From Anaeroplasma bactoclasticum (lineage in GTDB: Bacteria; Bacillota_I; Bacilli_A; Acholeplasmatales; Anaeroplasmataceae), in the NCBI GenBank assembly GCA_023663825.1, contig JAMPGQ010000010.1:1-44668 (forward strand): a stretch of DNA of 44,668 nucleotides, read 5' to 3'. Below, piece by piece: positions 1-44,668 of this stretch (the first letter of the stretch is position 1; each line of letters begins with the position of its first letter). The notes under the pieces are model-generated. The model ran no database searches and was not told where the DNA came from. It worked only from the letters and a program-made list of their open reading frames with translations. A program made the position numbers and the translations under genes.

Positions 1-1013
1 TGCTTACTTCTTAACTGTCCACAGGCAGCATCTATATCAGAGCCTTGTTCCTTACGAAGTTGTACATTGATTCTTCTTTTCTTTAACCAATCAAAGAAAG
101 CAACCATATCCTCTTTTTTAGAACGCTCATAAGGTTTCCCTAAAACCTCATTATAAGGAATTAAATTGACATAAACATTTAGCCCATGTAATAGTGTCGC
201 AAGCTCATCTGCACATTCAATACTATCATTTATTCCTTTGATTAATATATATTCTATAGTTACCCTACGATTAGTTTTGTTAATATAATATCTAATTGCC
301 TTTACAATTTCTTCAATAGGATATGCCTTATTGATTGGCATAAGTTGATTTCTTATCTTATTATTAGGGGCATGTAAGCTGATTGCTAGATTTACTTGTA
401 AATCAAAATCAGAATATTCAATAATTTTAGAAACCAGACCACAAGTTGAAACTGTAATATGTCTAGCCCCAATCTCTAAACCTAAAGGATGATTAATAAT
501 TTTCAAAAAAGAAATCACATTGTCATAATTATCAAAAGGCTCACCTATTCCCATTACAACTACATGACTCACTCTAACATTAGCAAGCTTTGATACCATT
601 AAAACCTGAAGAACCATTTCCTTTGTTTCTAAATTTCTAAGTTTCTTCTTCATTCCACTTGCACAAAACTGGCAGTCCATATTACAACCAACCTCTGTTG
701 TTACACAGACACTATATCCATATTCCTGATGCATTAAAACCGTTTCTATTAAGTTTCCATCCTCAAGTTGAAATAAAAATTTCTGTGTTCCATCTTTAGA
801 TTTTTGATGTGTTACACATTCAAGTTTACCTAATGTAAAATCTTTTTTTAATTCCTCAATAACTGTCTTTTTCATATTGGTGATTTCATCAAAGGAAGTA
901 ATCTGATGACGATAAAGCCATTCTATTGTTTGAGGTGCACGAAAAGACTTTTCTCCCTTAGAAATCCAATATTCCTTTAGCATATCCTCTGTATAATTAT
1001 AAATACTATCCAT
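1..1013 (-). CDS. rlmN: 23S rRNA (adenine-2503-C2)-methyltransferase, C-terminus cut by window edge
   Basis: Radical-SAM enzyme that methylates A2503 of 23S rRNA and, in many bacteria, A37 of some tRNAs. Reading from ATG at 1013 (MDSIYNYTEDMLKEYW), the frame stays open to the left edge. The radical-SAM cysteines are visible as C110-N-M-D-C114-Q-F-C117. The last readable residues, DIDAACGQLRSK, match the usual RlmN C-terminus, which contains the second catalytic cysteine, so only a few residues are missing. It lies 28 bases downstream of pheT on the same strand and is probably co-transcribed. The family assignment is secure. Confidence 0.93.
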   Translation of the reverse strand, partial: MDSIYNYTEDMLKEYWISKGEKSFRAPQTIEWLYRHQITSFDEITNMKKTVIEELKKDFTLGKLECVTHQKSKDGTQKFLFQLEDGNLIETVLMHQEYGYSVCVTTEVGCNMDCQFCASGMKKKLRNLETKEMVLQVLMVSKLANVRVSHVVVMGIGEPFDNYDNVISFLKIINHPLGLEIGARHITVSTCGLVSKIIEYSDFDLQVNLAISLHAPNNKIRNQLMPINKAYPIEEIVKAIRYYINKTNRRVTIEYILIKGINDSIECADELATLLHGLNVYVNLIPYNEVLGKPYERSKKEDMVAFFDWLKKRRINVQLRKEQGSDIDAACGQLRSK

Positions 1014-1041
1014 AGAAACACCTCTATTTTCTTTGATTTTG

Positions 1042-3414
1042 TTATCTTAATCTTGCTTTATAAACATAGTCTAAACGATTCAAAATGGATTTAACAAGTT
1101 TATCAACATCTTCTGTTTCTAGAGTCTTAGTTGGGTCTTCAAATACAAGCTTAAAAGCAAGAGATTTTTCATCTTGACCGACATTTTCTCCTGTATAAAC
1201 ATCAAACAATTCCACATGAGTTAAAGCCTTTTTCCCAGTTTGTTTAATAAGCTTAGCAATATCATCTGCAGGAATATTATTTTTACATACGATTGCCAAG
1301 TCACGAACAATTGCAGGGAATTTATTGATTGGTTGATAAGTAAATGACTTTGCCTCTTGAATCAAATCTTCTATGCTGATTTCTAAGGCTACTGTAGTAC
1401 CAACTCCCATATCCTTACTAAATCTTGGATGAAGCTGTCCTAATACACCAATCATTTTGTCTTGGTAAACTATTGCTGCACATCTTCCTGGATGGAAGTT
1501 TTTTAATTTCTGATAAGGTGTAAAAGAAACATTGATATTAAGCTTTTGACATAAAGCCTCTAAAATACCTTTTAACAAATAGAAGCTAGCTTCTTGTTTT
1601 ACACCCTTCCATAAATGTGAAGAATATAGACCAGATAATGCAATAGCAAGCTTTGTTTCTTCTTTATCCTTTGAATATGTCTTACCAATTTCAAAAAAGG
1701 CTAAATCATCATTCTTACGAGCTTTATTGTAGCTGATAGCATCAATAACACCATTGAGTAAGCTTTGACGCATTACAGCACGATCCTCTGTCATCGGCAT
1801 CAAAACACTGATAGGTTCTAACTCTGTAGTTGTATAAAGATTCAGATCCTTTTTAGCAATTAAGGAATAGGATACTACTTCATTTAATCCCATATTAGCT
1901 AGAATTTGGCGCATCAAACGGATACGCTTTTGTTCATAGGTTAAACCTCCCTTATCTCTTGTTGAAGATAAGGTAGTTGGAATATTTTCATAACCATAAA
2001 TTCTTGCAACATCTTCAGCAATATCCTGAACAGATGGTTCTAAATCCATTCTACGAGATGGAAGAGTAATCGTATACTCTAAATTATTTTTTGTATAGGA
2101 ATATTGTAGACGATTAAAAATATCCTCTACTTCTTCATTAGATAGGGCTGTTCCTAAAATAGAATTTAATTTATTAGCTGTAACAGTGATAGCTTGAGGC
2201 TTAAGAAAAACCTTCACATCGCTTGCAACACCATCATAGATTTCAGCACCACATAGTTCTTCCATAAGCTGGGAAGCATAATCTAGGGCACGCTCAACAC
2301 GGTCATAATCAATTTTACGCTCAAAACGTATTGAGGATTCACTTTTTAATCCTAATTTACTAGAAGTTCTTCTAATACAAAGTGGATCAAAATATGCAGC
2401 CTCTAATATAATATTTTTTGTAGTCTCTTCTACTTCAGTTGTAAGACCACCCATAACTCCTGCAACACAAACAGCTTCATTTCCATTTGTAATCACAATA
2501 TCTTCATGATTTAGGGTGCGCTCAATACCATCTAGAGTCTTAAGCTTTTCTCCATCATGGGCCATACGAACAACAATCTTATTGCCTAAACGATCTCCAT
2601 CAAAAGCATGTAAAGGTTGTCCCATTTCCATAAGCACAAAATTGGTAATATCTACAACATTATTAATTGGACGAATTCCACTGGCAATTAATCTTGCCTT
2701 CATCCATTGTGGAGAAGGTGCAATCTTTACATTTGCTAAATATCTAGCAAGATACTTATAACAGTTTTCTGTTTCAACCGTTACGGAAACAGGATTCTTT
2801 TTAGAGCTTACCTCGAAAGAAGGCTCAATTGGTAGTATCTCTTGATTTAGGGCTGCACCTATATCATAGGCTGTACCCTCAATAGATAATAAATCCGAAC
2901 GGTTAGATGTAACATCTAAATCAATAATCGTATCATCTAAACCTAGATAAGCTAAAGGATCTTCTCCAACTATAGCTTCATCATCTAAAAGGTAAATACC
3001 ATTTTTAAATTCTTCATCCACATACTTTTCTTCAATACCTAATTCTTGTAAAGAACAAAGCATACCGAAGGATTCAACACCACGAATCTTGGATGACTTA
3101 ATCTTAAAATCACCAGGTAGTACTGCCCCAGGTAAAGCTACAATTACCTTAACTCCAGCTTTTACGTTTGGGGCTCCACAGACAATCTGAGAAATCTCAT
3201 CATGCTTTACCTCTACCTGACAAACATGAAGATGGTCACTATCTGGATGCATTACACATTCTAACACCTTACCAATGGACAATAAAGAAGCATTGACCAT
3301 TTTCTTCATTGTTTCAATTTCACAGACATGAAAGCTAATTTGTTTATATAGTTCTTCATCTGTAATATGATCTAAATCTAAATAATCCTTTAACCAATTT
3401 TTAGAAATCTTCAT
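1042..3414 (-). CDS. pheT: Phenylalanyl-tRNA synthetase beta subunit
   Basis: Beta chain of the (alpha-beta)2 class II enzyme that charges tRNA-Phe in the cytoplasm. At 790 aa it is close to the normal length of about 800. The EMAP/OB tRNA-binding domain covers roughly residues 40-150 and is followed by the B3/B4 editing region (about 210-380), the B5 domain (about 405-475) and a C-terminal ferredoxin-fold anticodon-binding domain (about 698-790). It follows pheS after a one-base gap, so the two subunits are translationally linked and controlled by the upstream T-box. No anomalies seen. Confidence 0.97.
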   Translation of the reverse strand: MKISKNWLKDYLDLDHITDEELYKQISFHVCEIETMKKMVNASLLSIGKVLECVMHPDSDHLHVCQVEVKHDEISQIVCGAPNVKAGVKVIVALPGAVLPGDFKIKSSKIRGVESFGMLCSLQELGIEEKYVDEEFKNGIYLLDDEAIVGEDPLAYLGLDDTIIDLDVTSNRSDLLSIEGTAYDIGAALNQEILPIEPSFEVSSKKNPVSVTVETENCYKYLARYLANVKIAPSPQWMKARLIASGIRPINNVVDITNFVLMEMGQPLHAFDGDRLGNKIVVRMAHDGEKLKTLDGIERTLNHEDIVITNGNEAVCVAGVMGGLTTEVEETTKNIILEAAYFDPLCIRRTSSKLGLKSESSIRFERKIDYDRVERALDYASQLMEELCGAEIYDGVASDVKVFLKPQAITVTANKLNSILGTALSNEEVEDIFNRLQYSYTKNNLEYTITLPSRRMDLEPSVQDIAEDVARIYGYENIPTTLSSTRDKGGLTYEQKRIRLMRQILANMGLNEVVSYSLIAKKDLNLYTTTELEPISVLMPMTEDRAVMRQSLLNGVIDAISYNKARKNDDLAFFEIGKTYSKDKEETKLAIALSGLYSSHLWKGVKQEASFYLLKGILEALCQKLNINVSFTPYQKLKNFHPGRCAAIVYQDKMIGVLGQLHPRFSKDMGVGTTVALEISIEDLIQEAKSFTYQPINKFPAIVRDLAIVCKNNIPADDIAKLIKQTGKKALTHVELFDVYTGENVGQDEKSLAFKLVFEDPTKTLETEDVDKLVKSILNRLDYVYKARLR

Positions 3415-3415
3415 C

Positions 3416-4456
3416 TTACTTAACCTCCTTAAACTGATTTAAGAAACGAATATCATTCGTATAAAAATTACGGATATCATCAATACGATACTTAAGCATA
3501 GTAATACGCTCAACACCAACACCGAACGCAAAGCCTTGAATCTCTTCTGGATCATATCCACACATCTTAAGTACATTGTTGTTGACCATACCAGCACCTA
3601 AAACTTCAATCCAGCCTGAACCCTTGCAGACAGAACAGCCTTTTCCACCACATAGCCCACAAGATACATCTACTTCTACAGATGGTTCAGTAAATGGAAA
3701 AAAGGATGGACGTAAACGAATCTCCCGGTCTTCTCCAAACATCTTTCTTGCCATTTCCAATAAAGCTCCCTTTAAATCGGCAAGTGTGATATCCTTACCT
3801 AAAACTAATCCTTCACATTGCATAAACTGATGAGAATGGGTTGCATCATCGGCGTCTCTACGATATACCTTACCTGGACAAATAATTTTAATAGGCTTCC
3901 CCTTTTCTGCAAGCATAGTTCTAACCTGTACTGGTGAGGTTTGGCTTCTAAGTAAAAGCTCAGGATTGATATAGAAGGTATCCTGCATATCTCTTGCAGG
4001 ATGTCCCTTAGGTAAATTTAATTTTTCAAAACAGTATTCATCTGTTTCAATTTCAGGTCCTTCAGCAATACTATATCCCATGCTGATATATAAATCCTCT
4101 AAATCCATTATCGTTTGATTTAGGGGGTGAATTCCACCAGCTGGAAGATGTACACCTGGTAAAGTAACATCAATGGATTCATTTTTGAGTTTCTTTTCAA
4201 TGACTGCATTTTCAATAGCCTGTCTTTTTTGTTCAAAGCGTTCTTCTAAGATTTGCTTAATCTTATTGGAACGCATACCAATTTCCTTTCTTGCCTCAAT
4301 AGACAAATCACGCATATTTGCCATAACTTGGGCAAGCGGCCCCTTCTTTCCAAGATAATTAGCCTTTTTTTGTTGTAGTGCGTTTAAATCATTGATATTA
4401 TTTAATTCCACATCTAATGAGTCAACGACTTGATCTAACTGTTCTAATTCTTTCAT
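3416..4456 (-). CDS. pheS: Phenylalanyl-tRNA synthetase alpha subunit
   Basis: Catalytic alpha chain, 346 aa. The first about 85 residues form the charged N-terminal coiled coil that contacts tRNA. The class II aminoacylation core follows, with the GIHPLNQT segment and the [16 protein letters not shown] signature. The CGLCGGKGC insertion near residue 268 and the [11 protein letters not shown] motif 3 are typical of Firmicutes PheS. An AGGAGG-type ribosome site lies just upstream of ATG 4456. It is the first gene after the T-box leader and leads the pheS-pheT unit. Confidence 0.97.
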
Positions 4457-4477
4457 AATTTCTCCTCCTAATAAATT

Positions 4478-4690
4478 AAAAAGTCCTTAAAAGATTTTTC
4501 TTCTAAGGACGAATTTTTTTCGTGGTACCACCCTAGTTCTATATTGCTATAGCACTCATTTTCGGTTAACGCCCGACATACGGATGGTATTAGCATCACT
4601 TAAAAGGTGAATTCACAAAGCTATTTATCTGAGGCTCTCACCTAATCCTCTTCTCTTTAATAACATCACTTTGTTACTAGTCCTTTATCT
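4478..4690 (-). promoter_or_regulatory. T-box riboswitch leader for pheST (tRNA-Phe sensing)
   Basis: The T-box core GGGTGGTACCACG is read on the minus strand at 4533-4521. Downstream is a strong terminator hairpin (4510-4483, GTCCTTA paired with TAAGGAC) followed by Ts. The 5' half contains the AGTA and GGTGAGAG-type stem I motifs. A specifier TTC (Phe codon) sits in GAATTCACC at 4614-4606. Uncharged tRNA-Phe should stabilise the antiterminator and switch on pheST. A -10-like TATAAA is at 4702-4697. The specifier assignment comes from reading the sequence, not from a folding program. Confidence 0.93.
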
Positions 4691-4742
4691 TCGTATTTTA
4701 TATACGCTTTAATTCTATCAAAAATAGTTTCTTTTTTCAATC

Positions 4743-5684
4743 TTATTTTAATTTTTCTTGTTTTTTGTGTACTGTTTTCTTCATTTGAAAGTAAGAGAAA
4801 AATATACCAATAGTCCCAAAGACCACAGCTAAAATCATATCAGCAATAAATCCACTTTTAACATTTTCATTTAATTCCATCAATTCAAATAAAACACTAA
4901 TTGGATTTCCTTCCAAACCATTTTCAGCCATGACTGATTTGACGATAAGAATATAGACAAGCATCATAGAAATCACAACATAACACAAGGTTACTATAGC
5001 TGCCACAACAAACTTTATATTTGTAGCTTTACCTTTCATCTTATCGTAACCCAGTCCAGCTAAAATTGCAATTAAAAATGCAATCCATCCAGACATAACA
5101 CCAGCTAAAGCGCCAAGAACAACCCAAACAACCGCACCTAACGCACCACCAACTATAGCTCCTAGAGTTCCTTTTAAATAATGATTTGGAGCATTTTTGA
5201 AATCTTGTTCTGCCTTTTCAATCTGTGCATTTAATAATTCAACACTTGCTTCATTTAAAAATACAACAAAATTATTGTAATATAATTTTCTTTTTGTCTC
5301 TTCATTTAATTCTTCACCTGTAATAGGGCAATATGTTCTATTCTTCGTATTTTGTAAGCTTAAAAATTGTGTTATACGTTTAATTGTATCCATCAAAGTA
5401 TCATAATGATTCATAACAGCTATGCATACGCCTAGTTCTGTAACTTCATACTTTAAAACATGCATACTTTTTTTGTTTTCTTTTAAGAAGGTTTGTATAG
5501 GTGCAATCTGTTCTGCTTCTAAATGACTAAATACTAAAATTGTAGTAGACATTCCACCATATAGCACATTTTCGGTTCTTTCTTGACTAATAGAAACCTG
5601 ATAATCATCAATAAATGCATATGAGCTTTCAGATTCTATTGTAAAATTATTTTCTGTTAAAAATGTTATTAGTTTCTTGTTCAT
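4743..5684 (-). CDS. Polytopic membrane protein of unknown function
   Basis: 313 aa, not recognised. The N-terminal about 130 residues are soluble. A Cys-containing patch (CPITGEELNEETK) lies near residue 118 and an amphipathic stretch follows. The C-terminal half has about four hydrophobic helices, the first two glycine/alanine-rich (about 172-215), and a basic tail. Only one cysteine lies in the patch, so a zinc site is not supported. Its ATG overlaps the stop of the upstream small membrane protein gene (ATGA), which suggests the two are co-translated and may work together. It follows yhaM on the same strand. Confidence 0.7.
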   Translation of the reverse strand: MNKKLITFLTENNFTIESESSYAFIDDYQVSISQERTENVLYGGMSTTILVFSHLEAEQIAPIQTFLKENKKSMHVLKYEVTELGVCIAVMNHYDTLMDTIKRITQFLSLQNTKNRTYCPITGEELNEETKRKLYYNNFVVFLNEASVELLNAQIEKAEQDFKNAPNHYLKGTLGAIVGGALGAVVWVVLGALAGVMSGWIAFLIAILAGLGYDKMKGKATNIKFVVAAIVTLCYVVISMMLVYILIVKSVMAENGLEGNPISVLFELMELNENVKSGFIADMILAVVFGTIGIFFSYFQMKKTVHKKQEKLK

Positions 5685-6068
5685 TCTTCTTCCTCTTTTC
5701 TTATTTTTTTAAATTTTCTTTTTTTATAAAATGTTATACTATACCCATAAGTTAAAACAAAGATAACGATTGCAGGCGCATAAATCCAGCCTGTGTTATA
5801 TAGCCATTTCCAACCTGTAAAGCTAAACAGCCTTCGATATAGCTGAGCAATAGAATCTAATCCAAAGAATATTCCTTGAAATACTTTTTGGGCATCTAAA
5901 GCTTTCTTAAAAATAAAACATATAAAATCTCCAATTCCATTAAATATCATCGGAACTGTGATTATACTAAAAACACCTTGAAGTAATCCATATTTTTTAT
6001 AATGGTAACAACAAACTAAAAATGGAAATATAGTAACTACGATAGCTAGTAAGACGATTAAATCTCAT
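5681..6068 (-). pseudogene. Small membrane protein, apparent +1 frameshift at its start
   Basis: From ATG at 5950 there is an 89-aa ORF with one clear transmembrane segment (IYAPAIVIFVLTYGYS) and a basic tail. In the same frame the reading continues upstream for 39 codons to 6064 with a hydrophobic helix-like sequence (DLIVLLAIVVTIFPFLV), but with no ATG, GTG or TTG before a TGA at 6067-6065. If the A at 6065 is removed, ATG 6068 joins this frame as M-D-L-I-V-L-L-A. I read this as a roughly 128-aa gene broken by one extra base, or as a sequencing error. If the shift is not real, the gene is 5681-5950. Function unknown; the stop overlaps the next start. Confidence 0.5.
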
Positions 6069-6093
6069 TAGACAAAAGCTTTTCTATCAGAAG

Positions 6094-6972
6094 CTATTCC
6101 TTATATATTTTCACTTTATCTAAAACACCAATTGTATCAGTAAAATGGTTTGCTTCTATCTTAGTTAATTCCTCTCCCAATACTCTAAACTTAGAATCAA
6201 TTGTATCAATATACCATAGCGCTACTGCCTCTGGTGTCATTGGTCTTTTGGCAGCACCAAACTGAGGTTGTCCATGATGAGATATCAGCATATGTTCTAG
6301 GCTTCTTACCTCAGGTGTATTTCCATAGCCTAAGCTTTCTGCCATCTTACTCACCTCTAATGCACCAATCACCAAATGTCCTAATAGTTGACCATCTACT
6401 GTATATTCTGTAGCCTCTACACCTGTTAACTCTCTTGTTTTTCCTAAATCGTGGAGAATAATGCCTGCATATAAATAGTCTTTCTTTAAATAGGGATAAT
6501 TATGAATAAATGTTTCTGCAAGCTTTAACATTCCAATAGTATGATAGGCTAGACCACCTACATAGGTGTGATGCATTTTAGAAGCTGCAGGATAAATAAA
6601 GAATTTCTTTTCGTTTGCTTCCAATAAAGCTTTTGTAATATCATATATAATTTTATTTTCTATTTTGTTTATTGCTTCATAGACTAAATTTTTAGATTCT
6701 TCTAAACTATATGGAGATACTGGATAAAACATTCTAAGAATTGTATCTGCTTGTTCTATATCTAAATCCTTTACGACTTGATACTCATCAACCACATAGC
6801 TAATTCGTTCACCAAAGTTTTTCGTCACTTCAAAGATATATACATGTCCAATTTGAAAGGTAAGCTCTAAAGAGGCTTTGATGTTCCAAGGCATATTTTC
6901 TTGATCTATAATTGAAAGATTTGCCATTCCATCTGAAGTATTTATTGCAACAACCTTGCCTATAATCTGCAT
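6094..6972 (-). CDS. yhaM: 3'-5' exoribonuclease YhaM family
   Basis: OB-fold plus HD-domain nuclease that trims RNA 3' ends in the cytoplasm of Firmicutes. It is 292 aa, slightly shorter than B. subtilis YhaM (about 314). The N-terminal about 70 residues fit the OB fold. The HD domain shows H135, H144 (GLAYHTIGML) and the HD pair at 174-175 (GIILHDLGKT), and a later SHHGQPQFG segment adds the remaining histidines. Its start overlaps the pullulanase stop by one base, so it is translationally coupled within the cca-pulA-yhaM unit. Confidence 0.9.
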   Translation of the reverse strand: MQIIGKVVAINTSDGMANLSIIDQENMPWNIKASLELTFQIGHVYIFEVTKNFGERISYVVDEYQVVKDLDIEQADTILRMFYPVSPYSLEESKNLVYEAINKIENKIIYDITKALLEANEKKFFIYPAASKMHHTYVGGLAYHTIGMLKLAETFIHNYPYLKKDYLYAGIILHDLGKTRELTGVEATEYTVDGQLLGHLVIGALEVSKMAESLGYGNTPEVRSLEHMLISHHGQPQFGAAKRPMTPEAVALWYIDTIDSKFRVLGEELTKIEANHFTDTIGVLDKVKIYKE

Positions 6973-9041
6973 TATTTCATCTCCTTAAAAATAAAAAGTC
7001 CTGCATCCTCTAAAAGATAAGAATCTTGTTTTATAGAAGTTGCCTTATGTCCATCAAAAATCATTTCACTATGGTTTAATAGGAGTGTATATGATTCTGT
7101 TGTATTTTTAACCACAACAGTTAAACGATACTCTGTTCCATCCAAACAATAACAAACTCTATGTTCATTAGATAATTCTTCAACAAAAATCATCTTTCGT
7201 TCTATATCATATGGATTCTGCATACGGAATTCAGGATAATACCTACGAATCCTCAATAAATCCTTAATTCCTTCAATATCCTCTTGGAACTTATTTCTTC
7301 TTGCATAATCAAAGCGATTGATTGAACCCTCTGATTTATAAGAATTTTCTACCCCTCTTTTTGTACGATAAAATTCTTGACCTGCATGAATAAAGACCAT
7401 ACCCAAGGAAACGGCTATCATCTGTAAAGCTACTCTTCCCCCACGAACGGCTACTTCTTCGCTCGCTCCTGTACCATATATTGCAAAATCATAAAGAGTA
7501 TAATTATCGTGACATTCCACATAGTTTACACTTTGGTTTGGATTTTGAAATTTATACCCATCTAATACACTTCCGCCCATTAAATGAAAGATTTCCTTTG
7601 GAGAAGCAGGATAACCAAAAGCATATCCTAAGCTATGGTTCCACTGACTCCCCTTTAATGTGTCTCGATATTTGTCATTAAAGAAACCATACTGTGGCAT
7701 TTTATAAGCGTTATAAGTATGAGGACGATAAGCATCAGGTATTGTATTTGGCATATTCCAGCCTTCTCCATATAACAATATATTTATATCGATTTCCTTT
7801 AATTTTTGATATGCAAATTTCAAAGTTTCAATATCTAAAAGTCCCATCAAATCAAAACGGAAGCCTGAGATTTGAAAGAATTTTGCCCAATATACTAAGT
7901 TATCTACAATAAACCTAGAACACATTCTCTTTTCAGTAGCCAAATCATTCCCACAGCCAGAAATGTTTGTATAATTTCCATATGCATCTACTCGATAAAA
8001 ATATCCTGGAACCAGCTTTTCAAATGGGAAGCTTTTTCTGTCATAGACGTGGTTAAACACCACATCCATAACAACACGCATTCCTCTTTTATGTGATTCA
8101 TCAATCAATCGTAAATATTCATTTAATCTAGAATAAGGATCCTTAGGATTAAAGGAATACCAGCCGCTAGGAACAAAATATTGTTCTGGGTTATAACCCC
8201 AATTATAATATAAGTCTCTTTTTTTATCATCTACTCCACCAAAATCAAACACAGGCATAAGTTGTAGGTGTGTAACTCCTAATGAGGATATATAATTTAA
8301 TCCCTTATTCTCGTCCTCATCTACTAGTCCGAGAAAAGTTCCTTTAAGCTCATTCGTTAAATGACCTGTCATATCTCTTACATGTGCTTCATAAATTACT
8401 GCATCTACAGGGTGACCAGAATAAAATGGTTTATTATGCTGGATTTTATAAAGTTTATTGATATCTATTACATAATTGTATTCTCTATTTTCTCCAGCAG
8501 AAAGACCATAAGGATCTAGTACTTTTTCGTAATAATCAAATATTTTTACATAGTATACATAGCTTGCACCATCTAGGTTGCCATCTACAGTTGCCATCCA
8601 TACACCATGATTTTGATAAGTAAGATCTTTTCTATCCAAGCTTCCATCTTTATAACTGATGCTTACATAAATTGATTTAGCAACTGGACTCCAAACTCTA
8701 AAGGTGGTTGCTTCTTTTGTATATTCAAATCCTAATTTACCATCATAAAAGTATTCTGATTCAAACTCCGAAGTCCTTACTATACTACCAGAATATACTG
8801 GAACATGATGTTTCAAATCATCAACAATATAATAATTATGATGTAAAATCAGCTTCGTATTTACTCTTAAGCTGATTTTGACCATATTATGCTCGCTATT
8901 GCTATAATTCACTTTTAATTCTTCTACAAATAAATCCTCATCGTATAAATAAAAGCTCTTCGCTTTAAAGCGATTCTTTCTTTGAACAAGAAAGGTGATT
9001 TCATTGTAGGTATCTATAAATGCCATCATTGTATAACGCAT
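6972..9041 (-). CDS. pulA: Type I pullulanase (GH13, alpha-1,6-glucan debranching)
   Basis: 689 aa with no signal peptide, so it probably debranches glycogen or imported maltodextrins in the cytoplasm. A CBM48-like domain (about 105-190) precedes the GH13 barrel. The type I pullulanase signature YNWGYNP is at 279-285. Catalytic regions are DVVFNH (326-331), GFRFDLMG (393-400, nucleophile D397), YGEGW (424-428, acid/base E426) and the later VECHDN. ATG 9041 follows a GAGG ribosome site formed by the end of the CCA gene. It is the middle gene of the unit driven from the divergent promoter at about 10,188. Confidence 0.93.
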   Translation of the reverse strand: MRYTMMAFIDTYNEITFLVQRKNRFKAKSFYLYDEDLFVEELKVNYSNSEHNMVKISLRVNTKLILHHNYYIVDDLKHHVPVYSGSIVRTSEFESEYFYDGKLGFEYTKEATTFRVWSPVAKSIYVSISYKDGSLDRKDLTYQNHGVWMATVDGNLDGASYVYYVKIFDYYEKVLDPYGLSAGENREYNYVIDINKLYKIQHNKPFYSGHPVDAVIYEAHVRDMTGHLTNELKGTFLGLVDEDENKGLNYISSLGVTHLQLMPVFDFGGVDDKKRDLYYNWGYNPEQYFVPSGWYSFNPKDPYSRLNEYLRLIDESHKRGMRVVMDVVFNHVYDRKSFPFEKLVPGYFYRVDAYGNYTNISGCGNDLATEKRMCSRFIVDNLVYWAKFFQISGFRFDLMGLLDIETLKFAYQKLKEIDINILLYGEGWNMPNTIPDAYRPHTYNAYKMPQYGFFNDKYRDTLKGSQWNHSLGYAFGYPASPKEIFHLMGGSVLDGYKFQNPNQSVNYVECHDNYTLYDFAIYGTGASEEVAVRGGRVALQMIAVSLGMVFIHAGQEFYRTKRGVENSYKSEGSINRFDYARRNKFQEDIEGIKDLLRIRRYYPEFRMQNPYDIERKMIFVEELSNEHRVCYCLDGTEYRLTVVVKNTTESYTLLLNHSEMIFDGHKATSIKQDSYLLEDAGLFIFKEMK

Positions 9042-9044
9042 AAT

Positions 9045-10142
9045 TTAAACCTCTATTTCTAAAACTTCCTGTAAAACTTCTTTTTTATTTTCTACTTCTC
9101 TATTTAATATTTTCAGTTCTAAAAGCTTTATGACTTTTCCTCTATCCTTAGGCTGAACCAAATTCCAATCAAAAGCAATATCCTTAGAACTATGAATTGG
9201 TAAAGCATCCATTCTTTTTTGAACATCTTCAACTACTATAATCTTATGCTTTAAAATTGTATAAAGCTCTACTGCATCCTTTATACAATTTGAGTTTCCA
9301 TAATATAAGGTTACATCACTAAAATCATCTTCTATAAAATAGGCTATGTCCTTTGCAAGTTTAATTTCCTGCTTAGATATTTTTATATTCGCTGGTAAAA
9401 AATGATGCAAACAGAAAAATAATGCAAAGATATGCTTAGTATATTTCTTTTGATATGCTTCCTCACATACAACCTGATAAAAAGGAAACCCCCTTAATAT
9501 TTGATACTCACAAATATATTTTAATCCAATAGAATACGGATTATTAGCTATTTTTTTAACCATAAAGATAATGTATTCTTCTTTAAGGTATGAAACATAA
9601 TCTGTAAAAAGGCTACTCAATATTTCTTCATCTAGACTATAATTAAAACGAGAAGAAAAATCTAGTGCTCTTAAAACACGTAATGCATCCTCATTAAAAC
9701 GTAATGTTGGATTTCCTATCATCCGAATGGTTTTATTCTTTATATCATCCATTCCATGATATAAATCAATAATTTCATAATTTCTATCCATAGCAAGACT
9801 ATTGATCGTAAAATCGCGTCTAGATAAATCCTCTTCTATTGTATTTGCTGGTATACTTTGGGGATGTCTATGATCAATATAAGCTACATCTTTTCTAAAT
9901 GTAGTCACCTCAAATGTAGCTCCTTTATAGTGAATTCTACAGCTTAAATAATCTTCTCCTTCATTTGTAACATCAGAAAATATTTTAGCAACATCACTTG
10001 GTTTAGCATTTGTCGTAAGATCCACATCTTCTATAGGTGCCTTACGGACATAATCACGAACTGCACCACCAACAATATAAGCTTCATAGGAATATTCATT
10101 TAATATACATAAAATTTCTAAACCTAATTTCAATTTATCCAC
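9045..10142 (-). CDS. cca: CCA tRNA nucleotidyltransferase
   Basis: Adds or repairs the 3'-CCA end of tRNAs. It is 365 aa, short for the bacterial class II family (about 390-450). The nucleotidyltransferase head shows GGAVRD (25-30) and the metal-binding EDVDL (38-42). The RRDFTINSLA and RFNEDALRVLRA motifs follow. The start is GTG at 10142, preceded by a GGTG ribosome site. Its promoter is TTGCAA-N17-TATAAT on the minus strand and overlaps that of yigZ. Whether it acts as full CCA-, C- or A-adding enzyme cannot be told from the motifs alone. Confidence 0.9.
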   Translation of the reverse strand: MDKLKLGLEILCILNEYSYEAYIVGGAVRDYVRKAPIEDVDLTTNAKPSDVAKIFSDVTNEGEDYLSCRIHYKGATFEVTTFRKDVAYIDHRHPQSIPANTIEEDLSRRDFTINSLAMDRNYEIIDLYHGMDDIKNKTIRMIGNPTLRFNEDALRVLRALDFSSRFNYSLDEEILSSLFTDYVSYLKEEYIIFMVKKIANNPYSIGLKYICEYQILRGFPFYQVVCEEAYQKKYTKHIFALFFCLHHFLPANIKISKQEIKLAKDIAYFIEDDFSDVTLYYGNSNCIKDAVELYTILKHKIIVVEDVQKRMDALPIHSSKDIAFDWNLVQPKDRGKVIKLLELKILNREVENKKEVLQEVLEIEV

Positions 10143-10159
10143 AAATAAACACCAAATTA

Positions 10160-10211
10160 ATTATAAATCAAAACGAACCTATTTGCAAAGAAAAAATAAT
10201 CATTGTATAAT
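10160..10211. promoter_or_regulatory. Divergent sigma-A promoters sharing one palindromic -35 box
   Basis: TTGCAA at 10183-10188 is its own reverse complement. On the plus strand it is followed after 17 bases by TATAAT (10206-10211), giving the yigZ promoter. On the minus strand it is followed after 17 bases by TATAAT (10165-10160), giving the cca-pulA-yhaM promoter. Both are seen directly in the sequence; activity is inferred from the consensus match. Confidence 0.8.
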
Positions 10212-10227
10212 ATCTTTGGTGATATTT

Positions 10228-10854
10228 ATGAAATATATACAAGGAAAGTGTGAAAATACGATTGTAATCCAAAAATCTAAATTTATTGCAGAAGCATATC
10301 GTGTAGATTCAGTGGAGGAAATCGAGCAAATTTTAACTAACATCCGTAAAAAATATTATGATGCAACACATCATTGTTTTGCCTATAGATTAAAAAACAA
10401 TATTCAAAAGATGAGTGACGATGGAGAACCAGCAAAAACGGCAGGCGCCCCCATTTTAGATGTGATTTTAAAAAGAGATATCACCAATGTACTCGTTGTT
10501 GTTACACGTTATTTTGGTGGAATTCTTTTGGGTGCAGGTGGATTAGTAAGAGCTTATAGTGGGGCGGCTAGTGCTGTGTTAGAAAAGACTCCTCTATATA
10601 AAATTTCTGAGCAAAATAAATTCCAGCTCACCCTTAGCTATTCTTCTTATCAAACGATTTTAAAAACAATGAAATACATACAAATAGAAAATACCTCATT
10701 TTTAACTGAGGTAACCATTTTGGGATATTGCAAAAAAGAGTTATTTTCTAAACTGAAAGAAGACTGTTATACCTATAAAATAGGAGATACGCAAATTATG
10801 GATATGGGTGTATTTCAACTAGAGGTTCCTGATGATGATACTTCAATCGAGTAG
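10228..10854 (+). CDS. yigZ: YigZ/IMPACT family protein (UPF0029)
   Basis: 208 aa. The family is conserved and related to eukaryotic IMPACT; its biochemical role is unsettled, with ribosome-associated or proline-dipeptidase-like roles proposed. The hallmark segments SDDGEPAKTAGAPIL and VTRYFGGILLGAGGLVRAYS are present. I choose ATG 10228 (MKYIQGKCENT). An upstream ATG-like extension from 10183 would start inside the -35/-10 promoter region, while a GGTGAT ribosome site lies correctly before 10228. The last 59 bases overlap the 3' end of spoIIID on the other strand. Confidence 0.9.
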   Translation: MKYIQGKCENTIVIQKSKFIAEAYRVDSVEEIEQILTNIRKKYYDATHHCFAYRLKNNIQKMSDDGEPAKTAGAPILDVILKRDITNVLVVVTRYFGGILLGAGGLVRAYSGAASAVLEKTPLYKISEQNKFQLTLSYSSYQTILKTMKYIQIENTSFLTEVTILGYCKKELFSKLKEDCYTYKIGDTQIMDMGVFQLEVPDDDTSIE

Positions 10855-11071
10855 CTTCTCCGCCACGTAAATGGCGGATTTTTTTATTATATTCTAAAAG
10901 CTCTTTAACTTCCTCATAAAGTAATGGGTCTATTTTCTCTAGCTTTGTTGTTAAATCATGATGCACAGTAGATTTAGAGTATCCAATTCTTTTTGCAACT
11001 TCACGTACAGTTCTTCTTCCTTCTAACATTAAATAAGCCATTTCTAATACCCGTGATTCATTTTCAAGCAT
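10796..11071 (-). CDS. spoIIID: Sporulation transcriptional regulator SpoIIID
   Basis: Small DNA-binding protein (91 aa) that in Bacillus and Clostridium adjusts mother-cell gene expression after sigma-E. The helix-turn-helix is at about 20-43 (VREVAKRIGYSKSTVHHDL) and the diagnostic KIRHLRGGEATRLKY is at 64-78. A good AGGTGAAG ribosome site precedes ATG 11071. A weak sigma-E-like -10 (CATATTTA) lies just upstream, but its -35 match is poor. The 3' end converges with yigZ and overlaps it. It is one of the sporulation markers in the window. Confidence 0.95.
   Translation of the reverse strand: MLENESRVLEMAYLMLEGRRTVREVAKRIGYSKSTVHHDLTTKLEKIDPLLYEEVKELLEYNKKIRHLRGGEATRLKYHHQEPLVEIHPYP
10859..10887 (+). 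terminator. Rho-independent terminator of yigZ inside spoIIID
   Basis: TCCGCCA (10859-10865), a 6-base loop and TGGCGGA (10872-10878) are followed by a run of eight or more Ts. It begins five bases after the yigZ stop. On the opposite strand the same bases encode the KKIRHLRGGEA part of SpoIIID. Confidence 0.85.
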
Positions 11072-11123
11072 TCTTCTTCACCTAGTATTAAATATGCAAA
11101 GAAGTTTCTTTTTATGTTTTAGA

Positions 11124-11150
11124 AAAAAGAAAAGGCACCTTTGTGCCCTA
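11124..11150 (-). terminator. Terminator downstream of spoIIQ
   Basis: On the minus strand GGCAC-AAAG-GTGCC (11147-11134) is followed by TTTTCTTTTTT. It should end the spoIIQ transcript before spoIIID. Confidence 0.75.
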
Positions 11151-11160
11151 ACCTTTAGTA

Positions 11161-11865
11161 TTACTTCCCTGTTTGTACTTCAGACAATTCTTTACCGAAT
11201 ACTGTTGTTGGATTTACATATGCATTGTTAACTTTAACTTCAAGATGTACATGTACTCCAGCTTCAACGTCTGCTAAAGATGTTGATGCCTTGCCGATAA
11301 CTTGTCCTACCTTAACAGTGTCGTTTACCTTTACGCTTACATTGCTTAAGGATGAATAAATACTTACAACATCAGCAGCATGCTTGATTGTAACGCATAC
11401 ACCGTCTAGTTCATCCTCTTCTACAGATGTAACCTTGCCATCGTAAATTGAACAGACATCAAAAACACTATTATCGGATTTTGCATAGCTGATTCCTTTA
11501 GACTCAATAAAGTATCCACCTGTAGTAATAACCGCTGCATCTAATTCTTCATCAGATAAAGCTAAATCAAAGAAGATTCTTACAACTTCACATTCTCCTT
11601 GTACAGGAACAGCAAACTTAACCTTTGGTTGCTCCAAAGTAGGAGTATCTGGTTTCTTGTCATCATCATTACCTGGAGTAATTGTTGGTGTATCATCATT
11701 ACCTGGCTTTTGAATAGGATCATCATTTGATACAGGAGTATCATTTAATGCTAATGTAGCAATGGTAATAACTGTTGCAAATACTACAACAACTACCGCA
11801 ATGAATACTAATAATTCCTTTTTGTCTATGAAAAATCTCTTAATTTTGTCTTTCATTTCTTTCAC
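11161..11865 (-). CDS. spoIIQ: SpoIIQ-like forespore engulfment protein (degenerate LytM/M23 domain)
   Basis: 234 aa. A short basic N-terminus and one transmembrane helix (about 17-40) are followed by a low-complexity Asp/Pro/Thr linker (41-80) and a LytM fold. In B. subtilis, SpoIIQ crosses the forespore membrane and binds SpoIIIAH. The HVH motif (H205, H207) near VHVHLEV remains. The first catalytic His of M23 is absent (region YAKSDNSVFDV, only D136 kept) and the Y-x-H-L motif is YSSLS, so the peptidase is probably inactive, as in Bacillus. Position next to the DUF1146 gene and spoIIID, and its forespore-type promoter, support the name over a generic M23 peptidase. Confidence 0.88.
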   Translation of the reverse strand: MKEMKDKIKRFFIDKKELLVFIAVVVVVFATVITIATLALNDTPVSNDDPIQKPGNDDTPTITPGNDDDKKPDTPTLEQPKVKFAVPVQGECEVVRIFFDLALSDEELDAAVITTGGYFIESKGISYAKSDNSVFDVCSIYDGKVTSVEEDELDGVCVTIKHAADVVSIYSSLSNVSVKVNDTVKVGQVIGKASTSLADVEAGVHVHLEVKVNNAYVNPTTVFGKELSEVQTGK

Positions 11866-11873
11866 CTCACTTG

Positions 11874-11904
11874 TAGTATGGTCTACTCCTTATGAGGTTA
11901 TACA
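11874..11904 (-). promoter_or_regulatory. Forespore (sigma-G/sigma-F type) promoter of spoIIQ
   Basis: On the minus strand TGTATA (11904-11899) is followed after 18 bases by CATACTA (11880-11874), nine bases before the spoIIQ ATG. This fits the sigma-G consensus GYATR-N18-CATWMTA exactly. Sigma-F recognises overlapping sites, and spoIIQ is a sigma-F gene in B. subtilis. An AGGTG ribosome site follows. Confidence 0.75.
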
Positions 11905-11920
11905 AAGAAATTAAAAAAAT

Positions 11921-12124
11921 TTAAAATTTAAATAATCCTACTAAATAATGAAATCCATAGGTAATTAAAAATGCCATTACAAAGGATATCATAAAATAAG
12001 CAAGCCTAATGTGAATAACTTTTCCTTTCTTGAAGCATTCTTCTAATCTTGATGCTTGTAGAACTAAAAATGTTACTACAAAAAATATACAAAAGCCTAC
12101 TGAAAAAATTACGCCTTCTATCAT
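11921..12124 (-). CDS. DUF1146 family small membrane protein (YwzB-like)
   Basis: 67 aa with two transmembrane helices (about 5-23 and 42-62) joined by a basic loop containing SRLEECFKKGKVIHIRLAY. This pattern fits DUF1146 (B. subtilis YwzB), whose gene also lies directly downstream of atpC. Function unknown. An AAAAGGAG ribosome site precedes ATG 12124. It lies beyond the atp terminator, so expression may depend on readthrough. Confidence 0.8.
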   Translation of the reverse strand: MIEGVIFSVGFCIFFVVTFLVLQASRLEECFKKGKVIHIRLAYFMISFVMAFLITYGFHYLVGLFKF

Positions 12125-12144
12125 AACAAAATCTCCTTTTCTAG

Positions 12145-12171
12145 TGAAAAAAGAACTCTGCTTGAGTTCTT

Positions 12172-12172
<1 letters not shown>
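12145..12172 (-). terminator. Terminator of the atp operon
   Basis: On the minus strand AAGAACTC (12171-12164), loop AAGCA, GAGTTCTT (12158-12151) and further Ts. The stem begins at the atpC stop codon. Confidence 0.8.
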
Positions 12173-14842
<2,670 letters not shown>

Positions 14843-14854
14843 ATTATCACCTAC

Positions 14855-16360
14855 TTAGAAATTATTAACAAACTCAGTTAAATAAGAATCCAGCTTTTCC
14901 TTTTCTGGTAATACCTTATTTTCACGAATAAAGCTTGCAAGCTCTTTTCCAGCTTCATTCACCTTTAAATCTAAATATAATTGCTCCTCAAAGCGTGCTA
15001 AATCTTCTACTTCAATCTGGTCTAAAAAGCCACTAGTTAAGCAATATAAAATAATTGCTTCTTCTTCCATTGCTAAAGTCTTGTGAAGACCCTGCTTTAA
15101 GATTTCTTGAGTTCTCTTACCACGGTCAAGTCTTGCCTTAGTTGACGCATCCAAATCAGAACCAAATTGCGTAAATGCTTCAAGCTCTCTATAGGATGCT
15201 AGATCTAGACGAAGTGTTCCAGAAACCTTTTTAATTGCCTTTGTCTGTGCTGCACCACCAACACGGGATACAGAAAGACCAGGGTTGATTGCTGGACGAA
15301 TACCTTTATAGAAATAGTCAGACTGTAAGAAGATTTGTCCATCTGTTATAGAAATAACATTTGTTGGAATGTAAGCTGAGATATCTCCAGCCTGTGTTTC
15401 AATAATGGGAAGTGCTGTAATACTTCCTCCGCCTAACTGATCTGACAATTTAGCTGCACGCTCTAAAAGTCTAGAATGAAGATAGAATACATCTCCTGGA
15501 TAAGCTTCTCTTCCTGGTGGTCTATGTAACAATAAAGACATCTCACGATAAGCAACTGCATGCTTAGATAAATCATCATAAACAATTAAAACATCCTTGC
15601 CCTGAAACATAAAGTATTCAGCTAAGGAAACACCAGTATATGGTGCTAAATATAGTAATGGTGCTGGGTTAGAAGCGGATGCAGAAACAATGATAGAGTA
15701 CTTCATTGCATTATGACTCTTTAATGTCTCATAGACATTAGAAACTGTAGATTCCTTTTGTCCAATCGCAACGTAAATACAAATTACATTTTGTCCTGCT
15801 TGATTTAAAATAGTATCAATAGCAATAGCTGTCTTTCCTGTTTGACGATCACCAATGATTAACTCTCTTTGACCACGACCGATTGGTACTAATGCATCTA
15901 GTACCTTAATACCAGTTTGAAGTGGTGTATTCACACTACTACGGTCCATAACGCCTGTAGCCTTCACTTCGATAGGTCTCGTCTTGGTAGCACGAATTGC
16001 ACCATTGCCATCTAAAGGTTGTCCTAATGGATTGATAACACGACCGATAAATTCCTCACCAACAGGTATCTCTAATACTCTACCGCTACATTTAACTATG
16101 TCGCCTTCCTTAATCTTAGCAGAATCACCTAATAGAATAACACCTACGCTATCCTTTCTCAAGTCCTGAACCATGCCATATACATCATTAGGGAAGATTA
16201 AAAGCTCAGATGACATTGCATTATCTAGTCCATATACTACAGCAATACCATCACCAACTTCTACCACACGACCAACATTTTCTGTATAAATCTGTTCCTT
16301 ATAAGCCTTAATCTGTTCTTTGATAAGACTTGATATTTCAGATAAATTAATATTTGGCAT
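14855..16360 (-). CDS. atpA: ATP synthase F1 alpha subunit
   Basis: 501 aa regulatory/nucleotide-binding subunit. The P-loop GDRQTGKT is at 170-177, and [17 protein letters not shown] with the arginine-finger region is present. The usual length is about 502-505. Follows atpH after 14 bases. Confidence 0.98.
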
Positions 16361-16374
16361 ATATTTATCCTTTC

Positions 16375-16893
16375 CTATAGTGAATTCTTTAATTTTGTCA
16401 GTCTATTTTTCAAACTCATATCTAAGCTCTCACCATTACAGATAATCTGTAGACCAGACAAAATTTTAGGATTCACTGTATTTTCTATTTTAAGCTTTTT
16501 GTTTGGATAACGCTGTTCTAAGCTTTTTGTAACTTCATTTAGTCTTTCCTTAGAAAGCTTCTCCGAACTAATCACTTCTATTTTTAATATAGAATTATAA
16601 TCACTTAGCATTTGATTATACTCATCTGTGATTTGTTCAATTAAAACAAATCGATCGTTTTTAACAAGTACACACAAAAATTCTTTAAAGGTAGCATCCA
16701 ACTTATTGAATACAGAATGAATCATCTTTAGCTTTTCATCCATATCTACTAAAGGAGAAGCTATCATTTTATAAAAATCCTTATTTGCACTCATAACATC
16801 TAAGATTCCATTTAAGGAGTCTAAGAACAGCTCTGTTTTTTTTTCTTCAATAGCTAATTCAAATAATGCTTTGGCATATTCATATTCAACCAT
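16375..16893 (-). CDS. atpH: ATP synthase F1 delta subunit
   Basis: 172 aa peripheral-stalk subunit (OSCP type). The N-terminal domain has YAKALFELA, and the C-terminal beta domain ends with [23 protein letters not shown] (first part of the usual GGxxVxIGxxxxDxS pattern, diverged). Two bases separate it from atpF. Confidence 0.93.
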
Positions 16894-16895
16894 AC

Positions 16896-17441
16896 TTATG
16901 CCCCCTTCAAAATCTCATCAACAACATCCATATATTTGTCCTGATCGATTTCTTTTGCTACAATCTTTTCTGCAGCAGCAAAGGCAATATCAACAATTTC
17001 TTTACGAATCTCCTTTTGCATATTATTCTTTTCTTGTTCTAATTCAATTTCAAGATTTTCTAAGCGTTGCTTTGCCTCTTGCTTCGCTTCACTTATAATC
17101 TGTTCTCTTTTAATATTACCATCACGCTCAGCCTTAGCTAAAATCTCTTGAACAGAAGTTTTTGCCTTTGCAAGCTCATCTGCTAATTCTTCTTCTAGAG
17201 CCTTTGCATTTTCTTTAGAGTTCTTTGCATCCTCTAAGGCTTGATCTATAGCTTGTCTTCTTGTCTCTAAAATATGCGTAATAGGCTTCCATAAAAAGAC
17301 ACGAACCACAACAAACAAAAGAATTGTTGCGCATAGCTGAATGAGTAAATCACGAATATCAGAGCCTGTAACCTTTAAATCCTTTAAAGGTCCTAAACAA
17401 CTATTGACTGCCTCAGCAATCTTTTCTAATATCTCATTCAT
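16896..17441 (-). CDS. atpF: ATP synthase Fo b subunit
   Basis: 181 aa stator subunit. One N-terminal transmembrane segment (about 30-48, IQLCATILLFVVVRVFLW) is followed by a long charged coiled coil. The N-terminus is about 20 residues longer before the helix than in many b subunits. A good ribosome site (AAAGGAAC) lies unusually far (about 28 bases) from ATG 17441, with a hairpin between them. Confidence 0.95.
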   Translation of the reverse strand: MNEILEKIAEAVNSCLGPLKDLKVTGSDIRDLLIQLCATILLFVVVRVFLWKPITHILETRRQAIDQALEDAKNSKENAKALEEELADELAKAKTSVQEILAKAERDGNIKREQIISEAKQEAKQRLENLEIELEQEKNNMQKEIRKEIVDIAFAAAEKIVAKEIDQDKYMDVVDEILKGA

Positions 17442-17451
17442 TGTTCTTAAG

Positions 17452-17469
17452 CATTGTCAACTGACAATG
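17452..17469. repeat. Perfect inverted repeat between atpE and atpF
   Basis: CATTGTCA-AC-TGACAATG, 8-bp arms with a two-base loop. In the mRNA it lies between an AAAGGAAC ribosome site and the atpF start, so folding could bring them together or tune b-subunit translation. No T-run follows, so it is not a terminator. Confidence 0.7.
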
Positions 17470-17484
17470 TTCCTTTCTTTTATT

Positions 17485-17778
17485 TTACTTACCTAATAAC
17501 ATTAATGCAATAATAAAGCCATAAAGACCTGTTGTTTCTGAAACTGCTTGTCCGATAAGCATTGTAATTGTAATCTTACCTGAAGCCTCTGGTTGACGAC
17601 CAATAGCTTCTACTGCCTTTGCAGCAACACTACCTTCTCCTAGGGCAGCACCAATACCTGTAAATACGGCGATAGCTGCTCCTATATAAGCCATACCACT
17701 TTTAAAAAATTCATTGTAAGTACCAGCAACCTCTGCTGCTTCAGCTAAAAAATTTGTAATTAATGTTAAAATTTGCAT
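17485..17778 (-). CDS. atpE: ATP synthase Fo c subunit, two-carboxylate Na+-type
   Basis: 97 aa rotor hairpin with a 20-residue N-terminal extension, two helices and the RQPEASGK loop (61-68). Helix 1 has GEG with E48 where H+-type c subunits usually have N or G and Ilyobacter has Gln32. Helix 2 has V79-S-E81-T82-T83 and Y86, aligned with V63, E65, S66, T67 and Y70 of Na+ rotors. Two facing carboxylates with this background match the Fusobacterium-type two-carboxylate ring. Na+ coupling is inferred. Located between atpB and atpF. Confidence 0.95.
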   Translation of the reverse strand: MQILTLITNFLAEAAEVAGTYNEFFKSGMAYIGAAIAVFTGIGAALGEGSVAAKAVEAIGRQPEASGKITITMLIGQAVSETTGLYGFIIALMLLGK

Positions 17779-17791
17779 CTTCTTTTTCTCC

Positions 17792-18484
17792 TTAATCTAA
17801 ACTAAATATTTTTTCTTCATCTTTTATTTTCATCGACGTGAAGATAATCGATAATATAACAAATACTGCTGTTTGTATTAAACCAAAGCCTATATCAAAC
17901 ACAATATTAATAAAAGGCATGATTGGAATAGCTGCCCAACCAGCAAAGCCTTTAATTAATAAGGCAATCACTGAACCACTGATAATGTTACCAAATAAAC
18001 GCAAGCACAAGGATATCGGAAGAGATATCTCACTAATGATATTCATTGGAAGCATTACTGGATTTGGATCTAAAAAGCCTTTTAAGTATCCTAAAACTCC
18101 ATTTGATGCTATTCCTGCACCTTGAATTACAAAGAATGAACCTAAGGCTAACGCCAATGTTATCATAATATAGCTTGTTGGATTTTCAAGTAGAAATACT
18201 GCTGAAATATTTGATATGAAAATAAATATAGCAATACTCAAAAACCAAGGTGAAAAGGATTTCCACCTTTTCCCTATATTTTGTTTAATGAAGGTATTAA
18301 TCATATCTACTAACATCATAAATGGCAATAGCCATAAGGGTGTCTTTTGTAAAGGATCTACCTTTTTAATTTTAAAGCTTAGTAAAATGAAAACTATGCA
18401 CAAGACAACTACGATTATTATTGTAGAAAGTACCGGCTTTGATATCGTTCCTACATCGCAGAAGCTGCGCCAAAATTCAGCCAC
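17792..18484 (-). CDS. atpB: ATP synthase Fo a subunit
   Basis: 230 aa stator channel subunit with five to six hydrophobic helices. The essential arginine is R162 in LRLFGNIISG. PLSLCLRLF-type context is conserved. The start is GTG at 18484, overlapping the stop of the atpI-like gene by one base (TAGTG). Confidence 0.95.
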   Translation of the reverse strand: MAEFWRSFCDVGTISKPVLSTIIIVVVLCIVFILLSFKIKKVDPLQKTPLWLLPFMMLVDMINTFIKQNIGKRWKSFSPWFLSIAIFIFISNISAVFLLENPTSYIMITLALALGSFFVIQGAGIASNGVLGYLKGFLDPNPVMLPMNIISEISLPISLCLRLFGNIISGSVIALLIKGFAGWAAIPIMPFINIVFDIGFGLIQTAVFVILSIIFTSMKIKDEEKIFSLD

Positions 18485-18906
18485 TATTCACTCACCTTCC
18501 TTCTGAAAATCAAGTATATTACAATAAGTACCACCTTGACAGTAGCATATCCTCCAAAAGCAATTACCAAATTCCAAGCTCTACTTTCATCTGAATTTTG
18601 GAAAACCTCTTTGAAAAATATAGCAAGGAATACTCCTGCAAATACTAAGATTCTAAGTAATACACCTATCCAAGCTTGTCTTCTTGCCATCACTTGTGCA
18701 GTATCTGGATAAAGCTCAGACATTCGTATGATTCTTCTATTCATTTTTATCATCAATCCAAAGTTTAATAGTCCTGTACAAACGCCAATCAGATAATACA
18801 TCCAATCATAATGTGTTGCCCACAAAACTATAGTAACTATTGCTGCTACAACCCAAGTTGCAGGAACAACGAGCAAACTAATCTTTAGATTTACTTGTTT
18901 CTTCAT
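18484..18906 (-). CDS. atpI: AtpI-like membrane protein
   Basis: 140 aa with four transmembrane helices and a basic loop (KMNRRIIRM). It sits at the atpI position in front of atpB. AtpI proteins help assemble the c-ring or accompany Na+/Mg2+ movement in some species. Sequence similarity is weak across this family, so the name relies on topology and position. Overlaps the previous gene by 29 bases. Confidence 0.75.
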   Translation of the reverse strand: MKKQVNLKISLLVVPATWVVAAIVTIVLWATHYDWMYYLIGVCTGLLNFGLMIKMNRRIIRMSELYPDTAQVMARRQAWIGVLLRILVFAGVFLAIFFKEVFQNSDESRAWNLVIAFGGYATVKVVLIVIYLIFRRKVSE

Positions 18907-19120
18907 CCTTGTTTTTATCCTCCTCTTTTAATAATCTTAAGAGAGTATAGATAAAGCTACATAATCCGCATAATGCACCAATAGCAGCTAATACTCCTGG
19001 CCAAACAGAAGCAATATCTATTGCACGACCAATAAAATAACCTATGACAGCAAGAACAACCATAGTAAAGATTCCTTGTGTCATCAGCAAATAAAATCTA
19101 GCATATTTAGAAAATTTCAT
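18878..19120 (-). CDS. atpZ: AtpZ/AtpI family two-helix membrane protein
   Basis: 80 aa when started at ATG 19120 ([10 protein letters not shown]), whose A overlaps the upp stop codon (TAATG). A ten-codon upstream extension would lie entirely within upp and looks spurious. Two glycine-rich helices (about 10-33 and 38-62), with the typical G-x-x-x-G pattern, are followed by an acidic/lysine tail. The family is linked to ATP synthase c-ring assembly and Mg2+ or Ca2+ entry. Position at the head of the atp genes agrees. Confidence 0.82.
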   Translation of the reverse strand: MKFSKYARFYLLMTQGIFTMVVLAVIGYFIGRAIDIASVWPGVLAAIGALCGLCSFIYTLLRLLKEEDKNKDEETSKSKD

Positions 19121-19743
19121 TATTTTGTACCAAACAAGCGGTCTCCACAATCTCCTAAACCTGGAACGATATAGCCATTCTCATTTAGTTTTTCATCTAA
19201 TGCAGCCAAATACACATCTACATCTGGATGCTTCTTTTGTAAACACTCTACTCCTTCTGGGGCTCCAACTAAGCCAACATAGCGAATATCTTTACAGCCT
19301 TTCATTTTAAGCATGGATATAGCTGCTGCTGCACTACCTCCTGTTGCAAGCATTGGATCAACAACTAATACAATAGAGTCTGTAATTGTCTCTGGAAATT
19401 TAGCATAGTATTCACAAGGTTCTAAAGTTTCTTCATTACGATATAGTCCAATAAATCCAACCTTAGCTGTAGGAATTAATCTTCTAATTCCTTCTACCAT
19501 CCCAAGACCTGCACGTAGAATAGGAACAATGACAACATCCTGTGCTAACTCATGCTGAACAGTATCACAGATAGGTGTTGAGATTTCCACTTCCTTTAAC
19601 GGGAAATTTCTTGTAATTTCATAAGCCATCAATCCTGCAATCTCTTCAACATTTTGATAGAAGTCCTTCATCTTCGTTTCCTTCTTACGGATATTTGTAA
19701 GCTTGTGTTTAATCAAAGGATGATCTAACAATTTAAAACTCAT
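19120..19743 (-). CDS. upp: Uracil phosphoribosyltransferase
   Basis: 207 aa salvage enzyme making UMP from uracil and PRPP. The PRPP-binding motif [12 protein letters not shown] is present, together with the uracil-site ending [17 protein letters not shown]. The start overlaps the rpiB stop (ATGA) and the stop overlaps atpZ. upp directly upstream of the atp genes is a common Firmicutes arrangement. Confidence 0.97.
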
Positions 19744-20189
19744 ATGTGTTCCTCCTCATACTTATTTATTTTTTCTACTCTTCTAGTATGTCTTTCTCCA
19801 AAAGAAAATGGAGTAGAAAGCCATGCTGATACAATTTGTTTTGCAGCTTCTACTGAGGTATATTTAGCAGACAATGCAAGACAATTCGAGTCGTTATGCT
19901 CTCGAGTTAATTTTGCTTCTTCTACACAATGAACCAAAGCACAACGAACCCCTCTTACTTTATTAGCAATGATGGACATTCCAATTCCAGTATAACAAAT
20001 CAATATACCCCGCTCAGCTTTTCCATCTCGAACATCTTCTGCCACTTTGATGCCAAAATCTGTGTAATCACAGCTCTCTATATCATATGTTCCGTGGTCT
20101 TCAACCTGATGTCCTAAGGATTTCAAGTAGTTCAAAACTTCATTTTTTAATTCCAACGCAGAGTGATCACAACCAATTGAAATTTTCAT
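19740..20189 (-). CDS. rpiB: Ribose-5-phosphate isomerase B
   Basis: 149 aa sugar-phosphate isomerase of the RpiB/LacAB family. D8-H9 bind substrate and C65 ([17 protein letters not shown]) is the catalytic cysteine. The usual G after C is Y here, a small deviation. H99-type residues in [12 protein letters not shown] are conserved. First gene of the upp-atp operon, as in Bacillus; could also act on allose-6-phosphate. Confidence 0.93.
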
Positions 20190-20232
20190 GTTTAGGTCTC
20201 CTCATATTCTTATTTTTTACCATAATTTTACA

Positions 20233-20263
20233 ATTATAATAGATCATTAAAATTATATCACAA
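20233..20263 (-). promoter_or_regulatory. Probable promoter of the rpiB-upp-atp operon
   Basis: On the minus strand TTGTGA (20263-20258) is followed after 16 bases by TATTAT (20241-20236), with an alternative TATAAT at 20238-20233 and 19-base spacing. The rest of 20,264-20,399 holds no gene. It contains an 11-base-spaced direct repeat TAGTTTTC (20303 and 20314) of unknown meaning. Confidence 0.55.
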
Positions 20264-20399
20264 ACAAAAAAAAATAAAAAGCATAATTCCTAAAGATTTT
20301 TTTAGTTTTCAGTTAGTTTTCGTTAATTCTAAATGATTAAATATTGTCACTCAATATGAAGTATTTTAAAGATAAATAAATTTGTTTTAACGATTTAAA

Positions 20400-22211
20400 T
20401 TATTTTCCGAAAATATGTGTAAGAGCCAATAAAAAAGCACCATTTCCTGGCAAATATATTGGTAATTCCTGCTTAGGAAATTGAGGGTTATGTCCATTAA
20501 TTAGATATGTATTTTTTGCAAGATTTATTTTTAAAAGCCTAATCGCAAGTTCTTTATTTCCTAACCGATTTGCAACCATAGAAAGTATTGGAAAATCCCA
20601 ACCCCATACAGCATCTAAATTCCAGTATTTTAAGATTTTGTAGAGTGTATTTTCAATTATCTTAGGATTTACTATACTGCTTTTAAAATAGGAATACATC
20701 CCAACCATCATAGGATGATCATAATTATATTCTGTATAGGTAGTACTACATCCCAAATATGCTTCATAACAATCATTTTGTATTTCTAATGGGGCATGAT
20801 TTTTAATAATATCATCTAGCATAGAGGTGTCATATGTAAACTGATATTCCTTCTTCCAACGCTTGAATATTTCAAAGGCATGAATTGTATAGCATTCCTC
20901 AAATATAGGAGTATCACAATCATAGTCAACATTTTCATTCACAGGAATAAGGGGTGAATCTAGATGATATTTCCCATCTTTTAAATAATAAAAACTAACC
21001 ATAAAATCAATCAAGCCTTTTAACATAGGCATCCATTCTTCTAAATCAAGAGCCATTTTATCTTGATGAAGAATTTCATCTAACATAATGAAAAGATGTG
21101 GCATTTGCCATATTAATAAGCACCCTATATTAGATGGCGTGTCTTTCCCTCTAAAATCTGTCATTTTAGGCAAACGTATGCCACAATACCCTTGTTCTTC
21201 TGCTCTAATTTTTGCAGAATCATAAAGCGATAAATACCATTTTAACGATGGTAAAACATAAGAATATAAACCAAAACGAATTAGCCCCAAATGATGCAAA
21301 AGATGCATCTCTAAATGAAACTTACCATACCATGAATTACACGTGAGTCCTGTTTCAGCAGGTGGATAAATGCCTAAAGTATTGACTTTCATTAAATATA
21401 AAGATAATACCATTCTACGATTCAATTCATCATCCTCTGTATCTATAGACCTTGCTTTTTCAAAATATTCTCCCATTGCAAAATCATCCTCAAAATCCCC
21501 ATCTAAGGATAGTATGAGCATTGAACTATTTTCAATTAGAAAGGATAGTTCCTTTCTTTTCATATTTGTTTTATAAAATACCACATAATCAACGATGTCC
21601 TCTTGACGATAAATTTTGGCATCATCTATCGTATAGTTTTCATCTATTCCTATTCCACAATACTTTCCAGAGTCTGGATTCAAAAAAAGACAACATATAG
21701 ATAATCCTTTTAATTTTGTTTCTATTTTTATTATAAGATTATTATGATTTTGAGGAATTTTAGTTTCAACAACAACCTTCTCATTCCTATAACAAAATTC
21801 ACTTTTGATTCTTCCCTCATAAAGATATAAATGCTGATTAATCTTTGTTATACTTTCAGGATTCACAGGATTTCCATCATCACATAAAACAAGTTTAAAG
21901 ATATCAAATTTAAAAACATCGTCTCTAAAGGAATCATAATCCTTCGATGAGACATCTGTCATATAAGAAATAGTTTGATGATTCGAAGCCTTTTGGTATG
22001 CTTTATATGGTAGTTCCCCTTGAATGTCTCTTTCTCCCCAATGATAATTACTTAATGTACATAAGGGAATTGTAGTATACTCCTTATAAAAGGTTTGTAA
22101 TCCTGTAACATCACATGTAAAAGCAAAATTTCCATTTCCAATTGTTAAAGGATTTTTAGGATCATATGATGTATGAATAATATCAAATTTTTTAATGAAA
22201 CTTTCCTTCAT
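20400..22211 (-). CDS. Putative cytoplasmic (alpha/alpha)6 glycosidase, family not assigned
   Basis: 603 aa, no signal peptide. The N-terminus carries PLTIGNGNFAFTCDVTGLQTF, resembling the beta-sandwich of GH65/GH95-like proteins. The C-terminal two thirds look like an alpha-barrel with NSWYGKFHLEMHLLHH (near residue 295), a segment that often holds the catalytic or substrate residues in this clan, and WGWDFP near 545. I cannot name a CAZy family or substrate. ATG 22211 fits the AGAGAT ribosome site better than ATG 22220. The promoter is at 22,232-22,260. Proximity to pectin genes is suggestive only. Confidence 0.65.
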   Translation of the reverse strand: MKESFIKKFDIIHTSYDPKNPLTIGNGNFAFTCDVTGLQTFYKEYTTIPLCTLSNYHWGERDIQGELPYKAYQKASNHQTISYMTDVSSKDYDSFRDDVFKFDIFKLVLCDDGNPVNPESITKINQHLYLYEGRIKSEFCYRNEKVVVETKIPQNHNNLIIKIETKLKGLSICCLFLNPDSGKYCGIGIDENYTIDDAKIYRQEDIVDYVVFYKTNMKRKELSFLIENSSMLILSLDGDFEDDFAMGEYFEKARSIDTEDDELNRRMVLSLYLMKVNTLGIYPPAETGLTCNSWYGKFHLEMHLLHHLGLIRFGLYSYVLPSLKWYLSLYDSAKIRAEEQGYCGIRLPKMTDFRGKDTPSNIGCLLIWQMPHLFIMLDEILHQDKMALDLEEWMPMLKGLIDFMVSFYYLKDGKYHLDSPLIPVNENVDYDCDTPIFEECYTIHAFEIFKRWKKEYQFTYDTSMLDDIIKNHAPLEIQNDCYEAYLGCSTTYTEYNYDHPMMVGMYSYFKSSIVNPKIIENTLYKILKYWNLDAVWGWDFPILSMVANRLGNKELAIRLLKINLAKNTYLINGHNPQFPKQELPIYLPGNGAFLLALTHIFGK

Positions 22212-22231
22212 TTTTATCATCTCTTTTCATA

Positions 22232-22260
22232 ATCATAACACAGAATAAAGTTAAAATCAA
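22232..22260 (-). promoter_or_regulatory. Sigma-A promoter of the putative glycosidase gene
   Basis: TTGATT (22260-22255), 17 bases, TATGAT (22237-22232) on the minus strand. No cre-like site is seen here, unlike the two pectin operons. Confidence 0.6.
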
Positions 22261-22332
22261 TTTATATGATTTTGTTTTTCCCACATAGACATTATCTAAG
22301 GAATGTGGTAAAATCAAAAATGAGGTGTTAAA

Positions 22333-23334
22333 ATGAGAATCCTTGACATTATTGTCCCCCAGTATCTTGAAGACGAAAAAATGATTGAACGTTTATTAAC
22401 TTCTATTAATAATCAAACTGGTATTGATTTTAAGAATATCGGCATTATTATCATAAATGATTGTTCTAATATAAAAACCAGCAAAAAATTAGTAAATCAA
22501 TTTCCTAATTTAAACGTTGATCTTCTAGAAAACAAAACAAATATGGGACCAGGGCTGACCAGACAAGCTGGTATTGATTTTTCATCTGCAGAATATATAA
22601 CTTTTTTAGATGCAGATGACACATATTATTCCAATGATTGTCTACAAAAAGTATTATCCATTTTATCTACAAAACCAGATATAGTTCTTACAAAGTGGAT
22701 GGAAGAGTATAAAGCCAATAATCAAATAAAAAATATATTGCATGATTCTGACATTATATATTTACATGGAAAATTCATAAAAAGAAGTTATTTAATTGAA
22801 AAAAATATAAGATTCAATTCGCTACTACGATTGCATGAGGATTCTTATTTTTCGACTTTACTACTATTGACCGCTTCTACTCCTTATAGATCCGAAATCA
22901 TTACAAATTATTGGCGCTATAGAAATTCAAGTTTAGTAAGAAAACAACTCAAATATCATTATTTAGTACATTCTTTTCCTGATTTACTAACTTCAAACAA
23001 AGAACTAGTAAAAGAATTAAAGAACAGAAATTGTAAATCTACAATGGAGTACCTTGTAAAATCTTTTACTTATCTTTATTGTGTATTGTGTTCCTATCTT
23101 TTTGCAGATAAAAAAGATAAAACTCTTCAAAGATTAAAAAAAGAAAACGAAAAAGAATTCTTCAATTATCTTTGCAACAATTTAGAAGTATTTGAAAAGC
23201 TTCCTTCTAACATAATAGGACAATATATGAATCAACAAATACAGGTTTTTAAAAAGACAATATCCAATTTAAATTTCACAGAATCTTGGCAAGATTTTAT
23301 AACTCGGTTAACAAACATGTATACAGATGAATAA
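22333..23334 (+). CDS. Family 2 glycosyltransferase
   Basis: 333 aa GT-A fold enzyme transferring sugar from a nucleotide donor. The N-terminal IIVPQYLEDEKMIERLLTS, INDCS and the DADD metal site at 93-96 are typical. An HEDSYF segment near residue 168 carries the likely catalytic acidic pair. No membrane helices, and no partner cell-wall or capsule genes are nearby, so the acceptor is unknown. The GAGGTG ribosome site is well placed before ATG 22333. A possible promoter is TAGACA (22286-22291), 17 bases, TAAAAT (22309-22314), overlapping a CCACAT/ATGTGG inverted repeat at 22281-22308. It is the only plus-strand gene in this stretch. Confidence 0.85.
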   Translation: MRILDIIVPQYLEDEKMIERLLTSINNQTGIDFKNIGIIIINDCSNIKTSKKLVNQFPNLNVDLLENKTNMGPGLTRQAGIDFSSAEYITFLDADDTYYSNDCLQKVLSILSTKPDIVLTKWMEEYKANNQIKNILHDSDIIYLHGKFIKRSYLIEKNIRFNSLLRLHEDSYFSTLLLLTASTPYRSEIITNYWRYRNSSLVRKQLKYHYLVHSFPDLLTSNKELVKELKNRNCKSTMEYLVKSFTYLYCVLCSYLFADKKDKTLQRLKKENEKEFFNYLCNNLEVFEKLPSNIIGQYMNQQIQVFKKTISNLNFTESWQDFITRLTNMYTDE

Positions 23335-23373
23335 AGACCTATCTGCAATCCTTAAGCAAATAGGTCTTTTTTT
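23335..23373. terminator. Terminator between convergent genes
   Basis: AGACCTAT (23335-23342) pairs with ATAGGTCT (23360-23367) and is followed by seven Ts on the plus strand. In the reverse direction the T-run is shorter, but it may also end the pectin transporter operon. Confidence 0.8.
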
Positions 23374-23374
23374 C

Positions 23375-24913
23375 TTAAATTTCTTTATATTGATTTACGA
23401 ATTTTTTTACTACCTTTTCTTTCTTGAAATTAGAAAAAGATACATTTTTTATTGTAACAGAATTCACATAATTAAATATCAATCCTTCACCACTCATTGG
23501 CTCTAAGAAATCCATCATTGCAGGAATCGCTTCGACTGTATTGCAAGCATAATTAAACTTTATATTTTCAATCAATATAGATTCAATTGGAGCCTCTGGA
23601 AGGCCATAGAATGTTCCAGCAGCAACATTGACATTATTACATTCAATATTTTTAAATTCGAATTTTCCTAAATACGGGGTGCGATCATCAATAGGAAGCT
23701 TCTCTTTTGTATATACATACTTAGAATGACCATCTGGATCACAGTAGTAAAACATATTTATGACAAGAGGAGTTAAAACATTATCCATCTTTATATTTTC
23801 AAATTTGATACCATCAATAATCGCATCTTTTCCTCTTCCACGTCTTGTTTTGATTCTAAGACCACGATCAGTTTGATTAAATAAACATTGTGAAACATTA
23901 ATGTTTTTAATTCCACCGCTCATTTCACTACCTAGCACTACAGCACCATGACCAAAGTTCATAGAACAATTCCTTATATTGAAATTTGAAGATGGCTTTT
24001 TAAATTTTCTACCCATAAAAATTTTCCCAGACTTAATTGCGATGCAATCATCCCCAACACTAAAATACACTCCAATAATATCCACCTTGTCGCAAGATTC
24101 AGGATCGCAGCCATCTGTATTAGGAGAATTTTTAGGACTAACAAGTCTCATATCAATAAAACGAATCTCTTCTGAAAAATAAGGATGTAAGTTCCATGAA
24201 GGAGTATTTGTAACCATAACACCTTGGAAAGAAACATTTTTGCAATGATTTAAAAATACACCTCTAGGTCTCCAAGCAATTCTTTTAGTACGAACATCAA
24301 CCCACCAATCTGCATTTTGAGCATTTCCATCAATGATTCCTTTACCTATAATCTTTATATTTTCAACGTTGATTCCAGTAATAATACTAGCGAAGCAATC
24401 TAATGGATTCCCTTCCCAAGATCCAAGATTATATTCATCCTTTTCATCAGAAGTATATATCATACCTGGAAGAACAGGATAATGAGAACGATCAACATCA
24501 CCAATTAATCTCGCATTTTCATCTAACTCAATTGTAATATTACTTCTTAAAAGGATTGGTCCTGTATAATATTCTCCTGCAGGAAAATAGACTCTACCCT
24601 GATTCGGACAAGCATATATACATGCTTGAATAAAATTGGTGTCAATTGACTTCCCATCCCCTTTAGCTCCAAAATCTTTTACATTTAAACAAACATATTC
24701 ATAATCTGTTGTAAAAGTTTTTACTACGCCATTTATGGAAATTTCGTATTTAGTGCTCGGTTTTAGATTATAAATCGAATAGACATTCGTAGTTATATTT
24801 TCTGCTACACAAATGTTATTCATATAGATATTATATGGTGAGGTATTATATACTTCTTTATTTTGAAGTTCAATCGTAACGCTTGTAGAACTTTGAAATA
24901 TGATATCAAACAT
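23375..24913 (-). CDS. GH28 polygalacturonase, probably cytoplasmic exo-type
   Basis: 512 aa, hydrolyses alpha-1,4-galacturonan. A fibronectin-III-like N-terminal domain (about 1-72) precedes the right-handed beta-helix. All GH28 signatures are present: NTDG (265-268), GDD (287-289), GHG (321-323) and RIK (353-355). No signal peptide is visible, as in intracellular exo-polygalacturonases such as Thermotoga PelB, so it likely acts on imported oligogalacturonides. ATG 24913 is nine bases from GAGGAG; a TTG at 24922 is too close. It overlaps the previous gene by eight bases and ends the transporter operon. Confidence 0.93.
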   Translation of the reverse strand: MFDIIFQSSTSVTIELQNKEVYNTSPYNIYMNNICVAENITTNVYSIYNLKPSTKYEISINGVVKTFTTDYEYVCLNVKDFGAKGDGKSIDTNFIQACIYACPNQGRVYFPAGEYYTGPILLRSNITIELDENARLIGDVDRSHYPVLPGMIYTSDEKDEYNLGSWEGNPLDCFASIITGINVENIKIIGKGIIDGNAQNADWWVDVRTKRIAWRPRGVFLNHCKNVSFQGVMVTNTPSWNLHPYFSEEIRFIDMRLVSPKNSPNTDGCDPESCDKVDIIGVYFSVGDDCIAIKSGKIFMGRKFKKPSSNFNIRNCSMNFGHGAVVLGSEMSGGIKNINVSQCLFNQTDRGLRIKTRRGRGKDAIIDGIKFENIKMDNVLTPLVINMFYYCDPDGHSKYVYTKEKLPIDDRTPYLGKFEFKNIECNNVNVAAGTFYGLPEAPIESILIENIKFNYACNTVEAIPAMMDFLEPMSGEGLIFNYVNSVTIKNVSFSNFKKEKVVKKFVNQYKEI

Positions 24914-25493
24914 CTTCTTCAACTCCTCTTGATTCTCTTTTATATTTTACCCTTTCTTTTATATCCAAAATCGTGTCCTTAATAAATAAGAATATAAAGT
25001 CTACGATAATATAAAATAATGCATAAGAAAATGGTTCAATTCCATAATTGGTCATACCAAACGGATTAAGTATCAAACCATGTATTCCTAGAAAGTAAAC
25101 TATAAAATACAAAATGAATGATAATAAAAAATTATAAGCAAGAGCTATTGGAAATGATATAAAACCTTTGAAATTTATCATATTATAACGATAAACCTTA
25201 TTTTTCCTATTATACATCATCCGCACTGATGGACGAACAATATAATTAGAAAACAATGCCAAAAATAGTCCAATTAAAATTATTATAGCTATATCTATAG
25301 CAAATACCTGCTCACCAGTAACTTCCTTGTTTTCTCCTAAATTAAGACCATCACAAGAAATCACACTAAAGAAAATGGCAGCCGCAGCTGCCCAATACTT
25401 TAGTAAAAGAATAATGAGCCAAGAAGGAATTTTGGAGATTTTATCAGCCATATTTGTTTTCTCTGAAATGTCCTTTTTTCTATTTTTCTTCAT
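24906..25493 (-). CDS. Small polytopic membrane protein, pectin importer operon (fifth)
   Basis: 195 aa, not recognised. A polar charged N-terminus is followed by about four hydrophobic helices (roughly 27-45, 63-86, 110-135 and 150-172) and a basic tail. Its ATG overlaps the stop of the preceding membrane-protein gene (TAATG) and its own stop overlaps the GH28 start, so it is tightly co-translated. No ABC EAA loop or RDD-type signature. A role as accessory or membrane-scaffold subunit of the importer is inference from position. Confidence 0.75.
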   Translation of the reverse strand: MKKNRKKDISEKTNMADKISKIPSWLIILLLKYWAAAAAIFFSVISCDGLNLGENKEVTGEQVFAIDIAIIILIGLFLALFSNYIVRPSVRMMYNRKNKVYRYNMINFKGFISFPIALAYNFLLSFILYFIVYFLGIHGLILNPFGMTNYGIEPFSYALFYIIVDFIFLFIKDTILDIKERVKYKRESRGVEEDV

Positions 25494-26110
25494 TAAAATT
25501 TTACCTTTTTATATTCCTTATTTCTTCTAAAGTATCCTAAAATACATCCTGCAATTGAACATCCAATAGCTAGAACAACACATATAATTGACATTATAAC
25601 ATTAATATCTAATTCTAATGGATTCTTCAAATCAACTTTACCTGTCTTTACTAATACAAAGGAATTTATAATGCTATAAATCCATAGAATACCAAATATG
25701 GTAATAATTAATGAACATACTGCAGAAATAATTACGGATCCTAAGTTTCTTTTCGAACTTAATCCCACACCATTAAAAATGTTTATACATCCTAATAAAA
25801 CCATTATAAACATATAAAACCCAGATAAATCGGGAGTCCCATCTTGAACAACGAAACGTACTTTAGAATGGAATTCCAAAAAGAATCCGATAAATAATCC
25901 TGGTAAAGCTACTAAAATACCTGCTAATTTACATGGGTTATACTTAAATGTATCTAAGAATGATAACCAAACATTTAGAATGTATTTTTTAAAGGAAAAG
26001 CCTTCTTTTTTATTTTCATCCGAATTAGATGGTGTATTAACTTGTTCAACCTGTTGTGTTTCTTGATTTACTACTTCATCTTGAACAACTTCTTCTAATT
26101 TTTCATTCAT
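25493..26110 (-). CDS. Small polytopic membrane protein, pectin importer operon (fourth)
   Basis: 205 aa, not recognised. The first about 45 residues are acidic and Gln/Val-rich and look disordered and cytoplasmic. Four hydrophobic helices follow (about 62-80, 92-115, 123-150 and 170-192) with a basic C-terminus (YFRRNKEYKKVKF). It lies ten bases after the ATPase gene. No enzymatic or transport motif is seen. Confidence 0.75.
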   Translation of the reverse strand: MNEKLEEVVQDEVVNQETQQVEQVNTPSNSDENKKEGFSFKKYILNVWLSFLDTFKYNPCKLAGILVALPGLFIGFFLEFHSKVRFVVQDGTPDLSGFYMFIMVLLGCINIFNGVGLSSKRNLGSVIISAVCSLIITIFGILWIYSIINSFVLVKTGKVDLKNPLELDINVIMSIICVVLAIGCSIAGCILGYFRRNKEYKKVKF

Positions 26111-26120
26111 ACATCATCAC

Positions 26121-27248
26121 CTACCTAATTCTAACTTCTGTTTCTTTATCAAAGAAAAGAATTTTATCCTTCTTAAAACATGCTTTGATTTTTGAGTCTG
26201 TAATTTGATCTCTACCATCTGCTTTAGCAATAATTCTTTCACCACCAAAGGTTCCATACACTAATTTATATGAGCCCAAGAATTCAAAATAGTCAACTTC
26301 AATTTCAAAAACCTGCCCTGAATTAGCTTTTAAAGAATTATCATCAATAAATACATAGTCTGGTCTAGAAGCCATAATCACTTCTTTACCTGCATATTCT
26401 TTAAGAATACTTTTTAATTCTGGAGTTAATTCTATTTCTACACCAGAAGTATGAATAAACTTTGTGCATTTTTCATCAATAGAACCATTGTAAAAATTAC
26501 ATGGTGGAGTTCCAATAAATCCTGCTACAAAGACATTTTCTGGATGTTCAAACATTTCTTTAGGTGTAGCAATTTGCTGAACATAGCCATCTTTCATAAT
26601 AACAATTCTTGTCGCTAAAGTTAAGGCCTCAATTTGATCATGGGTTACGTAAATAAATGTAGCCCCTAAACGCTCATGCAATTCTAGTAATTCCTTACGC
26701 ATTGAACCACGCAATTTTGCATCTAAATTTGAGAGAGGCTCATCAAGCAAGAATACAACAGGGTTACGTACGATTGCACGTCCTACTGCAACTCTCTGTC
26801 TTTGTCCACCAGATAATTGCTTTGGCTTACGATTTAAATATGGAATCAAACCTAACACTGTAGCAGCATACATTACTTGCTTATGAATGACAACTGGGTC
26901 TGTCTTACGAATTGTAAGAGAAAACGCCAAATTTTGATAAACTGTCATGTGTGCATATAATGCATAATTTTGGAATACCATTGCAATATCTCTATCCTTA
27001 GGTGCAACATCATTTACACGTTTTCCATTAATAATAAGATCACCTGAACTAATTTCTTCTAGACCTGCAATCATACGTAACGTAGTCGATTTGCCACATC
27101 CAGAAGGTCCAGCTAATACAATAAAGTCACCCTTTTTAATTTCCATATTGAAATCATATACAGCATGAAAACCATTTGGATATACTTTGTTAATGTCTTT
27201 TAATATTACGTCAGAGGCAATTTGATTTTCATTAATATTTTCCATCAT
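26121..27248 (-). CDS. Carbohydrate ABC transporter ATPase, MsmX/UgpC type
   Basis: 375 aa. Walker A GPSGCGKST (47-55), Q-loop FQNYALYAH, signature LSGGQ (145-149), Walker B VFLLDE (165-170) and switch H203 are all intact. The C-terminal about 130 residues form the TOBE/MalK-type regulatory domain. LplB/LplC-type importers of Firmicutes usually borrow a shared MsmX encoded elsewhere; here the ATPase sits inside the operon between two pairs of membrane proteins. ATG 27248 or 27245 are both possible. Confidence 0.95.
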   Translation of the reverse strand: MMENINENQIASDVILKDINKVYPNGFHAVYDFNMEIKKGDFIVLAGPSGCGKSTTLRMIAGLEEISSGDLIINGKRVNDVAPKDRDIAMVFQNYALYAHMTVYQNLAFSLTIRKTDPVVIHKQVMYAATVLGLIPYLNRKPKQLSGGQRQRVAVGRAIVRNPVVFLLDEPLSNLDAKLRGSMRKELLELHERLGATFIYVTHDQIEALTLATRIVIMKDGYVQQIATPKEMFEHPENVFVAGFIGTPPCNFYNGSIDEKCTKFIHTSGVEIELTPELKSILKEYAGKEVIMASRPDYVFIDDNSLKANSGQVFEIEVDYFEFLGSYKLVYGTFGGERIIAKADGRDQITDSKIKACFKKDKILFFDKETEVRIR

Positions 27249-27250
27249 TT

Positions 27251-27841
27251 TTATACCCCCTTTGTTGTATCTTGTGTAGCTATGAAATTAGCATATTTTT
27301 GTGCCTTTGCAATGCCAATAATACCAGCTAAAATGAAACATGCTGCTGCACATCCTAAGAAGACCATTGCAGTGATCCCTCTAAAGTAACCATCCATCCA
27401 TAAATATGAATTTCTTAGGTAAGATCCTGTGATAGTAGGTCCGAGCTTTCCAGTTATCTGCTTGCCTGAATCAAGATACTTTGCATAATCAACAATCAAA
27501 GTCAAGGGACCCCATAATATTCTTAAACCACATACAACACCAATACCTATCAATACAATGCTATACTCTTTAGAATAAGCCTTTACTTTTTCAATAGATA
27601 AAAACCCAAACAATAAAATAATAATATTCATTAATATTTTAATGATTACTGTAAAATCCCATGCTAGTGAATTAAGCACTAAGAAAGCTGCTAATATACT
27701 AAACATTATGGCAAGCATACCTAATTTATATGATAATGAGTTCGTACGATAACGCATCATCTCTCCTTCAAGATTATTTACGTTATAATATACTTTTTCA
27801 GTACTCTCTACAACTCTATTATTTTCTACTTTATTACGCAT
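27251..27841 (-). CDS. Small polytopic membrane protein, pectin importer operon (third)
   Basis: 196 aa, not recognised. A charged N-terminus of about 38 residues is followed by helices at about 42-62, 66-84, 91-113 and 155-180, with a 35-residue loop before the last containing KLGPTITGSYLRNSYLW. ATG 27841 (MRNKVENN) is nine bases from AGGTGG; a TTG at 27850 would overlap the ribosome site. It overlaps the preceding gene by eight bases. Confidence 0.75.
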   Translation of the reverse strand: MRNKVENNRVVESTEKVYYNVNNLEGEMMRYRTNSLSYKLGMLAIMFSILAAFLVLNSLAWDFTVIIKILMNIIILLFGFLSIEKVKAYSKEYSIVLIGIGVVCGLRILWGPLTLIVDYAKYLDSGKQITGKLGPTITGSYLRNSYLWMDGYFRGITAMVFLGCAAACFILAGIIGIAKAQKYANFIATQDTTKGV

Positions 27842-28538
27842 TCTCTTCAACCACCTTTCCTTGTGCTAATTCTTTTTGGGTAGCTAGGTAGCGATATACA
27901 TTATATGCTATTAATAGTCCACAAACTACAATAAACACAATAAGAATAACACCAAAGATAATTAGTGGGGTAGAATTTATCTTAAACGCCGAAGTATCAC
28001 GTGGTGAAGCCATATATTGTGTAACTGCACTTTCAAAAGCCACTTGATTTCCAAGAGCTCCCCAATTGATCATATCATAGTTTTTTGACAAGGTTCCTAT
28101 AGGTAGGAATACAAATACTAATGCTACAATAGACATTATAATGGAGACTGCAGGACATGCAACACCTGATACTAAATTTGAGATATAATATTTTTTTCTA
28201 GATAAATTGGAGCATATTGCCATGATTACAAGCATAACTAATGCCACAACCCCAACCATCATAAACATATTGTTTGCCAGTTGTAATTCATTATTAAAAT
28301 TATATAGTGTTTGATACAAACTATCAAAAGAAATATTTGTGCGATTGCAAAACAATACCAAATTTTCATTTTGCGTTTTTATTGAAGTTACCAATCCATC
28401 AAGCACTTCTTGATTATAGTTCACTGCAGTATCATTATAAGGAGTAACGAAAAAGCATGCAGCTACTATAAAGAAAAATCCGAATACACCAAATATTAAA
28501 TAAAACAATTTGGCATGTTTTTTTAGAAATTGAGCCAT
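27834..28538 (-). CDS. Small polytopic membrane protein, pectin importer operon (second)
   Basis: 234 aa, not recognised. Helices at about 11-31, 88-110, 122-150 and 191-217. A loop of about 55 residues between the first two helices and another of about 40 between the last two are predicted outside, by the positive-inside rule with basic KKHAK at the N-terminus. It is separated from the solute-binding protein gene by a 98-base gap with a large hairpin. Confidence 0.75.
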   Translation of the reverse strand: MAQFLKKHAKLFYLIFGVFGFFFIVAACFFVTPYNDTAVNYNQEVLDGLVTSIKTQNENLVLFCNRTNISFDSLYQTLYNFNNELQLANNMFMMVGVVALVMLVIMAICSNLSRKKYYISNLVSGVACPAVSIIMSIVALVFVFLPIGTLSKNYDMINWGALGNQVAFESAVTQYMASPRDTSAFKINSTPLIIFGVILIVFIVVCGLLIAYNVYRYLATQKELAQGKVVEENA

Positions 28539-28553
28539 AAATACCCTCCAATC

Positions 28554-28602
28554 AAGTATTTTCTAGAAGGATGAACCTCTAATGTACATCCTTCTAGAAT
28601 AC
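28554..28602 (-). repeat. Large hairpin between solute-binding protein gene and downstream genes
   Basis: TCTAGAAGGATG (28562-28573) and CATCCTTCTAGA (28587-28598) are perfect inverted arms, extended outward by GTATT with a two-base bulge; the loop is 13 bases. On the minus strand no T-run follows, so I read it as an mRNA 3'-end protector or processing site that keeps the binding-protein message abundant. Confidence 0.7.
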
Positions 28603-28636
28603 TCAAAAATTTTATTTTTTTAATAGAATAACTTTT

Positions 28637-30697
28637 TTAGCTATTCTTTACTTCTAATAAATTTCTATATGCTGTTAAATAGATTTCATTTGATTTACCA
28701 AATAATGCTTCTAAATCAGCACGTTTAGTTGAAGCGCCAGCCCAACCTTTAAGAACAACTTCTCTCCAAGCAGAATCACCAGTTCCACGTTTCCAGAAAT
28801 TCTCTAATACTGCAATTTCAGTAGATTCAACAGTTCCTGACCATTGAGAAGGAACAGCTGCAGCAAATCCAGCTTGTCTATCAGAACGAGCAGAAATTAC
28901 AGCACCACTTTCAACAGCTAAGCTTAGATTACTAGCACCTACACGACCAGCAGCATTAGTGAATTGTAATTCAACACCATCTGTACGAACATGTCCGATA
29001 CCTTGAGTTGCACCTAAAGCCATACGACAATAGTTATTCCAACCACCAAACTTATTTACTTCATCAATTACTGTTTTGCTATAAGCAGGGAATGTTTGAT
29101 TACCAACCTTGAATTCACCATCACGATATGCTTCAGGACCATAATCTTGTAATAAAGAACCTTCTTTTGAGAAGAAATAATCAGCAAATGCACAAGCATT
29201 AATATTTTCTTGATCATCAGCATGAAGAGGAATTACAGTACCAGAACCCTTATTAGCACGAGAAGATTCAAGATATCTTGAATACTTATATTGAGAGTCA
29301 GTAATAGTATCATTTTCCCACTTAGATAGAGGTGGAAGTACTGGCATTACACCCTTAAACTTAGAATCCTTAGTACCAATTCCGTTCTCATCAACCTGAT
29401 TCATAACTGTTTGTGTAGCATTGTAATCAAACATTAATAATGCAGCACCTTGCTTACCAGTTAAATATTGGCTGTTATATTTTGTCTTATCACCACTATC
29501 AAATGCAGAAATAATTAAACCCTCAGTATATAATTGGTGTAATTTCTCTAATGCATCATAATTCTTAGCAGTTACACGACCATCTTGAAGTTTACCATCT
29601 TTGTCAAAGTAAAGAGCATCTTTTTCAGCCATACCTCTAATACCTTGAACACCCCAAATTTGGCTTAACCATAATACTGAATCTATACGAGAATCAGCGC
29701 CTTCACGTGGAATGAATCCTTGAACAGAAGCAGGACAACCAAATTTTGTACTAACATAGGTTGGATTATTTACAGCAACACGCATTAATGCAATTAGATC
29801 ATCAGTGTTATAGCATGCTTTTTCAGAAGTAAATACTTCAGAACGCTTAGTATAGACATTGCTTTGCATATAAGCTGTATCAATGTAGTTTCTTAAAGCA
29901 TCTGCATAAGTCTTACCATTCTTAGCTGTTAATTCATTTTGTGCAGTAACAGGGTTCTTAGCTCCCTTTACATTTAAAGTCTTAAGCTTACCACCATCTG
30001 AATAACTTACTTTATAATCAGATGCAGTATCTAAAAATGCAGAATAAGCAGTTTCTGCAGCTGCTGCAGTATCAAAGTCATTAGTATTTTCTGAGTCTAA
30101 TAATGCTTCTACTAATTCTGTATTCATAATGAATAAATGTTCAGGGGAATTAAGTCCATCAAAATATGGAAGCATGAACATTTGACCATCAGCGTTAGTC
30201 ATTTCTGACTTAATAGATGGGTTTGCATCTAAGAAAGCCTTATAATTAGGCATATAATTTAAATACTTGTTAATGTTTAACAACTTGCCATCTGCAGCAA
30301 ATTTGTTAGCATTAGCATTAGACATCATAACGATATCTAGTTCATTGAACTTCTCATATGACTTTAATGCAGTCTCTTGAGCATCATCCTTTACAGATTG
30401 ATATTGGTCAACACTCCAAGCAGCATCTTTGATTGTACATTCCAAAGTTGTTTGAAGTTGCTCCCATACTGGCAATAAATCTCCTTCTGAATATGTTTTA
30501 TTATCTACTGGATTTTTATAAGTCTTGTAATTAGATACTAATCCAGTAAAAGTAGGACCATAAGCGCCACAATAATTGATATAAACATCAATTGTAGAGC
30601 CCTTTAAATTGGCCTTTTTTGTTTCACCACAGCTTGCAAGAGATACTGCCATTAGACCACAAGCCGCAGCGCTTAATAATAAAGTTTTTTTCTTCAT
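28637..30697 (-). CDS. Solute-binding lipoprotein of the pectin/oligosaccharide ABC importer
   Basis: 686 aa, LplA-like. Signal peptide with lipobox LASC, lipidated C23. The mature part has the family-1 binding-protein look, with long insertions making it larger than LplA (about 500 aa). ATG 30697 (MKKKTLLL) has an AAGGAG ribosome site; a 56-codon upstream extension would run into the permease gene and is rejected. It would capture the oligosaccharide, probably oligogalacturonide, for the two upstream permeases. Substrate is inferred from the flanking pectinases. Confidence 0.92.
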   Translation of the reverse strand: MKKKTLLLSAAACGLMAVSLASCGETKKANLKGSTIDVYINYCGAYGPTFTGLVSNYKTYKNPVDNKTYSEGDLLPVWEQLQTTLECTIKDAAWSVDQYQSVKDDAQETALKSYEKFNELDIVMMSNANANKFAADGKLLNINKYLNYMPNYKAFLDANPSIKSEMTNADGQMFMLPYFDGLNSPEHLFIMNTELVEALLDSENTNDFDTAAAAETAYSAFLDTASDYKVSYSDGGKLKTLNVKGAKNPVTAQNELTAKNGKTYADALRNYIDTAYMQSNVYTKRSEVFTSEKACYNTDDLIALMRVAVNNPTYVSTKFGCPASVQGFIPREGADSRIDSVLWLSQIWGVQGIRGMAEKDALYFDKDGKLQDGRVTAKNYDALEKLHQLYTEGLIISAFDSGDKTKYNSQYLTGKQGAALLMFDYNATQTVMNQVDENGIGTKDSKFKGVMPVLPPLSKWENDTITDSQYKYSRYLESSRANKGSGTVIPLHADDQENINACAFADYFFSKEGSLLQDYGPEAYRDGEFKVGNQTFPAYSKTVIDEVNKFGGWNNYCRMALGATQGIGHVRTDGVELQFTNAAGRVGASNLSLAVESGAVISARSDRQAGFAAAVPSQWSGTVESTEIAVLENFWKRGTGDSAWREVVLKGWAGASTKRADLEALFGKSNEIYLTAYRNLLEVKNS

Positions 30698-30737
30698 TTT
30701 TTCTTTCTCCTTCTTTTTAAATCTTAAAACTTTATTT

Positions 30738-31598
30738 CTATTCTTTAACTCCACCAACATTAACACCTGCCGCAAAATACTTTTGTATTTTTGGATAGAT
30801 GATAATAATAGGGAGAATAGAACAAACCAATAATGCATATTGCATTGAATAAGGTGAATAATCAAGTGTCACACCAGCACTATTTGACATCTCAAGAACT
30901 TGAGTTAATGTATTTCTTATATATACTTGTAAAGGCTGATCCTTTGCACCAAGCAACATTTGCGCCCACAAATAACCATTCCAACGAGATATTGCATAGA
31001 ACATTGCAACTGTTGCAATAGAAGCTTTAGACATAGGTATATAAATTCTTGTCAAAAGTTGGAATTCTGAGGCTCCATCAATTGTAGCAGCTTCTTCTAT
31101 TTCTGTAGAAACGGATGAGAAGTAGTTTCTTAAAAGAATAATGTTAAACGCATTAAATCCTAAACCAATAATGTACATATATCTATTGTCAACGCCTAAA
31201 GACTTAAAGTTGTAGTAGGTAGGAATCAAACCTGCACTAAACCACATCGTAAATGTTAACAAGAAGTTAAATCCACGTCCAAACATCAATCTTGATTTAG
31301 ATAATGCATAAGCACCTGTGATGCCTACTAACATAGAAACCAAAGTACCATACATAGTATAGAAAAGTGTATTACAATATGCTAACCAGAATAATGAGTC
31401 AGAGAACACCTTTTCATATGCCTTAATCTGGAAACCAACAGGCCATAAATAAACAGCACCCTTGTCCATAGCATCAACACTTGAAATTGAAGCAGACACT
31501 AAATAAACAAATGGATAAAGACAAGCTATTGCAAATAAGGTCAACAAAACATAAGCAAGAACTTTAAATATGATTTCTGAACGATCTAATCTTTTCAT
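30738..31598 (-). CDS. ABC importer permease, LplC/YtcP type
   Basis: 286 aa, six transmembrane helices. The EAA loop reads EEAATIDGASEFQLLTRIYIP and would dock on the ATPase. The short C-terminus KYFAAGVNVGGVKE is typical of LplC-family permeases. An AGGAGG ribosome site precedes ATG 31598. It pairs with the LplB-type permease 14 bases upstream. Confidence 0.95.
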   Translation of the reverse strand: MKRLDRSEIIFKVLAYVLLTLFAIACLYPFVYLVSASISSVDAMDKGAVYLWPVGFQIKAYEKVFSDSLFWLAYCNTLFYTMYGTLVSMLVGITGAYALSKSRLMFGRGFNFLLTFTMWFSAGLIPTYYNFKSLGVDNRYMYIIGLGFNAFNIILLRNYFSSVSTEIEEAATIDGASEFQLLTRIYIPMSKASIATVAMFYAISRWNGYLWAQMLLGAKDQPLQVYIRNTLTQVLEMSNSAGVTLDYSPYSMQYALLVCSILPIIIIYPKIQKYFAAGVNVGGVKE

Positions 31599-31612
31599 TA
31601 TGTTTTTACCTC

Positions 31613-32635
31613 CTAGAACAATGACGTAGAAGACACTCTTCTACTAATTGCATTTGCACCTAATACCAAGCACATTGCTATTATTGAGTTAAATAAATCA
31701 GCTACTATACCAACTTGCTGTGCTCCTGCCGTAGAAACGGATGATGAATCTCCCGCACGACCTGACAAACGATAAACCAATGTCGATATAACTTCTGATG
31801 TTTCATATGAGTTTTCTTCAGTACCAACTAATAGAATGATTTTTTCATATCCAACATTAAGAATTTGACCTATACGCATAATTAACATAATTGTTAGGGT
31901 TGGAGCCATTCCTGGAAGAGTAACATATCGAATTTGTTGCCATTTTGAAGCACCATCTATTCTTGCCGCTTCATAATTTGTAGGCGAAATTGCCATAACA
32001 GCAGCAAAATATACTATCGAACCATATCCAGCGCCTTCCCATACACCAGAAATTTGATATATAGGTCTAAAATAACGAGGTTGCGATAACACGTTTGTAT
32101 CAGAAGGAAGCCAATTCATAGCTGTCAGCATTTGATTTAAAATACCAGGGGCAGCCATAGCAGTTGCCTTTTGGCACCACATTCTAATTAACGTAGTAAT
32201 AGTAACTACTGAAACGAAGTGTGGCAAATAACAGCACACTTGTAATACGCTACGATATTTTTCATTCTTAATCTCACTAAATAATAATGCGATGAAAATA
32301 GGGATAGGGAATCCGAAAAACAAACCATACATACTATTAACGAATGTATTTCTAAATGCTCTCCAAAACCAACCAGAATAAGGACTACTTGTATCGAACA
32401 ATAACATACCCCATTTGAAGCCAGCCCATTGATTAACTCTTAGATCAGTTCCAACGCCCCATCTAAAACCTTCTAAAATTCCTGCAATTGGCTTATATTT
32501 AAACAAAACCAAGAATACAAGCATTGGTAACAACAACACATAAAGTCTCCAATCCTTGATTAGTGTAAGAAATGTTCTTTTCCATTTCTCCTTTTCGACT
32601 TGATCAATTACTTTTTGATCTACTATTTTTTGCAT
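31613..32635 (-). CDS. ABC importer permease, LplB type
   Basis: 340 aa. A charged N-terminal arm precedes six helices. The segment FKYKPIAGILEGFR near residue 45 and the EAA loop YEAARIDGASKWQQIRYVTLP are hallmarks of the LplB family. Relatives in pectin and alginate importers carry acidic oligosaccharides. It starts three bases after the upstream membrane-protein gene. Confidence 0.95.
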   Translation of the reverse strand: MQKIVDQKVIDQVEKEKWKRTFLTLIKDWRLYVLLLPMLVFLVLFKYKPIAGILEGFRWGVGTDLRVNQWAGFKWGMLLFDTSSPYSGWFWRAFRNTFVNSMYGLFFGFPIPIFIALLFSEIKNEKYRSVLQVCCYLPHFVSVVTITTLIRMWCQKATAMAAPGILNQMLTAMNWLPSDTNVLSQPRYFRPIYQISGVWEGAGYGSIVYFAAVMAISPTNYEAARIDGASKWQQIRYVTLPGMAPTLTIMLIMRIGQILNVGYEKIILLVGTEENSYETSEVISTLVYRLSGRAGDSSSVSTAGAQQVGIVADLFNSIIAMCLVLGANAISRRVSSTSLF

Positions 32636-32638
32636 ACC

Positions 32639-33274
32639 TTAAAAATCCCCTTTCTTCTCTTCAAGATTTTCCTCTTCTTCAGGTAAATTCATTTTAAAAT
32701 TTTCAACCTCTTCTCTTTCATACTTTTGGCTAAGCATATTTTTCTTTACATTAACTAATATTCCTTGTCGGCTCAAAATAAATGATCCAACAAATAAAAT
32801 AACATAGCCAAAGGCATTCCAAACAGCAAAAGCCAATAGTTGAAATTTAAATGCAGTCATAAGATAAACCACACTCAAAGCTAGCAAAGAAACAATACTA
32901 TCTATTGCACATAGAGCGAATAAGGATTGTAATTTACTAGTTGTTTCTTGCTCATCCTTTATTTTTTTAAACCACAACAAGTTAATAGACATAGATAATA
33001 ATTGAGCTAATATTGCAAGGTATAATCTCCAATCATAATTTTGTCTATAATCTACATGTGGATTTATAAGAAAGCCACTCAGTGTTGTTGCTAAAGCCAA
33101 TAATGGCGAGATAAGAAGTCCTCTCCATCCCCAACGAAATGTTGCAACCATCATTATTAGTAAAGAAATAGATGTGGTTATTATTGATGCAATTAGCATT
33201 TTATTAAAGACAAAAATGCCAAGGACTTCCACAGCACAGCCTATTATAGTTAAAACGATGAGGTCTATTGCCAT
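32639..33274 (-). CDS. Polytopic membrane protein heading the pectin importer operon (first)
   Basis: 211 aa, not recognised. About six hydrophobic helices (4-24, 26-46, 51-70, 84-101, 117-141 and 146-167), then an acidic tail rich in Glu. ATG 33274 lacks a good ribosome site. The strong GAGGAGG lies 25 bases upstream, before ATG 33299, which opens a five-codon ORF (MLYEF, stop). Removing one T from the TTTT run at 33287-33284 would fuse the two frames as MLYEFKKYMAIDL, so a frameshift, sequencing error or leader peptide is possible. It is not a clear YesL (DUF624) relative. Confidence 0.7.
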   Translation of the reverse strand: MAIDLIVLTIIGCAVEVLGIFVFNKMLIASIITTSISLLIMMVATFRWGWRGLLISPLLALATTLSGFLINPHVDYRQNYDWRLYLAILAQLLSMSINLLWFKKIKDEQETTSKLQSLFALCAIDSIVSLLALSVVYLMTAFKFQLLAFAVWNAFGYVILFVGSFILSRQGILVNVKKNMLSQKYEREEVENFKMNLPEEEENLEEKKGDF

Positions 33275-33296
33275 ATATTTTTTAAAACTCGTACAA

Positions 33297-33307
33297 CATT
33301 CCTCCTC
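33297..33307 (-). promoter_or_regulatory. Ribosome site and five-codon reading frame before the importer operon
   Basis: GAGGAGG (33307-33301) is well spaced from ATG 33299-33297; that frame ends after MLYEF at the TAA beginning at 33284. See the neighbouring gene for the frameshift alternative. Confidence 0.5.
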
Positions 33308-33407
33308 TTATTCCACAAATAAGCTGGGATTTCATCCATCACTTCAATTTTTTTAAAAATGCTTTGAAATACCCAAAACCTTTTAGGGCAATAAAAAATT
33401 TTCATAT

Positions 33408-33428
33408 AACGCTATAATAGCGTTTTCA
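33408..33428 (-). promoter_or_regulatory. cre-like operator overlapping a 17-bp palindrome, importer operon
   Basis: The minus strand reads TGAAAACGCTATTA (33428-33415), matching the CcpA cre consensus TGWAARCGYTWNCW at 13 of 14 positions. It overlaps the perfect palindrome AACGCTAT-A-ATAGCGTT (33408-33424). It lies about 6-19 bases after the expected transcription start, a roadblock position. Confidence 0.75.
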
Positions 33429-33440
33429 TAATTCTATATT

Positions 33441-33469
33441 ATTTTAACACCTTTACATTTTATAGTCAA
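33441..33469 (-). promoter_or_regulatory. Promoter of the pectin importer operon
   Basis: TTGACT (33469-33464), 17 bases, TAAAAT (33446-33441) on the minus strand. The same elements and spacing occur in front of the lipoprotein-PL9 operon at 38420-38448. Confidence 0.8.
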
Positions 33470-33507
33470 TAGAAAACGCTTAATTTTTTTGTTTTCTATT
33501 GACTATA
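33461..33507. repeat. Perfect 17-bp inverted repeat around the importer -35 region
   Basis: TATAGTCAATAGAAAAC (33461-33477) and its exact reverse complement (33491-33507) flank a 13-base AT-rich spacer. One arm includes the -35 hexamer. There is no T-run after the stem on the minus strand, so a terminator for the PL9 gene is unlikely; a dimeric regulator site or a recent inverted duplication is more likely. Confidence 0.75.
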
Positions 33508-33540
33508 AGTAATTCATTTAATCGATAAGTTGCAGATTAA

Positions 33541-36500
33541 TTATCTTAAAGTTACAGTCTTTGTTTCTGCATCATAAATCCAAATATTTTCTAAATCATA
33601 ATTTAACGTTCCTGTCCAGAATACTAATTCCTTTAATAAGACTGAAAGGTTAGCCTTAGAACTATCATATAGTTGATTATATTCAGCATAGCTACCATAA
33701 CAAGTAACTACATTTGAATAACCCGTACCTGAGCTTGCAGGGTTTCGACCAATGATTGGACTACAATTCTTTAATCCTGTTATAAATGGAGCTTGATTAT
33801 AAACACATTCAAAATTGCTTGCACAATTATTTATATCAATTTGACATACGCCATTATTAAATCCTGCCAATATACCACCACAGTAATTATGTGCAGTAAT
33901 ATGTCCTGAATAAACTGAATTTGTCACAGTCAACTTCATATAATCTTGTCTATCATCAAATCGACCAATTAATCCACCAACATAATCATAACCTTCTATA
34001 TCACTTACAACATGGCAATTAGACATTTCAATTGTAAGCTCTCTTGCAGAAGACTCATCTTGAACAAAACCAATAATTGCTGCTATTCTATCATGAGCGA
34101 CAATTTTATGGTCGGCATCATTATATACACCAATTTGAGTAAAATAATTGTATCCAGAACCAATTCTACCTACCACTGCTGCAGAACGATCTGCTGCGGC
34201 TTTTCCTAAATCCACATTTATATTTCTAATCTTAACATTGTGGATATAGCCACCATTCATTTGTCCAATAAGTCCTGCATATTGTGCAGATGAAGATGCT
34301 GCAGTAATTGAAATATTTTCAAATTCCACATTCATAATTGTACCATTTTTCATCTTGTAAAAAATGGAATAACCTGTACTATCATTTAAAGAAATATTAC
34401 TAATCTTATGATTTTGACCATTGAATAGACCAACAAAGGTTTGACTACTCTTCGTAATAGTTACATTTGCAAAATCTAAGTCTTTAGTCAATAGGTAAAT
34501 TGTAGAACTATTTGTTGAACCAGTTGTCATTGCCATAAATTCTGCTTCTGAAGTTATCTCTTGGAATTTCACTTGTGCAGTTTTTACTTCTGATATAACA
34601 GAACCCTCTAGATTTTCTACAACCATATGAACATAATAGCCATTTGTATTTTCATTTTTGAACGTTTGATAGATAACGTCATCAGTAATTTCTATTTTAT
34701 TACCACTAGATTTAATTGTTTCAATAGTTTCTATTTCATTATTAGAATCTAATACATACATATAGCCACTAACATAAGTCAATGCCGCTGTGACTGCGTA
34801 TCCATCTCTATTTACATCTACTGTTGGAGTAGCATCAAAATCAATCGTTGCAGATGCACTATTTACAAAAATTAAATAAGAGAGTGTCTTAACATCATCC
34901 ACATTAGTTTTAGATGTGATCTTGTAATTTACTTTGTATACACCATCTCGAGAAGTGTAAACGTCATCTACCACATAGAATTTCGCTTTCTTATTAGCAC
35001 CATATTCAATCTTTCTTTCAACTTCATATTCACTTTCATCCAGAATTTTTCCAGAATAAGATGCTGAATTTGTAACAATCAATCTAGGCATTGAAAATAA
35101 ATCATATTGATTAATAATTAATTTTCCGTCTACAACGCCTTCAGCAGAGACAGTTCCAATACCTGGAGTATCTTTCATAACTGTTAGAGTAAATGTCTTT
35201 TTTAAAAGAGCGTTTTTATATTCAATCTCAGCCGTTAAAGTGACTTCTTTATTTTCATTCTTTGGCCTATAAATTGATAGAACAATTTCACTAGAGTTAG
35301 ATAGTGAAGTAATAACTTCTTCTCCTACAGATATAGTATTTGGATCAGAAGATATCCAGTTGACTGTGCAACCATTAACAATTGTAGGTGCTAGCATGTC
35401 TTGGAACACTGCTTCTGGATTACAATTTACCTCTAACACATCATAAGCAGATAACACTTTTAATTCTTCTTCTGATAATTCCTCTGTAGGTCTTTGTAAT
35501 ACGAAATGCTTATATTGATCATAAGATGTTTTAGTTAAATCTGCACCAACACCACTTTCCTTTAAAGCCTTATCATTAAGACTTAAGAAATCACCTAATT
35601 GAATAGAACCATCAGCATTTCTTAATGTTTTATGAATTTCTCGATTATTTAAACCATTCATACTTGTAATATCTTTAAATACATCATCGTTCATTCCATC
35701 AAACGCAACGCCTCTTTTAGATGCGTCACGAGAAGATGCATCAATAACATTTTCAATTCGATTATATTTCTTACCACCCATATAAACTACACTATTTTTC
35801 ATTGAGCCTAAGAATTTATCTGCAGTTGCAGTTTTATTATTCACATAAGATAATAGGTTTTCATAATTGTTATAGCTTGCTTCAGATCTTGCTAAATCAA
35901 AATTACAGGATTCAGTATCATTTCCAGATAATGTAGTATCAACCACTCCATTTTCATCAATTGTTGCACAGTTATTAAAGGCTGTACAATTTTTTACAGA
36001 AATAACACCTGGGTTTGAGTTATCACCGATACCTTGTAATCTGTTATTGAATGATACACAGTTTTCTAAGATAACATCACCCTTCATTGTGCTACCACCA
36101 AGCTTAAAGCCGATGCCATCACCATCACGAGTGGTAAAACGCTCAACACCTGCTTCAGTTACTTTGTTTAATAAGAATCCATTTTCAAATGATAAACAAT
36201 TATAAAGTATAACGGTTCCGATATTACCAGAATCTTGTTTAGCAAACAAATCCCAACCATCATCACTATTACGATAAGCAATACATCCATCAAATACATT
36301 ACCGAAACCTACAGTAAGTTTTGCAGCAAAACCATCTGCATTTTCACCATATGTTACATCATCATAATTATTATAGGATGTACAATTTTTTATCAGATTG
36401 TTACATGGCCAATAATTTTGGAAATTATATCCTCCTGAAGCACGACCAATCTGCAAGCCAGTATCTCTATTCTCATGGAATAAGCAATTTTCAACAATGT

Positions 36501-36963
36501 TGAAGCTTCCACCAATATACATACCATTATCACCAGCGCCTTTAACTTCAATGTTGTTAAAGTGCCAGTAGCTACCATTTACAGTAATACCACGGTTCGT
36601 TCCTTCAAAAGCCATTGCGCTAAAATCAAATATAGCTGGATCTGTTGAATCATTTTCAACCGTGATGTAATTATACATATCTCCAGATTGTGTTTCTTCA
36701 ATAAAAATTCTTGTTGGCAAATTATATGTACCAGGCATTACTTTTAAAGTATCGCCCCTACTTAAATTCTTAAATGCTGTGTATGCATCATATGGACTGT
36801 CTTGTGTCCCTTCATTTGTAGATTTTCCACTAGTACTCATATAAATGGTTTTCTTTTCTACTGGTGGATTTGGGTCTATGGGCTGATTAGTAGTATTCCC
36901 CTTACAACCAACTAAAGCAATGCCCATTAATAATAAAGCTGGAATAAATTTTCTTTTTTTCAT
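33541..36963 (-). CDS. Surface lipoprotein with PL9 pectate lyase domain and Ig/GLUG-type C-terminus
   Basis: 1140 aa. Lipobox LVGC, lipidated C20. A PL9 beta-helix occupies roughly 38-480: ENADGFAAKLTVG (about 207-219, catalytic Lys at about 215) and NSDDGWD (about 232-238) carry the lysine and Ca2+-binding aspartates. An atrophied Ig-like domain with WISSDPNTISVG follows (about 500-595), then further beta domains. A C-terminal second beta-helix (about 810-1060) has GLUG-like repeats (AGLIGQMNGG, VGGLIGRFD). It cleaves unesterified pectate outside the cell by beta-elimination. ATG 36963 is seven bases from AGGAGG; ATG 36969 is too close. Confidence 0.9.
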   Translation of the reverse strand: MKKRKFIPALLLMGIALVGCKGNTTNQPIDPNPPVEKKTIYMSTSGKSTNEGTQDSPYDAYTAFKNLSRGDTLKVMPGTYNLPTRIFIEETQSGDMYNYITVENDSTDPAIFDFSAMAFEGTNRGITVNGSYWHFNNIEVKGAGDNGMYIGGSFNIVENCLFHENRDTGLQIGRASGGYNFQNYWPCNNLIKNCTSYNNYDDVTYGENADGFAAKLTVGFGNVFDGCIAYRNSDDGWDLFAKQDSGNIGTVILYNCLSFENGFLLNKVTEAGVERFTTRDGDGIGFKLGGSTMKGDVILENCVSFNNRLQGIGDNSNPGVISVKNCTAFNNCATIDENGVVDTTLSGNDTESCNFDLARSEASYNNYENLLSYVNNKTATADKFLGSMKNSVVYMGGKKYNRIENVIDASSRDASKRGVAFDGMNDDVFKDITSMNGLNNREIHKTLRNADGSIQLGDFLSLNDKALKESGVGADLTKTSYDQYKHFVLQRPTEELSEEELKVLSAYDVLEVNCNPEAVFQDMLAPTIVNGCTVNWISSDPNTISVGEEVITSLSNSSEIVLSIYRPKNENKEVTLTAEIEYKNALLKKTFTLTVMKDTPGIGTVSAEGVVDGKLIINQYDLFSMPRLIVTNSASYSGKILDESEYEVERKIEYGANKKAKFYVVDDVYTSRDGVYKVNYKITSKTNVDDVKTLSYLIFVNSASATIDFDATPTVDVNRDGYAVTAALTYVSGYMYVLDSNNEIETIETIKSSGNKIEITDDVIYQTFKNENTNGYYVHMVVENLEGSVISEVKTAQVKFQEITSEAEFMAMTTGSTNSSTIYLLTKDLDFANVTITKSSQTFVGLFNGQNHKISNISLNDSTGYSIFYKMKNGTIMNVEFENISITAASSSAQYAGLIGQMNGGYIHNVKIRNINVDLGKAAADRSAAVVGRIGSGYNYFTQIGVYNDADHKIVAHDRIAAIIGFVQDESSARELTIEMSNCHVVSDIEGYDYVGGLIGRFDDRQDYMKLTVTNSVYSGHITAHNYCGGILAGFNNGVCQIDINNCASNFECVYNQAPFITGLKNCSPIIGRNPASSGTGYSNVVTCYGSYAEYNQLYDSSKANLSVLLKELVFWTGTLNYDLENIWIYDAETKTVTLR

Positions 36964-36981
36964 AATCATACCTCCTCTTGC

Positions 36982-38361
36982 CTATTCTGCTGTTGGAAAA
37001 ATTGTAATAGTAGCGCCATAAATGTACATTCCACTTAAAGTAGAACCTAAATGATATGTCCCAGCTTCAGAAATTTCAAATGTATATTTTTGTACTGCAT
37101 TTTTAACTTTAACAGCATCTCCTTTTTGAAGTTCAACAAAAGATGTATTATATAAAGCAATGCATCTTTCTTCTCCTTCCTTAATGGAAGCAGAGTATAC
37201 AACTTCTATAGTACCAGCTCCTGGCATAATCACTCCCATATTCTGGCTTGCCGAAGCTTTTCCACCAAAATTCAATCTCTTTGTATATTGAACACCATCT
37301 AATTCTTTGTCATTTAAATCAACTTTCTTGCAAATATAAGTAATATAGTCTCCATATTTCAATGGTGTTGAAATTTGAGTCGCAACCTCATTTAAATCAC
37401 TTGCATTAAATTTAATTACGAGAGGTTTATTAGCGTCAGGATTTTCACCCACAGTAACAGTAACTTTACATTCCTTTGTTACTCCCATTTCTGAATAAGT
37501 AATAGTGACGGTCTGTTCTCCAGAAAAACCTGTACTAACACCACTTACTGAATATTGACCTGCTGGAATTGTAGCAGAATCATTGTTGGCATATGTTGCC
37601 TCAATTACCCAATCTGTTGTAACAAACTCTGAACCAAACTCAAATTCAGTCTTTCCAGATTTGAATTCTATTTTCGTTACTGGATTCAAATAAGTTACTA
37701 ATAAAAAGTTCTTTACTGTAACTTCTTGAGTAACACCATCTGATGTATAAGATTCCTTTAGAGAAAATACAACAAGATAATTTCCTGCTTTGGTTTTATC
37801 TACACCAGTTGTATCTAAAGTAACATCTCCTAATGCTATAGGAGTCATTGTATCATCTGAATATATAGTTGTAATACTAACACCTGTAAGATCAACATCT
37901 TCACCTATACTATATACAAATTCCTTGTCAGCTGGATCTGTATTTACATCTAATCCAACTAAATGCTTAATATTATTTTCGAGTATTGTTTTTACATCTA
38001 CAGTAAAATTACTTGTTCTTACTCTTCCCTCATATGTATAAGAAACGATGATTAAATATTGTCCCAATGCATTTGAGTCAAAGCTTTGACTATTAATTTG
38101 AATATCTTTTGTTACATCCTCAGACGTATTATTCGTAAAATCAGCAGTAACCTTTAAGCCTGTGCTATCAAAAGATTGTCCTAAATAATACTCCTTTTTT
38201 ACATTGGTTGTATCAAGCTCTATTTTATCCAAAGCTTTTCTTAATTCTACTGTTGGTTTCTCATCAGGTTTTGGATCTGATTTGTTCGATTGACAAGCAA
38301 CGAAAAAAAACATTTCGCAAACCAGCAGTAGTGCAAATAAAACTTTACTAATTTTTTTCAT
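36982..38361 (-). CDS. Surface lipoprotein with Ig-like repeats, possible pectin-binding module
   Basis: 459 aa. Lipobox FVAC, lipidated C23. Three tandem bacterial Ig-like (Big_3-like) units of about 90 residues (roughly 40-125, 130-225 and 228-302) share the pattern Y-x-x-G-x-x-x-D/T-x-x-G-x-x-V/I. The C-terminal about 150 residues form a separate beta-rich domain ending TYHLGSTLSGMYIYGATITI, which resembles accessory domains attached to pectate lyases. It could bind polysaccharide or space the lyase from the membrane. First gene of the operon, 18 bases before PL9. No catalytic motif seen. Confidence 0.75.
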   Translation of the reverse strand: MKKISKVLFALLLVCEMFFFVACQSNKSDPKPDEKPTVELRKALDKIELDTTNVKKEYYLGQSFDSTGLKVTADFTNNTSEDVTKDIQINSQSFDSNALGQYLIIVSYTYEGRVRTSNFTVDVKTILENNIKHLVGLDVNTDPADKEFVYSIGEDVDLTGVSITTIYSDDTMTPIALGDVTLDTTGVDKTKAGNYLVVFSLKESYTSDGVTQEVTVKNFLLVTYLNPVTKIEFKSGKTEFEFGSEFVTTDWVIEATYANNDSATIPAGQYSVSGVSTGFSGEQTVTITYSEMGVTKECKVTVTVGENPDANKPLVIKFNASDLNEVATQISTPLKYGDYITYICKKVDLNDKELDGVQYTKRLNFGGKASASQNMGVIMPGAGTIEVVYSASIKEGEERCIALYNTSFVELQKGDAVKVKNAVQKYTFEISEAGTYHLGSTLSGMYIYGATITIFPTAE

Positions 38362-38394
38362 ATAATTCTTCCTTCCTCACTACCACAAAAACAA

Positions 38395-38408
38395 TAATAG
38401 CGTTTTCA
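38395..38408 (-). promoter_or_regulatory. cre-like operator of the lipoprotein-PL9 operon
   Basis: The minus strand reads TGAAAACGCTATTA, identical over all 14 bases to the site in the importer promoter and 11 bases downstream of the -10. Here only one half of the 17-bp palindrome is kept. Confidence 0.75.
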
Positions 38409-38419
38409 TAGTTTAATCT

Positions 38420-38460
38420 ATTTTAACATTTTAAAACTATGTAGTCAATAATTCTATTGA
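38420..38460 (-). promoter_or_regulatory. Promoter of the lipoprotein-PL9 operon with inverted repeat at -35
   Basis: TTGACT (38448-38443), 17 bases, TAAAAT (38425-38420). The -35 overlaps TCAATA-ATTC-TATTGA (38445-38460), a shorter counterpart of the large inverted repeat at the importer promoter. Confidence 0.78.
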
Positions 38461-38489
38461 ATCAAATTCAATGTTTTTCTCATTTACTA

Positions 38490-38518
38490 TATACAAAAAA
38501 CAGAAAATCTTTTATAAT
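38490..38518 (+). promoter_or_regulatory. Promoter of the pectin methylesterase gene
   Basis: TATACA (38490-38495), 17 bases, TATAAT (38513-38518). It diverges from the lipoprotein operon promoter; no cre-like site of its own is seen. Confidence 0.65.
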
Positions 38519-38540
38519 ATTTGTAATTGAGGTGATTATT

Positions 38541-39455
38541 ATGTTGATGGAAATAACACATCTGCAAAGCATTAATGATGCAATCTCCCAAATGTCCCCA
38601 GGGGATATATTAGTTTTGAACGATGGAATCTATCATGAAAAAGTAGAAATATGGTTAGATAATATAACTATTCGTGCTAAAAATATAGGAAAAGCCATCA
38701 TTACGAATAAAGATTATTACCATAAAATTATGCCTGATAAAAATGAATGCAATACATTTCATACATATACAGTATATGTTGGAGGAAATCATATACATTT
38801 AGAAGGACTGCTTCTTCAAAATGAAGCAATTCCTTCTAATGTTTATGGTCAAGCTGTAGCTTTACATGTTGATGGAAATCATTTTCAATGTGAACACTGT
38901 ATTATAGAAAGTGCTCAAGACACTTTATTCACAGGTCCACTTCCAGAAGATTTATGCAAACGCTATGCTTCTTTCTATCCACCTGAAAAATTAAAAGGAA
39001 TCTCTTCAAAGCAAATTTATAAGCATTGTACCATTAAAGGAGATGTCGATTTTATTTTTGGATGTGCAACAGCTTTGTTTGAAGAATGTACAATCATCAC
39101 TATAGATTCCAATCGAACAACTCCTTCTTTTGTATGTGCTCCTGCACATCCTAAGGAGCTCCCTTTTGGGTATTTATTTTATCATTGTCAATTTAAAGGA
39201 AAAGAAAAAGCGTTTCTTGCAAGACCTTGGCGAGACTATGGGTGTGCCGCTTTCATTGAATGCGAATTAGGAGATCATATTCTTCCTAAAGGCTATGATA
39301 AATGGAATGATACTCATCGTGATCAAACCGCAAGATTTTATGAATATACTAAAAACAAGGATGTTAGTCAAAGAGTCTCTTGGTCTCATCAATTATCTTC
39401 TGTGGAAGCTAAAACTTATATAATAAATTTTAAAACTTTCTTAGAAAAAAAATAA
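38541..39455 (+). CDS. Pectin methylesterase (CE8), leaderless
   Basis: 304 aa beta-helix enzyme removing methyl groups from pectin. Signatures are GQAVALHV (103-110), QDTL (126-129), DFIFG (170-174) and ARPWR (227-231), which hold the two catalytic aspartates, the glutamine and the arginine. There is no signal peptide, so it probably acts on imported methylated oligogalacturonides. GAGGTGA fits ATG 38541; the longer 38457 start begins before the promoter and is rejected. Divergent from the PL9 operon. Confidence 0.93.
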   Translation: MLMEITHLQSINDAISQMSPGDILVLNDGIYHEKVEIWLDNITIRAKNIGKAIITNKDYYHKIMPDKNECNTFHTYTVYVGGNHIHLEGLLLQNEAIPSNVYGQAVALHVDGNHFQCEHCIIESAQDTLFTGPLPEDLCKRYASFYPPEKLKGISSKQIYKHCTIKGDVDFIFGCATALFEECTIITIDSNRTTPSFVCAPAHPKELPFGYLFYHCQFKGKEKAFLARPWRDYGCAAFIECELGDHILPKGYDKWNDTHRDQTARFYEYTKNKDVSQRVSWSHQLSSVEAKTYIINFKTFLEKK

Positions 39456-39488
39456 CTTTAAAATTGTTTTGTATATATTTTGACAAAA

Positions 39489-39550
39489 ATCGACAAATTT
39501 GATAAAAAAGTGCTTTTTTCGAAGAAATAATCTTATATTTTTTTGTCGAT
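39489..39550. promoter_or_regulatory. Two 0A-box-like sites upstream of spo0A
   Basis: ATCGACAAA (39489-39497) and TTTGTCGAT (39542-39550) are inverted copies, each matching the Spo0A box TTTGTCRAA at eight of nine positions. Each is followed by TTGATAAAAA. They lie 36 bases and more upstream of the -35, consistent with autoregulation. The rest of 39,456-39,643 holds no gene. Confidence 0.7.
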
Positions 39551-39585
39551 TTGATAAAAAGATTTTATATTTTTTTAAAATTCTC

Positions 39586-39614
39586 TTGTATTTCCTAAAA
39601 ATATCCTTTATTAT
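39586..39614 (+). promoter_or_regulatory. Promoter of spo0A
   Basis: TTGTAT (39586-39591), 17 bases, TATTAT (39609-39614), sigma-A type. A GGGAGG ribosome site precedes ATG 39644. No sigma-H consensus was recognised. Confidence 0.65.
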
Positions 39615-39643
39615 ATCATTTGTAAATACGGGAGGAAAGATAT

Positions 39644-40426
39644 ATGACAAAAATCATTGTGGCTGATGACAATAAAGAATTATTAAATATGATCAGCGAA
39701 TTTTTAAAAATGCAACCTAATATGGGGGTTGTGGAAACTTTTACTGGTGGCAAAGAGTTATTGAACTACCTAGAAACTAACACTGCAGACATTTTGCTGT
39801 TGGATGTTTTTATGCCTGATCTTGATGGCGTGAATACTTTAAATGAAATTAAGTCTAATCCGAAATATAATAGACCTAATAAAGTAGTTATTATTACTGC
39901 ATTTAACACGGAATCTATTATGACAAAAACATCCGCTTTAGGGGCTGACTATTTTATCGTGAAACCAATTGATTTAAATAATCTTCATAAAACTTTAAAT
40001 CAATTAGTTAATGAGGAAGCGACAAAAGGTATCACATACAACCTTAAAGAAAAGAACAAGAACACGAATGTCGACTTAGATACAGAAATCACTGAAATCC
40101 TTCACGAAATTGGTGTACCAGCTCATATTAAAGGCTATTTGTATTTAAGAGAGGCTATTACTATGGTTTATAATAATGTGGATATATTAGGAGCAATTAC
40201 AAAATACCTATATCCTACTGTGGCCAAAAAATATAAAACCACATCATCGCGAGTAGAAAGAGCCATTCGTCATTCTATTGAAGTAGCTTGGAATAGAGGT
40301 AATGTTGATGCTATTTCACAAATATTTGCATATACCATCAGTTATAACAAAAGTAAACCAACAAACTCTGAATTTATTGCAATGATTGCTGACAAATTAA
40401 GGTTAGCACATAAAGTTGTATATTAA
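39644..40426 (+). CDS. spo0A: Master sporulation response regulator Spo0A
   Basis: 260 aa. The receiver domain (1-120) has acidic D8-D9, phospho-acceptor D54 in [12 protein letters not shown], and the conserved Lys in FIVKPID. The DNA-binding domain (about 145-260) carries the Spo0A-specific [20 protein letters not shown] and the recognition helix region [16 protein letters not shown]. When phosphorylated it would start sporulation. The usual spoIVB neighbour is absent here; the gene stands alone between pectin and housekeeping genes. Confidence 0.96.
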
Positions 40427-40427
40427 A

Positions 40428-40462
40428 AAGAAGCCTAGATTAAATTCTAGGTTTCTTTTCCT
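40428..40462. terminator. Bidirectional terminator, spo0A / methyltransferase
   Basis: AAGAAGCCTAGA (40428-40439) pairs with TCTAGGTTTCTT (40446-40457, with one G-T pair) and is followed by TTCCTTT. It overlaps the 3' end of the convergent methyltransferase gene. Confidence 0.75.
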
Positions 40463-41574
40463 TTAAAGCACAAAGTGTATAAAGTTTGATTCATTTCTAA
40501 CTGATTCATCCATACCTCTATCTCTTCTTTTAAGGAGGAAGAGGGGTTGTGATTTTCTAATATTGCACGGATTAAAATATTTTTTGGAGTTGCTTCCCAA
40601 TCAACAAATTCTAAAAGCTGTGTTTTATATCCAAAATACTCTAAGATATTTGCTCTAATAGAATCTGTTAAGATGGCAGAAAAGCGTTCCTTTAATATAC
40701 CATATTTACTAATCGGTAAAAGCTTTTTATTTTTTAATTGTAAATTAATTTCATGCTGACAACATGGTACAGAAAATATAAATCTGCACTTCATTTGAAT
40801 TGCATAATATAAAGCATAATCTGTTGCAGTATCACAGGCATGAAGGGTGACAATCATATCTACATCGCATTCTTTTTTAAATTGTGAAATATCTCCTACA
40901 TAAAATGCAAGGTTCTCATAGCCATATTTTTTTGCGATATCATTACAATGCTTAATAACATCCGTCTTCAAATCCAAACCAATCATTTGACAGTCTATCT
41001 TTTTTACATATGTAAAATAATAATATAAAACAAAGGTTAAATAACTTTTCCCACAACCAAAATCAATAACTTTTAAATGTGTTTCATTTTTGATGCTATC
41101 CTCAATCATTTCTAAAAAGCGATTGATTTGTTTAAACTTATCAAATTTGGCTTTAACTACTTTGCCATCTTGATTCATAATCCCTAAATCAATTAAGGGT
41201 GGAACAATCATTCCCTCTTCAATCAAATATTTCTTTTTTTTATTGTGCTCTAAAACAACAAAGTCATGCTTTTGTTGTTTTTTATTTGTTAATAATTTCC
41301 CCTTGCTAGAAATTTTATAGGCATATAAATAGTCCTTTGTATAAATTTCCAAACTATTGAACTGTTCTTCTAATACTTTATTCAAATAAGAATCTAAATT
41401 CTCTAAAGAAATATTTTCATGAAATACTTGTTGTAGAGTAAAAAAACTGATTTGAATCATTTCTTTTCCTTTAATCATTAAACGCTGAAGCTTAGCTTTC
41501 AAATAGATTTGCTTTGGGTTTTTAGGAAGTGAAAAAGATCCTTTTATTATGTCTTTAGGAAACAATATCTCCAT
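40447..41574 (-). CDS. SAM-dependent methyltransferase, Methyltransf_32 type
   Basis: 375 aa. The SAM-binding motif VIDFGCGKSYLTF lies near residue 170 and is followed by GLDLK, GDISQF and the family-specific LHACDTATDYAL and SVPCCQHE. These match the family of GSTCD-like methyltransferases (PF13679). The N-terminal about 150 residues are a separate, weakly conserved domain. The substrate is unknown; RNA is a plausible guess. ATG 41574 is preceded by GAGAGGAG; the nine-codon extension to 41601 lacks a ribosome site. Confidence 0.85.
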   Translation of the reverse strand: MEILFPKDIIKGSFSLPKNPKQIYLKAKLQRLMIKGKEMIQISFFTLQQVFHENISLENLDSYLNKVLEEQFNSLEIYTKDYLYAYKISSKGKLLTNKKQQKHDFVVLEHNKKKKYLIEEGMIVPPLIDLGIMNQDGKVVKAKFDKFKQINRFLEMIEDSIKNETHLKVIDFGCGKSYLTFVLYYYFTYVKKIDCQMIGLDLKTDVIKHCNDIAKKYGYENLAFYVGDISQFKKECDVDMIVTLHACDTATDYALYYAIQMKCRFIFSVPCCQHEINLQLKNKKLLPISKYGILKERFSAILTDSIRANILEYFGYKTQLLEFVDWEATPKNILIRAILENHNPSSSLKEEIEVWMNQLEMNQTLYTLCFKGKET

Positions 41575-41589
41575 AATACTCCTCTCTAG

Positions 41590-41621
41590 AAAAAAGGGCA
41601 TCAGGCTTTATCTGATGTCCC
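41590..41621 (-). terminator. Terminator of the DUF1508 protein gene
   Basis: On the minus strand GGGACATCAG (41621-41612) pairs with CTGATGCCC (41604-41596) with one bulged base, followed by six Ts. Confidence 0.8.
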
Positions 41622-41635
41622 CAGTTCTTTTATAA

Positions 41636-43060
41636 TTATTTCTTTTCCTCGATCTCTGCATCTTTGAAATAGGATACTACAGAAAGAGCTGCTGATTCTG
41701 CCAATTGCTTAGAATTATAAGATTCTCCACTTGTAGCAAGTCTTCCACTAGCAGTATATAAATTGTAATAAAAATTACCATTCTTATCCTTAAGAATTTT
41801 AAACGAACCAGTCTCTACATTCTTTTTGAAGCTTTCTATTGAACTCAAAGCGCCACTCTTAGAAGTATAGCCTTCAGCTTGACAAAGAATTTGTCCATTA
41901 GAAGCCTTCAAATCCCAACTAAATTCACCATCATACTTCTCAACAACATATTTGCCACCTTCTTTTTCTTCAGCTACAGTGGTATCTAAGTATGCTTCAA
42001 CTATATTTTCATCCTTTGTAGGAGTAGCTATTTCAACAATATTTGCCTTTAAAGCAAAATTCTTAAATGACTCAGAAGAGCGTACAGCACTCTTTTCTGT
42101 AGAATAACTTGAGCCTAACGCTAATACTCTATAATTTTTAGAGGTTAGCTTAAATTTATATAACCCACGTTTATCTTTAATAATTCTTATTTCACCGTCT
42201 TCAACGTTTCTCTTTACAGCATCTATAGCTTTCATTGCACTATCCTTAGTAGTATAAACTTCACTTACCACTAAAACCTCTCCATTAGATGCTTTTAAAC
42301 GATATTGATATCCATCCCCACTAGGATAAACCTCATACTTACCAGAATAAGTTCTGCCTTCTGCTGGTTTAGCAGCAGTTTTCTTTGTAGAAGCTGCCTT
42401 CTTTACTGGTGTTTTCTTTTCTTCTTCCTTCTTTGGTGTAGCAACTGTTTTCTTTGCTACTGGTTTTGTAGAAGCTGTCTTCTTTACTGGCGCCTTCTTT
42501 TCTTCTTCCTTCTTTGGTGTAGCAACTGTTTTCTTTGCTACTGGCTTTGTAGAAGTTGTCTTCTTTACTGGCGCCTTCTTTTCTTCTTCCTTCTTTGGTG
42601 TGGTAGCTGTTTTCTTTGCTACTGGTTTTGTAGAAGCTGTCTTCTTTACTGGCGCCTTCTTTTCTTCTTCCTTCTTTGGTGTAGCAACTTCTTCTTTTAA
42701 TATAGGAGTAATATCTTTACTTTCCTCTTCTTTTTTCTCTTCAGTTAAAGCTTCTTCTTGAACAGATTCTTCAACTAAAATAGGATTTTCTTCTAACTTA
42801 GTATCAGCAACTGGCTCCTCAGTTACTACTGGATTTTCAGTAGGTAGTTCTTCTGTTTTAGGAAGCTCTTCTTGATTCTGTGATCCCTGCTTTGCTGCTT
42901 CTTCCATTGCTTCATATTTTTTATCTCTCTCGTTTTGAATAATTTTAGAAGCGACATATACAATGAGAAGTAATGCCAAAACCCCCGCAATTGCACTAAA
43001 AAATACTACATCTACTTTGTTTGAAAAAATACCTTCTCCAGCCAATATATTTAATAACAT
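41636..43060 (-). CDS. Membrane-anchored protein with lysine-rich repeats and DUF1508 (YegP-like) domains
   Basis: 474 aa. One N-terminal helix (about 18-41) is followed by an acidic Glu/Pro/Val region (50-125), about four lysine/alanine repeats of 27 residues (unit KKEEEKKAPVKKTASTKP plus VAKKTVATP, about 128-230), then four DUF1508 units in two pairs (about 240-335 and 370-468). Each unit has the F/Y-x-L-K-A-S-N-G-x-x-L and S-Y/GYTSKxxA pattern. The role of DUF1508 is unknown. The lysine repeats resemble histone-H1-like tails and might bind acidic polymer, DNA or teichoic acid. Confidence 0.85.
   Translation of the reverse strand: MLLNILAGEGIFSNKVDVVFFSAIAGVLALLLIVYVASKIIQNERDKKYEAMEEAAKQGSQNQEELPKTEELPTENPVVTEEPVADTKLEENPILVEESVQEEALTEEKKEEESKDITPILKEEVATPKKEEEKKAPVKKTASTKPVAKKTATTPKKEEEKKAPVKKTTSTKPVAKKTVATPKKEEEKKAPVKKTASTKPVAKKTVATPKKEEEKKTPVKKAASTKKTAAKPAEGRTYSGKYEVYPSGDGYQYRLKASNGEVLVVSEVYTTKDSAMKAIDAVKRNVEDGEIRIIKDKRGLYKFKLTSKNYRVLALGSSYSTEKSAVRSSESFKNFALKANIVEIATPTKDENIVEAYLDTTVAEEKEGGKYVVEKYDGEFSWDLKASNGQILCQAEGYTSKSGALSSIESFKKNVETGSFKILKDKNGNFYYNLYTASGRLATSGESYNSKQLAESAALSVVSYFKDAEIEEKK
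42395..42700 (-). repeat. 81-bp tandem repeats, about four copies
   Basis: The mark CTTTACTGG recurs at 42401, 42482, 42563 and 42644, an exact 81-bp period encoding the 27-residue lysine-rich unit. Copies differ at few positions, so copy number may vary between strains. Confidence 0.9.
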
Positions 43061-43391
43061 AACTAAGACACCTCTTTTATTTCATCATTCTATTTCCTAT
43101 TATAAACTAATCCAAAACTTTTTTCTACAAAAAATAAAAAAAATTATAACATTTATCACATTTTTTTGTTATGCTTTTGAAAAAACATTCTTATATGTAA
43201 AATCAAACGTGGAAAAAATTCATTTTTGTATTTCATTTTTGTTTTTATAAGGCAAACTGAAATTTTCGTTTTGCATTTAGCTACACCATAATTTTATTAT
43301 TTTTTAAAAGATTTTATTACATTTTATAATTGTATAAGTATTTATAACGTGTTATAATTTTTAAATGAAATTATGAAAAGAGGGATATTAG
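43061..43391. other. Intergenic region with divergent promoters
   Basis: 331 bases, very AT-rich, no gene seen. A minus-strand TATAAT (43104-43099) likely serves the DUF1508 gene, though its -35 is poor. A plus-strand promoter lies at 43330-43358. A GCAAAC/GTTTTGC imperfect inverted repeat occurs around 43252-43275. Confidence 0.55.
43330..43358 (+). promoter_or_regulatory. Promoter of the chromate-transporter pair
   Basis: TTGTAT (43330-43335), 17 bases, TATAAT (43353-43358), then an AAGAGGG ribosome site before ATG 43392. Confidence 0.7.
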
Positions 43392-43970
43392 ATGAACATC
43401 TATTTAGACTTATTTCTAACCTTCTTTAAGTTGGGAGCAACTACCTTTGGTGGTGGATATGCTATGATGTCACAAATTAAAGAAAGTATAGTAGAAAAAA
43501 AAGAATGGTTAACTAATGATGAGCTATTAGAAGTATTTGCAATATCTGAATCAACTCCAGGACCTGTTGCTATTAATATGGCTACCTATATTGGATTTCA
43601 AAAAGGAAAAATATTAGGAAGCATTTTAGCTACATTAGGTGTCATACTTCCTTCTTTTATCATCATATTCATTATATCATTATTCTTAAATAAATTCTTA
43701 GAAAATAAATATGTGGCATATGCGTTTGTAGGAATTAAATGTGCAGTTGCATTTTTAATTTTAAAAGCTGGACTTAATTTATTTAAAAAAATGAAGAAAG
43801 CTCCATGGCAATTATGTGTTTTTGGAATCGTACTTATCCTAATGATTTTATTAGAATTATTCTCTAAGAGTTTTTCCTCAATCTATCTAATCATTATAGG
43901 TGGCGTAATTGGAATTATTATCCTTACTATACAAGATCATATAAAAAGAAAGAGAGATGAAATACAATGA
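43392..43970 (+). CDS. Chromate transporter family half-protein 1 (short CHR)
   Basis: 192 aa, one CHR domain with about five to six helices. The motif FFKLGATTFGGGYAMM and ESTPGPVAINMATYIG mark the family. Short CHR proteins work as hetero-pairs, and the second half is encoded directly downstream. In anaerobes the natural substrate is uncertain; sulfate or chromate efflux is a family-based guess. Its stop overlaps the next start (ATGA). Confidence 0.9.
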   Translation: MNIYLDLFLTFFKLGATTFGGGYAMMSQIKESIVEKKEWLTNDELLEVFAISESTPGPVAINMATYIGFQKGKILGSILATLGVILPSFIIIFIISLFLNKFLENKYVAYAFVGIKCAVAFLILKAGLNLFKKMKKAPWQLCVFGIVLILMILLELFSKSFSSIYLIIIGGVIGIIILTIQDHIKRKRDEIQ

Positions 43971-44536
43971 TTTATTTACAACTCTTTCTAGAATTCTTTA
44001 AAATAGGCTTATTTACCTTTGGTGGTGGATATGCTATGATTCCTCTTATTAAAGAAGTCGTATTAAATTATGGTTGGCTAACAGAAGAACAATTTATGGA
44101 CTTCATAGGAGTATGTGAATCTACACCTGGACCTATTGCGATTAATATGGCAACTTTTGTTGGTTCTTCTCAAGCAAGTATTGGTGGAGCGGCAGTTGCA
44201 ACCTTAGGTGTAGTGTTTCCTTCTTTCATTATTATATTATTAGTTGCATCAATCTTAAAAAAATTCATCAAAAATAAATTTGTTGATAGAGCATTAACAG
44301 GTATTAAAGCTGTTGTCATTGGATTAATTCTATCTACAGGTATTATCTCTTTAATGCAATGCATAGGTTATGAATCTCTTTCTTCTTTTAATGTAAATTA
44401 TGCCTCTATTATTATCTTTTCAATTCTTGTTCTTATATACTTCATCTATTTAAAAGTTACAAAGAAAAAATTAAACGCAATATTAATTATTGTAGTGGCA
44501 GCACTACTAGGTTTAGCAATTTGCCCTTTCATTTAA
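43967..44536 (+). CDS. Chromate transporter family half-protein 2 (short CHR)
   Basis: 189 aa, paralogue of the preceding protein with FFKIGLFTFGGGYAMI and ESTPGPIAINMATFVG. Such pairs are thought to insert in opposite orientation in the membrane. Translationally coupled through the ATGA overlap. A terminator follows. Confidence 0.9.
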   Translation: MIYLQLFLEFFKIGLFTFGGGYAMIPLIKEVVLNYGWLTEEQFMDFIGVCESTPGPIAINMATFVGSSQASIGGAAVATLGVVFPSFIIILLVASILKKFIKNKFVDRALTGIKAVVIGLILSTGIISLMQCIGYESLSSFNVNYASIIIFSILVLIYFIYLKVTKKKLNAILIIVVAALLGLAICPFI

Positions 44537-44551
44537 CTTCAAACAAAAATC

Positions 44552-44578
44552 CTATTCCTTTGCGAATAGTATTTTTTA
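44552..44578 (+). terminator. Terminator after the chromate-transporter pair
   Basis: CTATTC (44552-44557), six-base loop, GAATAG (44564-44569), then TATTTTTTAT. Confidence 0.7.
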
Positions 44579-44632
44579 TCTTTGTAAAATTAAGTTTATA
44601 AATTCTATAAGCTTATTTCAAACCTCTGGTTC

Positions 44633-44668
44633 TTATGCAGGGGCTAAGGTGACAACAAAAATATTTTC
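44633..44668 (-). CDS. Possible C-terminal tail of a gene continuing beyond the window
   Basis: On the minus strand the last 36 bases read ENIFVVTLAPA followed by TAA at 44635-44633. Hydrophobic, protein-like and open to the edge, but far too short to identify. It could equally be chance. Confidence 0.3.
   Translation of the reverse strand, partial: ENIFVVTLAPA

Follow-up and report, generated by a model that had tools for sequence, protein, structure and literature searches.

A membrane-anchored protein with a charged, repeat-rich tether and a doubled YegP-like head in Anaeroplasma bactoclasticum

The gene and its parts

ORF 41636-43060, on the reverse strand of the window (the whole stretch of DNA analysed here, 44,668 nt from Anaeroplasma bactoclasticum), encodes a predicted protein of 474 aa in which a membrane anchor is followed by an acidic segment, lysine repeats and a head of four DUF1508 units. 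Comparison of this protein with its relatives shows that the head is constant and the tether is variable in the predicted products. The combination of anchor, charged tether and double YegP is a new architecture for a known domain of unknown function, and we found no description of it in the open-licence literature. The parts of the gene are as follows.

41636..43060, minus strand: whole gene (ORF; four Pfam DUF1508 matches), encoding anchor, acidic segment, lysine repeats and four DUF1508 units
42935..43009, minus strand: transmembrane helix region, residues 18-42, predicted N-out/C-in from hydropathy and the K/R count
42686..42934, minus strand: acidic tether segment, residues 43-125, net charge -17
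42353..42685, minus strand: lysine-rich repeat segment, residues 126-236, with 36 K and 13 E, net charge +24, in 27-aa units
41639..42349, minus strand: head, four DUF1508 units forming two tandem YegP-like domains (Pfam, AlphaFold2, VIA-align)
41599..41617, minus strand: intrinsic-terminator-like hairpin found by a scan, 3' of the gene and ahead of a Methyltransf_32 gene

The original prediction of a membrane anchor agrees with the single transmembrane helix given by hydropathy and the K/R count. There is one K/R on the N side of this helix and four on the C side, and the 17-residue N-terminal tail ahead of it is predicted to be outside. The blocks of opposite charge that had been read from the sequence are also present, and the head that follows them (residues 237-474) is near neutral, with a net charge of +1. 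Every DUF1508 match in the window genome lies within this ORF.

The head is predicted to be a double YegP domain

Pfam DUF1508 (PF07411) matches four stretches of the protein (E 2.3e-36; 123.9 bits against a cut-off of 22), which places it in the family. The DUF1508 modules had been described as paired, and this is borne out by the alignment of units 1-2 with units 3-4 (104 aa, 36% identity). Among the 72 four-unit proteins collected, mean identity is 37% between units 1 and 3, 32% between units 2 and 4, and 19-24% for the other pairs. Since the halves are alike and the units pair 1/3 and 2/4, the head is a duplicated two-unit YegP domain.

An AlphaFold2 model of the head, built on an alignment of eight sequences, has a mean pLDDT of 86.4 and a pTM of 0.72. 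In VIA-align the model matches 2k49 with a Z of 16.1 (113 residues, 2.1 A) and 2k8e with a Z of 15.9, over 111-113 residues, in a list of structures that barely covers model residues 114-237. The next structures of the YegP family score Z 7.1-7.4 over about 60 residues, and structures outside it Z 7.0 or less. The modelled head has the YegP fold, with repeated three-strand-plus-helix units, and phmmer matches the protein to Escherichia coli YegP (E 1e-8). The cut-off of the HVO_2922 family (NCBIfam NF041908) was missed, at 79.8 of 90 bits.

Matches to structures of HIV reverse transcriptase (Z 5-6, about 64 residues) were taken to reflect a common strand-helix arrangement. 7b5h_AD, a chain of a cyanobacterial contractile-injection base plate, matches head model residues 4-101 (Z 7.0 over 97 residues) and is not among the matches of the sequence profile. 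The structure-match lists hold no DNA-binding fold for the head, an absence that carries no weight. A viral origin finds no support, as a scan of viral contigs gave no relative of the head and Foldseek against BFVD returned nothing at E 0.001 or below. No function for DUF1508/YegP was found in the open-licence literature, despite the solved structures.

Relatives share the head and differ in the tether

DUF1508 is present in 52 of the 100 relatives searched and in 50 of a sample of 395 genomes of the class; matching genomes without fetched regions are G063 and G069 among the relatives and G160, G247, G296 and G398 in the class sample. The named contigs that carry relatives come from metagenome-assembled genomes. 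The 79 proteins collected, the window's included, have four units in 72 cases, eight in one, three in two, two in three and one in one. The eight units of L061:5702-7618 form two four-unit blocks. Three genomes (G025, G033 and G039) carry a second copy of four units in which the linker is short or absent (L062, L071 and L077).

Tandem Repeats Finder places the repeat array of the window gene at 42384-42697 (period 81, 3.9 copies, 93% matches, score 551); the other four rows in the window score 53-65. The original prediction of exact 81-bp repeats is right as to the period, but the copies are near-exact: pairs among copies 1-3 show 2-5 mismatches in 81 nt, and copy 4 has 22 nt mismatched with each of the three. 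The expectation that the array would be unstable is supported by runs of 100 N within it in two close assemblies (L005 and L007), by a contig that starts just ahead of the head in a further one (L006) and by units that differ among congeners. Because of these N runs and this contig break, copy numbers in such assemblies are unreliable.

Absence of the repeat from relatives had been named among the findings that would refute the original prediction, and here the result is divided. The 81-bp unit occurs in the window gene alone among 75 genes scanned (four rows, L122-L125, were excluded), but each of the five congeners (the window among them) whose N-terminus is complete has a lysine-rich tract, either as other repeat units or with no clean repeat. 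Lysine arrays among close congeners have periods of 81 bp (window), 78 bp (L046) and 69 bp (L045), and the best tandem array of L040, L043 and L044 is acidic. Tandem DNA repeats are present in 41 of the 75 genes, with the best array 5' of the head in 40 of the 41, and across relatives the periods range from 15 to 195 bp and the units are acidic or basic. We regard the lysine repeats as the form that a rapidly changing tether takes in one species; being such a local variant, they are probably not the functional core.

Anchors differ and the head is predicted to face the cytoplasm

K/R is higher on the linker/head side of the last helix in 33/33 transmembrane forms, including the window's, when 15 residues are counted on each side (six rows, L045, L047 and L122-L125, were left out). 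This count of equal flanks at the last helix replaced an earlier one by net charge of unequal flanks, which had given 28/33. By the K/R rule, which is a predictor, linker and head are very probably in the cytoplasm. Two receptor-like proteins (L116:2464-4434 and L117:2079-4070) begin with a signal peptide, which is followed by an ectodomain (about 180 aa), a helix, an acidic tether and four DUF1508 units. With signal peptide and ectodomain ahead of the helix, the head should be inside in these two as well, which is independent support. L100 and L101 have four helices, with the C-terminal end inside. In the group f24 the helix gives way to an aromatic-basic peptide at the N-terminus, for example MCFFKKW or MCWFFKKKKK, which may be an in-plane lipid anchor. 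The anchor types seen are thus a single helix, a signal peptide with ectodomain and helix, four helices, an aromatic-basic N-terminal peptide, and none, and the tree requires eight changes of type, throughout which the head is retained.

Charge of the tether

A stretch was scored as strongly basic at a net charge of +6 or more per 30 aa and as acidic at -9 per 30 aa, thresholds that were set after viewing the table. Of the 79 rows, 14 were dropped before the count because an end was truncated, N runs were present or the units numbered fewer than four (L041, L042, L045, L047, L051, L052, L054, L075, L077, L086 and L122-L125). An acidic stretch is present in 31/33 anchored and 4/32 unanchored forms, and a strong basic tract in 17/33 and 22/32, respectively. 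The association between anchor and acidic stretch gives a Fisher value of 6.8e-12 when relatedness is ignored and is not significant when it is allowed for (three independent pairs on well-supported branches, with a mean of 2.4 in the expected direction). That an acidic stretch goes with a transmembrane anchor is a lead only.

Most anchored relatives have an acidic linker. In the window protein the charge of the linker is polarized, with the basic part nearer the head (0/2000 shuffles as high). The linkers of genus g4 (L050, L056, L059, L063, L065, L067, L069 and L072) are without this polarity, 449-1586 of 2000 shuffles being as high in 8/8 rows; these proteins have no basic tract before the head and, in 8/8, a K/T-rich tail C-terminal to it. 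Polarity is reversed in L116 and L117, for which the scored stretch began after the signal peptide and so took in the ectodomain and second helix.

Genomic context

A Methyltransf_32 gene lies downstream in 25 of the 78 genes examined, in the window's family. In the window the two genes are separated by the terminator-like hairpin (41599..41617; fold -15.8 kcal/mol, z -3.74), and no operon partner common across families was found. Because of the hairpin and of the different neighbours in other lineages, we claim no function by association. The f24 genomes (L102-L111, L114, L115 and L121) have the order rplM, rpsI, four-unit DUF1508 gene, cardiolipin synthase, rmuC; cardiolipin synthase and RmuC genes are downstream in 13 of 15 fetched loci, and genes for ribosomal L13 and S9 are upstream in 8-9. 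The assignments were made by TIGR04265 for the cardiolipin synthase of L115 (389.9 bits against a cut-off of 290) and by PF02646 for the RmuC of L109 (189.6 bits against 26). RmuC has no match in the window genome. A single pathway does not emerge from the neighbours.

The window genome has three matches over the cut-off to the penicillin-binding transpeptidase family (PF00905) and one TagB/F-type match; the LCP (wall-polymer ligase) family has no match. A full Spo0A gene is present in the window at 39644-40426. The transpeptidase matches and the Spo0A gene fit the gene content published for the Anaeroplasmataceae, which had been classed as wall-less: peptidoglycan genes are present in 40-60% of genomes and sporulation genes, including spo0A, in the majority (PMC10868615). 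The window also holds a probable pectin-use locus at 23375-39455, with a GH28 gene (23375-24922), a gene for a pectate-lyase-like beta-helix protein (33541-36969) and a pectinesterase gene (38457-39455). The ORFs between them are sugar ABC transporter-like, by reading of the sequence rather than by family search.

Comparison with known systems

The order of parts is that of FtsY and ZipA, in which an anchor is followed by a long acidic or charged flexible linker and a cytoplasmic domain; the heads of FtsY and ZipA are unrelated to YegP in name and function. With E. coli YegP/UPF0339 (2k8e, 2k49, 2k7i, 3bid and 6q2z) the protein shares unit sequence and predicted fold. The solved members are small (60-130 residues), whereas here an anchor and a charged tether are followed by two tandem YegP modules.

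The repeats had been called histone-like, a label that applies to composition only. HC2 (PF07382) scores 36.2 bits against the Pfam cut-off of 40, with an alignment spanning profile positions 25-125 of 194, and 37.1 in the whole-genome search, likewise under the cut-off. The Burkholderia histone H1-like family (NF038053) scores 29.4 of 80 bits and the KPAA unit is absent from the 474-aa sequence. Judged by their own cut-offs, the histone H1-like families do not include this protein. It shares with HC2, the Burkholderia proteins and AlgP repeats that are rich in lysine, alanine, proline and threonine and variable in copy number, but here an anchor and a folded head are joined to them and there are glutamates within each unit. 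The 36-aa repeats of Hc2 vary among strains (PMC2848022), and the lysine repeats of AlgP and PhaF bind DNA or tether granules (PMC9239181). Polyphosphate tethering, as in AlgP, was put aside because polyphosphate kinase (PF02503) has no match in the genome.

A protein that works like this one, and is not kin to it, is p180/RRBP1 of the endoplasmic reticulum, with a short outer N-terminus, one helix, cytoplasmic lysine-rich tandem basic repeats and a C-terminal domain (PMC3362647). It differs in being eukaryotic and in having a C-terminal coiled coil instead of YegP domains, and the available part of that paper does not describe an acidic segment; the same part reports that a peptide of the repeats alone was not seen to bind RNA (PMC3362647).

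Interpretation

The explanation that we prefer, tentatively and at a little under an even chance, is that the protein is a cytoplasm-facing, membrane-tethered adaptor, with a lysine tract that weakly binds a polyanion, most likely nucleic acid, and a head that holds a partner near the membrane. The single helix (N-out, C-in) would be the membrane anchor. From it a long disordered tether, with its acidic part next to the membrane and its lysine-rich part next to the head, would hold the double-YegP head in the cytoplasm, where the head would bind its partner. In the window's genus the lysine tract would add weak, sequence-independent binding to a cytoplasmic polyanion, so that nucleic acid and the head's partner would both be kept near the membrane. 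Slippage would create repeats in the fast-evolving tether, and the repeats would set its length and charge. We infer the disorder of the tether, the binding of partner and nucleic acid and any role of copy number; DNA binding by the lysine tract, which had been proposed originally, is possible. As 16/33 anchored relatives are without a strong basic tract, polyanion binding is not a family-wide function.

The same 16 proteins also fit an account in which the tether is no more than a flexible charged spacer, its repeats expanding and contracting neutrally and its composition drifting between acidic and basic; the linker would then determine the reach, and all function would lie in the head. The differences in repeat unit, period (15-195 bp) and charge among close relatives agree with this, as do the eight changes of anchor type on the tree under a persisting head. 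However, a lysine tract is present in all five complete congeners and, at the C-terminal end, in 8/8 proteins of genus g4, and a basic tract is kept in 22/32 unanchored forms. We regard the spacer as a serious possibility, though a less probable one than the adaptor. Another account has the lysine tract controlling the reach of the head by binding either anionic lipid of the membrane in which the protein sits or the acidic segment of the same protein. Acidic stretches in 31/33 anchored against 4/32 unanchored forms, and the cardiolipin synthase and RmuC genes downstream in 13/15 f24 loci, point this way. That association, however, is not significant given relatedness and rests on post hoc thresholds, and the f24 operon belongs to a family other than the window's, whose genome has no RmuC match; such binding seems unlikely. 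Finally, the original prediction allowed, as its second option, that the lysine tracts hold anionic wall polymers. Three transpeptidase matches and one TagB/F-type match make a wall possible, and a DUF1508 lipoprotein is named in Mycoplasma hominis (PMC11096450). A part that binds wall polymers should lie outside the membrane, yet the K/R rule predicts linker and head inside in 33/33; the LCP ligase family has no match in the genome, and the acidic linker of most anchored relatives would repel such polymers. Outward-facing repeats that hold teichoic acid or other wall polymers are therefore highly improbable. The predicted cytoplasmic topology argues strongly against wall polymers; the candidate ligands that it leaves for the lysine tract are DNA, RNA and anionic lipid.

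A wider view of the adaptor, which is speculative and on present evidence rather doubtful, is that these proteins form a family, so far without a name, of modular tethers between membrane and cytoplasm in uncultured Bacilli, with a fixed double-YegP head, interchangeable anchors and an electrostatically tuned tether, and that through them DNA or RNA and stress responses are connected with the membrane. Acidic tethers would occur chiefly in forms with a helix, as a means of keeping the basic tract available to DNA or RNA. YegP homologues are reported to follow the DNA-damage-responsive capK-capS pair in 57 cases (PMC13373217). A doubled, inward-facing and membrane-tethered YegP would narrow where the ligand of this domain must be, and it supplies constructs with which this can be tested.
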